Shown here: positions 1 through 64,000 of the stretch, one piece after another
How positions within the stretch are numbered: the first letter of the stretch is position 1
How the letters are laid out: every line of letters begins with the position of its first letter
NCBI GenBank assembly: GCA_025361125.1
Contig: JANYBM010000140.1
Coordinates: 46,474-110,473 of the forward strand
Length of the DNA stretch: 64,000 nt
From: Holophagaceae bacterium
GTDB taxonomy: Bacteria > Acidobacteriota > Holophagae > Holophagales > Holophagaceae
Reading direction: 5' to 3'
The notes under the pieces: model-generated
The model's database searches: none
What the model saw: only the letters and a program-made list of their open reading frames with translations
Told to the model about the DNA's origin: nothing
Made by a program: the position numbers and the translations under genes

Positions 1-307
1 CGTACCGTGCAAGGACAGGTACGGCCTCCTTCACATGCTCGGCCCGATCGCCATCCATGATGGCCCCCAGACGGTCCTCAAGCTTCCAAACGCCATTGCC
101 CACTTCCAACACCACAGCATTGCCGCCACCCCGAACCATGACAGCCTCGAAAGAAGCGCGCGTCCGCAATGAAGGGTTGAAGAAGACCATCCCCAGCAAC
201 TTGTCCGTCAGATGCTTGGGAAACTTCCCTTTCCACGCGGTGGCCTTGGCAAGGATCGATTCCACACCCGCGGGGCCGAGATCTTGTATAGAGGTGAAGT
301 GGTTCAT
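1..307 (-). CDS. argF': N-acetylornithine carbamoyltransferase (N-terminal part; truncated by window edge)
   Basis: Reverse-complement translation from ATG at 307: MNHFTSIQDLGPAGVESILAKATAWKGKFPKHLTDKLLGMVFFNPSLRTRASFEAVMVRGGGNAVVLEVGNGVWKLEDRLGAIMDGDRAEHVKEAVPVLARY. FNPSxRTRxSFE and the MDGDxxEH region resemble acetylornithine transcarbamylases rather than classic OTC. ATGA overlap with the upstream argD stop. Confidence 0.8.
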   Translation of the reverse strand, partial: MNHFTSIQDLGPAGVESILAKATAWKGKFPKHLTDKLLGMVFFNPSLRTRASFEAVMVRGGGNAVVLEVGNGVWKLEDRLGAIMDGDRAEHVKEAVPVLARY

Positions 308-1455
308 AACGTTCCCTCCTGATAGTCATGGATGGTGTCCAACAGCGTTTGGATAGCCTCATCGCTCACATTTAGAGATGGCATGAGACGCAGCACGCCT
401 GGATCGCCGGACCCGCCAACCAGGATCCGCTTGGAGAGTAGGGTCTTTTTCAGGGCACCGGCCTGACTTCCGGCCCGAAGGCCTAAGAGCAGCCCCTGCC
501 CCTGCACCGCACTGACGACAGTTCCAACCAAACCCTGCTGGATCAGCCTTGAGGCTTCCATCGCCCTGGCCATCAGGCCTTCACTATGGATCACTGACAA
601 GGTCGCGAGCAGCGCCGCACAGGCGAGGGGACCACCCCCAAAGGTGCTGCCCAAGTCGCCAGGCTTAAGCTGGGAAGCCACCTCCTCGCTCAGCAGCACA
701 GCGCCCATGGGCATGCCACTGGCCATGCTCTTCGCGCAAGTGGTGATGTCCGGTTGGACTTCATATAGGTGAGCTGCGAATGGTCTTCCCAACCGTCCAA
801 ACCCGGTTTGAACTTCGTCAAATATCAAAAGTGTTCCCGCTGTATGACATTTCGAACGGAGGGTTGCGAACCACTCCGCGTCGGCTGTCTTCACGCCCGC
901 CATGCTCTGGATGGGTTCGAGAATGACCGCGGCAAAGGAACTGAAGTCAACACCCTCAAGTGCATCCATATTCCCGAAGGGAAGAAAAGTGGTGGGTACC
1001 AGAAAATCTTCATAGCCCTTCCGCAGAGCCGCATCGTCCGTCACAGAAAGGGCTAACAGAGTCCTTCCATGGAAGGATCCATCAAAGGCTAGGAAGCCTT
1101 TCCGGCCGGTCAATTTCAAGGCGATTTTCAGTGCGTTTTCCACGGCCTCGGCCCCAGAGTTGCAAAAGAACACTGAGGCCGGGCCATCCGCAAATTGCAC
1201 CAGCGCGCGCGCGGCCTCGTCCCGCAAAGGAATTCGCGCTGCGGTGGAGTAGAAGATCAACTCACCCGCTTGAGCCGAAATGGCATCCACCACCGTTGGA
1301 TGGGAGTGCCCAGTTGCGCATACGCAATGGCCTCCATAGAAATCCCAATAGGCATTGCCATCATCATCAAATACCTGGTCCCCAACACCCTTCAGGATAG
1401 GAAAGGGATAGGCCGCGTAGGTTGGAAGGAGGGCTGGAACCAAATTGGTATGCAC
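304..1455 (-). CDS. argD: Acetylornithine/class III aminotransferase
   Basis: PLP fold type I motifs: FDEVQTGFGR, CAKSMASGMPMGAVLLS, GSTFGGGPLACAA; adjacent to argF' and argR. Confidence 0.85.
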   Translation of the reverse strand: MHTNLVPALLPTYAAYPFPILKGVGDQVFDDDGNAYWDFYGGHCVCATGHSHPTVVDAISAQAGELIFYSTAARIPLRDEAARALVQFADGPASVFFCNSGAEAVENALKIALKLTGRKGFLAFDGSFHGRTLLALSVTDDAALRKGYEDFLVPTTFLPFGNMDALEGVDFSSFAAVILEPIQSMAGVKTADAEWFATLRSKCHTAGTLLIFDEVQTGFGRLGRPFAAHLYEVQPDITTCAKSMASGMPMGAVLLSEEVASQLKPGDLGSTFGGGPLACAALLATLSVIHSEGLMARAMEASRLIQQGLVGTVVSAVQGQGLLLGLRAGSQAGALKKTLLSKRILVGGSGDPGVLRLMPSLNVSDEAIQTLLDTIHDYQEGTL

Positions 1456-1502
1456 GTGTCATCGCATAGATCTGCATGAACCGGCTTATTCCGGTCATTG
1501 AT

Positions 1503-1515
1503 TGCATAATATGCA
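1503..1515. promoter_or_regulatory. Palindrome TGCATAATATGCA in the argD-argR divergent intergenic region; possible ARG-box-like operator
   Basis: Perfect palindrome around a central A. A second palindrome TGAATATTCA lies at 1612-1621. Both sit between divergent argD and argR. Confidence 0.4.
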
Positions 1516-1611
1516 CATATGTAAAATCATAAAGCCAACATTTTTTTCATTCGATATCCAATTATCAGTCATTACGGGATTCGCGGTCAGGCCATCGAAA
1601 AATAGTGATAT

Positions 1612-1621
1612 TGAATATTCA
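1612..1621. promoter_or_regulatory. Palindrome TGAATATTCA upstream of argR; possible operator half-site pair
   Basis: Read directly from sequence; shares TGAAT/ATTCA half-sites with the ARG-box consensus but with non-canonical spacing. Confidence 0.35.
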
Positions 1622-1645
1622 CGTATGAAGTTGCATACTTTTTGA

Positions 1646-2053
1646 ATGAATCGAACCCTGGACGAAATCATCCTGAACGTCATCGAGAAGCACGCTTTGT
1701 CAGATCAAGACGCGTTGCGAGCCGCGCTACTGAAGCAGGGCCACAATTTGACCCAGCCCACCCTTTCACGCCACTTGAAAAAACTGAACGTGCAGAAGAT
1801 AGAAGGCCGCTACCAGCACGTGGAGCCAACTCATAGCCCTTTGCCAACCTTCAGCATGAGTGATGCACCCCCAAACTTGCTGGTGGTGCATACCGAGCCA
1901 GGATTCGCCAATGCCCTCGCCATCAAGTTGGACCAACTTCAGATCCAGGGCATAGCGGGAACCATCGCAGGTGACGACACCATCTTTGTCGCAGTTCATA
2001 ATCAACGTCACCTTGCAGCGGTCAAGACTGCTGTCTCCGCGGCTTTGGGCTAG
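1646..2053 (+). CDS. argR: Arginine repressor ArgR
   Basis: N-terminal wHTH (LTQPTLSRHLKKLNVQKIEGRY) and C-terminal oligomerisation domain (GTIAGDDTIFVAV); divergent from argD. Confidence 0.85.
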   Translation: MNRTLDEIILNVIEKHALSDQDALRAALLKQGHNLTQPTLSRHLKKLNVQKIEGRYQHVEPTHSPLPTFSMSDAPPNLLVVHTEPGFANALAIKLDQLQIQGIAGTIAGDDTIFVAVHNQRHLAAVKTAVSAALG

Positions 2054-2087
2054 GGAATCGCCGCAAGGTGATCCGACGATTTAATAT

Positions 2088-5000
2088 TCATTTCCTCTGA
2101 GCTTTTTGCCAGTCTTCGTGGCTCATTGGCGTCAGAGATAATTGTTGGGAAGCCAGGCCCTGATTCAGTCCGGGCAGCTCCTTTTGAAGGTAGGACTCGA
2201 CTTGATCGTCCGCTGTGGCGATTTCTTTTTTCAGGGCTTCCTTGCGATCCAATTGGGCGGCGCTAGGCTTGCCAGGGTAGCCCGTGATGGCGCCGTAAAG
2301 CAGGGCGACAAAATCTCTCAGGCGCTCCTCTCCGGTAATGCCACCCCCTTCCTTCACGGGGACATATTTGTTGCGCAGTGTTTCAAGTGTTGATGAAAAA
2401 GCCTGCAAGCGGTTTTTCAGTTGTTCATCAGTGGCTTTGGATGCCAGACCCCTGCCCTGGTCCCGCAGATCCACGATGCGATCCACCGTGTAGGTCATGG
2501 CCGCCAGCACATGATAGAGGTCCATGGCCGCTGTAAATTGCGCCTCGCGCTCCTGCCGCGTATGCAAGCTGAGTGGGTCCGGCAGAATCTGAAGGTTGGT
2601 GGAAAGAGTCTCCTTGCCCTTCGTCATCTTCACCAGGTAGGCACCCTCTAGAACTTGTGGTCCCAAAAAGGCGCCGCCCGCAATGGAAGCGCCGGTAGGT
2701 ACTTTTGGGGCCTTCATACGCATAGCCCAATACAGCCGATTCAAACCCTTGCGCTTGTCGCCCGAAAAGGTGTCTATTAGGTTCCCAGCTGCGTCGAAAA
2801 TCTCGAATTTTAAGTCACCGAAAATGTGCCGCTTCTTCTGGTAGTACGCGATGGCGGCGCCATCCTTTGGGCCACGGCCATCGTATTCCGCATCCCCATC
2901 ACTCCAACCATCGTTGCCCAGCTCGTTGAAGGTGGATGGCCGGGTGGGCAGGAACGCCACATTTTTCGCGAGCAGTTCCGGGGTCAGCATCCTCAAGGGT
3001 GTAATGTCGTCAATAATCCACAAGCCGCGGCCATGGGTGGCCAGGACCACATCTTTATCCCGGGGATGGATGGCGATATCACGCACGGGAACCGGTGGGA
3101 AATCGCCACCCTTGAAGGCCGCCCATTGGCCGCCACCATCCAAGCTGATGAACAGCCCTGCTTCGGTGCCGAGATAGAGCAGGGACGGATTCACGGGATC
3201 CTGCTTCACCACATGGGCAAAGCCTTTGAGCTCTGGCGTTGAGAGGGAGCGCCAGGACTTCCCGAAATCACTGGTCATGTAAATGCGAGGCGACATGTCG
3301 CCGGTGCCGTGACCATCGAAGGTTGCGAAAGCCGTGCCCTCATCAAAGGTACTGGCTTCGATCCAGGACACCCACGTATTTTTCGGGAGCCCTGGAATAT
3401 TGGCGACGACGTTAGTCCAATTTTTGCCGCCATTGCGGCTGAGTTGGACGTTGCCATCATCGGTGCCCACCCAGATCGTTTTCGTGTTCCTGGGGCTCTC
3501 GGAAATGGTGTAGATAGTGCAGTGGGTCTCAGCGGAAGAGTTATCCACGGTGAGGCCACCACTATCTTCCTGTTGCTGCTTGGTGGGATCGTTGGTAGTC
3601 AGATCGCCACCTAGTCGCTCCCAAGTCTGACCATGATCATGGGAACGGAATAGGTATTGTGCCCCCATGTACACCGCGGTCTTGTCCTTTGGGCTGAGCA
3701 GCAAGGGCGTGTTCCAGTTCCAGCGGAACTTGGGCTCACCCGCGCCAGGTTGCGGTTGGATGAACCGGGATTCACCCAAGCTCAGGTTGATTCGCCCCGC
3801 ATTTCCGCCCTGGCTTTCGGCATAAACGTAGTTGGCATCCGTAGGATCCGGCTGCACCCAGAAGCCATCGCCCCCATACAGATTCTTCCAATGACGATTC
3901 TGGATGGATCCACCGGTCCGCGAAGGCCCCATCCAGGAGCTGTTGTCCTGCAAGCCACCAAATACGCGATAGGGCAAAGCCATGTCCAGTGCCACGTGAT
4001 AGTACTGGCCGATCGGAAGGTTGCGCATGAAGCGCCAATTGGCTCCGCGATCCTCGCTGCCATAAAAGCCGCCATCAGTGCCTGCATAGATGCGCTCCGG
4101 GTTTTCGGGGTCAATCCAGGTGGCGTGCCAATCGCCATGGGCGCTCCCGCCGATGACGCTGAAGGTCTTGCCGCCATCGTCGCTCACGGTCATGTTCAAG
4201 CCCGGTTTGTAGACCCGCATGGGATCTTTGGGGTCCACGAACAGGGAGCCGAAATAGAAAGGACGGATGATCGTATTGGCGCCACTGTGGCCGCGCACCC
4301 AGGTTTCGCCACCATCATCAGAGCGGAATAGTGCGCTGTCCTTGGCTTCCACGTTGGCGTAGACGATTTGGGGATTGCTGGGCGAGAGGGCCAGGGCGAT
4401 GCGTCCAAGATCACCAACCGGTAGCCCGTGGCTGGTGCCTTCACTGAGTTTGGTCCAGGTGGCGCCGCCATCGGTTGATTTGAAAAGGCCGCTTCCAGGA
4501 CCGCCGCTTTCGAAAGCCCAGGGTTTGCGCCGGTACTGCCACATGGAGGCGTAAATTATTTTGGGGTTTTTCGGGTTCAGAATGAGACTTGCACAACCAG
4601 TGTCATCGTTGATGAATAATATGCGGGTCCAGGTCTTGCCGCCGTCGAGAGTCTTGTAGAGGCCTCGCTCGCTATTGCTGTTCCAAAGATGGCCCATGGC
4701 AGCCACGAAGACGATGTTGCTGTCGGTGGGGTCCACTTCAATACCTGCAATGCGTTCGGAATCCGGCAGGCCCATCAAGGTCCAGTTTTCACCTCCGTCT
4801 GTGGTTTTGTAGACACCGTTCCCAAGGGAAACGCTGTTGCGCACCCATGTTTCACCCGTTCCAACCCACACAGTCTTGGGATCCTTTGGATCAATACGAA
4901 TGGCGCCGATGCTTTGGTTGTATTTGTCGAAGACGGCTTTGAAGGTTGTGCCTCCGTTGACCGATTTCCAAACTCCCCCACTGGCGGCACCCACAAATAG

Positions 5001-5195
5001 GGTCGTACGGCCTTTTTCGTGAACACCATCCATGGTGGAGATGCGGCCCGACATGGCCGCAGGGCCGATGTTGCGAATGCCCAGGCCGGAAATGGTTTCA
5101 GACTCAAGCTTGACGGGCTCGGGCTTGGCCTCCTGCGAGTTGAGCATCATGCTGCTGATGGCAAGGCCAAACATGATTCGCGAGATTCGGCGCAT
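2088..5195 (-). CDS. Exported sortilin/VPS10-like BNR-repeat beta-propeller protein
   Basis: Many S/T-x-D-G-G-x-T-W BNR/Asp-box repeats (STDGGATWTKL, SDDGGETWVRG, TSDFGKSW). Signal-like MRRISRIMFGLAISSMMLNSQ. Start placed at the internal Met because the longer ORF overlaps the upstream gene. Confidence 0.8.
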   Translation of the reverse strand: MRRISRIMFGLAISSMMLNSQEAKPEPVKLESETISGLGIRNIGPAAMSGRISTMDGVHEKGRTTLFVGAASGGVWKSVNGGTTFKAVFDKYNQSIGAIRIDPKDPKTVWVGTGETWVRNSVSLGNGVYKTTDGGENWTLMGLPDSERIAGIEVDPTDSNIVFVAAMGHLWNSNSERGLYKTLDGGKTWTRILFINDDTGCASLILNPKNPKIIYASMWQYRRKPWAFESGGPGSGLFKSTDGGATWTKLSEGTSHGLPVGDLGRIALALSPSNPQIVYANVEAKDSALFRSDDGGETWVRGHSGANTIIRPFYFGSLFVDPKDPMRVYKPGLNMTVSDDGGKTFSVIGGSAHGDWHATWIDPENPERIYAGTDGGFYGSEDRGANWRFMRNLPIGQYYHVALDMALPYRVFGGLQDNSSWMGPSRTGGSIQNRHWKNLYGGDGFWVQPDPTDANYVYAESQGGNAGRINLSLGESRFIQPQPGAGEPKFRWNWNTPLLLSPKDKTAVYMGAQYLFRSHDHGQTWERLGGDLTTNDPTKQQQEDSGGLTVDNSSAETHCTIYTISESPRNTKTIWVGTDDGNVQLSRNGGKNWTNVVANIPGLPKNTWVSWIEASTFDEGTAFATFDGHGTGDMSPRIYMTSDFGKSWRSLSTPELKGFAHVVKQDPVNPSLLYLGTEAGLFISLDGGGQWAAFKGGDFPPVPVRDIAIHPRDKDVVLATHGRGLWIIDDITPLRMLTPELLAKNVAFLPTRPSTFNELGNDGWSDGDAEYDGRGPKDGAAIAYYQKKRHIFGDLKFEIFDAAGNLIDTFSGDKRKGLNRLYWAMRMKAPKVPTGASIAGGAFLGPQVLEGAYLVKMTKGKETLSTNLQILPDPLSLHTRQEREAQFTAAMDLYHVLAAMTYTVDRIVDLRDQGRGLASKATDEQLKNRLQAFSSTLETLRNKYVPVKEGGGITGEERLRDFVALLYGAITGYPGKPSAAQLDRKEALKKEIATADDQVESYLQKELPGLNQGLASQQLSLTPMSHEDWQKAQRK

Positions 5196-5244
5196 CGGTC
5201 CTCCGGTGGAGCAAGAACAGTTATCGTGCTGGAGGTGCTTGAGC

Positions 5245-6051
5245 TCAGCCTTTCTTTTCCGGGACGGCCGACTTGGCTGGCTCAGCGGTTTTCGCAGGCG
5301 CTGGCTCAGCCTTTTTCTCTGGCATCTTGAATATCGCGTCGTCAATGGCAGGGTTTATTTCCACCTTTTCGATGGTCAATTTCTGTTTTTCAGGACGCCC
5401 CTTGGCACCCATCTCCATGGAGTGGGGCATCATCACGCCACCTTCTTCTTTGTAGTCGCCGAGGGTGGTCTCGGTCTCAATATCTGTGCCACGTACTGTG
5501 CGTTTGCTGGCCTGCTTCACGGCCAGAAAAGAATCTGCGTCCAAGTAGATGATCTGGGTGTTGCCATTCTTCAGCGTCAGCTTCAGCTTATGAGCAGAAC
5601 TGCCTTCCACGTCCTCCTTGCCCAGGTACTCAACTTTGTGGCCTTTGTCCTTGTAATCAACCAGGGGACCATCAAGGTCCGCCTGCTGCTCGGCATTCTT
5701 GAGGGCGTCAGCATCCATGAGTTCAGCGTCCTTTTTACCGCCATAGCCGGCGAAGGGGTTGATGGTCCAACCACTCTTGCCGTCAAACGCTTCGATGAGA
5801 TGCATGTTCTGAACTGTCACGTCCTGATAGAAACTGCCGGGCCTCTTCTGCTCCATCACAAAAGGCGCCTCCATGGGACCAAAAGCAGCCTTCCCGGTGA
5901 TTCGGATGGCTTTGATTGCCTTCAATTTGGCCATGCCGCCCATGGCCTCTACATTCTTGGCGATGATCTGATCAGCGCTCTGGACCTGGGCCATGAGGGG
6001 CGCTGCCGCAATGATGGGCACGACGATGAGGTGAAGCAGGCGATGGGTCAT
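5245..6051 (-). CDS. LolA-like/outer-membrane lipoprotein-sorting-like exported protein
   Basis: Signal peptide MTHRLLHLIVVPIIAAAPLMAQ; LolA-fold-like pattern (AxGGxxKLKAIKAIRITGK ... IIYLDADSFLAVK); Lys/Pro/Ala-rich C-terminus. Confidence 0.6.
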   Translation of the reverse strand: MTHRLLHLIVVPIIAAAPLMAQVQSADQIIAKNVEAMGGMAKLKAIKAIRITGKAAFGPMEAPFVMEQKRPGSFYQDVTVQNMHLIEAFDGKSGWTINPFAGYGGKKDAELMDADALKNAEQQADLDGPLVDYKDKGHKVEYLGKEDVEGSSAHKLKLTLKNGNTQIIYLDADSFLAVKQASKRTVRGTDIETETTLGDYKEEGGVMMPHSMEMGAKGRPEKQKLTIEKVEINPAIDDAIFKMPEKKAEPAPAKTAEPAKSAVPEKKG

Positions 6052-6189
6052 AAGACCTCCATTTGGGTTAATCAGGGGGGAAGAAAAAGCAAGGATCAGG
6101 ATGCAAGGGAAAAGCGTTTTGGACACCAGATTATTTTAGGAAAACCACATCTGCCGCCAAACCGCGGGAATGCGCCGCTCAGTGGGGGT

Positions 6190-7515
6190 CTAGCGCATGG
6201 CTTCCATGGGGCTAAGACGCGAAGCCTTCAACGCAGGGTACAGACCGAACACCAGTGCTAGACCCAAAGCCACGGCCCACGCCAAAAGCAGTCCCATGGG
6301 ATTCACCACGAGGCCATACGGAAAATTGGCGGAAAGAGCCTTGCAGACCATGGTGCCCCCAAGAGTTCCCGCAGTGGCACCAAGCACCGCCAATACCAAG
6401 GCTTCGAGCAGGAACTGGATGAAAATTTCATGATCCGAAGCCCCCAGGGCCTTGCGCAGCCCGATTTCGAAACGCCGATCGCTGAAGCTGATGAGCATGA
6501 CGCTCAACACACCCACACCACCTACCAATAGCACCGTGGCCGCAAGACTCTGCAAGACCACCTGCCAGCCCCAGATTTGGTCCTTGAACTGCTGATAGGC
6601 GCGCACCAGTTCTGCTCCTAGGTCCGCCACCTCGATGTCCTCGATGCCGTGATGGGCCTGCTTGGCCCGACTCAAGAGCATGGCGCTTACTTCGTCCACA
6701 TCTTTCTTGGATTTCAATTTCACCGCCAATTGGCTCAACTTATGGGTTGTATCCATGCGGTCCATATAGGCTTCCAATGGCATCAGGATTCCGTTGCCAT
6801 CAAGCCAGGTGTCGTCGCTCATCACCTGCAAGGGAGCGAGCACCCCAACGATGAGAAAGCTTTGTGCTTCAAGCTGGACAGTTCGGCCCACCGGGTCCGC
6901 GCCGCCAAATAGTTTCGAAGCGATGCTTGAACCCACCACCACCACGGCGCTGCGGCGTTTGGAATCCGCTTCGGTAAGGCCACGACCCATCCCGATGCGG
7001 CGATTCATCCAGGAGAAATAATCGGGTGTCACACCGATGGCAAAGGTGCGTTCCGTACCTCCAATGACCCGCACTGGTGTCTGCTTGTAAGCGCGCGGAA
7101 GAAAGGCCAGCACTTTGTCATGGGGTGCCGTGAGTCGTGAGAGATCTTCGGACCTGAGCCCCGGGCTCATGGCAAAACGCTTTTGCTCTTCCGTGGTTTC
7201 CGGATCTTTGGGCGTCAGCATCACAGTCCCATCAAAACTCAGTCCGGAAAATCCGGTGCTGATCTTATCGACTACGCCATCCATCACGGAGGTCATGATC
7301 ACCAGCGCAAAAACGCCGAGCATGAGCAAGGTCAACGTCAAGAAGCTCCGCAGCTTGTGGGCCCAAAGTTCTGTCAGCCCTGTACGAATCACTTCCAGCA
7401 CCAGCGCCAGGCGGGCAGAGAAAGAAAAGCGATGATCGCCAAATCCTGGTGATGATTCCACGCCGTCCAAAAGGCTTGGCCCCGGTGCTACCAGGCTAGA
7501 GGTCGTGTCATTCAT
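6190..7515 (-). CDS. MacB-like ABC transporter permease (FtsX domain)
   Basis: N-terminal TM and MacB periplasmic core, FtsX C-terminus ending GLYPALKASRLSPMEAMR; overlaps the upstream permease stop. Confidence 0.85.
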   Translation of the reverse strand: MNDTTSSLVAPGPSLLDGVESSPGFGDHRFSFSARLALVLEVIRTGLTELWAHKLRSFLTLTLLMLGVFALVIMTSVMDGVVDKISTGFSGLSFDGTVMLTPKDPETTEEQKRFAMSPGLRSEDLSRLTAPHDKVLAFLPRAYKQTPVRVIGGTERTFAIGVTPDYFSWMNRRIGMGRGLTEADSKRRSAVVVVGSSIASKLFGGADPVGRTVQLEAQSFLIVGVLAPLQVMSDDTWLDGNGILMPLEAYMDRMDTTHKLSQLAVKLKSKKDVDEVSAMLLSRAKQAHHGIEDIEVADLGAELVRAYQQFKDQIWGWQVVLQSLAATVLLVGGVGVLSVMLISFSDRRFEIGLRKALGASDHEIFIQFLLEALVLAVLGATAGTLGGTMVCKALSANFPYGLVVNPMGLLLAWAVALGLALVFGLYPALKASRLSPMEAMR

Positions 7516-8761
7516 AACGCAGTGCTTCCATTGGGGAAAGCCGGCTGGCTTTCCATGCAGGCACCAGAGCGAACAGAAATCCAAACATGATGGCCAATGC
7601 GAAGGCCCAGAGAAAACTGCTCAGTTCCATGCCCAGCGGGACCCCGATGTAGTGGGTGATGAACCACGAGAACCCTACGCCGACCCCAAGTCCGACCGTG
7701 CTTCCCAGCGCCGTGAGTAGAAGCGCTTCGGTCATGAATTCCTTGAAGATTTCTCGGCCCCCGGCGCCAATGGCCATCTTCACGCCCACCTCCCGCACGC
7801 GCTCTTTCAGTGATGCCAATTGGATATTCACATTGACAATGCCACCGCCCAGCAGGGCAAGCACACCACTCAACATGAAGATGATGTTGTACGCATCGCC
7901 AGTGTCCCGCCGCTTGCGCTCCCGCGCGGCCACATCATCCAGGCGAAAATCATCCTGTAGGCGATGGTTGGTTTTCAAAACAGAAGTGAGGCCTTTCGCA
8001 AAAGCCTCGATGGTGTCCACCTTCGGAATGCGAAAGGTCACTTTATCCACCCGCTGATAGTTGTCCCCCTGCATGCGCTGCTGAACCAGGGTCGCGGGCA
8101 CGGCGATGAGCCGGTTCTTGCGGTGGAACATGTTGCCCTGGCCCGGCGTATCGCGGAAGCGGAAGATCCGTTGGTTCAACACGCCCACCACCGTTACGGG
8201 AACATCACCCACGCGAATGATGGCGCCCAGGCCGGCGCCAGATGGGAAATAGGTCTGATAGGCTTCACTTCCGAGTACCGCCACGGCCGCGGCGCCAGCG
8301 ATATCAGATTGTGAAAAACTCCGCCCCTGGGCGATATCGTACCCTTCGATGGCCAGGTAATCGCCATTGATGCCTTGCACGCGCCGCTCCTGGTCAGTGA
8401 AAGCCGAGCGTACGCGGGCACGGGCATTGCGCTGAACACTGACGCCCTCCACTTGGGCCGAAGCCAATCCGCGGCCATCATCCATATCCTGATGACGCAG
8501 CCCCAGGTTGGCATTTTGCAGGGCGGTGGGGGTGCCGTTATTGCCGATGTTGTTGGGCTGGACGTTGAGTTTGTCCAGACCTCCGAGCTTCACATAAAGG
8601 GTTTCGCTGCGCTTCCGGAAGGAATCCGTGATGGAAAAACCACCCAGCACCGAAGCCACGCCCAGCACGATGCCGAGGGTTTGGAGGCTTGACCGCCCAA
8701 GGTTTTCCCGGATTTCCATCCACGCGGATTCCATCCGCAGGCGGAAGGCTCCGGTGCCCAT
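7508..8761 (-). CDS. MacB-like ABC transporter permease (FtsX domain)
   Basis: FtsX-type C-terminus (ALVPAWKASRLSPMEALRYE); paralogous to the next gene in the operon. Confidence 0.85.
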   Translation of the reverse strand: MGTGAFRLRMESAWMEIRENLGRSSLQTLGIVLGVASVLGGFSITDSFRKRSETLYVKLGGLDKLNVQPNNIGNNGTPTALQNANLGLRHQDMDDGRGLASAQVEGVSVQRNARARVRSAFTDQERRVQGINGDYLAIEGYDIAQGRSFSQSDIAGAAAVAVLGSEAYQTYFPSGAGLGAIIRVGDVPVTVVGVLNQRIFRFRDTPGQGNMFHRKNRLIAVPATLVQQRMQGDNYQRVDKVTFRIPKVDTIEAFAKGLTSVLKTNHRLQDDFRLDDVAARERKRRDTGDAYNIIFMLSGVLALLGGGIVNVNIQLASLKERVREVGVKMAIGAGGREIFKEFMTEALLLTALGSTVGLGVGVGFSWFITHYIGVPLGMELSSFLWAFALAIMFGFLFALVPAWKASRLSPMEALRYE

Positions 8762-9450
8762 CAGGCAACACCTGCTATAGCGCCAGCAATGAGTCCATCG
8801 CGGATCTCCACCCGGCGCTGTGCCAGGGCGGCGATAGAGGGATCGTGGGTTACGAGCACCAAGGTATTTCCCATGGCGTTCAATTCCTGGAAGAGATCCA
8901 ACACTTCCGCGCCCGTATGTGAATCCAGCGCTCCGGTAGGTTCGTCCGCCAACAACAACGCAGGTTCGTTCGCCAAGGCCCGGGCGATGGCCACACGCTG
9001 ACGCTGCCCGCCGCTTAAATTGCCCGGAAGTACGTTCGCTTTTTCGGGCATGCCGACCTTTTCCAACAATGTCATGGCCCGTTCCCGGCGCTCTTTCCGA
9101 CTCACCCCCGCATAGAGCATGGGCAATTCCACATTACGCAGGATGCTGGCTTTGGGCATCAGGTTGTAGCTCTGGAAAATGAAGCCGATTTTGATATTAC
9201 GGATGCGCGCCAGTTCACTTCCTGAAAGGCCTTGGACTTGGGTGCCATCAAGGGCGTAGGTTCCGCTGGTGGGGGCATCCAGGCAACCGATGATGGCCAT
9301 AAGTGTGGATTTTCCAGAACCCGATGGTCCCACGAGCGCCACGAATTCGCCCTTGGTCACCGCGAGATCAATGCCTCGCAGTGCATGGACGGCTGTGCCG
9401 TTGGCGCCGAAGGTCTTGGTCAAAGCCTGGGTCTGGATGATGGGGGACAT
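8761..9450 (-). CDS. MacB/LolD-type ABC transporter ATP-binding protein
   Basis: Walker A GPSGSGKST, signature LSGGQRQRVAIARAL, Walker B LLLADEPTGALDS. Confidence 0.93.
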   Translation of the reverse strand: MSPIIQTQALTKTFGANGTAVHALRGIDLAVTKGEFVALVGPSGSGKSTLMAIIGCLDAPTSGTYALDGTQVQGLSGSELARIRNIKIGFIFQSYNLMPKASILRNVELPMLYAGVSRKERRERAMTLLEKVGMPEKANVLPGNLSGGQRQRVAIARALANEPALLLADEPTGALDSHTGAEVLDLFQELNAMGNTLVLVTHDPSIAALAQRRVEIRDGLIAGAIAGVA

Positions 9451-9536
9451 CGCTCGCTCCGCTCGCGGGGGTGAAGGATGAAACTTGAAGGATGAATGAT
9501 GAGGATTCTTCAACCTGCATTCTTCAGACTTCAGCC

Positions 9537-10751
9537 TTAATTGTTCTCATCATCCTTTTCGACTTTTTTCTTGCTCACGTCTTCCAGGCTCACCTGGTCG
9601 TCTTTGGCAAGGCCGCCCAGGATTTCAACGCGCTCCAGCGTTGCCACACCAGCTTTCACAGGCACGGCATCGAAGTATTCCTTCCAGTGATCCGATAGCC
9701 AGATGAACTTGGTCCGACCCGATAAAGCCTGTTTCGCCCGCTTCAAGTCTTCGGGAGTCAGAGTCTTTTTCAGACGGAAGACCACTGTTTGACCATCCTT
9801 GCGTTGCAATGCTTCCAGGGGCACAGATATAGCACTGACGCGCTTCTCACCCAGAATTTCCACATTGGCGCTCATGCCAGTCTTGAAGGATTCACTGAGT
9901 TCATCAAGGGTGATTTCCACCTTGAAGACTTTTATTTTCTCCAGTAGTTCGGCCGCCGGGGCGACGAAGCGGACCCGCCCCGTGAAGGTTTTTTGCGGGT
10001 AGGCATCAAGGTTGATACGCACCGTCTGGCCCACGGCCACCTTGGCGATATCCACCTCATTGAGATTCACCCGGATGATCAGGCTCTTGAGATCCGCCAC
10101 GGTAAACACTACCGTGCCCGCATTGAAGCTCGATACTCCGCTGGTGATGGTGTCGCCCAACTCCACACCCCGCTTGATGACCACTCCATCCATGGGCGCA
10201 GCCACCCGCGCGATCTGCGTGGACGCGTTCCCGTTGATGGGAATGCCCCGGTCCTCGACGATCTGGAACCGGGTTTGGGCGGACTTGAACGTGTCCCGAG
10301 CCACATCCCGCTTTGCCACCGCATCTTTGAAGGCTTCTCCGCCGATCAGGCCCTGGTCAAAGAGCGCCTTTTGGGTGAGGAATTGGCGCTCCGCATCCTT
10401 CAGGTTCAATTGGGATGAACTGAGGCTGCTTTGGACCTCGGAAAGGCTTTGGGCCTGGGTCACATCCGGTTCCACTTCGGCCATCACCTGGTTCCTTTTG
10501 ACCACGGCGCCTTCGCGAACTTTAAGCCCAACAATGCGGCCCGATACGGTGCTCTTCACATCCACCTTGGTGTAGGGATCCACGACACCCACTTCGCGCA
10601 CACTAACCTGCAGGTCTTCAGCCTGGACCTTGCCAATGCGAAACGGCGTCTCAGTGGATTTGCCCTTGTCCTTGCTGACAGTCTTGGCGAACAGGATGCC
10701 CCCGACGATCACCAGCGCAATGGCACCAATTGCCCACCACCGTTTATTCAT
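9537..10751 (-). CDS. HlyD/MacA-family periplasmic adaptor subunit
   Basis: N-terminal TM MNKRWWAIGAIALVIVGGILF; biotinyl-lipoyl-like and beta-barrel segments (VKSTVSGRIVGLKVREGAVVKRNQVMAEV). Confidence 0.85.
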   Translation of the reverse strand: MNKRWWAIGAIALVIVGGILFAKTVSKDKGKSTETPFRIGKVQAEDLQVSVREVGVVDPYTKVDVKSTVSGRIVGLKVREGAVVKRNQVMAEVEPDVTQAQSLSEVQSSLSSSQLNLKDAERQFLTQKALFDQGLIGGEAFKDAVAKRDVARDTFKSAQTRFQIVEDRGIPINGNASTQIARVAAPMDGVVIKRGVELGDTITSGVSSFNAGTVVFTVADLKSLIIRVNLNEVDIAKVAVGQTVRINLDAYPQKTFTGRVRFVAPAAELLEKIKVFKVEITLDELSESFKTGMSANVEILGEKRVSAISVPLEALQRKDGQTVVFRLKKTLTPEDLKRAKQALSGRTKFIWLSDHWKEYFDAVPVKAGVATLERVEILGGLAKDDQVSLEDVSKKKVEKDDENN

Positions 10752-10869
10752 GACCTTCCCCTTTGCCATTGAGGCTGAAAAAGAATCCGAGCCAGTCGGG
10801 TCTTGCATGGCTCTGGGTACGGGGGAAAGATGCGGGCGTTTATTCAGCCCTTGGGGCCACGGGGCAAGC

Positions 10870-11778
10870 TTAAGCCACGGACAATGCCTCCTCAGCTTGG
10901 CGTTCGACGGATTCAGTGAGGTTTTGAATGAATTCCGGTCCGGGGAGCCAACCCTGACCCCGGAGCCATGCTTCAAGATGGGCGATGGGGTCTTTCCTGG
11001 ACCAGATTTCCAGTTGGTCAGGATCCACGTAGCGCTGGTCATCGTGTTCCGCGTGGCCCTTCATGCGGAAGGTTTCACAGACCAGGAACACCGGGCCACC
11101 TCCATCCAGGCAGAGCCGACGGGCCCGCTTGGAGGATTCCAACACTTCCAGCGAATTGTTGCCGTCCACCACCATCGTATAGGCACCCTGAGACCGCTCA
11201 CTCATGTGCCCCTTCATCTGTTTTTCAGGTGACGTGGAATAGGCGAATCCATTCAGTTCACCAACTACGATGAGCGGGAGTTTCTGGACCACCGCGAAAT
11301 TCAAGCCTTCGGAAAAAGCTCCGGTGGAAGAGCCACCATCGCCGATCCAGGTCATGGCGACTCGGGCTTCCTTTTTCTGCTGAAAACTGAGCGCCACGCC
11401 AGCCATGACAGGAATGAGCGCGCCCAGCATGGAGGTTGGGGCAAGGATGCCCCGGGCCACGCCCCCAAAATGGTTGTTGTGCTCACGACCGCCACTGGGT
11501 CCCGCGGTTCGCCCGAGGTATTGAAGAAAGACTTCTTTCGGCTGGATACCTCGCGCCAGCATGGAACCCAGGTTGCGGATCATGGGGCCAATGACATCGT
11601 CAGGGCCCAAGGCCAGGGCCGTTGCGCAGGCCGTGGCCTCTTGCCCCAGGCTGCGATAGACGCTGCCCATGGTGTGACCTTGGCGGAAGAGTTTCACCAG
11701 GCGTTCTTCCACCAGCCGGGTGAGCAGCATCGTTTCATACAGGTGTAAAGCCGTTGGTCGGTCCATAGCTCGGTCCAT
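10870..11778 (-). CDS. Thiamine-dependent 2-oxoacid dehydrogenase E1 alpha subunit
   Basis: TPP-binding region WIGDGGSSTGAFSEGLNFAVVQKLPLIVVGELNGFAYS; SxxRHNNHFGG-like GGREHNNHFGG; E1 alpha length. Confidence 0.8.
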   Translation of the reverse strand: MDRAMDRPTALHLYETMLLTRLVEERLVKLFRQGHTMGSVYRSLGQEATACATALALGPDDVIGPMIRNLGSMLARGIQPKEVFLQYLGRTAGPSGGREHNNHFGGVARGILAPTSMLGALIPVMAGVALSFQQKKEARVAMTWIGDGGSSTGAFSEGLNFAVVQKLPLIVVGELNGFAYSTSPEKQMKGHMSERSQGAYTMVVDGNNSLEVLESSKRARRLCLDGGGPVFLVCETFRMKGHAEHDDQRYVDPDQLEIWSRKDPIAHLEAWLRGQGWLPGPEFIQNLTESVERQAEEALSVA

Positions 11779-11795
11779 AGAGGTAGCATAGAACC

Positions 11796-12278
11796 ATGCT
11801 GAAACTCCGGTCCGCAACCCCTGAAGATGCTCCATTGATTCTCCAGTACATCCGCGACCTGGCGGAGTACGAAAAGGATCCCGAAGCCGCTGTGGCCACG
11901 GAAGCAGACATCCTTCACCACGCCTTCTCAGAGCACCCCTTGATCCATGTGGTGCTGGCCGAATGGGAAGACCAGCCCGCGGGTTTCGCGCTCTACTTCT
12001 TCAATTTCAGTACCTGGCAAGGGAAGCCTGGGCTCTACCTGGAAGATCTTTTCGTCCGGCCAGCTTTCCGGGGGTCCGGCATTGGCAAGGCTCTGCTCAA
12101 ACACCTGGCGCGCATCGCGGTGGACTCTGGCTGTACCCGCTACGTGTGGCAGGTTCTGGATTGGAACGAACCAAGCATTAAGTTCTACGAAGCTATGGGC
12201 GCGCGGCAGTTGAAAAACTGGATCACTTGCCGGGTGGATGGTGAAGCCCTGTCAAGGATGGCCGAAGGCGCCCCGTGA
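11796..12278 (+). CDS. GNAT-family N-acetyltransferase
   Basis: LYLEDLFVRPAFRGSGIGKALLKHLA acetyl-CoA binding motif; diamine acetyltransferase-like. Confidence 0.85.
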   Translation: MLKLRSATPEDAPLILQYIRDLAEYEKDPEAAVATEADILHHAFSEHPLIHVVLAEWEDQPAGFALYFFNFSTWQGKPGLYLEDLFVRPAFRGSGIGKALLKHLARIAVDSGCTRYVWQVLDWNEPSIKFYEAMGARQLKNWITCRVDGEALSRMAEGAP

Positions 12279-13663
12279 ATAAGGCGCAAGATTCCATTCA
12301 GCAGGCTTTGACCCGGGTTTCCGAGGCGCTTTCTCCCGAAGCCGGGCTGGTGGTGGTGGGTGGCTGGGTTCGTGATCATTTGTTGGGCCGGGATGCTGGG
12401 GACATGGATCTCGCCACGGCCCTGATGCCCGCAGACGTCATGCGGCGCGCCAAGGCGGCCGGGTTGAAAATTGTACCCACGGGACTTCAGCACGGCACCG
12501 TTACAGTCATCGCAAACGGTCATGGTTTTGAGATCACTACCTTTCGGGGTGATGGCGACTACCTGGATGGACGGCATCCTGAAGCAGTGCTTCTGGGCGT
12601 GAGCCTTCGGGAAGATTTGGCGCGCCGGGATTTCACGGTCAATGCCATGGCTTTGCCAGTGGAATACCTGAGCAGCCCACTACCAAATGAAAAAATAGTT
12701 GATCCCTTTGGTGGGAAAAGCGATTTGGACAGACACCTGATCCGGGCCGTGGGGGATCCACTGAAACGCTTTGCCGAGGATGGCCTGCGCTCGGTGCGGG
12801 CCTGCCGCTTCGCCTCGCAGCTGGGTTTTGAAATTGAACCGGAAACACTATCGGCCATCTCAATGCGATTGGATGTGTCCGCCAAGGTATCCGTGGAGCG
12901 CGTCTTTGTAGAGTTGACCAAGCTGCTTTGTGGCCGTGCTCCCAAAACAGGGCTGCAGCTCCTGGCAGAATCTGGGCTGCTGGATCTCTGGACTCCTGAG
13001 TTGCGGCCCATGATCGGTTGCACGCAAAATCGCCATCATCTTTTTCCGGTTTGGGAGCATACGCTGGCAACCGTTGGTTTCGCAGTGGCAGAACCCGCGC
13101 TGCGATGGGCGGCGCTGCTGCACGATGTGGGCAAGCCTCCCGCGCGTTCAGTGGATGCAGCCGGCGGTGTGCATTTCTACGGTCATGAAGCTATATCACT
13201 GGAAATCACCCAGGCCCTTTTCACGCGCTTGAAGGTGGGCCGTGTGTTCACCCGCGCAGTCCTTGCCTTGGTACGCCACCACGGGACTCATCCCACGGAT
13301 GAGTGGAGCGATTCGGCTTGCCGCCGCTTTCTTCGCAAACTTTCCGAGGACAGCTTGCCCCTTGAACAATGGGGCCTTTTTCGTATGGCTGATCAATTCG
13401 CGAAGGGATTCGGCGAAGCGGAAAAGAAGCTGGAACACCAGAGGGTCATGGAGCGCCTGCGCCGCCTGGCCGAAGCCAAGCCACCCTTGAATCCAAGCGC
13501 CCTGGCACTGGATGGCAGAGCCCTGATCAAGCTCGCCGGCAAACATGGCGGCCCGTGGGTGGGCGAACTTCAAAAACACCTGTTGGAAGCCGTGATCGAA
13601 GATCCCGATCTCAACACGGTTACTGATTTGCAGAGGCTGGCCCAGGAATGGCTCAATACCTAA
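12275..13663 (+). CDS. cca: CCA tRNA nucleotidyltransferase/poly(A) polymerase family with HD domain
   Basis: GGWVRDHLLGRDAGDMDLAT, RRDFTVNAMAL, HD motif LLHDVGKP. GTG start overlaps the upstream stop. Confidence 0.85.
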   Translation: MNKAQDSIQQALTRVSEALSPEAGLVVVGGWVRDHLLGRDAGDMDLATALMPADVMRRAKAAGLKIVPTGLQHGTVTVIANGHGFEITTFRGDGDYLDGRHPEAVLLGVSLREDLARRDFTVNAMALPVEYLSSPLPNEKIVDPFGGKSDLDRHLIRAVGDPLKRFAEDGLRSVRACRFASQLGFEIEPETLSAISMRLDVSAKVSVERVFVELTKLLCGRAPKTGLQLLAESGLLDLWTPELRPMIGCTQNRHHLFPVWEHTLATVGFAVAEPALRWAALLHDVGKPPARSVDAAGGVHFYGHEAISLEITQALFTRLKVGRVFTRAVLALVRHHGTHPTDEWSDSACRRFLRKLSEDSLPLEQWGLFRMADQFAKGFGEAEKKLEHQRVMERLRRLAEAKPPLNPSALALDGRALIKLAGKHGGPWVGELQKHLLEAVIEDPDLNTVTDLQRLAQEWLNT

Positions 13664-14145
13664 GCTCGTTCAATCAACACCACAGCCTGGGCCGCTAGGC
13701 CTTCGCCCCGGCCGGTAAAGCCCATGTGTTCGGTGGTGGTGGCCTTCACGTTCAAGGCATCGGGCTCTATACCCAGAAGGGGGGCGATGCGGGCCCGCAT
13801 GGTCTGCCGATAAGAGCTGATTTTGGGCTTCTCGCCAATGAGGCACACATCCGCGTTTTCCACGCGCCACCCGCAGCTTCGCAGTTCGCCCATGACACGA
13901 TCCAACAACAGCATTGAATCGGCATTGTTGTAATCGGCGTCGGTATCCGGAAAATGGTGGCCGATGTCACCCAGCCCCGCGGCGCCCAGCAGCGCGTCCA
14001 TGAGCGCGTGCAGCATGACATCCGCATCGCTGTGGCCCATGAGTCCGCGGTCGAAGGGTACATGAATTCCCATAAGCATCAGAGACCGTCCAGCCTCAGG
14101 GGCCGCAAAGCGATGGACATCGAATCCAGAACCTACCCTGATCAA
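13660..14145 (-). CDS. ispF: 2-C-methyl-D-erythritol 2,4-cyclodiphosphate synthase
   Basis: RVGSGFDVHRF, MGHSDADVMLHALMDALLGAAGLGDIGHHFPDTD, ATTTEHMGFTGRGEG. Confidence 0.95.
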   Translation of the reverse strand: MIRVGSGFDVHRFAAPEAGRSLMLMGIHVPFDRGLMGHSDADVMLHALMDALLGAAGLGDIGHHFPDTDADYNNADSMLLLDRVMGELRSCGWRVENADVCLIGEKPKISSYRQTMRARIAPLLGIEPDALNVKATTTEHMGFTGRGEGLAAQAVVLIERA

Positions 14146-15707
14146 ATGCTTCTCACACTGCCGGACTTCGGTGTTGGTGGATTCGTTTTGCGCAAGGACC
14201 TGGATTGACCCGTGCTTGTCAGCCCACCTGTGTTTTCCTTCGAATTCACGCTATCTGGAATCGTCACGATCACCACCGTACCCTCGCCTTCCTCACTCTT
14301 CACTTCGATGGAACCTCCGTGTTCTTCAATGATCTTCTTGACGGTAGCCATGCCCAGCCCGGTGCCCTTCTTTTTCCCGTAGCTGAAAAACGGCTCGAAT
14401 ATTCTCCGCTGGACTTTCCGGGGAATGCCTTTGCCATTATCTGTAACCCGGATCTGCACACCGCCGGTCACCCGTTCCCAGGTCAGGGATACTTTGCGCT
14501 CGCCAGGCTTCTCGGCCACGGCATCCAAGGCGTTGGCCAGCAGGTTTTCGATGACCCTGGCGAAGCGGGCGGGATCCAAATTAGCGGCGCATGGCGTGTC
14601 TTCGCTCTTGATCTCCACCCCCAGGTCGCCTGCGTGTGGGCGGATGGCTTCCACCAAACTGGAAAGGAAGGCCGTCAGTTCCACTTTCTCACGGCGCGGC
14701 TCCCGGACCTTGGCGTAGTCCAGCACATCCATACTCATGTCGCCCAGGCGCTGAACCGCTTCAAGAATTTTGGACACATGATGCTTGGATTTCTCGTCGG
14801 GGTTCAGGACTTCCAGCAGCTCCGTGTGCCCCCGCACCACAAAAAGCGCGTTCTTGAAATCATGCACGATGCTGCTGGCCACCTGCCCCACGGTGGCGAG
14901 CACTTGATTGCGCAGGTTGTCTTCGGAGAGCCGGGCCCGTTCGATGGCAATGGAGCAAAGCCCAACGATGGCTTCGAAGATGGGCCGATCCACAGGTTCC
15001 GTAATGATCCGTTTGGAGTCAAGGTAGACCACGCCGATGCGCTTCCCCTTCAGTGTTAAAGGTAGGCAGAGAATCGTCTTGAGCTGGAGATCCAGCACTG
15101 ACTGCTGGCTCATGAGTTTCTCGTTATCCGAGACGTTATGAATCCAAATGGGCTCGCCCCGTTCGAAGACCGAATGCACGCTCGACATGGACAATTGGAT
15201 ACTGTGTTCCAACTCATTCCCCAGCCCACGCTGAACTTTAGCGACGAGTTCGCCGCCCTCCAGCAACATGATGAAGCCCCTGTCGGTGCCGGAAATCGCA
15301 AGCAGCCGTTCCAAGGACTGATCCAGGATGTCGTCCAGTTCAACATCTTCCGCCAGCAGTTGTGCGGTTTGCAGGATGGCCTGCATGTTGACTTCTGTGG
15401 CGGCTTGCGTTTCGGATTTCAAGGTGATGAAGTAGGCGCCATCCGCCAATCTAACGGTCTCGCCCGCCTTCCATGGCAGGCGCGTGATGGGCTTGTCGTC
15501 CATGAAGCTGCCGTGGGAGGACTTCAAGTCCTCGACCCACCACTGCCCTTCGACCATTTCGATGCGCAGATGCGCCCGGCTGATCATGCTGTCCGTCAGG
15601 ACAATGTCACAGTGATTTTGTCGGCCTAACGTCACTGAGCGATTCAGCATCAGCGTCCGCTCGAAACCATGGCGGTCCCTGAGAAGCATCTGATGGCGCT
15701 GGGGCAA
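14142..15707 (-). CDS. FHA-GAF-HisKA-HATPase sensor histidine kinase
   Basis: FHA (VTLGRQNHCDIVLTDSMISRAHLRI), GAF middle region, H-box SIVHDFKNALF, HATPase GKGIPRKVQRRIFEPFFSYGKKKGTGLGMA. Confidence 0.9.
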   Translation of the reverse strand: MPQRHQMLLRDRHGFERTLMLNRSVTLGRQNHCDIVLTDSMISRAHLRIEMVEGQWWVEDLKSSHGSFMDDKPITRLPWKAGETVRLADGAYFITLKSETQAATEVNMQAILQTAQLLAEDVELDDILDQSLERLLAISGTDRGFIMLLEGGELVAKVQRGLGNELEHSIQLSMSSVHSVFERGEPIWIHNVSDNEKLMSQQSVLDLQLKTILCLPLTLKGKRIGVVYLDSKRIITEPVDRPIFEAIVGLCSIAIERARLSEDNLRNQVLATVGQVASSIVHDFKNALFVVRGHTELLEVLNPDEKSKHHVSKILEAVQRLGDMSMDVLDYAKVREPRREKVELTAFLSSLVEAIRPHAGDLGVEIKSEDTPCAANLDPARFARVIENLLANALDAVAEKPGERKVSLTWERVTGGVQIRVTDNGKGIPRKVQRRIFEPFFSYGKKKGTGLGMATVKKIIEEHGGSIEVKSEEGEGTVVIVTIPDSVNSKENTGGLTSTGQSRSLRKTNPPTPKSGSVRSI

Positions 15708-15827
15708 AACGGCTCCATGGATAAACTAGGTAAAGACAAAGGTATCCTTTCATGAGCCCAATACAAGCAAAGGCTGTGGCAACCGATCATGATGAAATGA
15801 ATCTTCCAAGCTTCTTCCAGGACTGAC

Positions 15828-16844
15828 GTGGATCACCAACGACATCCCGATTTGGACGCCTTCCTCCCGGAGGAGGGTGAATACACCCTCAGACCTAAAC
15901 GCCTAGGGGAATATATCGGCCAGGAAAAGATCAAGGCGAGGCTCGAGATCGCCCTTCAGGCTGCCCAGATGCGCGGCGAAGTGCTGGATCATGTGCTACT
16001 TTTCGGACCCCCGGGGCTCGGCAAGACCACTCTGGCGCATGTTTTGGCCAACGAGATGGGTGTCTCCTGCAAAGTGATCCAGGCCCCTGCACTGGAGAAA
16101 AAGGGCGACCTGGCTGCAATCCTGACAAATCTGGAAGAAGGCGAATTCCTTTTCATTGATGAGATCCATCGCCTGCCCGCGGCCATTGAAGAGTTGCTGT
16201 ATTCAGCCATGGAAGATCGCAAGCTGGACATCCTCATTGGCCAAGGGCCTTCGGCGCAAACTTTGAAGGTGGATCTTCGGCCGTTTACTTTGGTGGGAGC
16301 CACCACCCGCGCCGGGCTTATCTCCAAGCCTCTTCACGATCGCTTCGGCATGGTGCATCGTCTGGATTATTACAGCCGGGCGGAGTTGACCGTCATCGCG
16401 GATCGCAGTGCGAAGGTTTTGAAGATCGAATTGGCCGCTGAAGGGGGTGTGGCCATAGCTAGGCGTTCCCGTGGCACGCCTCGGATCTGCAACCGCCTGC
16501 TGCGCCGCTGCCGCGATTACGCCGAAGTGAAGGGGCAAGGCATCATCACCTCTGACATCGCCGACGCTTGTTTAAAATTGCACGAAGTGGACGACCTTGG
16601 TTTGGATGGTCTGGACCGGGATTATCTCGAAGCCCTTTGCGGCAAGTTCAAGGGAGGCCCCGTGGGTGTGCGTACCTTGGCCGCCGCCTTGGGGGAAGGC
16701 GATGGTGGCGCGCTGGAAGATCTGGTGGAGCCCTACCTTATGCAAATCGGATTCCTTGACCGTACCCAGCAAGGCAGGCGGGCCACCGAAGCTGCCTATT
16801 CATATTTGGGTATCAAGCCCAGCATCGGACCCCTGTTCAAATGA
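15828..16844 (+). CDS. ruvB: Holliday junction branch migration helicase RuvB
   Basis: LRPKRLGEYIGQEKIK, GPPGLGKTTLAHVLANEMG, FIDEIHRL, GATTRAGLISKPLHDRFG. Confidence 0.96.
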   Translation: MDHQRHPDLDAFLPEEGEYTLRPKRLGEYIGQEKIKARLEIALQAAQMRGEVLDHVLLFGPPGLGKTTLAHVLANEMGVSCKVIQAPALEKKGDLAAILTNLEEGEFLFIDEIHRLPAAIEELLYSAMEDRKLDILIGQGPSAQTLKVDLRPFTLVGATTRAGLISKPLHDRFGMVHRLDYYSRAELTVIADRSAKVLKIELAAEGGVAIARRSRGTPRICNRLLRRCRDYAEVKGQGIITSDIADACLKLHEVDDLGLDGLDRDYLEALCGKFKGGPVGVRTLAAALGEGDGGALEDLVEPYLMQIGFLDRTQQGRRATEAAYSYLGIKPSIGPLFK

Positions 16845-16916
16845 TCGGATAGGCGCGAAGCCCGGTCGTATTAAATTGTCCAGGATCCCAACGGCAGGTT
16901 CAAGACAGGTGGAATT

Positions 16917-18593
16917 TCACTCAATCTGTTGCGGGTTGTCTGCCTCACCCGCGGGTTCGCCCATGCGCATCAAGGCCGCTATCACAGCGATGCCCATGGA
17001 GAAGGGCGCGATGACTTTGGTGGCTTCGGGATAACCCATGACGAGATCCCCAATGGGCAATACCGCGTAGCACAGGATGGGGGCGATTACCACCCACTTG
17101 CCCATGTGGCCCATGGGTTTCAACGGAATGCGGTGCTCGATGAGTCGATAGGCCAGGCCGGCGGTGAAGGTCGTGAGCACCCAACCCGCGAAATTACGAA
17201 GGGGGATGCCAAAATAGGGCCCGCCATCGGTCCAGATCCAAGCCTTTTGCTGAAGGGACATGTACGGGTCCATGGTCAAGTCCCAGGCGCTCATGATGAG
17301 GGCGCTCAGCAGAGCCGCGAAGACGGACCAGCCCCAGTGTAGCTTGCGAGTCACCGGCGTGCCGTGGATTGCGAGATTGGCCATCATCGTGCTTGGGTAG
17401 AGCACCATGAAGTAGGCCAACGGAATGGGCCAGGACACGGTGCCCAGGATCTTCCAGCCCAGCACGTCCGTGTAGTAGTAGCGCCCGAAGATGAGTCCCG
17501 TCTTCACGCCGATGTACTCGAAAATGAAGCCAATGAAAGCCGTGGCTGTGAAGAACCAAAGGGCTCGCCGCCAGCCCAGCATGTAACAGGCATGGACCAC
17601 GACAAAGCCACTGAAAAAGACCGTCATCTGATCGAAGGGCAGACGACCGCCTTGAATGAGATGGAGTCCATTCATGCCGATATGAGCCAGGAAAGCCGCA
17701 CCGAGCACTGTGAGCAATAGACGCGACCCCCTATCGTTCACCACGTGTGCTGGCGCCACCAATCGTTGCAGGTATGTCCCCGCTTCCCTGAAATGGGGAA
17801 GCCGCATCTGGATGATCGGCGCCAGGGCCATCAGGATCGGTATGCCCGTGGTGAAAGGTGTGAGCACCCTGGTGGCCACCGGGACGCCGATGAACATATC
17901 GGGAAGGCTCATCAGGGCATAGCCCACCACCGGTATGCTCGTCATCCAGGGAGAGAGCTTTTTCTGGGGCAGAGGCAGGCCACGCTCCACCATCCGATAG
18001 ACCACGCCAATGATGAACACCGTCTCCACCCATGAAACATAGTTGGCGAACGGGATGCCAAAATAGGCGCCCCCCTGATCCCACACCCAGGCTTGCTCTT
18101 TGATGACCATGTACGGGTCCAGGGTGAGGTCCCAGGTGGTCATCACGAAGGCCGTCAGGAGCGCCAGCCAGGCCATCCATATGCCATTGCCCTTGGTGCT
18201 GACAGGCTGACCCTCCGCAGCGAGATTCACGATGACGTAGCTGTTGTAGATCATGGCGAACCAGCCCAAGGGGACCACGAGGGGCACCTGGCCCAGGCGC
18301 CACCCCATCACGGGGGTGTAGTGGTAGCACGTGGCCAGGCAAGTGGCGATGCTCAGGCTCTCGGCGATCCAGGACAGGACGAAGACCAATCCAAAAAACG
18401 TCACGGCGCGCTTCCACCCCAGCATGTGCCAGGCATGGATCAGGGCTAGCGCGCTGAAAATCATATTGCTGAGGATGAGCGGCAGTTGCGAGCCGAGCGC
18501 GGCTGCGAAAATCGCTTGAGCCGCCGCCCCAGTGAACAGCAATGTCAGCATTGCGGCAATGACAAGACGGTCCTTCATTGGCTGACTTTGCAT
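16917..18593 (-). CDS. Tandem-duplicated carotenoid biosynthesis (DUF422/PF04240, CruF-like) integral membrane protein
   Basis: Two homologous halves, each with MLGWxRA...F, DLTxDPYM...AWxWxxGGxYFGIPxxNxxxW and PxxTGIPI/PFSMGIAV motifs. Exact start (18593 or 18578) uncertain. Confidence 0.75.
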   Translation of the reverse strand: MQSQPMKDRLVIAAMLTLLFTGAAAQAIFAAALGSQLPLILSNMIFSALALIHAWHMLGWKRAVTFFGLVFVLSWIAESLSIATCLATCYHYTPVMGWRLGQVPLVVPLGWFAMIYNSYVIVNLAAEGQPVSTKGNGIWMAWLALLTAFVMTTWDLTLDPYMVIKEQAWVWDQGGAYFGIPFANYVSWVETVFIIGVVYRMVERGLPLPQKKLSPWMTSIPVVGYALMSLPDMFIGVPVATRVLTPFTTGIPILMALAPIIQMRLPHFREAGTYLQRLVAPAHVVNDRGSRLLLTVLGAAFLAHIGMNGLHLIQGGRLPFDQMTVFFSGFVVVHACYMLGWRRALWFFTATAFIGFIFEYIGVKTGLIFGRYYYTDVLGWKILGTVSWPIPLAYFMVLYPSTMMANLAIHGTPVTRKLHWGWSVFAALLSALIMSAWDLTMDPYMSLQQKAWIWTDGGPYFGIPLRNFAGWVLTTFTAGLAYRLIEHRIPLKPMGHMGKWVVIAPILCYAVLPIGDLVMGYPEATKVIAPFSMGIAVIAALMRMGEPAGEADNPQQIE

Positions 18594-18607
18594 GCTGGCC
18601 TCGCTTC

Positions 18608-21600
18608 ATGGATTTCGAATGGCAGGATACTCTAAGAACCAGATTAAACAGGAATATGCGCGTGGGGGATTTCCAGGGGACCGATCGAATCCATATCCGC
18701 CGGAGCATCGGAGCCGGTTCCTTCGGCATGGTCTTCGAAGCTTATGATCAGGATCGCCAAGCCGTGGTGGCTTTGAAGACGCTCACCAACGTCGGCCCCG
18801 AAGCCCTTTATCAATTCAAGCAGGAATTCCGGGCCTTGGCAGACATCTCCCATCCGAATCTTGTGGGCCTTTTCGAACTCGGCAGCGACGGCGATCGCGC
18901 GTTCTTCACCATGGAACTCATTGATGGCCTACCCTTTTCCATCTGGGCCAGGAATGAAGCCCTGTCTACCCATCCTTTAATGAGCAGTAGCCGAAGCGAA
19001 CACACTTCTGGAACGGAGTTGAAAGGCCAGGCCGAAAACAACTTTTCGGATAGCATTTCCCACCCCATCTCCGGGGAAGAACCCACGCTGTTCGCTGACG
19101 TCAGCGCTTCGGGACCCGTGCTCGAAGCCTCAGGCGCCAAAGCCCTGCGCGATCCAGCACGCCTGCGCGCTGCCCTCCGCCAGCTGGTCGGCGGTGTTTC
19201 CGCCTTGCACGCTTCTGGGAAACTGCATCGGGATCTGAAATCCAACAACGTGCTGGTGACCGCAGCGGGCCGTGTGGTGGTCCTGGATTTCGGATTGGTG
19301 CTGGACATTTCGCCCAATGAAGCCTGGGCGATGGGCCTGCCGCCAAAACTAGTGGGGACACCCTCGCACATCTCGCCCGAACAGGTGGCAGGCCAGCGCG
19401 CCACCGAAGCCAGCGACTGGTACGCCGTAGGCGTGATGCTTTACGAATCCCTCACGGGTCGCCTGCCCTTTGCGGGCTCGCCGATGTCGGTGCTCCAAGC
19501 CAAACAAGAGATGGATCCACCCCACCCAGCCTCCATAGCCCCTGGGGTTCCAGATGACCTGGACAAAATTTGTATGGCCTTGCTGCACCGCGACCCCAGC
19601 CTGCGCCCGAGCGCCCTGGAGCTGATGGAGCGACTGGGGCAACTAGGAGCCGAAAAAAATGGAGAATGGAGGGAATCCGGCTCCCATGGTCTGCGGAAAC
19701 CTTTTGTGGGGCGGCAGAAGGAAATTGATACTTTGCAGGAAGCTTTCGAATCCACCCTTCGAGAAGAACCAAGCTCCGTGTTGCTGCACGGCAGCTCTGG
19801 CATCGGGAAGAGTTTTCTCGTAAGGCGATTCCTTCGCTCAGTGCAAGAGGGCTACCCTCGCGCCATCGTGTTGTATGGCCGCTGTTACGAGCAGGAATCA
19901 GTCCCCTTCAAGGCCGTGGACAGCCTGATTGATGGCCTCAGCCAGGTGCTGCGATTCATGCCTTCGGTGGAGACGGAGCCTCTGCTGCCCCGACATATCG
20001 GAGCTCTTGCAAAACTTTTCCCGGTGCTCCAGCAGGTTCCATCCATCGCACGGGCAAAGGCTCGAAGCACGGAGTCCCTGGATGCCCTGGGGACCCGCCA
20101 ACGTGCCTTTGGCGCCCTTCGAGCCCTGTTCTCGCGCCTGGCGGATCAACGCCCCGTGGTGCTGGCCCTTGATGATCTTCAGTGGGGAGACTTGGACAGC
20201 GTGGCCCTGCTAGGGGAATTGCTCAGGGCTCCCGATCGCCCAGCGTTCCTGTTGGTGGCTTGCTATCGCCGCGAGGAATCCCAGACCAGCCCCGCCTTGT
20301 TGGAATTGCTGCCCCTATTGAAATCGGGACGCCACCTGGATCTACCGATCGAGCCGCTGGATGTTGAAGCCTCAGCCCAATTGGCTATTTCGCTCATGGG
20401 ACCTGGACAATCCGACCAGGAAAACCGGGCCAGGGGCATCGCCGATGAAGCCGGTGGAAACCCGCTTTTCATCAGTGAATTAGCCCGCCATTCAACTTTC
20501 ATGGGGACACTGCCTGTTCCTGGAGTCACTGACCTGGAACGGTTGCTGCTCGCCCGTGTTTCGACACTTCCCGAAAATTCACGACGGGTCCTGGAACTTC
20601 TCTCCGTGGCGGGCTATCCCCTGCCCTGGTCTGCGGTGCGGCGCGCGGCGGAGGTGGGACCAGGAGGCGCGGATCCCTTCCCACCCTTGAGAGCGGCTCA
20701 TTTGGCCCGCGCACAGGGCACCACTCATCATAGAACGCTGGAGCTCTATCATGATCGCGTGGGAGAAGTGGTATCCCGGAGTCTCAGTGCCAGCCACGTC
20801 ACACGACACCACTTGAGCTTGGCCAAAGCACTGGAACAGAGCCCTGGCGCAGATCCTCAAGCATTGGCACTCCATTATCTAGCCGCTGGTGAACGCGGAA
20901 AGGCCGCCAGTTTTTCTTCCAGCGCAGCGGATCTCGCAGCCGCAGGGTTGGCTTTTGAGCAGGCGGCGGCTCTCTATCAGCAGGCCATCAGTCTGCGGGA
21001 AAGGGGTGATCCATCACTCCAGGATTTACGGGTCAGGTTGGCCAAGAGCCTGGTGAATGCGGGCCGGGGCTCCGCGGCAGCGCAGGTCTTTCTGGAAGCC
21101 GCATCTCATGGGGACTCACCTGCCCACCGTGTCTGGCGCCGCCGGGCCGCGGAAGAATTCTTTCGCAGCGGCCACCTGGAAGAGGGCCTCACCACTACTC
21201 GCCAAGTGCTCGCTTTCATAGGGGTCCGAATCCCCGCCACGCCCACCGGAGCCCTGGTTTCACTCCTCTTCAATCGCCTTCGTCTTGGCCTCCGGGGGCT
21301 CAAATTCACCGAGCGGAACGCCGAAGAAATACCGGCCGAATTGCTCGATCGAATTGACACGTTGTGGTCCGTGACCATGGGGCTCGGTGCTTTCGATTTC
21401 ATCAGGTCTGCAGACTTTCAGGCTCGGCAACTGCTCCTGGCTTTGGAGGCCGGGGAACCCTATCGGCTGGTGCGGGGACTCGCCCATGAGATGGCACTGC
21501 GGTCCGCTGGCAGCGGCAGTAGCGACCTCAACGCCGCGCGGCGCATCCAAGCCACCACCATGGCCCTGGCCGAGCGTTTCGGCCAGCCGGAACCCCTGGC

Positions 21601-22492
21601 GCGAGCTTACATTGGAGCTGGCATCGCAGCCTTGGTGACCGGCCGTTGGCGTTCCTCGGTCGACTGGCTGGAAAAAGCTGAAGGGATCCTGCAGACAAGC
21701 TGTACCGGCGTGAGCTATGAGATTCACACCGCGCAGTTCTTCGGGTTGATGGCAAACATCGTGATGGGCCAGCTCCGTCAGGCAACCGAGCGTTATCCGG
21801 AATTGCTGGCGGAAGCTGAGGATCTCGGGGATGTGCTGATGGTGGCGAATCTTCGGATTGTGGGTTGGAACATTCATCTGGCGGCGGATGCTCCGAATTT
21901 TGCTGAAACGGAACTGTCACTGGCCTTGGAAGGCTGGCCTGAGACAGGTTTTCTGACTCAGCATTTCCATCGTCTGATAGGCCAGGCTTCGGTTCATCTT
22001 TACAAGGGCCAACCCAGAGCCGCACTGGATTTCGTGGCAGCCCAATGGCCCGCCCTGAAGCGCTCCCACCTATTGCGCTCCCAAGGCGCAAGAATCGCTT
22101 GCGTTGAACTTCGGGCACGCTGCCTGTTGGCAACGGCCGCCGTGGAGCCCGCGAACCGAACGAGTCTTATCAAGGAGGCTCGCCGCGATATTCGAGCCCT
22201 CCTAAAAGAGCCCTCAAACAATTCCAAAGCCCAGGCCTTGAAGGACCAGGCCGTGGCCTTGGCGCTGGAAGGTTACAAGGACGAAGCCCAGGCTCGCTTG
22301 GTGGAAGCAGAAATCTCACTGAAAAATGAAGGCATGGCCACCCACGTTCAATCGGTGCGGTGGCTGCGCGGGCACCTCATCGGCAATGCCCAGGGAATTG
22401 AACTCAAAACCATGGCAACCGACGCCTTGCTTGATGCCGGCTATCGCAATCCCGAGGCCATCGCCCGGCTGTTCGTGCCTGGGATCGCCTAG
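18608..22492 (+). CDS. Serine/threonine protein kinase fused to AAA/ATPase and TPR-like regulatory region
   Basis: Kinase motifs GAGSFGMVFEAYD, LHRDLKSNNVLV, LDFGL, TPSHISPEQ. AAA Walker A LLHGSSGIGKSF; Walker B-like VLALDDLQWGD; long alpha-helical C-terminus. Start is uncertain (ORF opens at 18578; Met at 18656 also possible). Confidence 0.88.
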   Translation: MDFEWQDTLRTRLNRNMRVGDFQGTDRIHIRRSIGAGSFGMVFEAYDQDRQAVVALKTLTNVGPEALYQFKQEFRALADISHPNLVGLFELGSDGDRAFFTMELIDGLPFSIWARNEALSTHPLMSSSRSEHTSGTELKGQAENNFSDSISHPISGEEPTLFADVSASGPVLEASGAKALRDPARLRAALRQLVGGVSALHASGKLHRDLKSNNVLVTAAGRVVVLDFGLVLDISPNEAWAMGLPPKLVGTPSHISPEQVAGQRATEASDWYAVGVMLYESLTGRLPFAGSPMSVLQAKQEMDPPHPASIAPGVPDDLDKICMALLHRDPSLRPSALELMERLGQLGAEKNGEWRESGSHGLRKPFVGRQKEIDTLQEAFESTLREEPSSVLLHGSSGIGKSFLVRRFLRSVQEGYPRAIVLYGRCYEQESVPFKAVDSLIDGLSQVLRFMPSVETEPLLPRHIGALAKLFPVLQQVPSIARAKARSTESLDALGTRQRAFGALRALFSRLADQRPVVLALDDLQWGDLDSVALLGELLRAPDRPAFLLVACYRREESQTSPALLELLPLLKSGRHLDLPIEPLDVEASAQLAISLMGPGQSDQENRARGIADEAGGNPLFISELARHSTFMGTLPVPGVTDLERLLLARVSTLPENSRRVLELLSVAGYPLPWSAVRRAAEVGPGGADPFPPLRAAHLARAQGTTHHRTLELYHDRVGEVVSRSLSASHVTRHHLSLAKALEQSPGADPQALALHYLAAGERGKAASFSSSAADLAAAGLAFEQAAALYQQAISLRERGDPSLQDLRVRLAKSLVNAGRGSAAAQVFLEAASHGDSPAHRVWRRRAAEEFFRSGHLEEGLTTTRQVLAFIGVRIPATPTGALVSLLFNRLRLGLRGLKFTERNAEEIPAELLDRIDTLWSVTMGLGAFDFIRSADFQARQLLLALEAGEPYRLVRGLAHEMALRSAGSGSSDLNAARRIQATTMALAERFGQPEPLARAYIGAGIAALVTGRWRSSVDWLEKAEGILQTSCTGVSYEIHTAQFFGLMANIVMGQLRQATERYPELLAEAEDLGDVLMVANLRIVGWNIHLAADAPNFAETELSLALEGWPETGFLTQHFHRLIGQASVHLYKGQPRAALDFVAAQWPALKRSHLLRSQGARIACVELRARCLLATAAVEPANRTSLIKEARRDIRALLKEPSNNSKAQALKDQAVALALEGYKDEAQARLVEAEISLKNEGMATHVQSVRWLRGHLIGNAQGIELKTMATDALLDAGYRNPEAIARLFVPGIA

Positions 22493-22503
22493 GACTTCAC
22501 ACG

Positions 22504-25443
22504 CTAAAACCTGTACCTCACCCCGACCTGCAATTGCCGCTTGGGGCCGTAGCGCGTTGGAGTTCCATACTTTGGTGTAAAGGAGGCAAGGTCGTTCTGA
22601 ACTTGGTGAACGTTCTGAATTTGGGCCACGTTCGAGCGGTTGAATAAGTTGAAGACATCCAACATCAGTTCCAGTTTTGAGCTGGCGAAAGGAATCGTTC
22701 GCGCGACCCTCAGATCCACCGTCGCGATGGAAGGAGTGGTTTCCGAATTGCGACCGAGGCCCGCAGGTCGGTCAGAGGTGCCATCCCCATCGAGATTGGC
22801 GTCGGAACCCACCAATTGCGTGAAAGGTCGGCCTGAAGCCCAATGCAGAATGCAGCTGAAGGTCCAATCGCGGCGCAACGCCGAACCCTCGTGTCCCGTA
22901 AACCACACCGCGGTGGATGTAAAACGATGGGTCTGGTTTTGCAGGCTCGGGCCCCATTCACTGGAAGGATCAAAGGAGTTTTGGGGGGTGAAATCCGAAG
23001 TCCAGTCCGTAAAGTTATCCTTGGCCTGGGAATGGGTGTAACTCGCATTCAACAGGAATCGTGCATCCAGCTTCCAGGTCCAACCAAGGCTCTGGCCGTC
23101 GTAGTCGGCGCGACCACTACCGTCCACCCGGTTCAGGGTGCTGTAGCGCAAATCAGGTCGTCTAAGCACCGTTTGGCTGGTGGCGGGATTGAAATAGACA
23201 TGATACGCGTTCACGTCCCGCACATTCATAAATCCCTTGGCCTTCGAATGCAGCAACTCCAGGGTGAATTGATGCTGAAGGAACGGATTCCATTCAAGCC
23301 CAAGATTCTCTTGCCACATGGTCGGAAAGGCTACATCCCCAGGCAGGACGAAAGTTGTAGGGCCTGCTGGTAGCGCAGTATAGCGATGATTCTGGGCCAC
23401 GCCATCCGCATTGGCCCAGGTGGGCAAAGGGCCGGTCAAAACGGGATCCAGAAGGGTGCGAATGACGGTTTGTACCGCGCGACCGTTGTAAATCAAGGCG
23501 CCATACACAAGTCCGAGGTTGGTAGGACCGCCGAAGCGCCCCGCGCCCCCGAAAAGGCGCAACGCGGACTTCGCTTGCCAACTGAAGGAGAGCCGGGGAT
23601 GGACCAGACTGGCACTCCATTCCTGCTGGGTGCGAAAGTTGGCCGGATAGTCATAGGCGCCCGCGGGCAGCTGTGTGGGACCCAGTACGGGATCCACTGT
23701 TGAAGGCGGATGTTGCACCGCATCGTAGTCCGCGGTGTCAGGAAAGGGGGGCAACGTTTCCCGCTCGAACCGAAGGCCAAGCTTCAGGAGAAAAGAGGGA
23801 TGCAGTTGCCAATCATCCTGGATGAAAACGGCTTCGCTCTTGCCGATGGCCCGGCCATGGGCATTGCCATAACTTTGCACGAAGGCCACTGGTATACCCG
23901 TTCCCCCAAAAGGGTTGGGTGCAGCGAAAGCCATGAGGGAACTGGCAATGCCAATCTCGGGGATGGCCTGGAACCGGTAGACCCCGGCAAAATTCTGGCG
24001 CACGTTGGCTTCGTTCATCGAGTGCAACAGATCAATGCCGCCCTTGAATGTGTGCTTGCCCCGCACGGTGGTCAGGGTGTCCGCCAGTTGGCTGTAGCGC
24101 GCGTGGGACTGTTGGTCCGCCAGTCGCTGGGTGCCAAACGTGGCGGCACCCAATATCTCCACAAACACACCGCCGCTCGGATCCAGACTGTCAATGCGGT
24201 TATCCCGGTTAGCCACCATCAGGCGGAAATCATTGAACCATTCCGAGCTCATCCATTGGTTCGTAAGCGTGAAGGCCTGATCATGGGTGCTTCGAGACCC
24301 TCCGGCGCTTTTGGCGATGAGGCCGCCCCAGGGGATCGCGTTTTCATCTTTCTGCTGGCCAAACAGAGCACGGAAAGTCCAGTGACTCGATGGGTTTTGC
24401 ACCCAGTCCAAGCGCAGGAAGCCTGAAGTGTCGCCTTCCTGGTAGGACACTTTGCCAGTTTCGAGTTGGAATCCAGCGGCTCGGATGAAGCTGGCCGTCG
24501 TGGAATCAATGCTTACGAAGTTCTCATCCGTGCGTTGCATGCGTTCCACGGCGACAAAGTAGAAAAGCCGGTCTTTTATGATCGGTCCGCCTATGGAAGC
24601 GCCATACTGCTGGCGGTGTTCAGCGCTGGTGGTGGAAGTGGCATCCAGGCTTCCCGATTTGGAGAAATGGAAAAGGGAGCCTTTCAATTCATTCGTGCCC
24701 TGCTTGGTGATGGTGTTCACGATGCCGCCCAGGGCTCTTCCGAATTCTGCCGAGAAGCCGCCGCTGATGACCTGGAATTCCTGCACCGCCTCTTGGCTGA
24801 TGCTGCCTCGAAGGGCCCCGCCACCCAGATCATTATTGTCCAGCCCATCCAACAGAAAATTATTTTGCCGCGGTGTCTTGCCCGCGAAACTGAGGCCCGA
24901 ATCAAGCACGCCATCGCCTGTGGGGAGGTTGCCGATCGCCGCGAAGGGGGTCGTCAGGCTGAAATCCACAAAGCTGCGACGGTTGATCGGAAGGTTTGAA
25001 ATAAGCGCTTCGTCCACCCCCGATGCGACCTGGGTGCGCTCTGAATCCATTGAGGCTTCAACCATCAGGGTTCGATCCGCGATGGCCACAGCGAGTAGCA
25101 GATCCTGTTGGGCGGTACTTCCAACCTGAAGCGCCACCTGGGCCTGAGCTGTAAAACCAGAATTGCCTAGAGCTTTAAGAAAATAGTTGCCAGCGGGCAA
25201 CAAACGAAAGCGATAACGGCCGTCCCGGTCGCTCGTTGTGGTCCAAGTTTCATTCATATCCGCGCGGCGCAAGGCCACCACTGCCCCCGGTACCGGGCTT
25301 CCATTTGACAAGCGGGCCATACCTTTAAGATCCGCGGTGGTAACTCCGGTGCTTTGGGCCACCAGCACCATGGGCAGCGCGGCAAAAAGGATTCCAAGCG
25401 GATAAATAGGGAGAATTGATCTGCCCACGAAGACTCCGACCAC
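22504..25443 (-). CDS. TonB-dependent receptor-like outer membrane protein with N-terminal carboxypeptidase-regulatory domain (Oar-type)
   Basis: N-terminal GMARLSNGSPVPGAVVALRRAD...YRFRLLPAGNYFLKA; plug-like DGLDNNDLGGGALRGSISQEAVQEFQVISGGFSAEFGRALGGIVNTITKQGTNE; C-terminal ...QLQVGVRYRF. Confidence 0.85.
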   Translation of the reverse strand: MVGVFVGRSILPIYPLGILFAALPMVLVAQSTGVTTADLKGMARLSNGSPVPGAVVALRRADMNETWTTTSDRDGRYRFRLLPAGNYFLKALGNSGFTAQAQVALQVGSTAQQDLLLAVAIADRTLMVEASMDSERTQVASGVDEALISNLPINRRSFVDFSLTTPFAAIGNLPTGDGVLDSGLSFAGKTPRQNNFLLDGLDNNDLGGGALRGSISQEAVQEFQVISGGFSAEFGRALGGIVNTITKQGTNELKGSLFHFSKSGSLDATSTTSAEHRQQYGASIGGPIIKDRLFYFVAVERMQRTDENFVSIDSTTASFIRAAGFQLETGKVSYQEGDTSGFLRLDWVQNPSSHWTFRALFGQQKDENAIPWGGLIAKSAGGSRSTHDQAFTLTNQWMSSEWFNDFRLMVANRDNRIDSLDPSGGVFVEILGAATFGTQRLADQQSHARYSQLADTLTTVRGKHTFKGGIDLLHSMNEANVRQNFAGVYRFQAIPEIGIASSLMAFAAPNPFGGTGIPVAFVQSYGNAHGRAIGKSEAVFIQDDWQLHPSFLLKLGLRFERETLPPFPDTADYDAVQHPPSTVDPVLGPTQLPAGAYDYPANFRTQQEWSASLVHPRLSFSWQAKSALRLFGGAGRFGGPTNLGLVYGALIYNGRAVQTVIRTLLDPVLTGPLPTWANADGVAQNHRYTALPAGPTTFVLPGDVAFPTMWQENLGLEWNPFLQHQFTLELLHSKAKGFMNVRDVNAYHVYFNPATSQTVLRRPDLRYSTLNRVDGSGRADYDGQSLGWTWKLDARFLLNASYTHSQAKDNFTDWTSDFTPQNSFDPSSEWGPSLQNQTHRFTSTAVWFTGHEGSALRRDWTFSCILHWASGRPFTQLVGSDANLDGDGTSDRPAGLGRNSETTPSIATVDLRVARTIPFASSKLELMLDVFNLFNRSNVAQIQNVHQVQNDLASFTPKYGTPTRYGPKRQLQVGVRYRF

Positions 25444-25599
25444 AATGTATCAATGAGAATGCGAGGTTCTGTTTTAACACGGACCAAGCGTTGATTTTCT
25501 ATATTGAGCGATCTTAAGTGGGCGCAAAGGGGCAAACCCTTGAATATGAATTTCCAGGTTAGAATCCCCGTGAACCTCTCATGACACCCAGGTGTTTCT

Positions 25600-26859
25600 A
25601 TGCGGAACCCTTTTCGGCTTCTCCCTGAACAGGCACACTTTGCACCTGAGTTGGAACGAGCCATCGTGGATGAGCTTTACAAACGGGCTTGGGGTGCTTT
25701 CGCAGCGCTGATGCTGGTTCTCGCTGTCGCTGGCTCAATCTTGAAGGAAGCGATCCAGCGGCATCCTCCCATTGGCCGGGTACTCATGCTGATGGCCGCT
25801 GTGACCCTGCTCCGCACCTTCAGCCTTGTGCTGCTCCGGAGCCTGCCGAGCCCCCGCTTGCGACTCTGGGGCTTCGTCACCGGGTCCACCTTGATTGCCT
25901 TCGGTTTTGCCGAACTGAACATCATCAGTTTTCCCTACCTTGAACCGCCGGAATTGGCCTTGCTCGGCATGATCGACTTGGGCATCTGCTCTGGCGCTCT
26001 GATGAGCATGGGCAGTAGTTTTCTCACTTACATGCTCTACGTGATCCCAAACGTCGGTTCCATAGCCCTGGTCGTGGCCTTCGGTCCCTCGACCCGTTGG
26101 AACCAAAATTTTCTATTGCTCGGTTGCATCTATCTTGCGGCCCTGATACTCCTGGCCTTCCAGTTCGCCTTGGCCTACAGGCGCGAAATACTCCTGCGCA
26201 TGGAAATGTCTGAGATGGCTCTACGGGACAATCTCACGCAGCTACGAAACCGGCGCGCACTCCTTGAATTCATGTCCCTGGAATCGGAGCAGGTCCTGCG
26301 TTCCTGGAGAATCACACCTGACCCTACCCACCCAAGGCCCGCGTTGAGTCTCGGCATCCTAATGCTCGACCTTGATCACTTCAAAGCTGTGAACGACACC
26401 CATGGCCATCTTGCCGGTGACGCGGTGCTCAAACAGGTGGCGGCCATCCTCACTGAAACCGCCCGCAAACCCGACATGGTGGTGCGCTGGGGCGGTGAGG
26501 AATTCGTCATCGTGGCTCGGGACACCGACCGTAAACCTCCCTCCCGCCTGGCGGAACGGATTCGGGAACAGATAGAACAGCATGTCTTCACCTTGCCCTC
26601 CGGCCAAACCATTCCGGTCACCTGCTCCATCGGCTATTCAGTCTTTCCCTTCGATGAAAAACTGCCTGAGATCCTGACCTGGGAACAGCTCATCTCTGTG
26701 GCGGATTCCGGGATGTACTTTGCCAAGACTCACGGGCGTAACCGATGCGTAGGTGTCATGGTCGGGGATCAGCTCCAGGAAGATTCAAACATCCTGAACC
26801 GTCTTGAACAGAGCCTGGAGCAGACCCAAGTGGATGGATTGGTACGACTCGTGGATTGA
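25600..26859 (+). CDS. GGDEF-domain diguanylate cyclase with N-terminal membrane domain
   Basis: About 6 TM N-terminus; DNLTQLRNRRALLEF, LMLDLDHFKAVNDTHGHLAGDAVL, RWGGEEFVIV (GGEEF). Confidence 0.93.
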   Translation: MRNPFRLLPEQAHFAPELERAIVDELYKRAWGAFAALMLVLAVAGSILKEAIQRHPPIGRVLMLMAAVTLLRTFSLVLLRSLPSPRLRLWGFVTGSTLIAFGFAELNIISFPYLEPPELALLGMIDLGICSGALMSMGSSFLTYMLYVIPNVGSIALVVAFGPSTRWNQNFLLLGCIYLAALILLAFQFALAYRREILLRMEMSEMALRDNLTQLRNRRALLEFMSLESEQVLRSWRITPDPTHPRPALSLGILMLDLDHFKAVNDTHGHLAGDAVLKQVAAILTETARKPDMVVRWGGEEFVIVARDTDRKPPSRLAERIREQIEQHVFTLPSGQTIPVTCSIGYSVFPFDEKLPEILTWEQLISVADSGMYFAKTHGRNRCVGVMVGDQLQEDSNILNRLEQSLEQTQVDGLVRLVD

Positions 26860-26869
26860 GAAAAGGGTC

Positions 26870-28102
26870 TTATGCACTTTCTCCGGCCACAAAGCCCGTG
26901 CTGAAAGCCGCCTGTAGGTTGTATCCCCCCACGGGTCCATCCACGTCCAAGAGTTCGCCACACAGCAACAGATTTTCCCAGGAATGCGCCCGCATCGTAC
27001 GGGCATCCACAGCCTCAAGTACAACCCCGCCCGCGGCAACTTCTCCGCGCTCCAGCGGGACCACTCCGGGTAGACCTAACGGAAAGGCAGTGACCCAGCC
27101 CACCAGTTTGGAGCGGATGCCTTTGGGTAGCTGCTTCAAACGCAGATCAGCTAGCACTTCAGCCCGCCACACTGTGTCAGTTACCCGCTCTGGAACCCAA
27201 CGTTGAAGCCAGTTTTTAGCAGACAGGTGGGGATTTTGAGTCTGTTCATGCTGAAGCTCAAAATCCATTTCAGCTTCGCTTTTACCAGAAAAATCGTAGC
27301 TAAGCCAAGCCCGACCCTGGCGCCGGGCGCATTCGGTCGGACCGCTCAATTCCAATGCGGCGGGGCCACTGATGCCGTTCTTGGTAAAGATGATGTCGTC
27401 CGAAAAGGCACTGATTCTTCGGCCACCTTCTCCTTCCAGCAACCTCAAAGTTCCGTTTCGGAAAGCTATTCCCTCCCAGGTGGGATGCGATGCTTTAAGC
27501 GGAATCGGCGCCAGAGCGGGTCTCCATGGAAGCGTTGCCACACCCAGCTTCTCCAGCCAGCCCGCCACCTCACCCCGGGTTCCTGTTTCCGGGTAGCTCG
27601 CCCCACCGGTAGCAAGAATGAAGGCGTCCGCCTTGAGCAATGTCCCATCTTCCAGCCTGAGGGCTTCTATTCGAGGCGACCTACCCTGCAGGCCAACCAC
27701 CCGGACGCCCGTCCTTACCTGCACACCAGCCCTTTGCATCACCTTCTCAAAAGCCGCCACCACCGCCGCCGCGCTTCCCGGGCGGTCCAAGGGAAACACA
27801 CGGCCATTGTCCCGCACATAGGTTTCGACCCCTTCACGATGCAGGAGTTCCAGCACGTCTGCATTCGTGAAGCAGTGAAACGAAGGCTTCAGAAAACGGG
27901 CCTGCTCCTTGGAAAAGCTTGCCAGCACTGCCTTCACCGACCCATCGTGGGTGATATTGCATTTCCCCCCTCCGCTGATGCGAAGCTTCACGCCAAGCCT
28001 CTGATTGGCTTCCAGCAGCGTCACACGGTGGCCTTTCAAGGCTGCCCGCCAGGCGGCCACCATGCCCGCCGCGCCCCCGCCCACCACGAAGATTGAAGCC
28101 AT
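26870..28102 (-). CDS. NAD(P)/FAD-dependent oxidoreductase, HI0933/BaiN family
   Basis: N-terminal GGGAAGMVAAWRAALKGHRVTLLEANQRLGVKLRISGGGKCNITH; C-terminal LLCGELLDVDGPVGGYNLQAAFSTGFVAG. Confidence 0.92.
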   Translation of the reverse strand: MASIFVVGGGAAGMVAAWRAALKGHRVTLLEANQRLGVKLRISGGGKCNITHDGSVKAVLASFSKEQARFLKPSFHCFTNADVLELLHREGVETYVRDNGRVFPLDRPGSAAAVVAAFEKVMQRAGVQVRTGVRVVGLQGRSPRIEALRLEDGTLLKADAFILATGGASYPETGTRGEVAGWLEKLGVATLPWRPALAPIPLKASHPTWEGIAFRNGTLRLLEGEGGRRISAFSDDIIFTKNGISGPAALELSGPTECARRQGRAWLSYDFSGKSEAEMDFELQHEQTQNPHLSAKNWLQRWVPERVTDTVWRAEVLADLRLKQLPKGIRSKLVGWVTAFPLGLPGVVPLERGEVAAGGVVLEAVDARTMRAHSWENLLLCGELLDVDGPVGGYNLQAAFSTGFVAGESA

Positions 28103-28149
28103 GGTTCAACTATCGCAGGAACCAGATTCCCACATGCGCCGGGCCAATT

Positions 28150-28602
28150 TCATAACCCGAACTGTCTCAGATGATGATCTGTGTGCCGGAAGGCCCATAC
28201 GCGCCAATCGTCGGCTGTCAGCGTTCCGAACACGGCGTGGTTGGGGGGCCAGGCTTCCGGGGGCGCCGTGGCGAGGGCACGGAGTGTTTCCAGGGCGCGC
28301 TGGTGATCTGCCTCGAAGCTGGTGGGTTTCGTGCCCTCCTTCCGCTGATCAATGCGGGCGGGGGCCTTGAAGCCCTTGGGCCAGTTCAGGGGCGCATAAA
28401 GGCCGATCCACTTCATGATGGGGCGCCACCTAGGGGCAGGCCGTTTGCCATCGGGATCCAGCACCGCCGTGGCCGCATCCGCCAGATGGCATACCATTTC
28501 TCCCGCCGTCATGCTGCCCCAGCGGTGGGAAGTCTCAGGTTGAAGCGCTTCTAGGCGAGCGAGTAACTGTGCAAGGGTGGCTGCATCGGCGAGGGTGGGC
28601 AT
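28150..28602 (-). CDS. DUF1569/DinB-like protein
   Basis: HRWGSMTAGEMVCHLADAA ... HAVFGTLTADDWRVWAFRHTDHHLRQFGL; conserved His pattern. Confidence 0.7.
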   Translation of the reverse strand: MPTLADAATLAQLLARLEALQPETSHRWGSMTAGEMVCHLADAATAVLDPDGKRPAPRWRPIMKWIGLYAPLNWPKGFKAPARIDQRKEGTKPTSFEADHQRALETLRALATAPPEAWPPNHAVFGTLTADDWRVWAFRHTDHHLRQFGL

Positions 28603-28669
28603 GAAGATTAGGATGCCAGCGGGGAGTCAACTGTTGCCTGGATACTAACCAGGCTCCTACGAAAAATGG

Positions 28670-30340
28670 TCAGCGCAGGGCGACGATGACAAAGAGTTGA
28701 GCAATGACTACGCGTAAGAGCATCGCCAGGGGATAAACGGTGGCGTAGGCCACCGACGGCGCATCGTTTTTGAAGGTCTCGGTCGCGTAGGCGAGGGCTG
28801 GCGGATCGGTCATGCTTCCCGCCAAGAGGCCACAAATTGTCACGTAGTCCAGTTTGTTGACCGACCGGGCCACGATCCCTACGGTCACCAGCGGGATGAT
28901 GGTGATCAGCGCCGCCATCCCCACCCAGGCAAGCCCTTGATGCGAGAAGAGAATCGGGAACAGTCTTTCGCCTGCTTTCAGTCCGACGCAAGCAAGAAAG
29001 AGACAGATCCCGAATTCACGCAGCAACGATTTGGCGGCATTCGGCATATAGACGATTAGCGGCCCCACCTTGGCAATCCGCGACAGAAGGATCGCCACCA
29101 CCAGCGGCCCACCGGCCAAGCCGAGCTTTACCGCGGCCGGCATTCCGATGATCGAGATGGGCCAGGTGCCAAGTACCACTCCGAGGGCGATTCCAACAAA
29201 AATAGGGATCATCTGGGGTTTCTCAAGGTCTCTGAGCGAGTCGCCCAGGCCATGGGAGGCCTGGGCGAGCGCCTGCTCCTCGCCCACCGCCATCAACCGG
29301 TCGCCAAACTGTATCCGCAGCCCCTTAGTCGGTGAGAACTCGACTCCGGACCGGATGACCCGGGTAATGATGACCCCGTATTTTTCATCCAGTTCCAACT
29401 CGTCAAGCTCTTTTCCAACCGCCTCCTTGGTCGTCACGATGATCGGGCGGAACGAGATCTGGCTAGGCAGCGTCGGGAGTTCAAGCTCGCTCACCTTGCC
29501 GATGATGACGCGGAAACCTTCCAGCCTCGCTTCGGTTCCCACTGCGTGAAGAATATCCCCTGATTGGATCGCAGTATCCGGAGTAGCCACCTGCTGCTTA
29601 CCCTGCCGGTAAACCCGGGTGACAACTACGCCAGTGCCGGTCAACTCAACCAGCCGATCAATCTTCAGACCGGCGAGGTTAGGATTCGTCACTTCAAAAT
29701 TGCGGGTAAGGATAGGCTTGATGAGTCGCGTCCTGAGCCGCTCGAATTCCTCGGACTCCTGGTCTGAATCAATGCGGAAAAAGCGTTTCACCAGGTGCAT
29801 CGTCAAGATGATTCCGATGATCCCAAACGGGTAGGCCACGGCATAGCCGACACCGAGGAGCGCAGGTGCGTCGTCCACCACTGGTTTCAAGTCTTTGAAG
29901 GCCTGTTGCGCCGCACCCAGGCTGGGAGTATTGGTCACCGCCCCCGACAGCAGCCCTAAGGCCACCGGGAGCTTCGCTCCCCCGAAGACCACGATCAGGA
30001 TGGTGATCCCGGTCCCCCCCAGGACAATGGCCGCGGCCAGGAGATTGAGCGTCAAGCCTTGCGCCCGAAGCGATGAAACGATACCGGGTCCCACTTGCAG
30101 GCCGATCGCATAGACAAAGAGGACCAGACCAAACTCCCTGGTGAACTCGATGATCTCGGTATTGACCTTGAAACCCAGGTGCCCCGCCAACAGCCCGGCG
30201 AAAAGCACGCCGCCAACGCTCAACGTCACCTTGTAGATACGCACATTCCCCAAGGCCAGTCCTGCACTTATAACCAGGCTGAGGATCAGAAGCCCCTGGG
30301 CCACAGACCCATCCCTGAAGAGCGCAATAAGCCAGTCCAT
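28670..30340 (-). CDS. AspT/YidE/YbjL-type transporter with two TrkA-C domains
   Basis: Duplicated membrane domain (GLLSGAVTNTPSLGAAQQA and GLLAGSMTDPPALAYATETF) flanking TrkA-C-like segments. Start placed at MDWLIALFRDG. Confidence 0.85.
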   Translation of the reverse strand: MDWLIALFRDGSVAQGLLILSLVISAGLALGNVRIYKVTLSVGGVLFAGLLAGHLGFKVNTEIIEFTREFGLVLFVYAIGLQVGPGIVSSLRAQGLTLNLLAAAIVLGGTGITILIVVFGGAKLPVALGLLSGAVTNTPSLGAAQQAFKDLKPVVDDAPALLGVGYAVAYPFGIIGIILTMHLVKRFFRIDSDQESEEFERLRTRLIKPILTRNFEVTNPNLAGLKIDRLVELTGTGVVVTRVYRQGKQQVATPDTAIQSGDILHAVGTEARLEGFRVIIGKVSELELPTLPSQISFRPIIVTTKEAVGKELDELELDEKYGVIITRVIRSGVEFSPTKGLRIQFGDRLMAVGEEQALAQASHGLGDSLRDLEKPQMIPIFVGIALGVVLGTWPISIIGMPAAVKLGLAGGPLVVAILLSRIAKVGPLIVYMPNAAKSLLREFGICLFLACVGLKAGERLFPILFSHQGLAWVGMAALITIIPLVTVGIVARSVNKLDYVTICGLLAGSMTDPPALAYATETFKNDAPSVAYATVYPLAMLLRVVIAQLFVIVALR

Positions 30341-30611
30341 CTGGACTCCCTGTGGCCCGTCACTGAGGTGAGGGCGCAACCTGATGATAGTCCGACTTAT
30401 CCTATGCGGTATCAAGCCTCAGAAAACCCATCCGGTGACTGCAAACCTTGCTATGACGAGCCACACCGTGACTCTCCCCGCTGATTCTTAGGCGGATGAT
30501 AAGAGAGTGTATTGACGGAAATCACGCGACAATGAACCGAACATGGAAAAGCGCTGGAGACGATCCACGCCGAAAAGACCCGCAGTGGCCTTTTGATCCG
30601 AGGGGCGTCCC

Positions 30612-31067
30612 ATGAACCTCCATTCTTTTTTACTGAAAAGCAGGCAGGACATTCTTGATGCCGCGGTTGAATCGGTGCAGCGTGCCCGACTTGAGCACTA
30701 TGAAAAGGCTGGGAGCGACCAGATCCATCAGCGGCTCGACAACCTCTACTCACTGACCCTCAACGCACTGGCGGAGCGCAATCTGGCCCCCATGGTGGCC
30801 CATGCCAACGCAGTGGCTCAAGAACGTTTTGAAGGAGGTTTTGACCTGGCCGAGGTGCAAACCGCGTTCAATGTGCTGGAGGAAGTGATCTGGCTGCGCA
30901 TCCTCAAATATTTGCCCTCCACTGAACATGCCGAGGCACTGGGACTGGTGGGTACGATTCTCGGGGCCGGCAAAGACGCCCTGGCCCGAAAGTACGTCTC
31001 CCTTGCCACCCAGACCCACGCGCCGTCACTGAACCTTCGGGCTCTCTTCTCCGGCACCGAAGGGTGA
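30612..31067 (+). CDS. Small RsbR/RsbRD N-terminal-like helical domain protein
   Basis: LLKSRQDILDAAVESVQ ... GFDLAEVQTAFNVLEEVIWLRI matches the look of RsbRD_N-type sensory domains; 151 aa stand-alone. Confidence 0.55.
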   Translation: MNLHSFLLKSRQDILDAAVESVQRARLEHYEKAGSDQIHQRLDNLYSLTLNALAERNLAPMVAHANAVAQERFEGGFDLAEVQTAFNVLEEVIWLRILKYLPSTEHAEALGLVGTILGAGKDALARKYVSLATQTHAPSLNLRALFSGTEG

Positions 31068-31085
31068 CGGCAACTAGTGCTTGTC

Positions 31086-31349
31086 TTAACCGCGGTGTTC
31101 GCCCCGGTCGCGCTTATTGTGTTTGGCGTGGCCCCTGTGGCGGCCACGGTTGCGGTGGACATCCCGCTCTTCTCGGCGCTCGGTGCGATGACCCTCCCGA
31201 GGGCCACGCGGCGCCGGAGCCACATGCCCGGGACGCGGCTGCTTGGTGATCCCGAGCGGATCAGGCAGGTTCAAAGGATTGGGTAGCTGAGCAAACAGAA
31301 GCGATCCGCCGAAGACTAAAGTGGCGAGGGTTCGGACAAGGTGGGTCAT
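31086..31349 (-). CDS. Small predicted secreted Arg/His-rich protein
   Basis: Signal peptide MTHLVRTLATLVFGGSLLFAQ followed by RPGHVAPAPRGPREGHRTERREERDVHRNRGRHRGHAKHNKRDRGEHRG. Confidence 0.55.
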   Translation of the reverse strand: MTHLVRTLATLVFGGSLLFAQLPNPLNLPDPLGITKQPRPGHVAPAPRGPREGHRTERREERDVHRNRGRHRGHAKHNKRDRGEHRG

Positions 31350-31455
31350 GGGTCCTCCATGGGTGGGGCTGTGAAAGGTCTGCTGGAATACGCCCTATGA
31401 AGGATTAACTCTAACCGCCTGTGGGAACCTGGAGCGGTGCCAAGTGGGCTGGTGC

Positions 31456-32448
31456 TCAGGTGTGCTGCGATCCCAGGTGTACGGTGAGGCGCGCCAGGCC
31501 TGCGGCCACCGTGACCAAAGGCGTGTAACCAAGATCCCTCCGAGCCGCGGAGATGTCGTACCAATGGGCTGTGGCGAGTTGCCTGGCCAGGAAGCGCGTC
31601 ATCATCGGTTCGTCGGAGCGTCCCAGGATACGCCAGATGAATTCCATGGCGGCGCCTAGGGCGTAAGCGGCACGCGGTGATATGGATTTTTCGCAGGGCG
31701 GCAGGCCGCCAGCCTTCAGAATGCCGTTGATGAGCTCTCGCTGGGGCATGGGCTCGCCCTGGGTTATGAAGTAAGCCTTCCCGGCGCAAGCTGAGCCAGG
31801 GGCAAGGCGATCGAGGGCCAGCAGGTGCGAGTGGGCAGCACTGTCTATGAAAACGGAATCAATGAGTTTGGTACCGCCGCCCACCAGGCGAAGGCGCCCC
31901 GCTTTGCCCCTTGCCAGGATGCGCGCGACCAGCTGGGGATCCCCAGGCCCCCAGATCAAGTGAGGGCGCAGCGCTACCGTGGCGAGGTCAGGCCCATTCG
32001 CGGAGAGTGCCAGTCGCTCGGCTTCCGCCTTGGTGGCGGGATAGGGGCTTTCGAAATGCGTGGCGATGGGCTCACTTTCATCCACGCCCTCCACGTCGCC
32101 GCCCGTGTGGATCACCGAAGGCGTACTGGTATAAACAAGACGTTGGATCCCATTGCGGTGGCAGGCCTCGATGACGTTTTTTGTGCCGACGACATTGGCG
32201 CGATGATACTCAGCGAACGCCCCCCAGACGCCCGCCTTGGCACCGATGTGGACGATCGCATCGCAGCCCTTCGCCGCCGCACAAACGGATTCGAGATCTG
32301 CGAGATCCGCCCGCACAACATCCACCCCCAAGTCTCTCAGCGCAGGCACATCGCTTCGTTGCAGCGAGCGCACCGAGTCGCCCCGTGCATTCAACTGGCG
32401 GATCACGGCACTCCCCAGAAAGCCGCCACCCCCGGTGACCAGAATCAT
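31456..32448 (-). CDS. oleD: 2-alkyl-3-oxoalkanoate reductase-like SDR/epimerase (OleD)
   Basis: Extended SDR: ILVTGGGGFLGSAVIRQL, YxxxK as YPATKAEAERL; ATGA overlap with oleC; genomic context oleABC. Confidence 0.85.
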   Translation of the reverse strand: MILVTGGGGFLGSAVIRQLNARGDSVRSLQRSDVPALRDLGVDVVRADLADLESVCAAAKGCDAIVHIGAKAGVWGAFAEYHRANVVGTKNVIEACHRNGIQRLVYTSTPSVIHTGGDVEGVDESEPIATHFESPYPATKAEAERLALSANGPDLATVALRPHLIWGPGDPQLVARILARGKAGRLRLVGGGTKLIDSVFIDSAAHSHLLALDRLAPGSACAGKAYFITQGEPMPQRELINGILKAGGLPPCEKSISPRAAYALGAAMEFIWRILGRSDEPMMTRFLARQLATAHWYDISAARRDLGYTPLVTVAAGLARLTVHLGSQHT

Positions 32449-34127
32449 GAGAATTTTCCTTGGACCCAAACCGTCAATTTCTCGCGGCCAATCTTGGCGT
32501 TATGGCGGATATCCACGGGAAAACCCGGATGCACCATGAAGTGCGTGATGCCGCGTGTATGGGTGAAATTCGCGCCCATTTTTTTAAGGGCTTCAAATAA
32601 ATCCTGATCCGGGAGCTCGGAATGTTCGTCCGTGTCTGGATCCCGTTCGATGAGCAGTACCGGTACTTTCATGCCGCCGATGAGCGCACCCACCAGCGCC
32701 GTCCGAAACACTCCCACCTGGGTGTTGAAGATTTCTTCCACCGGCGCCGAATAAAGCGTCATATCGGTCAGTTCCACGCGATGGGATTTGCGGCCGCAGA
32801 ACCAAAGCCTACCTTCCGCATCGAAATAGCCCACATCGCCCATGCGATGTACGATGGTGCCGTCTCGTCTGGTCTTGGCCAGTCGGGTGGCCTCGGGCCG
32901 ACCATAGTAGCTGGCGGTTACGGTGGGGCCCGACACGGTTATTTCGCCCACCTTGCCAATGGGCATTTCTCTAACCTGGGACCAGTCTTCCAGGGGCTCG
33001 TCGGTGATTCCGATGATGCGCACATCATTGGGAGCTACGACGTGGCCCACACACACACCCGCACCCCGATCCGTCAGCTCCCGCGTTTCCCGCAGGATGT
33101 CGCGGCTACTGATGCTTGAAACTGGCAGCACCTCGGTCGCGCCGTAGGGCGTGTGGATTTCCGCGTCCGGCGAAAGCATTTTATGCATTCGTTCCAAGGT
33201 GGCGGCTTGTACGGGTGCGCCCGCGGTGAGGATGCGCTTCACCGTTGGCCACGTCACACCGTGCTTCACGCCATGGCGCCCGACGGTGGCCAACAACGCA
33301 GGCGATGCGAAGACATTCGTCACGCCCCAGTCTTCGATGGCGGCCCGGATCTTTTCGGGGTCCACTTGAGCTGGGCGCGTGAAATCCATGTCAGGCACGA
33401 CCGTGGTCATGCCCAGCGCAGGATCGAACAGCGCGAAAAGCGGGAAAGTCGGGAGGTCAATCTCACCGGGTTGGATGCCATAGGTATCACGGATGAGGGC
33501 CACCTGGGCCATGAAATGTCCGTGGGTGTAGACCACGCCCTTGGCGATACCGGTGCTGCCGCTGGTGAACAGAATGGCGGCGGTTTCCTCTTCCCTGGTG
33601 TCTTCTAACAGCGGGTCTTCATGCTTTCCCGCAGGTGCGATCTGGCCTAGAGTCTTGCCGCCCCAGAACCAGCGTGAACCTACGGTGATGTTGTGGCGGA
33701 TGGAGCCGCGTCCCCAACCCAACAGCACGCGGGCGGCGTGGGCGGTGGGGATGCCGATGAAGGCTTCGGGTTCAGCCTCCCGCAGACAGGTTTTGAGCTG
33801 GCTCACACCCAGGCCTGGATCAATCATCACCGGCACGATGCCCGCCTTGAAGAGGGCGAAAGTCAACGCGAAGAATTCGAGGCTTGGCTTCACCATCAGC
33901 ACCGTGCGCATACCGCGCTTGAGACCATGTCGGTGCAACCCCGCGGCGATCTGGTCACTACGCTGGTCCAACTCACGATAGGTCAAGTGCGAATAGGTTC
34001 GCTTACCCTTCAAATCCACACCACTCGGGAACACCACAGCCAACGTATCGGGCTGCTGGCGGGCCATGCGGGGCAACCAGGAGGCGATGTTAGAAGATTC
34101 AAGAGGGAAGGATTCTGGATGTGTCAT
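32445..34127 (-). CDS. oleC: AMP-dependent synthetase/beta-lactone synthetase (OleC)
   Basis: AMP-binding P-loop ILFTSGSTGIAKGVVYTHGHF, TPYGATEVLPVSSI, MGDVGYFDAEGRLWFCGRKSHRV; context between OleB and OleD. Confidence 0.87.
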   Translation of the reverse strand: MTHPESFPLESSNIASWLPRMARQQPDTLAVVFPSGVDLKGKRTYSHLTYRELDQRSDQIAAGLHRHGLKRGMRTVLMVKPSLEFFALTFALFKAGIVPVMIDPGLGVSQLKTCLREAEPEAFIGIPTAHAARVLLGWGRGSIRHNITVGSRWFWGGKTLGQIAPAGKHEDPLLEDTREEETAAILFTSGSTGIAKGVVYTHGHFMAQVALIRDTYGIQPGEIDLPTFPLFALFDPALGMTTVVPDMDFTRPAQVDPEKIRAAIEDWGVTNVFASPALLATVGRHGVKHGVTWPTVKRILTAGAPVQAATLERMHKMLSPDAEIHTPYGATEVLPVSSISSRDILRETRELTDRGAGVCVGHVVAPNDVRIIGITDEPLEDWSQVREMPIGKVGEITVSGPTVTASYYGRPEATRLAKTRRDGTIVHRMGDVGYFDAEGRLWFCGRKSHRVELTDMTLYSAPVEEIFNTQVGVFRTALVGALIGGMKVPVLLIERDPDTDEHSELPDQDLFEALKKMGANFTHTRGITHFMVHPGFPVDIRHNAKIGREKLTVWVQGKFS

Positions 34128-34139
34128 CGGTCGGCTTCG

Positions 34140-35030
34140 TCAAGAATGGCTGGATCGAACGAAATCGGCAATCAAAGGGATCACCTCATCCGCGGCGTCT
34201 TCCAGCACATAGTGTCCCGCATCCGCCAGATAGCGCAGCTTGGCTTTCGGCAACGATTCGCGCCACTGGGCCAGGAAATCATTATCGAAGACGAAATCTT
34301 TTCCACCCCACACAATGAGCGCAGGCAAGGCTTGAAAAAGGTCAAGGTTGCCTGCCACATGATGCACCAGCGCATACGAACGATCACGCAAATGGAGTGG
34401 AATGTCCTGCACGAAGCGCAAGGTTGCGATGCGATTTGCCCAAGAATCGTAGGGCGCGCGGTAGGCAGCGGAAATTTCAGGTGGCATTCGATGACGGGTA
34501 CAACCCACCCGCGCAGTGCCCCTGGCGAAAGCATTGAAGCCGCGCACGAGAACCGCGCCCAGCGGTGTTCGGGCCAGTTTCAGAAGCCACGGCAGTGGCT
34601 TGCCCGCAGGCAGCGGAAAGGCCGCGGAGTTCAGGATCACCAATCGCGCCACCTGCTCTGGATGCCGGATCGCCCAGCCCATACCGATCATGCCGCCCCA
34701 ATCATGAAGCACCAGGGTCAGCGGTTCAGAAAAATTCAAGGAAGCCACCAGAGCTTCCAAGTCATCAATGCGCTGGGCCAGAGTGTAGTCATAGGATGCG
34801 TCTTCAGGCTTGTCGGACAACCCCATTCCGATATGATCCGGTGCGATGCAGCGGTGGGTTGCCCGGAGCGCGAGCAGCAGATTGCGGTAATAGAAGGACC
34901 AGGACGGGTTGCCATGCACCATGAGCACCGGCGGGCCGCTGCCTTCATCCACAAAATGCATCCGCAGGCCTGCTCCGCGATCGAAATAATGCGGAGTGAA
35001 GGGGTAAAGCGCCGGGTCGAAAGGTCTCAC
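34140..35030 (-). CDS. oleB: Alpha/beta hydrolase, beta-lactone decarboxylase (OleB)
   Basis: Haloalkane dehalogenase-like fold: VMVHGNPSWSFYYRNLL, nucleophile elbow LVLHDWGGMIGMGWA; context. Confidence 0.85.
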   Translation of the reverse strand: MRPFDPALYPFTPHYFDRGAGLRMHFVDEGSGPPVLMVHGNPSWSFYYRNLLLALRATHRCIAPDHIGMGLSDKPEDASYDYTLAQRIDDLEALVASLNFSEPLTLVLHDWGGMIGMGWAIRHPEQVARLVILNSAAFPLPAGKPLPWLLKLARTPLGAVLVRGFNAFARGTARVGCTRHRMPPEISAAYRAPYDSWANRIATLRFVQDIPLHLRDRSYALVHHVAGNLDLFQALPALIVWGGKDFVFDNDFLAQWRESLPKAKLRYLADAGHYVLEDAADEVIPLIADFVRSSHS

Positions 35031-35054
35031 TGTTTCACCATGCGAGTACCAATT

Positions 35055-36071
35055 TCACCAGACGACTTCGGCCATGCTGCAATTCAGCCCCGACCCGATG
35101 CCCATGAGTGCCACGCGATTGCCCTTGCTCAGGCGGCCGGATTCTGCGGCCTTGGACAACACGATGGGCACCGAGGCGGGTCCTATATTTCCAAACTCGG
35201 GGAAGATGGCCATGACCTTTTTGGAATCCAGCCCCAAAATCTGGCATAGCATCGCGGTGTGCGTGCCACTGACTTGGTGCAGTACGAATTCATTGACGTT
35301 GTCCCCGTCCCAGCCGAAGGCCGCCTTGGCCTCGATATAGGTTTCGGTGGCGAGCCCCAAACCTGCCAAAAGCAGTGCCTTGGCATCGGTGCGCATTTCA
35401 TCCACTTGGCCTTTGCAAAGGCCACTGTGCTGGGTGGCGGCACGGTTCACCACGCCCAGAAAGCGATGGCCAGCGGGCGCCAGATCCGAGCGGGACATCA
35501 CCATCGCCGCGGCGCCGGACCCCAAGGTCAGCGTGGCGAACTGGCTGCGGAATTCTTCCTCTGTGGTGTCGGCGCTTTGCAGCCGCTGGATGGTGGCGTC
35601 CTGCACGAACCGCGCGCTTTCTCCGTTGACGATGAGGCCATAGTCGATCTGCCCCCGCTCGATCATGTTGCCCACCACTTGCATCGCGCTCATGAAGGCT
35701 AGACAAGCGTTGCCCAAGTCGAAGTTCAGGCACTCCGAGGACAACCCAAGGCGGTTGTGCACGAGGCAGGCCGTGGAAGGTTCGATATAGTCGCGGCAGA
35801 CCGACGTATTCACGATGATGCCGATTCGGGAGCGATCAATGCCTGCCAATTCGATGGCTTTCTCACCAGCCAGGGCCGCCACTTCGCTGGGCTGGACTCC
35901 CGGATCCCAATAGCGGCGGGCCACGATGCCCGAGGCGCTTTCCAGCAGATCAGGCCGCATGCCCAGACGTTCCAGGGTGGGAGCGAGACGCGCGCACATA
36001 TCGGCAGAGGTCACCCGATGGGGGGCGTCCACATGGCCAAGGCTTAGGATCGAGACATTCTTGAATTGCAT
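35055..36071 (-). CDS. oleA: Thiolase-superfamily acyl-CoA condensing enzyme (OleA, KASIII-like)
   Basis: Active-site Cys in LNFDLGNACLAFMSAMQV; VLHQVSGTHT; GIGSGLNCSMAEVVW C-terminus; first gene of the ole set. Confidence 0.87.
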   Translation of the reverse strand: MQFKNVSILSLGHVDAPHRVTSADMCARLAPTLERLGMRPDLLESASGIVARRYWDPGVQPSEVAALAGEKAIELAGIDRSRIGIIVNTSVCRDYIEPSTACLVHNRLGLSSECLNFDLGNACLAFMSAMQVVGNMIERGQIDYGLIVNGESARFVQDATIQRLQSADTTEEEFRSQFATLTLGSGAAAMVMSRSDLAPAGHRFLGVVNRAATQHSGLCKGQVDEMRTDAKALLLAGLGLATETYIEAKAAFGWDGDNVNEFVLHQVSGTHTAMLCQILGLDSKKVMAIFPEFGNIGPASVPIVLSKAAESGRLSKGNRVALMGIGSGLNCSMAEVVW

Positions 36072-36145
36072 GGGCCGTCCGAAGGCTAAGGAACCGGGTG
36101 TCTGCCTTCAAGGCATCAGGACCAAGGTTCCTGGAGGTGAAATCG

Positions 36146-36319
36146 ATGAAGCAGTTCAAGTGGCTTTACAGCGCCGCTCCCCGTGGAGGGTGGCAGGTCA
36201 AGGACTCGCACCTGTCTTCCCAGTCTACCGGACAACCCACGGGCGTGAAGAGCCTCTACCGGAACGAAGTTGTCTTGACTGTGTTGAATAAGCTTCCGTC
36301 AACCAGTCCAGCAGAGTAG
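36146..36319 (+). CDS. Candidate small ORF (57 aa) with strong Shine-Dalgarno, unknown function
   Basis: GGAGGTGA at 36133-36140 followed by ATG at 36146: MKQFKWLYSAAPRGGWQVKDSHLSSQSTGQPTGVKSLYRNEVVLTVLNKLPSTSPAE; sits in the oleA-nagA divergent gap. Confidence 0.3.
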   Translation: MKQFKWLYSAAPRGGWQVKDSHLSSQSTGQPTGVKSLYRNEVVLTVLNKLPSTSPAE

Positions 36320-36354
36320 GCATAATAGGCTTTCACCTGGACAATTGAATCAAG

Positions 36355-37488
36355 ATGGCAGAGCTGACGCACTTTAAGGGCCATGTACTCACACCTAGTG
36401 GGTTCCTTTCGGGGGTGCTTGAAATCGCCCGGGGTGGCCGGATCGCCCGGGTGGAAGGAACACCCGTCGAGGAAGACCAGGTGAGGCAGGGGGACTCCCC
36501 GATCATCCTCCCGGGATTCATTGACCTGCACGTGCATGGGGGTGGCGGTCACGACATTATGGACGGCGGGGAAGCGGCGGCCCAGGTAGCGAGATTCCAT
36601 GCCCTGCATGGCACCACAGCACTCGCCGCGACGACCATGACAGCTCCCGTGGAGGATCTTGAAGCCGCCTTCCGGGGCTTGGCCCCTTTTGTTCACAAGC
36701 GTCCCGAGCGGGGTGCCAGGGTGCTCGGAGTGCATCTGGAGGGGCCTTACATCAATCGCGAACGGCTCGGGGCACAACCTGACCACACCCGCCCCATGGC
36801 CCTGGAAGAGCTTCGGTTTCTGCATGGCATCGCCCCCATCCTCCTGATCACGCTTGCACCAGAAATACCCGCCAACCGGCTGGCCATCCGAGAACTGCTG
36901 GCCGAAGGCATCCGCGTGCAACTGGGCCACACCCAAGGCACCTATGAGGACGCGGTGGAGGCTATCCGTTTAGGTGCCAGCGGCTTCACGCACCTCTTCA
37001 ATGCCATGCCCGGACTGCACCACCGTAATCCGGGAGTCGTGGGCGCGGCCTTCGCGCATGCGGAATACGCCGAGATCATCCCGGATCTGCTGCACGTGCA
37101 TCCCGGCGCGATCCTCGCGGCGCTGCGCGCGATCCCACGGTTGTATTGCGTAACGGATTCCACCGCCGCCGCAGGTATGCCCGATGGCGAATACCAACTC
37201 GGCCGCCACACAGTGACCAAGTGCCTCGGCGGCGTCCGCCTTCCCGATGGAACCCTAGCGGGTTCGGCGCTCACCATGGACCAGGCGCTTCGCAATCTCG
37301 CAGACACCTTAGGCCTGGGCCTCGCAGTAGCATCCAGATGCCTTGCCACGAACGCCGCGGACCATCTTGGCCTGCAGGAGCGTGGCCGGTTGCTGCAGGG
37401 CGCATGGGCCGACGCGGTGGTGCTGGACAGGGACCTTGCGGTTCGCGGGGTCATTTTAGAAGGAGCATGGTTTGACCCACATGCTTGA
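36355..37488 (+). CDS. nagA: N-acetylglucosamine-6-phosphate deacetylase
   Basis: PGFIDLHVHGGGGHDIMDG, LGVHLEGPYIN, GATHLFNAM-like SGFTHLFNAMPGLHHRNPG, VTDSTAAAGMPDGEY. Confidence 0.93.
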   Translation: MAELTHFKGHVLTPSGFLSGVLEIARGGRIARVEGTPVEEDQVRQGDSPIILPGFIDLHVHGGGGHDIMDGGEAAAQVARFHALHGTTALAATTMTAPVEDLEAAFRGLAPFVHKRPERGARVLGVHLEGPYINRERLGAQPDHTRPMALEELRFLHGIAPILLITLAPEIPANRLAIRELLAEGIRVQLGHTQGTYEDAVEAIRLGASGFTHLFNAMPGLHHRNPGVVGAAFAHAEYAEIIPDLLHVHPGAILAALRAIPRLYCVTDSTAAAGMPDGEYQLGRHTVTKCLGGVRLPDGTLAGSALTMDQALRNLADTLGLGLAVASRCLATNAADHLGLQERGRLLQGAWADAVVLDRDLAVRGVILEGAWFDPHA

Positions 37489-38491
37489 TGAAGCCCGCGA
37501 AGCTCCGGCTGCAATAGCTCGGTTGCTGGAGTCCGACAATGAGGAATATCACGCGCTCGGTGCCTTTCTAAGGGTGCATCCCCCCACGGGAATCCTCACC
37601 CTGGCACGTGGTAGTTCAGACTATGCGGCTCAGCATACGGCCTATCAGATCATGGCGCGCCTGGGTCACCTGGTGACCTCACTGCCCATGTCGCTGGTGA
37701 CGCTCTACCATGCCAACCTGGCTCATCCAAGGCTACTCGTGATGGCCTTCTCCCAATCCGGGCAGAGCCCGGACCTCGTGGATCCCATGCGCTACTTCAC
37801 CGAGAATGGCGCGACCACGGTGGCCTTGGTGAATGACCCCACATCGCCCCTTGCCCACGAAGCCACTCGGGTATTCCCGCTCTGCTCCGGCGAGGAACAC
37901 AGCATCGCCGCCACCAAGACGTTCATCGCCCAACTCGTAGCGGGGGCTAAGATCGTCGCAGGTTGGGAAGAGGACCCGGCGTTCAGCGCAGGACTCACCC
38001 ACCTGCCGGACGCCCTGGAACGCGCCGTTTCGGCTGATTGGTCCATGGGTGTGGAAGCGCTGGCTGGTGTGGACCGGCTATTTGTTCTGGGAAGAGGGCC
38101 AGGTCTCGCCATCGCCATGGAGGCGGCGCTCAAGTTGAAGGAGACCTGCGGAATCCAGGCAGAGGCCTTTTCGGGAGCGGAAGTCCAGCATGGCCCCATG
38201 GCGATCGTGGCGGACGGATTCCCGGTCATCGTCTTCGCCCCACGCGGTCCGGCTCAAGCTGGGCTGATCGCCCTGGCACACACCCTTCAGGAAAGAGGCG
38301 CGCGGGTGCTCCTCGCCGCTCCCCCAGACGTTTCTGGCGTAGCGCTTCCGTTAATACCAGCGCCACATCCGGAGTTGGACACCATCACCGCGATTCAGAG
38401 CTTCTACCCCATGGTCGAGGCTCTCTCCCGAGCGAGGGGGTATGATCCAGACCACCCGCCCCGCCTTTCCAAAGTGACCAGAACCCGGTGA
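37472..38491 (+). CDS. SIS-domain sugar-phosphate isomerase, NagB-II/GlmS-like glucosamine-6-phosphate deaminase
   Basis: LARGSSDYAAQHTAYQIM, AFSQSGQSPDLV, ALKLKETCGIQAEAFSGAEVQHGPMAI; lies between nagA and murQ. Confidence 0.85.
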   Translation: MTHMLDEAREAPAAIARLLESDNEEYHALGAFLRVHPPTGILTLARGSSDYAAQHTAYQIMARLGHLVTSLPMSLVTLYHANLAHPRLLVMAFSQSGQSPDLVDPMRYFTENGATTVALVNDPTSPLAHEATRVFPLCSGEEHSIAATKTFIAQLVAGAKIVAGWEEDPAFSAGLTHLPDALERAVSADWSMGVEALAGVDRLFVLGRGPGLAIAMEAALKLKETCGIQAEAFSGAEVQHGPMAIVADGFPVIVFAPRGPAQAGLIALAHTLQERGARVLLAAPPDVSGVALPLIPAPHPELDTITAIQSFYPMVEALSRARGYDPDHPPRLSKVTRTR

Positions 38492-39384
38492 ATGCCATGA
38501 TCCCGCCTCGCACGGAACAGCCCTACCCAGGACACGAGCATCTCGATGAATATGAGCCCCGAGAACTGGTCGAGGCTTTGATCAATGACCAGGCTGCAGC
38601 AGCCACGGCGGTACGAAATGCCTCAACGCAGATCGCCCTTGCGGTGGCGGGAGCCGTCCCGCGCCTCGAAGCCGGAGGCCGGATCATTTACGTGGGCGCC
38701 GGGACGTCCGGACGATTAGGCCTGCTTGATAGCGTGGAGTTGAATCCGACCTTTTCCTGGCCACGGGGCCGTTCCATCGCGCTCCTGGCCGGAGGTCTCC
38801 CCGCCATCCACGAGGCCGTCGAAGGTGCTGAGGACGACTATGAACGGGGCGTCCGGGACCTTTCCGAGCTCCGCCCTGAAGCCCACGATGTGGTGGTCCT
38901 GCTCGCAGCATCAGGTGCCACGCCCTTCACCCTTGGCGCGCTGATGGCGGCGCGGGCCGCCGGTGCTTTCACCATCGGAATCGCCAATAATCCTGGCTCT
39001 CCCCTCGCGGAAGGCGCTGATGTGGGCATTGTTCTCGACACCGGCCCGGAGGTCGTTTCAGGAAGCACGCGACTGAAGGCCGGGACCGCGCAAAAAATCA
39101 CGCTGAACACCTTCTCCACGGCCGTGATGGTGCGGCTCAACAAGGTGTTCGGAAACCTCATGGTTGATGTTCGCCCCACCAATGCAAAGCTGGTGCGTCG
39201 CGCGATTCGTATCATTGCCTTGGCCGCTGGTACTGACGAGGCGCGAGCGCGAGAGGCTTTCGAAGTCTGCGGCTCCCAGGTCAAGCCAGCGATTGTCTCT
39301 ATCCTAAAACGCGTTGGGCCCGAACAAGCACAAGAGCTGCTCAGCAAGGCCCAAGGCAGCGTGCGCGCGGCCCTCCGCGCATGA
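38488..39384 (+). CDS. murQ: N-acetylmuramic acid 6-phosphate etherase
   Basis: GRIIYVGAGTSGRLGLLDSVELNPTFSWP, AEDDYERG, GSTRLKAGTAQKITLNTFSTAVMV, LMVDVRPTNAKL. Confidence 0.95.
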   Translation: MNAMIPPRTEQPYPGHEHLDEYEPRELVEALINDQAAAATAVRNASTQIALAVAGAVPRLEAGGRIIYVGAGTSGRLGLLDSVELNPTFSWPRGRSIALLAGGLPAIHEAVEGAEDDYERGVRDLSELRPEAHDVVVLLAASGATPFTLGALMAARAAGAFTIGIANNPGSPLAEGADVGIVLDTGPEVVSGSTRLKAGTAQKITLNTFSTAVMVRLNKVFGNLMVDVRPTNAKLVRRAIRIIALAAGTDEARAREAFEVCGSQVKPAIVSILKRVGPEQAQELLSKAQGSVRAALRA

Positions 39385-40676
39385 GCGCTCCAGCGCACAC
39401 CGCAGCTAGACCCTCGACTCCTTTAGCCTGGGTGCCCTCGCTGTACTTCGGCCAGGGACTGCCCTATGTGGCGGTAATGCTCTTGTCGGTAGTCTTCTAC
39501 AAGAACCTCGGCGTAGCCAACACCGATATCGCCCTATACACGAGTTGGCTTTATTTGCCCTGGGTGGTAAAGCCTCTCTGGGCGCCGGTGGTGGAACTCC
39601 TGGGCACCAAGCGAACCTGGGTTGTCCTCCTTCAGGGTGCGGTGGGCCTTGCCTTCGCACTGCTGGCCTGCGTGATTCCAGCATCGTCTTTTTTCATCCT
39701 CACGCTTGCGATGTTTTGGCTCATGGCCTTTGCATCAGCCACCCATGACATCGCCGCGGACGGTTTCTACCTGTTGGCGCTTCCTGAAAAACAGCAAGCC
39801 GCCTATGTGGGCCTTCGGAGTGCCTTCTATCGCGTAGCCATGATCGCGGGCCAGGGTGGGCTGGTCTTCATGGCTGGGAGACTGACCCAGCGGACCGGGG
39901 ATCCCCGAGGTGCGTGGATGGCTGTATTCATGACGCTGGCGTTGCTATTCCTGGGCCTCTTTCTGTGGCATCGCCGGGTGCTGCCACGTCCAGCATCGGA
40001 CGGCCCCCTCGCCCACGATGGGAAGTCCGGATTATTCACAGGCTTTCTGGCCACCTTTCAGAGTTTCTTCGCCCGCAGGGATATCGCGCTGGTTTTAGGT
40101 TTCCTATTGACCTTCCGCCTGGGAGAGGCCCAGGCGATCAAGCTGGTGACCCCCTTCCTGCTGGATCCGGGTTCCAAAGGCGGTCTCGGGTTGACCACCG
40201 CGCAGGTGGGACTTGCCTATGGGACGATCGGCGTACTTTCCCTCACAGCCGGTGGGCTCTTGGGGGGGGTCGTCATTTCACGCATGGGCCTGAAGCGGTG
40301 GTTGTGGCCCATGACCCTGGCCGTGCATCTCCCCAACCTGGCTTTCGTGTATCTGGCTGCGTTCCGGCCCAGTGGCCTCGCCACCGTAGCCACGGCCATC
40401 GCCCTCGAGCAGTTCGGCTACGGCTTCGGCTTCACTGCCTACATCATGTTCATCGTCATGATCGCGAACGGTCCCCACAAGACCGCGCACTACGCCATCG
40501 GAACCGGCTTCATGGCGCTGGGGATGATGTTCCCAGGCATGGCGAGCGGCTGGATTCAGGAGCGATTGGGGTACCTGCATTTCTTCATTTGGGTTTGCTG
40601 CGCGACGCTACCCTCGATCATCCTTACCGCTTTTCTGCGCATTGACCCCGCCTTCGGCCGGAGGGAAGCGCCATGA
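39381..40676 (+). CDS. AmpG-like MFS transporter (muropeptide/amino-sugar import)
   Basis: 12-TM MFS; LPWVVKPLWAPVVE and ATHDIAADGFYL are AmpG-type motifs; translationally coupled to murQ. Confidence 0.8.
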   Translation: MSAPAHTAARPSTPLAWVPSLYFGQGLPYVAVMLLSVVFYKNLGVANTDIALYTSWLYLPWVVKPLWAPVVELLGTKRTWVVLLQGAVGLAFALLACVIPASSFFILTLAMFWLMAFASATHDIAADGFYLLALPEKQQAAYVGLRSAFYRVAMIAGQGGLVFMAGRLTQRTGDPRGAWMAVFMTLALLFLGLFLWHRRVLPRPASDGPLAHDGKSGLFTGFLATFQSFFARRDIALVLGFLLTFRLGEAQAIKLVTPFLLDPGSKGGLGLTTAQVGLAYGTIGVLSLTAGGLLGGVVISRMGLKRWLWPMTLAVHLPNLAFVYLAAFRPSGLATVATAIALEQFGYGFGFTAYIMFIVMIANGPHKTAHYAIGTGFMALGMMFPGMASGWIQERLGYLHFFIWVCCATLPSIILTAFLRIDPAFGRREAP

Positions 40677-41818
40677 CCAGCTCCCAGCGGCTTGCCTCTC
40701 TTGATGCTTTCCGGGGCTTCGCCATCGCAAGCATGGTCCTGGTCAACAATCCTGGCAGTTGGAAGTACGTCTACGGGCCGCTCGCGCATTCCGAGTGGAA
40801 TGGCTGCACCTTCACGGATCTGGTTTTTCCTTTCTTCCTCTTCGCCGCCGGACTCTCCATGACGATCTCGCTGGGGAGGAAAGCACACGAAAGAAGCGAC
40901 CGCCTCGCGATACTGCGCAGCATCGCACGCCGGGCTTTGATCATCTTTTTCATCGGTGTAGCGCTTAATTTCATTCCATCCTTCCAATTGGCTTCCTTGC
41001 GCATTCCCGGGGTTCTTCAGCGCATCGCGCTCACCATCATCCTTGCGGCCCCCATCGTCCTATGGGGAAAGTGGCGGGCTGCCCTCGCCGCGATCGTGGG
41101 GCTGTTCGGCTTGTATCTCTTGTTGATGTTCCTGATGCCTGTTCCAGGGGCTGACGGCATCGTGGCAGCGGGCCGACTGGAACCAGGAAATGACTTCGGC
41201 GCGTGGCTGGATCGCCTGGTTCTGGGGGGCCACCTGTGGGCGAGTTCGCGGACGTGGGATCCCGAGGGCATCGTCGGCACCTTGCCCGCGACCGCCAGCC
41301 TGCTTTTTGGTGTCCTTGGGGGGCAATACCTTGCCTCACCCATCCGCCGGGTCCGAAAGTCCCTGGGTCTGCTCATCGCTGGCGGGCTCTTCCTTGGGCT
41401 GGGGGCGGGTATGGGCACGGTCCTGATTCCGATCAACAAAAGTCTTTGGACACCCTCGTATGCCCTTTTTACCGCCGGATGGTCCCTCATCTTCCTTGCG
41501 GCCTTCCATGCGGCGCTGGATGAAGCTCAGCCCGCCTTCCTTAATTGGGCCCGTAGGATCTGCCTCCCACTCACTATTTACGGAATGAACGCGCTCTTTC
41601 TTTTCGTTTTCTCGGGAGTCGTCGCCCGGATGCTGCAGACCGTCCATGTCGGCAGTGGCGCCACCTCGACCACCCTGAAGGGGAAGCTCTTCGATGCGAT
41701 TGCAACGCTGCCACTTTCCCCGGAGAATGCTTCGCTTGTTTTTGCCGTGGCATTCAACTTGGCAATGTTCGCCGTCGCCTGGGTGATGTGGAGGAAAAAG
41801 TGGTTCGTCAAGGTCTAG
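40673..41818 (+). CDS. Heparan-alpha-glucosaminide N-acetyltransferase-like/DUF5009 (NagX-like) membrane protein
   Basis: RLASLDAFRGFAIASMVLVNNPGSW ... HSEWNGCTFTDLVFPFFLFAAGLSM ... RIPGVLQRIAL; 4-nt overlap with MFS gene. Confidence 0.8.
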   Translation: MTSSQRLASLDAFRGFAIASMVLVNNPGSWKYVYGPLAHSEWNGCTFTDLVFPFFLFAAGLSMTISLGRKAHERSDRLAILRSIARRALIIFFIGVALNFIPSFQLASLRIPGVLQRIALTIILAAPIVLWGKWRAALAAIVGLFGLYLLLMFLMPVPGADGIVAAGRLEPGNDFGAWLDRLVLGGHLWASSRTWDPEGIVGTLPATASLLFGVLGGQYLASPIRRVRKSLGLLIAGGLFLGLGAGMGTVLIPINKSLWTPSYALFTAGWSLIFLAAFHAALDEAQPAFLNWARRICLPLTIYGMNALFLFVFSGVVARMLQTVHVGSGATSTTLKGKLFDAIATLPLSPENASLVFAVAFNLAMFAVAWVMWRKKWFVKV

Positions 41819-43362
41819 GAGATCTCCGAGGCAGTACCTTTCTGGCCACCCTCGCCCTGGCGATCCTCATGGGCTGCGCGAACCATGTGCCGCCAACACC
41901 CTTTCAACCCAAAACACCCCCCGCGCCCGTGTTGGAACCACCGCCCGCGCCCCGTGAATTCCGCGCGGCGTGGGTTGCAACCGTGGCGAATATTGATTGG
42001 CCCAGTACCCGTGGAAGTTCCACTGACCTTCAGAAAGGCGATGCCCGTGACCTCATCGCCCAGGCGCGTTCCCTTGGGCTGAACGCGCTCATTCTCCAGG
42101 TCCGGCCGTCGGCCGACGCCCTATATGCATCGCAGCTCGAACCATGGTCCGAATTTCTTACCGGTGAACAGGGCAAGCCTCCCGACCCCAGCTATGATCC
42201 CCTTGCTTTCTGGATCGAGGAGGCCCATCACGCGGGCATCGAACTGCATGCCTGGTTCAATCCGTTCCGGGCTCGGCATCCCTCTGCGCGATCACCCCTC
42301 GCGGCAAACCATGTGGGAATCTCTCGTCCAGATCTGGTGAGAACGTATGGAGATCAAGTATGGCTGGACCCCGGTGAGCCTGACGCGGTGGAGCATGTGC
42401 TCGCTGTCATCCGTGATGTCGTGCGCCGCTACGATGTGGACGGAATTCATATTGACGATTATTTCTATCCCTACCCCATTGAGGATCCAACGGGCCAGCC
42501 GATTGATTTCCCTGATGAACACTCCTGGCAAGCCTTCTTGGCCGGTGGCGGCACGCTTTCACGCGCGGAATGGCGACGACGGAACGTAGACGGATTCATA
42601 GAACGCTTGTACCAGGAGGTTCATCGAGAAAAACCACTTGTGCGCGTGGGTGTGAGCCCCTTCGGGCTTGGCCGCGCCGACCGGCGACCCAACGGAGTCA
42701 CCGGCTTCAGCCAGTACGACGAGATCTATGCGGATGTGGAGCTGTGGCTCGAACAGGGCTGGCTGGACTATCTGGCGCCTCAGTTGTACTGGCCCAGGAG
42801 TTCCCCAGGGCAACCCTTCGGCACTCTCCTGGATTACTGGCACACCCAGAACCCCAAGGGCAGGCATATATGGCCGGGATTGTTCACCAGCCGAACAGGT
42901 ATGTCCGACCCCTGGCCTGCGGTGGAGATCACCAGCCAGATCCAGCTCTTGCGCACCTGCGGCGACAATAGCGGTCACGCTCATTTCAGCCTGGTCGCGT
43001 TGAAAAAAGACTATGGAGGAATCACCGAAGCGCTCGCCGGAGTTTATGGAGGCCCGGCGCTTGTGCCTGCTACGGGATGGCTTGGCGGAACGGAGCCGCC
43101 TGTGCCGCCAGCGCCCTCAGTGCAGCTTATGAGCTCACTCACTGACCCCGCCACCCTTCGCGTCGAGTTGACGACTGGAGAAGTGCCCTGGCTTCTTGCT
43201 GTCTGGGGCCGTTATGGCAACACATGGCATTTTTTCACCATTCCAGATGGAACGGGTACGCTTCCCACCCACTTTGGCGGAAGCCCCCTCGGACTCGTTT
43301 TCGTATCAGCGGTTGGCCGGACAGGTCTCGAAAGTCCGCGTGTGGCCGTGCAGCCGTTCTAG
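41788..43362 (+). CDS. GHL10 (glycoside hydrolase family 10-like, YngK/YddW-DigH type) putative lipoprotein
   Basis: Lipobox-like LAILMGC; EFRAAWVATVANIDWPS, LILQVRPSADALYAS, ELHAWFNPFR, VDGIHIDDYFYPYP motifs. Start (41788 vs 41800 GTG) uncertain. Confidence 0.85.
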   Translation: MEEKVVRQGLGDLRGSTFLATLALAILMGCANHVPPTPFQPKTPPAPVLEPPPAPREFRAAWVATVANIDWPSTRGSSTDLQKGDARDLIAQARSLGLNALILQVRPSADALYASQLEPWSEFLTGEQGKPPDPSYDPLAFWIEEAHHAGIELHAWFNPFRARHPSARSPLAANHVGISRPDLVRTYGDQVWLDPGEPDAVEHVLAVIRDVVRRYDVDGIHIDDYFYPYPIEDPTGQPIDFPDEHSWQAFLAGGGTLSRAEWRRRNVDGFIERLYQEVHREKPLVRVGVSPFGLGRADRRPNGVTGFSQYDEIYADVELWLEQGWLDYLAPQLYWPRSSPGQPFGTLLDYWHTQNPKGRHIWPGLFTSRTGMSDPWPAVEITSQIQLLRTCGDNSGHAHFSLVALKKDYGGITEALAGVYGGPALVPATGWLGGTEPPVPPAPSVQLMSSLTDPATLRVELTTGEVPWLLAVWGRYGNTWHFFTIPDGTGTLPTHFGGSPLGLVFVSAVGRTGLESPRVAVQPF

Positions 43363-43481
43363 CCAAAATCACTTTCTCATTGCTATGGCACATCGGCAGA
43401 GGGAGCCGTCACGAACCAACCAGAAAAGCCTTGGTTATTTCGTAACGGTTCCTGAGGACGCGCAATAATGAATATTGTGGA

Positions 43482-44453
43482 GTGGGGATGCAGCAGGATT
43501 TTCCAGAGCAGAATGCCCTACTTGCGCTTGGCATTGACGCTGGAGGCACTGAAACCCGGTGGGCACTGATAGGTCCCTCTACAGAGATAATCGCGGAAGG
43601 CCATGTGGAAGGATTCAGCGCGCTCGAACTTCAAGGTCCTGGCCGCGCCCACGTCGCCGCCATCCTGGAAGACTTGGCGCGCGCAGTCCAGGCGATGGGG
43701 CAGCCAGCCCGCGTACATGCAGGTCTGACGGGCTTCGGGGAGGCCAGCGCGGATCTCGCCGAACTGATCACTAGGCCATTGGGACTATCCGTTGCTGCCA
43801 TTACGCTGGGCAGCGATATTGAGACGGCGTACCTCGATCTCTTCACTCCAGGCCAAGGCTACCTGGTTTACGCAGGCACCGGGTCGGTCGCCGCGTTTAT
43901 TGAAGAGGGCGGAATTCTGCACCGTGCCGGCGGCCGCGGCGGCCTTATTGATGACGGCGGCGGCGGTTACTGGATCGCGCGCGAAGCGTTGCGCCACATC
44001 TGGCGCGCCGAGGATGAGCGGCCCGGAAGCTGGCACGATTCAGCCATGGCCCAAGAGCTTTTCGCGCTCGTTGGTGGAACCGATTGGGCGCATACGCGGC
44101 AGCACGTTTACTCCGGAACTCGCGGCGATATGGGCCGGCTCGCGCTTGCGGTGGCGCGCGCGGCGGATCGCGACCCGGCCGCCAAGGGCATCTTGCGCGC
44201 GGCGGGCAACGAACTTGCACGCCTTGCCCTGGCGATGATTGGCCGCTATGGCCCGCGTCCCGTGGCATTGAGCGGTCGCGCCGCCACCTTGCATCCGCTC
44301 ATTGCCGAAACGATGCGTGCAGAGTTGCCAGCAAGTGTTCCCTGTGCGCTGCGTCCATGCCATGGCCACCACGCCGCCGCACGCCTTGCTCTACACGCGT
44401 TGTGCGCCACCGGCGGAGCGCCATACCCACCCACCCGTGACGGTGAACCATGA
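43482..44453 (+). CDS. BadF/BadG-family amino-sugar kinase (GlcNAc/MurNAc kinase-like)
   Basis: ALGIDAGGTETRWAL phosphate motif, VYAGTGSVAAF, GGLIDDGGGGYWIAREAL; context with murQ/nagA. Confidence 0.8.
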   Translation: MGMQQDFPEQNALLALGIDAGGTETRWALIGPSTEIIAEGHVEGFSALELQGPGRAHVAAILEDLARAVQAMGQPARVHAGLTGFGEASADLAELITRPLGLSVAAITLGSDIETAYLDLFTPGQGYLVYAGTGSVAAFIEEGGILHRAGGRGGLIDDGGGGYWIAREALRHIWRAEDERPGSWHDSAMAQELFALVGGTDWAHTRQHVYSGTRGDMGRLALAVARAADRDPAAKGILRAAGNELARLALAMIGRYGPRPVALSGRAATLHPLIAETMRAELPASVPCALRPCHGHHAAARLALHALCATGGAPYPPTRDGEP

Positions 44454-45241
44454 AACGAATCCTTGTGTGCCTCCTTCCGGTTTTGGCGGTCATCAGTTGC
44501 GCCAGGGGCCCTCACATTGATCATTCCTACCGGGCCAAGAGCCAGGACAGTCGCGCGCAGTTCCTCATTCTTCATTTCACCGGGGGCACCTGGGAGGCAT
44601 CGCTCAAGACCCTCACTCAGGACAATGTAAGTAGTCATTATCTCGTGCGCGACAATCCAGTGAAGATCTACCAACTTGTCCAAGAGAACCGGCGCGCCTA
44701 TCACGCGGGCGATAGTTCCTGGAAGGGGCAGACGTTGCTCAACGCCGCCTCCATCGGCATCGAGATCCAAAACCTGGGCGACACCAAGGGCCCCGACGGC
44801 ATCGTGTACCACGACTATCCGAAAGCGCAGATCGACGCTGTCATTGAGCTCGTCAAGGCGATCGTCGCACGCCATGAAATTCGCGCCGACCGCATTCTCG
44901 GCCACAGCGACATCGCGCCGCAGCGCAAGGTGGATCCTGGTCCAACCTTCCCATGGAAACGATTTGCGGAGGAAGGAATCATCCCCTGGCCCGATGCATC
45001 AGCGGTCGCCGCCAAGCGTGGGACTTACGAGGCCGACCTCCCCAACGTCGCTTGGTTCCAGGTAAAACTCGCCGAGCACGGCTTTGCCACACCACTGACG
45101 GGCCAACTCGATATCGCCACGAAGAACATCCTTGCAGTCTTCCAGATGAAGTACCGCCCCGCTCGTTACGACGGCATTCCCGATGCAGAGACGGCAGCGA
45201 TTCTGGAGGTCCTGACCCCGCCGAAAGTCAAAGGACCCTGA
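44450..45241 (+). CDS. N-acetylmuramoyl-L-alanine amidase (Amidase_2) with PG-binding domain, lipoprotein, AmiD-like
   Basis: Lipobox LAVISC; FLILHFTGGTWEASL, SSHYLV, ASIGIEIQNLG, ILGHSDIAPQRKVDPGPTFPW; C-terminal PGB1-like repeat. Confidence 0.9.
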   Translation: MKRILVCLLPVLAVISCARGPHIDHSYRAKSQDSRAQFLILHFTGGTWEASLKTLTQDNVSSHYLVRDNPVKIYQLVQENRRAYHAGDSSWKGQTLLNAASIGIEIQNLGDTKGPDGIVYHDYPKAQIDAVIELVKAIVARHEIRADRILGHSDIAPQRKVDPGPTFPWKRFAEEGIIPWPDASAVAAKRGTYEADLPNVAWFQVKLAEHGFATPLTGQLDIATKNILAVFQMKYRPARYDGIPDAETAAILEVLTPPKVKGP

Positions 45242-45270
45242 CCTGATGCCGTCCCGAAATTGCCACCGCC

Positions 45271-45312
45271 AAGAGCCACGAAGGGATGACTTCGGGCCCC
45301 TTCGTGACTCTT
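45271..45312. repeat. Hairpin: 15-bp inverted repeat AAGAGCCACGAAGGG / CCCTTCGTGACTCTT
   Basis: Arms 45271-45285 and 45298-45312, 14/15 complementarity, 12-nt loop; between the amidase and D-lactate dehydrogenase genes. Confidence 0.7.
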
Positions 45313-45331
45313 CGTATTTGCTTACACTTCA

Positions 45332-48193
45332 ATGTGGACGGCCTTGACCATGGTCGTATCTCTGAGGGAAGCTCTTGCCGCCATTGTTGGTGCGGATCGC
45401 GTCCTGGACCGACCCGTGGATTTGATCGCCTTCGCATCGGACGCCAGCTTCTACCGGCTCATCCCGAAGGCGGTGGTGTTCCCCAATAGCATTGACGAAG
45501 TGTGTGGACTCTTCCGGCTGAGCCATGAACGGAAGCTCCCCATGACGTTCCGCGCCGCGGGCACGAGCCTATCCGGCCAATCGGTGTCGGACGGCATCCT
45601 GGTGGAGGTGGCCCGGCATTGGCGCGGCCTCCAGGTGTTGGAAGCTGGCGCGAAGGTGAAGGTTCAGCCCGGCGTCATCGGCGCCCACGTGAACTACGCC
45701 CTCAGGGGATTTCGCGCCAAGATGGGCCCCGATCCCGCATCCATTGCCACCTGCACAATTGGTGGCATCCTCTCCAACAACTCCAGTGGCATGTGCTGTG
45801 GTGTTTCCCAGAACGCCTACCACACACTTGAATCCCTGACCTTTGTGCTGCCTTCCGGCACCGTGATCAACACGGCCGCGGCCGATGCTGACGTACGTTT
45901 CCGCGCAACCGAACCAGCCTTAGCCGAAGGCCTGCTGAAGCTGAAGGCGGACCTCTTGGCGAATCCCGCTCTGGCCGAGCGCATCCGCGCCAAGTACCGG
46001 ATGAAGAACACCTGCGGGTATTCGCTCAACGCCTTTCTCGATTTCGATCGCCCGGTAGACATCTTCCGCCACCTGCTCGTGGGCTCCGAAGGCACTTTGG
46101 CTTTCATCGCCGAGGCCGTGCTGAACTCCGTTCCCGACTTGCCTGTGAAGGTGACGGGGTTCCTGATCTTCCCGAATCTGCATGCCGCCTGCGCGGCCAT
46201 TGTGCCGTTGCGTGATGCCGGTGCCGCAGCCTTGGAACTCCTGGATCGTGCGTCCATGAAATCCGTGGAAAACCAGCCCGGCTGCCCACCCAACATCAAA
46301 ACGCTGCCGGCTGGAGCCGCGGCCATGCTGGTTGAATTTCAAGGCCAGGATGAATCCGTCCGCGCCGAGCTGGAACGAATCGCCCTCGCCTCCGCCGCAG
46401 GATTCAATCTGTTGGAGCCCGCCCGATTCACCCACGATCCCGCAGAGCAGGCCCTGATCTGGAAGCTCCGCTCTGGAACTTTCCCTTCCGTTGGCGCGGT
46501 TCGCAAGCATGGCACCACCGTGATCATCGAGGACGTGGCCTTCCCCATAAACCGCCTGGCGGATGCCGCCGTGGACCTCACGAGGCTCTTCGCCAAACAC
46601 GGCTATGACGAGGCCATCATCTTTGGCCACGCCAAGGACGGAAACCTGCACTTCGTCCTTACCCAGTCCTTTAACGACCAGGTCGCCATCAACCGCTACG
46701 CGTGCTTCATGGATGACGTGGTCGAGCTGGTGGTGAAGAAATACGACGGCGCCCTGAAGGCCGAACACGGCACCGGCCGCAATATGGCGCCCTTCGTGGA
46801 AGCGGAATGGGGACCCGAAGCCAAAGCCGTCATGGAGAAGCTGAAAGCGTTGGTGGATCCTGAGCACCTACTGAATCCGGGCGTCATCCTGAACGATGAC
46901 CCCAAGTGCCACTTGGCCAACCTCAAGCCTCTGCCCGGCGTAGAGGAGGAAGTGGACAAGTGCATCGAGTGTGGTTACTGCGAGCCCAAATGCCCCAGCC
47001 GCGAACTCACGCTCACGCCCCGCCAGCGCATCGTCGTGCGCCGCGAGATGGCCCGACTTGAAGCCAGCCGCGAGGACCCTGCCCTGCTCTCTTCTCTGCA
47101 GGAAGCCTTCCCCTACATGGCCCTGGACACCTGCGCGGTGGATGGCCTTTGCGCCATGGCCTGCCCCGTCGGCATTGACACCGGCCAACTCACCAAGCGG
47201 TTTCGCCAGGCCAACCACAGTCACCTCGCGAAGAAAATCGCCCTCCGCTTGGCGCGAAACTTCGCCACCCTGGAACGCACGCTTCGGCTCAGTCTGCGCA
47301 CCGGCCATTTCCTCCAACGGATCTTCGGCCCCAAGGTCATGCCCCTCATCACCCGCGCCATGAAGGTGTTCGGAGCCGCTCATCAGTGGAGCCCAGAGAT
47401 GCCCAAAGCCGCCGAGGCGCCACTTCCCATGACGTTATTAGAAGGCGCCCAAGCCATCTATTTCCCGGCCTGCATCTCCCGAGTGATGGGCCACCTGCCC
47501 GGTGAATCCGATGAGATCAGCCTCGCGGAGGCCATGGTGACTTTGGCGAAGCGCGCCGGAATGCCGGTCCATATCCCACACGATGTGGAGGGCATCTGCT
47601 GTGGCGTCCCTTTCAGCTCCAAAGGTTATGACGAGGCGCATCGGTTTACCGTGAACCGCACCCTCGAGAAGTTCTGGGAGTGGAGCCAGGAGGGCCGTCT
47701 GGCTATTGTGATCGACACCAGCCCTTGTACCTATGGCATGGTCAGCAGCCGAGCCTACCTGACCCCAGCCAACCAAGTGAAGTTCGACCGCCTGAAGATC
47801 CTCGACAGCATTGCTTTCGCCCATGATGTACTGCTGCCCAGGCTCCAGGTGATCCGCAAGGTGAACTCAGTCGCCCTGTTCCCGGTCTGCTCCGTCACCA
47901 AAATGAATCTGACACCGAAGCTGGAAGGCGTCGCCAACGCCTGCGCCGACCAGGTGGTGGTGCCCCGGGATGCAGGCTGCTGCGGCTTCGCGGGCGATCG
48001 TGGCTTCACCCATCCCGAGCTGACGGCTTCGGCCACCGCGCAGGAAGCGAGCGAACTGAAAGGCCAGGCCTTCGATGGCCATTACGCCAGCAGCCGCACC
48101 TGCGAAGTTGGCCTGACCCGCGCCACAGGCGAGGTCTACCGCAGCTTCCTCTACCTGCTCGAATCGGTCACGCGAGAGGAGCATGACCACTGA
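45332..48193 (+). CDS. FAD- and Fe-S-binding D-2-hydroxyacid (D-lactate) dehydrogenase fusion
   Basis: FAD_binding_4 (TFRAAGTSLSGQSVSDGILVEV), FAD-oxidase C (HGTGRNMAPFVEAEWG), 4Fe-4S CIECGYCEPKCPSR and CAVDGLCAMACPVGI, CCG domain (CCGVPFSSKG; CCGFAGDRGF). Confidence 0.9.
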   Translation: MWTALTMVVSLREALAAIVGADRVLDRPVDLIAFASDASFYRLIPKAVVFPNSIDEVCGLFRLSHERKLPMTFRAAGTSLSGQSVSDGILVEVARHWRGLQVLEAGAKVKVQPGVIGAHVNYALRGFRAKMGPDPASIATCTIGGILSNNSSGMCCGVSQNAYHTLESLTFVLPSGTVINTAAADADVRFRATEPALAEGLLKLKADLLANPALAERIRAKYRMKNTCGYSLNAFLDFDRPVDIFRHLLVGSEGTLAFIAEAVLNSVPDLPVKVTGFLIFPNLHAACAAIVPLRDAGAAALELLDRASMKSVENQPGCPPNIKTLPAGAAAMLVEFQGQDESVRAELERIALASAAGFNLLEPARFTHDPAEQALIWKLRSGTFPSVGAVRKHGTTVIIEDVAFPINRLADAAVDLTRLFAKHGYDEAIIFGHAKDGNLHFVLTQSFNDQVAINRYACFMDDVVELVVKKYDGALKAEHGTGRNMAPFVEAEWGPEAKAVMEKLKALVDPEHLLNPGVILNDDPKCHLANLKPLPGVEEEVDKCIECGYCEPKCPSRELTLTPRQRIVVRREMARLEASREDPALLSSLQEAFPYMALDTCAVDGLCAMACPVGIDTGQLTKRFRQANHSHLAKKIALRLARNFATLERTLRLSLRTGHFLQRIFGPKVMPLITRAMKVFGAAHQWSPEMPKAAEAPLPMTLLEGAQAIYFPACISRVMGHLPGESDEISLAEAMVTLAKRAGMPVHIPHDVEGICCGVPFSSKGYDEAHRFTVNRTLEKFWEWSQEGRLAIVIDTSPCTYGMVSSRAYLTPANQVKFDRLKILDSIAFAHDVLLPRLQVIRKVNSVALFPVCSVTKMNLTPKLEGVANACADQVVVPRDAGCCGFAGDRGFTHPELTASATAQEASELKGQAFDGHYASSRTCEVGLTRATGEVYRSFLYLLESVTREEHDH

Positions 48194-48220
48194 TTCGAAT
48201 GATGAATCTTTTTATGCGAA

Positions 48221-48249
48221 AAAAGGGAGCGACTGGGCCACTCCCTTTT
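48221..48249. terminator. Bidirectional rho-independent-like terminator
   Basis: Perfect 9-bp stem AAAAGGGAG/CTCCCTTTT with 11-nt loop, between convergent genes ending at 48193 (+) and 48272 (-). Confidence 0.7.
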
Positions 48250-48271
48250 GCGCAATACCATTTGCTGGGTG

Positions 48272-51200
48272 TCAGAATGTAAACCTTAACCCCAGTTGCG
48301 TTCGGCGTGGTGCGTAGTAGGAAACCGGCAACCCCGCTGTGGCGGAATGCACGCTGGGTTGGAAGTTGTACCCAGTCTGCTTGTTGAAGAGGTTGTAGAT
48401 GTCAACCATACCCTCCAATCGGTACTTCCTGGTTTTCCAGAAGATCTGGGTGTAGTTCACGTCGAACTGGTTGTGGGAAGGAGTTGTACGTGAACCGGCA
48501 GGCTCCGAGTAGCGGTTGGTATCACTGGTGCTAGTGCTCCCCTGGGAGGTCCGGTCGGCGGCGTAGAAGGTGTAGTCCGAGTACTGCCATGGTTGGCCCG
48601 ACTGGTAGATGAAGTAGCCGCCAACTTGGGCCTGCCAGGGGAGCCTGTAGGTACCGAAGACCTTCAGCTTGTGCCGACGGTCGCCGGAGAGGTTTCCGTA
48701 CTTGTTGTTCCAAAGCTGACGACCAAAATCATCGCCGATATTGGAGGATCCCACGAAGATGTTGGAGTCATTAGATGAGCTGCTGGTGGAATTGTCCTGA
48801 TCGAAGTTGCCGTAATAATGGCTCCAGGAGTAAGACATGTTCAGGTAAGCATTGGTACCCTTCCACTCGGTCTCAGCACTCACCTCATAGTATTTGGTAA
48901 AACTGTCGTCCAGCTGGGCCACGACGAAGGTGTTTTTGGTGGCCGCGATGTTGGCTAAAGTACTGCCCTGTAGCTGATTCAGGATCACGTCCAGGTTGGG
49001 GATGTAATAAGTCTGGGGAATACCCGGTGGCGGATTCAACATGACCCGGGCGCCATTGTCCGTGTCTTCCCAGAAGTTGACGCTGTGCCGATAGCGAGCG
49101 TACAGGCGACCGTTCCAGCCACCGCCCAGGTCACGGGTAGTGCCTACCAGAACCTCGTCCGTATGACGTGGTTTCATGCCTGGAGTGAAGAGCTTGCCGG
49201 TGGAGGAAGCATCGGTCTGGTGGTCCACCTGGTGACCCGTTGCGTCGAAGTAGACGTTGACGCTAGCCACTAGATTGCGGTCCCAGGAGGCGGCGCGAGG
49301 CAGTGAGGAGACGGACGGGACGAAACGGGCGTAATTGGCATAGACCGTATCTTCCTTCTGGTAGTTCCAAGTCACACCCAGGCGCGGTTGGAGGGTGTCG
49401 GAGGCCTTAATTTCCTTCTCCAGGTACTTGTTTCCCCTGGCCCGCACGTAGCCCGAGATTTGGGAGGAATCCTCCTGGAGGCCAGACCCGTAGAGCTTGT
49501 CGTCGCTGATCACCATGCCGACATTGAAGGTGAACTGGTTCCACCGGATCTTGTCGTTGATCTCGTAGTTCAGGGCCACATATTCGGAATGGATGGTGGG
49601 CACGCCGGAAATGGCCTGCTGGCTCACGGCTGCGACGTAGGAGAAGGGCAGATGAAGAATGGGGGAGAGCGGAGGATAGACAGCAGTGGCGCCGCTGCCA
49701 GATGGAGCGCCAAGGGAAATGAGGCCCCAGCCGTTGGAAGTTCTGTACAAATCCTCCATCTCCTTCGACCACTGGACGCCTGCGTGGAAGGTGTGGGTGG
49801 TGGTGCTGCCCCAGACGGCATCGTAGGCCAGCTCATAGTTCCGGCGGAAGAAGTTCTGGTTGTTGATCTGGCTGAAGCCGCCCACGTTTCCACCACCAGT
49901 TGGTAAGCCGGTGGTGGGGCTGATGTAGCCATACTTGCTGGTGAGGGGTGCAATGAAGGTGTTGTAGGCCACCTGGGCGGCGGTTGGGCTCGCCCCGCCC
50001 AGTGGGGAAGGCACTTGGAACTGTCCCTGGGTGTCGAGGGAATTTACATCGAGACTGCTGCTGAAGGAGGGCACCGCCGGGGACAGGTAGTCGGGATGGT
50101 CACCACTCTTGAGAATGAAGTTGGTGGTCTTGAAGTTGATGAAGCTGTTGGGGGTCACGTTCCAGGTGGCCTCCAGGGTGCCGATCTTCATCTTGCTCTG
50201 ACCGCCCTGGCCCGTGGTGGCGGCGAAGGCCGACCCGCCGTAGCCCGTATGCTGGACCGTATCATCCGAGTCCCGGTAGCTTGCGTGAATCAGGAGATTT
50301 TGGGTAGGTGCATAGGTCAGCTTGCCAAAATACTCGTTGCGGGTATCCGCAAGATTGGGTGTTGGCCCATACAGGTTGGCGCTGTTCTTCTGGCTGACGG
50401 TGGGGCGGTAAAGGGAGGCGAAGAAGAAGAGCTTGTCCTTCAAAATGGGGCCACCCACGTTGAGGATCGCGTAGGTCTTCTCCTGCTCGAAGACGGCGGC
50501 ACTGGTTCCCACACGCTTGGCTACCAAGTTGTCAGGAAGGATCTGGTAGGACAGCTCACCCGTGAAAACATTGGTGCCGGACTTGCTGATGGAGTTGATG
50601 GTGTAGCCCGCCGAGCGATTGAAACCAGTGGCGTCGGCGCCGCCCTTACTGACGGTGATCTGGTCGATATCGTGGCCCGAGGGCTGGGAGGACATGGTTC
50701 CGTACATCGGCAGATTGACATTCACACCGTCAAACTGGTGGACATTGTCCTGGCCACTGCCTCCAGCACTCGGGGCGCGGACGGCATCCTGGGTGTACAT
50801 CACCCCGGGGAGGAGCTTGACCAGGTCGCGGTAGTCCTGACCGACTGGGAGGGCATTGATCACTTCCGAGTTAAAGGAGGACTTGAGTTCTGACGAGGTG
50901 GCATCCACGAGGGCTGCCCTGTCCGCCACCACCTCCACGGAGGCTCCGGCAACCGCTGCGTCAGCCATGGCCACATTGGCTGTGCTGGTCTGCCCCAGTA
51001 CCACCGAGGCGGAACGCTTCTGGGGCGTCCTGTCCGCATGGGTGAAGGTCAACACATATTCGCCAGGGGGTAGGAAAGGTAGCCGGTATTCACCGGTCTC
51101 GCTGGTCATGACCCGCCGAGGTTGGGGCAGCACATTCGCGGTCACGTCAATGCGGACCCCAGAAAGCCCCTTGCCATTCTTGGCGGTCACTTTACCGACG

Positions 51201-51277
51201 ATGGAGCCGGTCTGCTGAGCAGCCGCCGGGAGGGCAACCAGTACCAACGCCAAAACGCTCCAGTACCTTTTGTGCAT
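48272..51277 (-). CDS. TonB-dependent receptor-like outer membrane protein with carboxypeptidase-regulatory N-domain (Oar-type)
   Basis: Signal peptide MHKRYWSVLALVLVALPAAAQ; TAKNGKGLSGVRIDVTANVL...; plug-like GQDYRDLVKLLPGVMYTQDAVRAPSAGGSGQDNVHQFDGVNVN; C-terminal aromatic RTQLGLRFTF. Confidence 0.87.
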   Translation of the reverse strand: MHKRYWSVLALVLVALPAAAQQTGSIVGKVTAKNGKGLSGVRIDVTANVLPQPRRVMTSETGEYRLPFLPPGEYVLTFTHADRTPQKRSASVVLGQTSTANVAMADAAVAGASVEVVADRAALVDATSSELKSSFNSEVINALPVGQDYRDLVKLLPGVMYTQDAVRAPSAGGSGQDNVHQFDGVNVNLPMYGTMSSQPSGHDIDQITVSKGGADATGFNRSAGYTINSISKSGTNVFTGELSYQILPDNLVAKRVGTSAAVFEQEKTYAILNVGGPILKDKLFFFASLYRPTVSQKNSANLYGPTPNLADTRNEYFGKLTYAPTQNLLIHASYRDSDDTVQHTGYGGSAFAATTGQGGQSKMKIGTLEATWNVTPNSFINFKTTNFILKSGDHPDYLSPAVPSFSSSLDVNSLDTQGQFQVPSPLGGASPTAAQVAYNTFIAPLTSKYGYISPTTGLPTGGGNVGGFSQINNQNFFRRNYELAYDAVWGSTTTHTFHAGVQWSKEMEDLYRTSNGWGLISLGAPSGSGATAVYPPLSPILHLPFSYVAAVSQQAISGVPTIHSEYVALNYEINDKIRWNQFTFNVGMVISDDKLYGSGLQEDSSQISGYVRARGNKYLEKEIKASDTLQPRLGVTWNYQKEDTVYANYARFVPSVSSLPRAASWDRNLVASVNVYFDATGHQVDHQTDASSTGKLFTPGMKPRHTDEVLVGTTRDLGGGWNGRLYARYRHSVNFWEDTDNGARVMLNPPPGIPQTYYIPNLDVILNQLQGSTLANIAATKNTFVVAQLDDSFTKYYEVSAETEWKGTNAYLNMSYSWSHYYGNFDQDNSTSSSSNDSNIFVGSSNIGDDFGRQLWNNKYGNLSGDRRHKLKVFGTYRLPWQAQVGGYFIYQSGQPWQYSDYTFYAADRTSQGSTSTSDTNRYSEPAGSRTTPSHNQFDVNYTQIFWKTRKYRLEGMVDIYNLFNKQTGYNFQPSVHSATAGLPVSYYAPRRTQLGLRFTF

Positions 51278-51440
51278 GTGTCTCTCCTAACAAAGTGGAA
51301 GGGGGTCCAAAATCTCTAGCGGCCTGAAGATTTGGAAGGATGATCTCTGGTATACAGCAAACCGCGATGATTTGAACAGACCAATGACATTAAATTTCAG
51401 CCATCGAAATTTCCTGCGTCCGCCTCGCAGTCAGGCATTC

Positions 51441-53012
51441 TCACGAAATCGGAGTCGTGGAGTGTTTGATCAAGTACTCACGCCCGAAACGGCTTGTATT
51501 TCCTATGAGGATCGTCACCATGCTGCCAATGAAGGTGTGCCAGGTGAAATCTATTTTTGTGAAGGTCAGGACCGCGATCATGGCGAGCAGTCCACCCACG
51601 AATCCGATTGCAGCATCAACCTGGAGCGTTTTCTTGAACAGCAATCCGAGTAAAAATGTCCCTAGCAGTCCGCCATAAGTGAACGAGGCGATTTTCAGGC
51701 CGAGTTCTATGACCGGATTCTTCGTGTCCGTAAAAAGCATCGCGCCGCCGATGAGGGCCACACCCCATACGAGTGTGAAGATGCGCGACCAGCGGAGCTC
51801 GCTCTGTTCATTCAGGGAGCGCCCGTGCTCCGTGAGCTTGAAGATATCAAGATAGGTCGAGGATGCCAGCGAGCTGATGGAGGAGGACAGGGTTCCCATG
51901 GCCGAAGCAAGGACACCCGCGACCACCAGCCCCGCGATCCCAGTGGGCAGGTTTTCAACAATGAATTTCGGAAAGACTTCATCCGAGGTCGCAAGGCCCA
52001 GTTGTTGAAAGGAGACGCCGCCATAGAAGGCGTACAAACATAATCCGAGCACCAGAAAAAATCCGAATTGCAGGACGATGAACGTCGCATCGAGCATCAG
52101 CGCGCGCTGGCTGTCCCAACGGCTGCGACACCCCAAAAGCCGTTGCACGAGCATTTGGTCGGTGCCATGGGAAGCCATGGTCAGGAAGGTCCCCCCGAGC
52201 AGTCCGCCCAGCAGCGTGTAGGGCGCCATGAGAAACGCCATAAAGGTAGTGCCGGTAGGGGTGTTGATGAAGGCGAATTTGGCTTGCCCGTGGGATGAAG
52301 CAAAGGCCACCACGTCCGACCAGCCATTGGGTAGGTGGTGAAGGATGAGCGCCATCGAAGCCACGGCGCCACCTAAATAGATGAACAGTTGGACCACATC
52401 CATCGCCACGACGGCCTTCAACCCGCCAAGATAGGTGTACACGAGCGTGAAACCACCAATGACCACGATGCTTACGGGATAGCTCAAGCCCGTGATGAGA
52501 TGCACGGGAATGGCGGTGGCAAACAAGCGGACGCCCGAAGCCAGCACACGGGTGACGATGAACACCAGGGAAGTGAATCTGCGCAGCGGGAGGCCAAACC
52601 GTTTGCCTAGAAAATCGTAGGCAGTCTCCAGGTCGCCGCGGTAATAGGCCGGGATGAACACCACGCTCACGATCAAGCGGCCGATGAAATAGCCGACCGC
52701 CAGTTGCAGGAAGAACAGGTTTCCTTTGAACGCCAAACCAGGAATGCTGATGAAGGTCAGCGTGCTCGTTTCACTAGCCGCGATCGAAAGACCGACCGAC
52801 CACCAGGACATCTGCTTCCCGCCCAGAAAATAGTCCCGGGACGAGCGCTGACGGCCGGAAATCAGGATGCCAGCGACAGTCACACCAAGTAGGTAGACGG
52901 TGACGATCACATAGTCCAAGGGAGCGAAACCCACAGTGAGAATCCTTACGACAGTTGCGAATGGACGTGAGTGCAACGCCTGGATGGAACCGCACTCATT
53001 CAGATCCTCCAT
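51441..53012 (-). CDS. Sodium:solute symporter (SSS family)
   Basis: GRQRSSRDYFLGGKQMSWWSVGLSIAASETSTLTFISIPG; TYLGGLKAVVAMDVVQLFIYLGG; GVLASAMGTLSSSISSLASSTYLDIF. Confidence 0.9.
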   Translation of the reverse strand: MEDLNECGSIQALHSRPFATVVRILTVGFAPLDYVIVTVYLLGVTVAGILISGRQRSSRDYFLGGKQMSWWSVGLSIAASETSTLTFISIPGLAFKGNLFFLQLAVGYFIGRLIVSVVFIPAYYRGDLETAYDFLGKRFGLPLRRFTSLVFIVTRVLASGVRLFATAIPVHLITGLSYPVSIVVIGGFTLVYTYLGGLKAVVAMDVVQLFIYLGGAVASMALILHHLPNGWSDVVAFASSHGQAKFAFINTPTGTTFMAFLMAPYTLLGGLLGGTFLTMASHGTDQMLVQRLLGCRSRWDSQRALMLDATFIVLQFGFFLVLGLCLYAFYGGVSFQQLGLATSDEVFPKFIVENLPTGIAGLVVAGVLASAMGTLSSSISSLASSTYLDIFKLTEHGRSLNEQSELRWSRIFTLVWGVALIGGAMLFTDTKNPVIELGLKIASFTYGGLLGTFLLGLLFKKTLQVDAAIGFVGGLLAMIAVLTFTKIDFTWHTFIGSMVTILIGNTSRFGREYLIKHSTTPIS

Positions 53013-53020
53013 CCGCAGAG

Positions 53021-53836
53021 CTAGTGGGGCTCGTTTTTCCCCTTCTGAACACTTGATAGGGGATCGCCAGCTGAGGCATTCCGGTAGATTTTCCCTTGGA
53101 GATTGAAAAGGATTCTTAGGTCCATTTCATCCAGGACAGTCCCCCGGTCGCCCCGGTAGTGAAGGCGGAAGGCCCTGAGGGTCGCACCCTTGTCTTTGAG
53201 GCTGTAGCCCATCAGCACCAAGGCCTGGAAAGGATCGAAACCGGCCGGAGCCTCCTGCAGATTCTCATCAGGCCAAAGGCCGAAGCCATGCTCGGCAAGG
53301 CGCTTCCAGGGGAAGAATCCGCTGGGATCCGCCTTGAACACCGGTTCAACATCCGCATGCCCCACCACCTGCGTGCGGGGAATCCGAAAGCGGCTGGTGA
53401 GATCCTCCAGCAAGATGAGTAGCGCATCAATCTGAGGCGAGGAAAAAGGTTCCGCTCCGTTGTTATCCAGCTCGATACCGATGGAGATGGAATTGATATC
53501 CCGATAAGCCCCCCACGTTCCGGTCCCCGCATGCCAAGCCCGGTCATCATCTGAGACCAGCTGGGCGATGCGACCGTTTCGCCCGATGAGGTAGTGGGCA
53601 CTCACGGGACCGCCATCGTTGTGCGTCTTGAGCTGCTTCAGCGAATACTCGAAGGAGGCACCGGCCGTATGGTGGATGACCACCAGCTGGGGTCTGCGGG
53701 CATTGAAATTGGGCGAAGGCATCCATTCTGCGAGGCTGTTCCGGGGTGAGCGGCAAGCCACAGGCGTGAGCACCAGCAGCGTTCCTAAAAGGCCAGTGAC
53801 GACTCTTGGGTGGGCGAAGTGCTTTATCAAGAACAT
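53021..53836 (-). CDS. N-acetylmuramoyl-L-alanine amidase (Amidase_2), exported/lipoprotein
   Basis: LVVIHHTAGASFEYSLKQL, VSAHYLIGRNGRIAQLV, SISIGIELDNNG, VVGHADVEPVFKADPSGFFPWKRL; N-terminal signal with Cys (TPVACRSP). Confidence 0.9.
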   Translation of the reverse strand: MFLIKHFAHPRVVTGLLGTLLVLTPVACRSPRNSLAEWMPSPNFNARRPQLVVIHHTAGASFEYSLKQLKTHNDGGPVSAHYLIGRNGRIAQLVSDDDRAWHAGTGTWGAYRDINSISIGIELDNNGAEPFSSPQIDALLILLEDLTSRFRIPRTQVVGHADVEPVFKADPSGFFPWKRLAEHGFGLWPDENLQEAPAGFDPFQALVLMGYSLKDKGATLRAFRLHYRGDRGTVLDEMDLRILFNLQGKIYRNASAGDPLSSVQKGKNEPH

Positions 53837-53838
53837 GG

Positions 53839-55218
53839 CTAACGCTTGGCTGGCACGGCTGATTCCGTGTTGCGGAAAAGTTCTGGATAGGTGCCACGGC
53901 GTCGAATGACCCGGACCGCGTTGCCATCCACCAGGACCTCGGCTGGCATGGGACGGGCGTTGTACTCGCTGGCCATGGAGAAGCCATAAGCACCGGCATC
54001 AAGGATCACAACGAGGTCACCCGCCTCGGCCATGGGCAGCGTCCTGGCCTCGGCAAGGATGTCCCCGGTTTCGCAGACGTCTCCAGCGATGTCCACGAGT
54101 TTGGGGTCTTTGGTCTTTCCGATCACGCGCACGCGATGGTACGCCTTGTACATGGCCGGTCTCATCAAAGTATTGAAGCCTGCATCCACATTCACGAACG
54201 TCTTGAGGGGTGTCACTTTCACGGTGTTCACGCGCGTTAATAGGAAACCGGAACCCCCCACGAAGAATCGGCCTGGTTCCAGCCAAAGGGTCGGCTCATA
54301 GCCCGCCGCCGCGACGCCCTCTTTCCATACGGGCTCCAAAGCCTTGGCCAGATCGTCCGGCGACATCACCGTCTGCCCATCCTCATAAGGAATGCCCAAG
54401 CCGCCGCCCAAGTCCAGGAAGCTGAGTTTGATGCCCAGTTTTTCCTTGAGGTCCTTTACCAGCCCCAGCATTTTGCGGGCGGTAAGGACATAGCCATCGG
54501 CCTCAGTGATCTGTGAGCCGATGTGACAGTGGGCTCCTTCGATTCGGATCTCTGGCATCCCCTTGGCTTTCTCATAGGCTTTGAAGGCGAGGCCATCCTG
54601 AAGGTGCAACCCGAATTTCGATTCGGCGATGCCGGTATTGATCTGGTGGATCGTGTGGGGATCCACGCCCGGATTGACGCGGAAGGAGATGCGGGCCTGC
54701 TTTTTTTGTTGTCGGGCTTCGATCTGAATCTGGCCGAGTTCATCCAAGGAGTCCACATTGAGCACCGCGCCCAATTCGATGGCGCGGCGAATTTCTCCAG
54801 GGTTCTTGGAAGAGGAAGTGAACATGATCTCGGGGCCGGTGTAACCCACTCGCAGCGCCGTTTCGATCTCGCCCCGGGACACGACCTCGGCGCCGAGCCC
54901 TTTGGCTTTAAGCAATTTGATGACCACCGGATTGGTGTTGGCCTTGATGGCGTATAGGATTCTCAGCTTGGGAAAACGGGATGCAAAGGCGGTTTGCAGT
55001 GCTTGCACCTGCCCCTGGATATGCGGTTGGTCATAAATGTAGAGCGGAGTCCCGTAGGTTTCTGCGAGGCGGCGGAAGGCGGCGGTGACGCCCGGTTCTC
55101 CAGCCCGATCCGCGCGGGTGGCCATGAGCGCCTCGTGGAGCGTCGGTTTCGCCTCCTGGGCTTGCAGGCAGGGTACGGATAACAGGAGAAAGGTGAAAGC
55201 GAGGCGGCGCAGGGGCAC
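53839..55218 (-). CDS. lysA: Diaminopimelate decarboxylase with predicted N-terminal signal peptide
   Basis: GTG start at 55218 preceded by TTTGGAGTTCCCC. MPLRRLAFTFLLLSVPCLQAQEAKP, then a full DapDC: LYAIKANTNP, GAHCHIGSQI, LEPGRFFVG, DVCETGD, DAGAYGFSMASEYNARP. Confidence 0.9.
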   Translation of the reverse strand: MPLRRLAFTFLLLSVPCLQAQEAKPTLHEALMATRADRAGEPGVTAAFRRLAETYGTPLYIYDQPHIQGQVQALQTAFASRFPKLRILYAIKANTNPVVIKLLKAKGLGAEVVSRGEIETALRVGYTGPEIMFTSSSKNPGEIRRAIELGAVLNVDSLDELGQIQIEARQQKKQARISFRVNPGVDPHTIHQINTGIAESKFGLHLQDGLAFKAYEKAKGMPEIRIEGAHCHIGSQITEADGYVLTARKMLGLVKDLKEKLGIKLSFLDLGGGLGIPYEDGQTVMSPDDLAKALEPVWKEGVAAAGYEPTLWLEPGRFFVGGSGFLLTRVNTVKVTPLKTFVNVDAGFNTLMRPAMYKAYHRVRVIGKTKDPKLVDIAGDVCETGDILAEARTLPMAEAGDLVVILDAGAYGFSMASEYNARPMPAEVLVDGNAVRVIRRRGTYPELFRNTESAVPAKR

Positions 55219-55289
55219 GGGGAACTCCAAATGAAAGGTGGATGCTAGGCAGAAGGACAGAGCGGTCGAAGGCGTATCCCGAAGCAGGG

Positions 55290-56711
55290 TCATGGGGTTT
55301 GCGGATGGATCTCGGGTGGCAAGTTCCAGGCTGCACAGGCGGAATCCAGGATCGGCTCTGGAACCTGAACCAACACCGGGTGCTGGGCCGGATCCAGCCA
55401 TCGGAGCACCGTGAGCAATTCCTCCGTGGCCAGGGCGGTGCAGCCCGAAGTGCCATTGCCAGGCGGCGGGGACACATGGAAGAAGATGCAGCTTCCGGCG
55501 CCTTTGCGGGGCTTCAAATCGTTGTAGTGGAGCACCACCATGTAGCGATAGTGATCTGTATCCATGCGCAGGTACTCCGCGGATCGCCAGGTTCTGGGCG
55601 CGTCTGGCGTAGTCAAATGGACGAGTTTTGCGTAGTCCTTGTCATCCGGATCGTCCACGCAGCGATCGCACTTGGTAGCCATGGTGTAGGGCAGGCGGAC
55701 ACCTTCCGGGGCTTTCGGCGCGTAACCCCACATACCCCCAAAAGTGAGAACGCCCGCGGGGGAGCGGCCATCCCCTTCACGTTTCACGGGGCCAGGAGCA
55801 GGCGGTGGAGGGGCACCCTCATCGCTTCGCCACGCCATGCCCTTGCCACCAATCCAAACAGGTAGCGGGGCGCCCACGGGTGCGAAGCTCCCCGCTTGAA
55901 GTTCATATCGCTGCATCGATCCTTTGGGATTGTTCCAATCAGGTGTGGTGACCAGGAGGATCTGGCCTGCCCGCGCCAAGTCCGCTGACTTCCCGACGAT
56001 GGCTTCGAAAGGCAGGTTCATGTTCGGGTAATCGGCACTGGTGACGTGATCAAAATGCCACCATTCCTCCTTGAGAACCTTGAAGCCCTCGGCTTCCATG
56101 GAAGCGCGCAACAGGTCCCGGTTGCGCCGGGCTTCAGCGGAACCTTCCGCATAGTCTGAGTGGGAGCGCGGGGACATCTCGTCATAGTCGCTGGGCATGG
56201 CGGCAGCGGCTCCATCCGCCAAGCGGATCAGGTCCAGATCCACCGCGCAACCGCGGTTGTGCACGGATCCTTTGGCAGGATCGGCGACATACTCATGGTT
56301 CTCGGGCGGGGTGGCCTCCCAGAAAACTTTGGTGACCCACCAGGGACGGTAGGCATCATGGATCCGCAAGGCAAAACCGGAGCGCAGGAGCGCGTGGTTC
56401 ACGCGCACCAAAGCATCGGCCACGGGACGCTGCAGGAAGGCTTTGGCCTCGCCATAGACTGGTGTGTGCAGAAAGTTGTCCTTGGAGGCGTAACGGATGT
56501 CCAATCGCAGGGTGGGGTCAAGGGTGGTGATCTCCACCAGATCCGGCTTGCTTCTGGTTTGAGGCCAGTGGGGAGGTGTGGCGGCACGGGCCTCTTTGAT
56601 AAGCTCGGCCACAGGTCGCTGAGTAAAGCTTTGCGCCGAGGCAACCCCAGCCCCGACACCTAAGGCCGTGGCCAGCGCAAGGCAAACAGAAATCAACCTG
56701 GCCATGGACAT
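55290..56711 (-). CDS. VanX-type D-Ala-D-Ala dipeptidase fused to a C-terminal YkuD-like L,D-transpeptidase domain, exported
   Basis: Signal MSMARLISVCLALATALGVGAGVASAQ. VanX motifs SVHNRGCAVDLDL and EEWWHFDH. C-terminal VKREGDGRSPAGVLTFG...CIFFHVSPPPGNGTSGCTALATEELLTVLRWLDP. Confidence 0.85.
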   Translation of the reverse strand: MSMARLISVCLALATALGVGAGVASAQSFTQRPVAELIKEARAATPPHWPQTRSKPDLVEITTLDPTLRLDIRYASKDNFLHTPVYGEAKAFLQRPVADALVRVNHALLRSGFALRIHDAYRPWWVTKVFWEATPPENHEYVADPAKGSVHNRGCAVDLDLIRLADGAAAAMPSDYDEMSPRSHSDYAEGSAEARRNRDLLRASMEAEGFKVLKEEWWHFDHVTSADYPNMNLPFEAIVGKSADLARAGQILLVTTPDWNNPKGSMQRYELQAGSFAPVGAPLPVWIGGKGMAWRSDEGAPPPPAPGPVKREGDGRSPAGVLTFGGMWGYAPKAPEGVRLPYTMATKCDRCVDDPDDKDYAKLVHLTTPDAPRTWRSAEYLRMDTDHYRYMVVLHYNDLKPRKGAGSCIFFHVSPPPGNGTSGCTALATEELLTVLRWLDPAQHPVLVQVPEPILDSACAAWNLPPEIHPQTP

Positions 56712-56724
56712 GCTGTTTCTCCGT

Positions 56725-57909
56725 TCAGGTGTGCTTCCGGGCAACGCGCCGATGGAGGGCGCAGGTGACTTCATAGGGGATGGTGCCCAGGAGCCGCGCC
56801 GTTGCCGCTACGGAATGCGGATCCTTTGGCTTCCGGCTGAGCAGGACCATGGACTCGCCTGGATGGATGGCCACGGATTCAGGCACTACGACGGTCAAGG
56901 AGTCCATGGACACCCGCCCCACCACCGGATAAGTGATGCCCTTGTAGCCTGCCCAGGCCCGGTTCGCCAGGGCGCGCGGGTACCCATCCGCGTACCCGCA
57001 GTTCAGGGTCACGAGCTTGACTGGATGGGGCGCCACATAGGTGCAGCCGTAGCCCACGGTGGTACCCGCAGGGATGACCACAGCCCGGAACACTTCAGCG
57101 CTGAGTTCAAGAATCGGTAGCAGTCCGGCTTGCTGGGCCTCCTCCAATTCCGAAAGTCCGTAGAGCGAGATCCCACAACGCACGTGGGTGTCACCCTCCG
57201 TGAAGCCACGCAGGCACCCGGCGCTATTGGCGTGGTGGACCTGACGCAGGGAAATGCCGGCATCGCGCAACTGGGCCAAGGCACCCAGGAACCTGCTTCG
57301 TTGTACTTGGGTGAAACGGGTGTCGGTTTCGTCCGCTGCAGCAAAATGCGCCATGGCGCCTAGAAGCCAGGGCTGGAGGCGTCGGATCGGATCGAGGCAG
57401 GCCCCCAGTTCAGAGATCAACAAGCCCGATCGGCCCATGCCCGTATCCAATTTCAGGTGCAGGCCCACCGGGTGCTGCGGCACAAGTTTCGCCAATTCCA
57501 AAAGGTGGTCCGCGGAAACGACCGTGAGGTCAATGCCATGCGTGGATGCCAAGGGCAGGGATTCCGGCCGGACGCCACCGAACACGAGGATCGGTGATGA
57601 GATGCGCGCGCGCCTCAGTTCCAGTGCCTCTGGCAGCGTCGCCACACAAAAGCCCGCCACATGAGCGGCCTCCAATGCTTGAGCCACCTGGACCGCGCCG
57701 TGGCCATAAGCGTCCGCCTTGACCACCGCAAGAATGCCGAGCCCCTTGGCAACCTGGCGCATGGCATTCAAGTTCTGGATGAGCTGATCAAGATCCACCC
57801 TGGCAACCAAGCCGTCCCCGTCTCCGGGCAAGTTGGCTGGCGGTGCCACTGTTTTACTGACGCTAGGCATATCGCCATGGTAACGGCTTTGGAATTCATC
57901 AAGGGTCAT
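56725..57909 (-). CDS. alr: Alanine racemase (no evident signal peptide)
   Basis: PLP motif VVKADAYGHGA; LKLDTGMGRSGLL; RCGISLYGL; VGRVSMDSLTV. Confidence 0.93.
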   Translation of the reverse strand: MTLDEFQSRYHGDMPSVSKTVAPPANLPGDGDGLVARVDLDQLIQNLNAMRQVAKGLGILAVVKADAYGHGAVQVAQALEAAHVAGFCVATLPEALELRRARISSPILVFGGVRPESLPLASTHGIDLTVVSADHLLELAKLVPQHPVGLHLKLDTGMGRSGLLISELGACLDPIRRLQPWLLGAMAHFAAADETDTRFTQVQRSRFLGALAQLRDAGISLRQVHHANSAGCLRGFTEGDTHVRCGISLYGLSELEEAQQAGLLPILELSAEVFRAVVIPAGTTVGYGCTYVAPHPVKLVTLNCGYADGYPRALANRAWAGYKGITYPVVGRVSMDSLTVVVPESVAIHPGESMVLLSRKPKDPHSVAATARLLGTIPYEVTCALHRRVARKHT

Positions 57910-57968
57910 TCACATGCAAAGATGGTGCATTCATCGAATCATTCGGAAGCCGAGGATGAGGTCACACT

Positions 57969-58862
57969 ATGAGCAGAACAGGATGGCGCGGACTTCTGGC
58001 CTATGTGCTGATGGCGTTGGCCGCCCTGCCCGCTTGGACCAAGGATCCAGTTGCCTATGTGGTCATCAGGCCGGTCGTGAACCTGTACCACGGTCCACGT
58101 GAGGATACGGATGTGGTTTCCCAAACACTATTGGGCGCGCGTCTGGTGGAACTGGATCGAGCGGAGGGCTGGGCCCGCGTTAAAGGCGATGACGACTATC
58201 CGGGGTGGCTCCAGCTTGCCAGCCTTCGCGCGTTGGATGCCGGTGAACGCTATCCAAGCTCCCTGGAGCCTGGGAATGTCGTGGCGGTTGATGCCCTGGG
58301 GGCGAATCTATACCTTGAACCGGACCTGACCAAACATGCTCCGGTCATGACCATTCCCTACGGTATTCGACTGGAACGGGTGAACGGTGGGAAGGATTCC
58401 CAGCGATGGCTGGAGATCAAGCTGCCGGACCACAGCATCGCCTGGATCCAATCCGGGGACGTGCGCACAGATCTCAAGCCGCTCGGGCTCAAAGCTTCAC
58501 TCGAGCTGGCACAGCGTTTTCTGGGCGTCACTTACACCTGGGGAGGTTCCTCCAGTTTCGGCTTTGATTGCTCGGGTTTCACCCAGACCATTCTCCGAAG
58601 CCGGGGCGTGATCATGCCCCGGGACGCCAATATCCAGGCCGATTGGTCGGGACTGGTTCCGGTGCCGGACCGCCAACAGCTCCAGCCCGGCGACCTGCTG
58701 TTCTTCGGCAAGGACAAGGCCCATATCACCCACACCGGGATGTACCTTGGTAAGGATTCCTTCATTCATGACACGACCCATGATCACCCCCGAACTCAGA
58801 TCTCGGACCTCGGGGATTCTTATTGGTCCAAGCTCCTGGTAGCGATGCGGAGGCTCAAATGA
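57969..58862 (+). CDS. Exported SH3-domain NlpC/P60 endopeptidase (YkfC-like gamma-D-Glu-diamino acid endopeptidase)
   Basis: Signal MSRTGWRGLLAYVLMALAALPAWT; bacterial SH3-like repeats; FGFDCSGFTQTILRSRG (Cys), HITHTGMYLG (His). Confidence 0.88.
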   Translation: MSRTGWRGLLAYVLMALAALPAWTKDPVAYVVIRPVVNLYHGPREDTDVVSQTLLGARLVELDRAEGWARVKGDDDYPGWLQLASLRALDAGERYPSSLEPGNVVAVDALGANLYLEPDLTKHAPVMTIPYGIRLERVNGGKDSQRWLEIKLPDHSIAWIQSGDVRTDLKPLGLKASLELAQRFLGVTYTWGGSSSFGFDCSGFTQTILRSRGVIMPRDANIQADWSGLVPVPDRQQLQPGDLLFFGKDKAHITHTGMYLGKDSFIHDTTHDHPRTQISDLGDSYWSKLLVAMRRLK

Positions 58863-59992
58863 ATCGGCGTGAATTATTCCAGACCCTGGCCGCAGGCACT
58901 GCCGGCGCGACGCTCCTGGGCCGCGACGTGCTCGTGGCACCTCTCAGTAAAACGAAGGGCCCTGGCACCACCTCGTTTTCAACCCAGGTTCGGCGCTTGC
59001 AACTTCGGCATACCTGGACCACCACCATGTCCTCCAGTTCCTACCGGGACACTCTGCATACGCAGTTCACGCGCGAGGGTATCACCGGGTATGGCGAAGG
59101 GGCCGGCATTGTCCGCTACCAGCAGAATGCCCTCGGAGGCCAGAAGGCATTGGAAGCGTTGCAGTCCGTGATCACCGCCACGGACCCCTGGGGCTTCGAA
59201 AAATTCATTGCCGAACTAGACCACCTGTTGCCGGGTCAGCGGGCCGCATTGGCTGCTGTGGATATCGCCCTCCTGGACTGGATCTGCAAGAAACTGGGCG
59301 TCCCCATTTACCGTTTCTTCGGCTTGGATCCTGCGGATGCGGCCATCACCAACATGTCCATCGGCATTGACACGCCAGAGATAACCAAGCAAAAGGTGCG
59401 TGAGGCCGAGGATTTCCCATTCCTCAAGGTCAAGGTCGGCCTTGCCTCGGACGAGGCCACCATTGACGCCGTTCGCAGTGTCACCAAGAAACCGCTCCGG
59501 GTGGATGCCAACGAAGGCTGGACCAGCAAGGAGGAAGCCGTCAGGAAGATCAACTGGCTGGAATCCCAAGGCGTGCAATTCATCGAGCAACCCTTGCCCG
59601 CCCACATGCTTGAGGAAGCCCGGTGGGTGCGCAGCCGGGTGCATATGCCGATCTTCGCTGACGAGGCCTGCCATTCCGCAGCGGACATTCCGAAGCTGCG
59701 CGATGGCTTTGATGGCATCGTCATCAAGCTCGACAAGTCTGGTGGCTTTATCGAAGCCCACCGGCAGATCACCGTGGCCAAGGCTCTGGGCATGAAGACC
59801 CTGCTCGGCTGCATGGTCTCAAGTTCCTGCACCATCACCGCGGCGGCACACCTCTCTCCACTGGTGGACTATGCCGATCTGGACGGCAACCTTCTGATCT
59901 CCAACGATCCATTCACAGGCGTGACCGTGCACAAGGGCAAGCTCATTTTGCCAAACACGCCGGGGCTGGGCCTCCACTTAACCAAGGCCTGA
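58859..59992 (+). CDS. Enolase-superfamily L-Ala-D/L-Glu (dipeptide) epimerase with Tat-like signal
   Basis: MNRRELFQTLAAGTAGATLLG; KVKVG, DANEGW, IEQPLP, DEACHSAADI, IVIKLDKSGG, YADLDGN; ATGA overlap with NlpC gene. Confidence 0.85.
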   Translation: MNRRELFQTLAAGTAGATLLGRDVLVAPLSKTKGPGTTSFSTQVRRLQLRHTWTTTMSSSSYRDTLHTQFTREGITGYGEGAGIVRYQQNALGGQKALEALQSVITATDPWGFEKFIAELDHLLPGQRAALAAVDIALLDWICKKLGVPIYRFFGLDPADAAITNMSIGIDTPEITKQKVREAEDFPFLKVKVGLASDEATIDAVRSVTKKPLRVDANEGWTSKEEAVRKINWLESQGVQFIEQPLPAHMLEEARWVRSRVHMPIFADEACHSAADIPKLRDGFDGIVIKLDKSGGFIEAHRQITVAKALGMKTLLGCMVSSSCTITAAAHLSPLVDYADLDGNLLISNDPFTGVTVHKGKLILPNTPGLGLHLTKA

Positions 59993-60023
59993 AAGTCCCA
60001 CCAGCCTTGGCTTGGAGATCCGC

Positions 60024-61166
60024 ATGAAGCAAAGAACCATCCTGAATCTTCTGAAATCCCTGATCTATGGGCTAGCCCTGAGTCTTACGCTTTCGGCCCA
60101 GACCCCCGATCGATTTCTGGATCAGCCCAGATCCGCCGGAGACGGCCTCCGTCTGGTCGTCTTCAACCCTACGGCCTTCAACATCAAGGCCCTGGCCACC
60201 CTGCGGGAAAAGGGAATCCTCGATGTTCAAGGTCTCACCGTGGTTGGAGTCTTCCACGTCAGCCAGAAGGATGACTTTGAGGATTCCAAAAAACTCGTCC
60301 GTGAAAACGGTCTCGACTGGGTCAAGTTCCACGCGATCTCAGGCGCCATCAGCGAACCCGATATCTTCAAGAACAATGCCTGTACGCCTGAATTTGAAAC
60401 CATTCTCAAAAAAGCAGACGGTGTCATTTTTTTCGGTGGCCCAGATATCCCATCGTCCATTTTTCAGAGGAAGACCAGCCTGCTTGTGGAGATCACGGAT
60501 CCCTATCGGCACTATCTTGAACTCTCCGCGATCTTTCACTTTTTAGGCGGAGCTCAGGACCCAAAAAGCCCTGCGCTGCTCGATTCACGACCCAAGTTTG
60601 CGGTTCTTGGAATTTGTCTTGGTTTCCAGAGTTTGAATGTAGGAACGGGTGGAACGCTTACCCAGGACATCTGGTCCGAGAGCTACGGAAAAGCCAATGT
60701 GGAGGACGCGATCGCGCTGGGTCCCGAGCGGTGGCACAACAATCCCTATCAACGGCTGTACCCCCAGGACAAGCTCATGCCCTACAACTTCCACACCCTC
60801 AATCTCATGGGAAAAGGCAAACTCGTGAAGGACCTCGGCTTCAACATGAGGGATCATCCGCGAGTTCTCAGCTCCCACCATCAGGCCCTCGGGGCACTCG
60901 GCCAAGGCTGGTCCACCATCGCCACTTCCCGGGATGGCAAAATTATCGAAGCCATTGAACACCAAAATTTCCCTAATGTTCTTGGCATCCAATTTCATCC
61001 TGAACATCCCATGTTGTGGGATGTCGAGCCTCGTTTCCGGCAACAGCCTGGTGACCCACTGACTAGCTACCACGCCATCCTTGCGGGAACCCCCGGCAGC
61101 CTGGAATTCAACCAGGCGATCTGGAAATGGTTCGGCGAAAAGCTTAAGGAAAGTCACGGCCATTGA
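60024..61166 (+). CDS. Exported class I glutamine amidotransferase-like/peptidase C26-like (gamma-glutamyl hydrolase fold) protein
   Basis: GGAG 6 nt before ATG at 60024; signal MKQRTILNLLKSLIYGLALSLTLSAQ; nucleophile elbow VLGICLGFQSLNVGTGGTLTQD, HHQAL, GIQFHPEHP. Confidence 0.75.
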   Translation: MKQRTILNLLKSLIYGLALSLTLSAQTPDRFLDQPRSAGDGLRLVVFNPTAFNIKALATLREKGILDVQGLTVVGVFHVSQKDDFEDSKKLVRENGLDWVKFHAISGAISEPDIFKNNACTPEFETILKKADGVIFFGGPDIPSSIFQRKTSLLVEITDPYRHYLELSAIFHFLGGAQDPKSPALLDSRPKFAVLGICLGFQSLNVGTGGTLTQDIWSESYGKANVEDAIALGPERWHNNPYQRLYPQDKLMPYNFHTLNLMGKGKLVKDLGFNMRDHPRVLSSHHQALGALGQGWSTIATSRDGKIIEAIEHQNFPNVLGIQFHPEHPMLWDVEPRFRQQPGDPLTSYHAILAGTPGSLEFNQAIWKWFGEKLKESHGH

Positions 61167-61182
61167 CAAAAAGCATCAGCCA

Positions 61183-62616
61183 TCAGCGGCGAGTTTCTTT
61201 CATGGCCTGCCACACCTTTGGAAGCGCCTGCACAAGGCTGCGCGAAGCAGCGGGCAGGTTGTCCGGCGTGAGCGTCACGACGGTCGTATCTTCTTTTTCA
61301 AAATTCCCCAGGGCGCGACCCAGGCGATAAGCATTGTCCAAAGTACCGTCGCTTCCCAGCATCACCCCAGCTGCGGTGGAATTGGGAACCGAGAAGTAGA
61401 AGCTTGCCACGACGGGCTTGACACGGGAGGAGGGTGCCCGCCTGAGTTGGCGCGCTGACATTTCCCGGAACAGAGCTTTGGCCGATTGTTCCGCTGGATT
61501 CACCAGGATCAGCCCCTGAGACAGGCGCGAAGCAAAGGGCTGAGCGCCACCCTCATCCCGGTACACCCTTGTGCGATGGAACGCTTCGACCAGGTCGCGC
61601 TCCACCAGTGGAAAGTGGGTGCAACCCAGCACCACCAAACCCATGGGCGGCGCTTGCGGGTGCTGGTCACGGAAGCCTGTCATGAGGCTGGCCACATCGA
61701 AACGGATGTAGCCCAGCACCGTATTGAGGGTGCCCCCAAGGAGTTGGTTTGCTTCCAGTCCGCTCACCAAGGACACTTCTGCATTCAAGGCGGGGCCTTG
61801 GTAGGGCACGGGACGCGCAGTAGCTCCGGCTTCGGTGACGAAGGCAGGATTGCCTTCGATGGCCCCGGCAAGACCCACGCTGCCCTGTTGGATTACGGTG
61901 GGAATTGCCTTCCCTAACCGGGCCGCAGCCTTGGCGATGGCCGCCGGGTAGGCCCCCGAAGCACAGGTGCCCACCGTGGCCAGGACGCCCACCGAAGGCG
62001 CCGGCCCCGCTACCGGCAACAACTCCGCCACCGCCTCGGCTCCGGCATCCACCACGCCGATGACCGGGATGTTCACGCCCCATTCCTTCAAGGCGCTTCG
62101 GAGATCCTCTATGCCATAAGCAGTGCCTGTGTTGCAGGCGATGACGATGGCTTTCACGGACGGCTTGTCGAAGCGCACGGGCTTGCTCGCGCCCTTGCGA
62201 TAGCGATGGCCCATCAGAAAGACCGAGTCCTTTAGGATCAATTCCCGCAGGAGGTCCGTCCGGCCCGCAGCCGGATAATTTCCATAGGGCATGTTGGCTT
62301 GGTCGCCCAAGTAGATGAAGCGTTCGCCGGCGAAGTCTGGAATACCGTCTGGCACCGCTTGCAAGGTCCGATTGTTGACCACATCCAGACTCAGCAGAGC
62401 TTCCAGGACCGTCAGGCCGCCGATGCCCGAATCGAAGACACCGATCGGGAGATCTTCAAGATGACCGTGCCGCAACTTTATGAGGTCGGCAGAATAGAGC
62501 ACCCTTCCTTTAGGATGCGCCACAACATGGGCCTTCAGGGGGGCCAGGGCATCCTGGGCAAAACCCTGGACAAACAGGGTTGCAGAAAGCAGAAAAGCCC
62601 CACCCAGACAGCGCAT
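61183..62616 (-). CDS. murI: Glutamate racemase-like (Asp/Glu racemase) enzyme with signal peptide and C-terminal extension
   Basis: Signal MRCLGGAFLLSATLFVQGFAQ; GVFDSGIGGLTVLEAL, IACNTGTAYG, VVLGCTHFPLV; about 478 aa, much longer than a typical MurI. Confidence 0.82.
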   Translation of the reverse strand: MRCLGGAFLLSATLFVQGFAQDALAPLKAHVVAHPKGRVLYSADLIKLRHGHLEDLPIGVFDSGIGGLTVLEALLSLDVVNNRTLQAVPDGIPDFAGERFIYLGDQANMPYGNYPAAGRTDLLRELILKDSVFLMGHRYRKGASKPVRFDKPSVKAIVIACNTGTAYGIEDLRSALKEWGVNIPVIGVVDAGAEAVAELLPVAGPAPSVGVLATVGTCASGAYPAAIAKAAARLGKAIPTVIQQGSVGLAGAIEGNPAFVTEAGATARPVPYQGPALNAEVSLVSGLEANQLLGGTLNTVLGYIRFDVASLMTGFRDQHPQAPPMGLVVLGCTHFPLVERDLVEAFHRTRVYRDEGGAQPFASRLSQGLILVNPAEQSAKALFREMSARQLRRAPSSRVKPVVASFYFSVPNSTAAGVMLGSDGTLDNAYRLGRALGNFEKEDTTVVTLTPDNLPAASRSLVQALPKVWQAMKETRR

Positions 62617-62901
62617 GAGCTGGGTTCCCTTCTGGGTGAGGTGCAGGTAGTGGGCAGGGCGGATCCATTGCATCTGGGAGGCCTTCAAGGATCGGAAGCG
62701 AGGGGCACAGAATGCGCTCGGAGCAGCGCCTTGTCAAAAATGGTCTGGCCACGTCTTTGTTCTGTGGGGTCGAGGGTTGCCCCACAGATGAAGCATTCAG
62801 CCCACCGAAAGGTGTACAGGCGGAAACCCCAGCTAGGTCGCGGCCTGACCGCAAGCTGGTTTTTCGCGATACTTTCCTTTTAGAACCTGACCGGAGCCCC
62901 G

Positions 62902-63441
62902 ATGCGCCTTCCCGATTCCTACCGCCGCTTTTACCGCATCCATCTTCGTTATGCGCTGATCATGCTGCTCTTTGGACTACTGGTTGGAGTTGCCTTCCAG
63001 GAATCGTCTAAGAAACTGCCCATCAGCGAGTCCGTTCCCGCCGGGATGCACATCGAGTCGGTCCTAGCCCTTGCCCTGGTCCACGGCCACGCGATCCTCA
63101 TCGGTGTCGTACTGCCACTCGCGGCCATCTGGTCGCTTCATATCGGATTGATTCTAGGTGCGCCGCCGCTTTCCGCGCGATCGCTGAAGTGGACTACAGG
63201 CCTCTACATTCCTGGCTCCATAGTTAGCGTGCTGCTCATGCTTTGGAAGGGCTACCACGTTCTGCTTGGGGTTCGGCACGGAACGACGGATCTGGCGGTG
63301 CTCGACCACGGATTCATATTCGGAAACCACACCCTGCGTGCAGCTCTTTATGGCCTCTCGCACACGGCGATGGCCGTAGGCCTGGTGATCCTGGGCGTCG
63401 CCTTATGGCGCACCCTGAGCAGAGAGGCAAGCGAAGAGTGA
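62902..63441 (+). CDS. Small integral membrane protein (about 5 TM), DUF2871-like
   Basis: IHLRYALIMLLFGLLVGVAFQE ... LVHGHAILIGVVLPLAAIWSLHIGL ... LSHTAMAVGLVILGVALW. Confidence 0.5.
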   Translation: MRLPDSYRRFYRIHLRYALIMLLFGLLVGVAFQESSKKLPISESVPAGMHIESVLALALVHGHAILIGVVLPLAAIWSLHIGLILGAPPLSARSLKWTTGLYIPGSIVSVLLMLWKGYHVLLGVRHGTTDLAVLDHGFIFGNHTLRAALYGLSHTAMAVGLVILGVALWRTLSREASEE

Positions 63442-63628
63442 AGCGGTTGGCTTTCGGCATCCAGTCAACCGTGGGTGTTCTAGAAGGCCGTCCCAACCAG
63501 CCTGAACTTTTCAGTTTCCGGTAAAACACACCCGCACACTACCCGCGTAGACATCACCATCACGGGATAGGCAAATCGCCATTTCGGTTCCGGCGTGTTG
63601 TTGAAATTCATTCCATACAGACTGGCGA

Positions 63629-63724
63629 CCACCGGGAATAAAGCTGCGCCCAAATGTTAGAGCACTGTTCCCAAACCATTCATAACCTTGAACTATTGGT
63701 GCACCATTCTGAAACTCGCACTCG
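63629..63724. repeat. Diverged third copy of the same repeat unit
   Basis: CACCGGGAATAAAGCTGCGCCCAAATGTTAGAGCACTGTTCCCAAACCATTCATAACCTTGAACTATTGGTGC aligns with CACCAATAAAAAACGGCGCCAAATGCTGGAGCACTCTGCCGAGCCATCCTGAACCTCGAACTACTGGTGC. Confidence 0.7.
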
Positions 63725-63818
63725 GCTACCTGCGCGCCATCCTTAACCACCAATAAAAAACGGCGCCAAATGCTGGAGCACTCTGCCGAGCCATCCTGAA
63801 CCTCGAACTACTGGTGCC
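63725..63818. repeat. 94-bp direct repeat, copy 1
   Basis: GCTACCTGCGCGCCATCCTTAACCACC...CTCGAACTACTGGTGCC; identical to 63907-64000; period 182 bp. Confidence 0.95.
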
Positions 63819-63906
63819 CCGTCCCGTAACTTGCACGCGGCTGGCTGCGCACGCGGTTTCCGCTACGCGGAACCGGCTCCGGTCGCTCGCGCGCCCTTCG
63901 CCTACC

Positions 63907-64000
63907 GCTACCTGCGCGCCATCCTTAACCACCAATAAAAAACGGCGCCAAATGCTGGAGCACTCTGCCGAGCCATCCTGAACCTCGAACTACTGGTGCC
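63907..64000. repeat. 94-bp direct repeat, copy 2 (runs to window edge)
   Basis: Identical over 94 bp to 63725-63818; may continue beyond the window. Confidence 0.95.

Follow-up and report, generated by a model that had tools for sequence, protein, structure and literature searches.

The window (the whole 64,000-nucleotide stretch of Holophagaceae DNA analysed here) carries a ~26-kb murein-catabolism cluster at positions 36355-62688, within which lies the gene of a diaminopimelate decarboxylase, LysA (53839..55218, minus strand), that is predicted to be exported.

Genes of the murein-catabolism cluster

The cluster begins on the plus strand with NagA, a GlcNAc-6-phosphate deacetylase (36355..37488; TIGR00221, 239.8 bits against a cut-off of 225.65), a SIS-domain glucosamine-6-phosphate deaminase of the NagB-II type (37472..38491; NF046059, 261.7 bits, below cut-off), the MurNAc-6-phosphate etherase MurQ (38488..39384; NF003915, 362 bits, cut-off 168), and an AmpG-type muropeptide permease (39381..40676; TIGR00901, 183 bits, below cut-off). 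These are followed on the same strand by a DUF5009/HGSNAT-like membrane acyltransferase (40673..41818; PF07786, PF16401), a GHL10 glycosyl-hydrolase-like protein (41788..43362; PF02638, 201 bits), an N-acetylglucosamine kinase-like protein of the NagK SO3507 type (43482..44453; NF046058, 59.8 bits, below cut-off), an AmpD-like amidase lipoprotein with a lipobox and a peptidoglycan-binding domain (44450..45241; PF01510, PF01471), and an FAD/Fe-S D-2-hydroxyacid dehydrogenase (45332..48193; PF02913, PF01565, and Fe-S domains), the substrate of which is likely D-lactate from MurQ.

The minus-strand genes that come next encode a TonB-dependent-receptor-like outer membrane protein (48272..51277; CarboxypepD_reg plus beta barrel, PF13620, PF25183), a sodium:solute symporter (SSF) that is a candidate importer of a product (51441..53012; PF00474, TIGR00813), an AmpD-like N-acetylmuramoyl-L-alanine amidase with a lipobox (PVAC) that is present in orthologs as well (53021..53836; PF01510), LysA itself, a fusion of a D-Ala-D-Ala dipeptidase (VanX, M15) to a YkuD L,D-transpeptidase-type domain with a signal peptide (55290..56774; PF01427, PF03734), and an alanine racemase, Alr, with no signal peptide (56725..57909; TIGR00492, 278.6 bits), which is missing from some of the orthologous clusters. 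Back on the plus strand lie a YkfC-like SH3b-NlpC/P60 gamma-D-Glu-diamino-acid endopeptidase with a signal peptide (57969..58862; PF00877, PF18348), a dipeptide epimerase of the L-Ala-D/L-Glu type with a Tat-type RRELFQ signal, the RR motif of which is conserved (58859..59992; PF13378/PF02746), and a gamma-glutamyl hydrolase-like peptidase C26 with a signal peptide (60012..61166; PF07722). A glutamate-racemase-like (MurI-like) protein, again with a signal peptide (MRCLGGAFLLSATLFVQGFAQ), closes the cluster on the minus strand (61183..62688; TIGR00067, 81 bits, below cut-off).

Among solved structures, B. cereus YkfC (3h41) and its relatives 3npf and 3pvq come nearest to the NlpC/P60 protein and 3iji/3ijl (269.8 bits) to the epimerase, while the MurI-like protein, when aligned to solved MurIs, keeps the DSGIGG, CNT, and GCTH motifs intact and has long insertions. 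The ortholog N-termini retain Sec signals on the NlpC/P60, C26, and VanX-YkuD proteins, lipoboxes on both amidases, and the Tat-type RRELFQ on the epimerase, and show no signal on Alr. Several further observations concern these genes: export of a dipeptide epimerase, here indicated by a conserved Tat-type motif, is in itself unusual; the MurI-like protein has a full ortholog in G008 only (64%); and an ordinary MurI of the same genome lies on contig C9. A scan for promoters and terminators gave no sigma-70-like promoter, and terminators were not in excess.

Start and predicted signal peptide of LysA

The open reading frame at 53839-55218 encodes an intact LysA of 459 aa with a GTG start codon at 55218, the start that the initial annotation had preferred. 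A GGAG Shine-Dalgarno sequence (55225..55228, minus strand) stands 6 nt before it, and both the position of the start (GTG or ATG) and the spacing of a GGAG, GGGAG, or AGGAG sequence are the same in the orthologs of all 17 further genomes of the family, which are 75-86% identical over the aligned part, so that the start is conserved in 18 genomes. From this GTG, the protein begins with MPLRRLAFTFLLLSVPCLQA-QEAKP and continues into a complete LysA.

The first 20 residues (55159..55218, minus strand) form a predicted Sec-type signal peptide with cleavage at A20/Q21 (CLQA-QE), in which position -3 is Leu, rather than Ala. We made this call by scoring the composition of the n-, h-, and c-regions ourselves and by comparing orthologs; by this scoring, all three Sec-type regions are predicted at the true start, and the ortholog leaders have a short basic n-region, a hydrophobic leucine-rich h-region (e.g., MSLRRLSLALLL), and, ahead of the mature protein, a small residue. 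The 12-residue Kyte-Doolittle maximum is 2.0-2.7 in the exported-LysA orthologs and at most about 1.7 in other LysAs, biosynthetic ones included, when the same N-terminal region is scanned. Because 17 orthologs keep the start, the Shine-Dalgarno spacing, and the signal features, the hydrophobic N-terminus is more than a chance feature, and the Sec-type leader first proposed from the window's letters is now predicted across the 18 genomes.

Longer forms of the protein, from ATG 55293 (earlier put forward as an alternative start), TTG 55230, or ATG 55401, were discarded, as these starts are non-conserved and stops lie just upstream in some orthologs; those of G034 and G025 have a stop in frame 5 codons before the LysA start, which argues against a longer protein. 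The ATG at 55293 forms an ATGA overlap (55290-55293) with the VanX-YkuD stop, perhaps a relic of translational coupling. Tat export of LysA was also set aside: the window's LysA has RR at the relevant position and its orthologs RQ, RP, RH, or CR, and this lack of a conserved twin arginine indicates Sec rather than Tat.

Enzyme identity and fold

LysA scores 451.8 bits against the TIGR01048 profile (cut-off 297.9), and the PLP lysine (YAIKAN, K92) and the HCHIGSQ, EPGR, and CETGD motifs, from which the initial annotation had recognised an intact enzyme, are all present. In an alignment of 42 LysAs, K92, H232, G234-Q236, E314, G316-R317, C382-E383, D386, and the active-site tyrosine Y411 are invariant. 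An AlphaFold model made with 42 sequences (mean pLDDT 92.9) has a PLP barrel and a C-terminal sheet domain, and its top fold matches in the PDB are the diaminopimelate decarboxylases (DapDCs) 1tuf/1twi (E 3e-47; TM 0.82/0.87 for 1tuf), the best structural matches being the DapDCs of M. jannaschii, A. aeolicus, and H. pylori. Residues 1-20 of the model have pLDDT values of 52-55 and an ordered, confident domain begins at about residue 21, which would fit a cleaved leader. Assignment as a broad-spectrum racemase (Bsr) was rejected (Ala_racemase_N, 22.5 bits, below 24.1; TIGR00492 unmatched). The enzyme family is a known one, and the reaction is very probably that of the biosynthetic DapDC.

Could the true substrate be something other than free meso-DAP, such as meso-DAP-D-Ala, D-lysine, D-ornithine, or another murein-derived D-amino acid, with a product other than lysine? 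The D-ornithine/D-lysine decarboxylase DokD is related to LysA and has the same fold, and murein composition varies in other bacteria, but the DokD profile gives 184.9 bits (cut-off 700) as against the far higher LysA score, the residues of the DapDC motifs are the invariant ones, and DapDCs come first in the fold search. We hold a substrate of this kind to be unlikely, and retain meso-DAP as the predicted one.

A second, biosynthetic LysA

A different LysA, 28-32% identical, without a signal peptide and starting with MSLF or MNLF, is encoded in three genomes of the same genus (G001, G003, and G004) and in G018 and G025; it lies close to dapA in G001, G003, G004, and G018, and both LysAs are encoded in G018 and G025, each of which is assembled as a single contig. 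The LysA of the window differs from biosynthetic ones in its predicted signal, and the dap-linked LysA of its relatives is another protein. The second, signal-less LysA for which a search had been proposed is found in relatives, whereas the assembly from which the window comes (91.6% complete, in 181 contigs) yielded only the exported LysA and no biosynthetic one; a second match of the genome search, on contig C133, resembles the arginine decarboxylase SpeA (631 aa) and not a LysA. The contig with dapA, C112, aligns with the operon of the sister genome G003 and ends ~640 bp before the start of lysA there, so the missing biosynthetic gene is most simply explained as an assembly gap.

Being the sole LysA found in this assembly, the protein might be taken for an ordinary cytoplasmic enzyme of lysine biosynthesis, with a hydrophobic stretch that does not work as a signal or a true start downstream of it, and an only lysA with such a start is what the initial annotation had named as speaking against export. 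Yet in 18/18 orthologs the hydrophobic stretch lies downstream of both the Shine-Dalgarno sequence and the start, with no start codon conserved between signal and domain (the downstream ATG, MATRAD, is not kept as a start codon among them), the one-contig relatives also have another, signal-less LysA, the dapA contig stops just before the expected lysA, and the gene stands in a murein-catabolism cluster, away from the dap genes. A cytoplasmic biosynthetic role consequently seems improbable to us, and export remains the preferred reading.

Distribution, co-occurrence, and phylogeny

The exported LysA is present in 18 of the 78 family genomes and the Tat-type epimerase in those same 18, the one exception outside them being a diverged epimerase copy (45% identical) in G016. 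The hypergeometric chance of this co-occurrence is 9e-17 when relatedness is ignored, and the true figure is less extreme. The 18 genomes come from five genera, many negatives being interspersed among them, and the cluster is conserved, yet its gene order is rearranged between genera. In a phylogenetic tree, the 18 exported LysAs form one clade (SH-aLRT 99) far from the biosynthetic LysA of the family, and the nearest outside homologs (family f34 and L065) have no signal, which implies that this lineage has either acquired or lost export. A strict threshold for the exported LysA is passed by 11/396 genomes sampled from the phylum, which makes the trait a narrow one.

Other LysAs came to light in these searches. 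A LysA of Candidatus Riflebacteria (L064:10001-11275) is 63% identical and has a signal peptide, with no recognisable murein cluster around it; in family f34 (L168:4635-10916), an S66 LD-carboxypeptidase of Tat type is encoded close to a signal-less LysA. In another family of the class, the LysA N-terminus is hydrophobic in L046, L047, and L048, where downstream starts are possible; in G038 and G040, this LysA is the sole one found.

Proposed function

Textbooks describe LysA as cytoplasmic. The sequences show which genes are present, which of their products carry signal peptides, that the catalytic motifs are intact, and how the genes are conserved and co-occur; together these features suggest that the LysA studied here is probably a catabolic DapDC, exported by Sec to the periplasm, that converts meso-DAP to L-lysine as part of a murein-utilisation locus. 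The initial annotation had likewise envisaged that an exported DapDC would act on meso-DAP derived from murein, a prediction that gains support from the exported murein-enzyme neighbours and the co-occurring epimerase. What we infer in the following model is that the protein is in fact exported and loaded with PLP, which substrate it uses, and which protein acts as importer.

Murein fragments would be supplied by outer-membrane uptake or local turnover, the exported amidases would detach the stem peptides from the sugars, and these peptides would be trimmed by VanX-YkuD, perhaps together with C26. The YkfC-like NlpC/P60 enzyme would then cut gamma-D-Glu-meso-DAP and, as it bears an export signal, free meso-DAP would appear beyond the inner membrane, the predicted location of LysA. 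There, LysA, having acquired its PLP in the periplasm, would decarboxylate the D-centre of meso-DAP, and the resulting L-lysine would be imported, possibly by the SSF symporter; no lysine-specific importer was identified in the cluster. L-Ala-D-Glu would be handled by the Tat-type epimerase, and the sugars would enter via AmpG for cytoplasmic processing by MurQ, NagA, NagB-II, and NagK.

More broadly, and with somewhat less assurance, we favour a largely externalised murein-peptide pathway, in which non-protein residues would be turned into L-amino acids in the periplasm before uptake, chemistry that usually follows peptide import. The conversions so externalised would be those of meso-DAP to L-Lys, of L-Ala-D-Glu to L-Ala-L-Glu, and, in two genomes, of D-Glu to L-Glu by the exported MurI-like racemase.

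Amino-acid decarboxylation consumes a proton, and diaminopimelate-containing fragments can act as signals, so an exported decarboxylase might serve mainly in pH control or in removing a meso-DAP signal, rather than in nutrition. The gene, however, keeps company with catabolic genes, among them those for sugar and D-hydroxyacid enzymes, and an antiporter, with which acid-resistance decarboxylases are typically paired, was not seen beside LysA; we give such a role very little credence beside murein catabolism.

A search of the open literature (subscription papers lie outside it) returned no report of an exported DapDC and, within that literature, the conserved change of compartment of LysA and the predicted export of the murein-peptide enzymes encoded beside it appear new. 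If true, a conserved exported LysA would place PLP-dependent amino-acid metabolism and the conversion of murein to lysine outside the inner membrane, and would raise the question of how PLP reaches a Sec-exported enzyme. It would also offer a testable model for environmental bacteria feeding on dead cell walls, in which chemistry inside and outside the cell can be compared between G016 and the cluster described here.

Comparison with known systems

The exported LysA shares its fold and catalytic motifs with biosynthetic LysA (TIGR01048; 1tuf, 2p3e, and 2qgh), but differs from it in having a predicted signal peptide, in belonging to a murein-catabolism cluster instead of a dap operon, and in forming a separate clade. 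The Vibrio broad-spectrum racemase BsrV, earlier cited as a precedent, is a PLP enzyme acting on amino acids in the periplasm (PMC7890096), and the parallel holds for an exported PLP enzyme, though not for the chemistry: BsrV, a homolog of alanine racemase, produces D-amino acids, whereas the exported LysA is a decarboxylase that would remove the D-centre of meso-DAP. In Bacillus, the ykf system of murein tripeptide catabolism (YkfB epimerase, YkfC endopeptidase) brings together a YkfC-like NlpC/P60 enzyme and a dipeptide epimerase, as here, but the enzymes of the present cluster bear export signals and include an exported LysA. The YkfC of Chlamydia recycling is described as probably cytosolic, with peptide import (PMC9928106).

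A counterpart lies within the family, in G016 (L043:6927-18404), where LysA (34% identical), VanX, YkuD, Alr, and the epimerase stand side by side. These five types of enzyme are also found together here, but in G016 LysA, VanX, and the epimerase are without signals, while the YkuD N-terminus is hydrophobic. VanX and YkuD are separate genes there and fused at 55290-56774 in the window; an EamA transporter in the G016 cluster is possibly an exporter of a product. This cluster adjoins genes for a family-5 solute/peptide-binding protein and ABC permeases, and signal-less enzymes beside a peptide transporter are what would be expected if the same chemistry ran inside the cell after uptake. It thus appears that similar chemistry takes place after import in G016 and before import in the cluster of the window.
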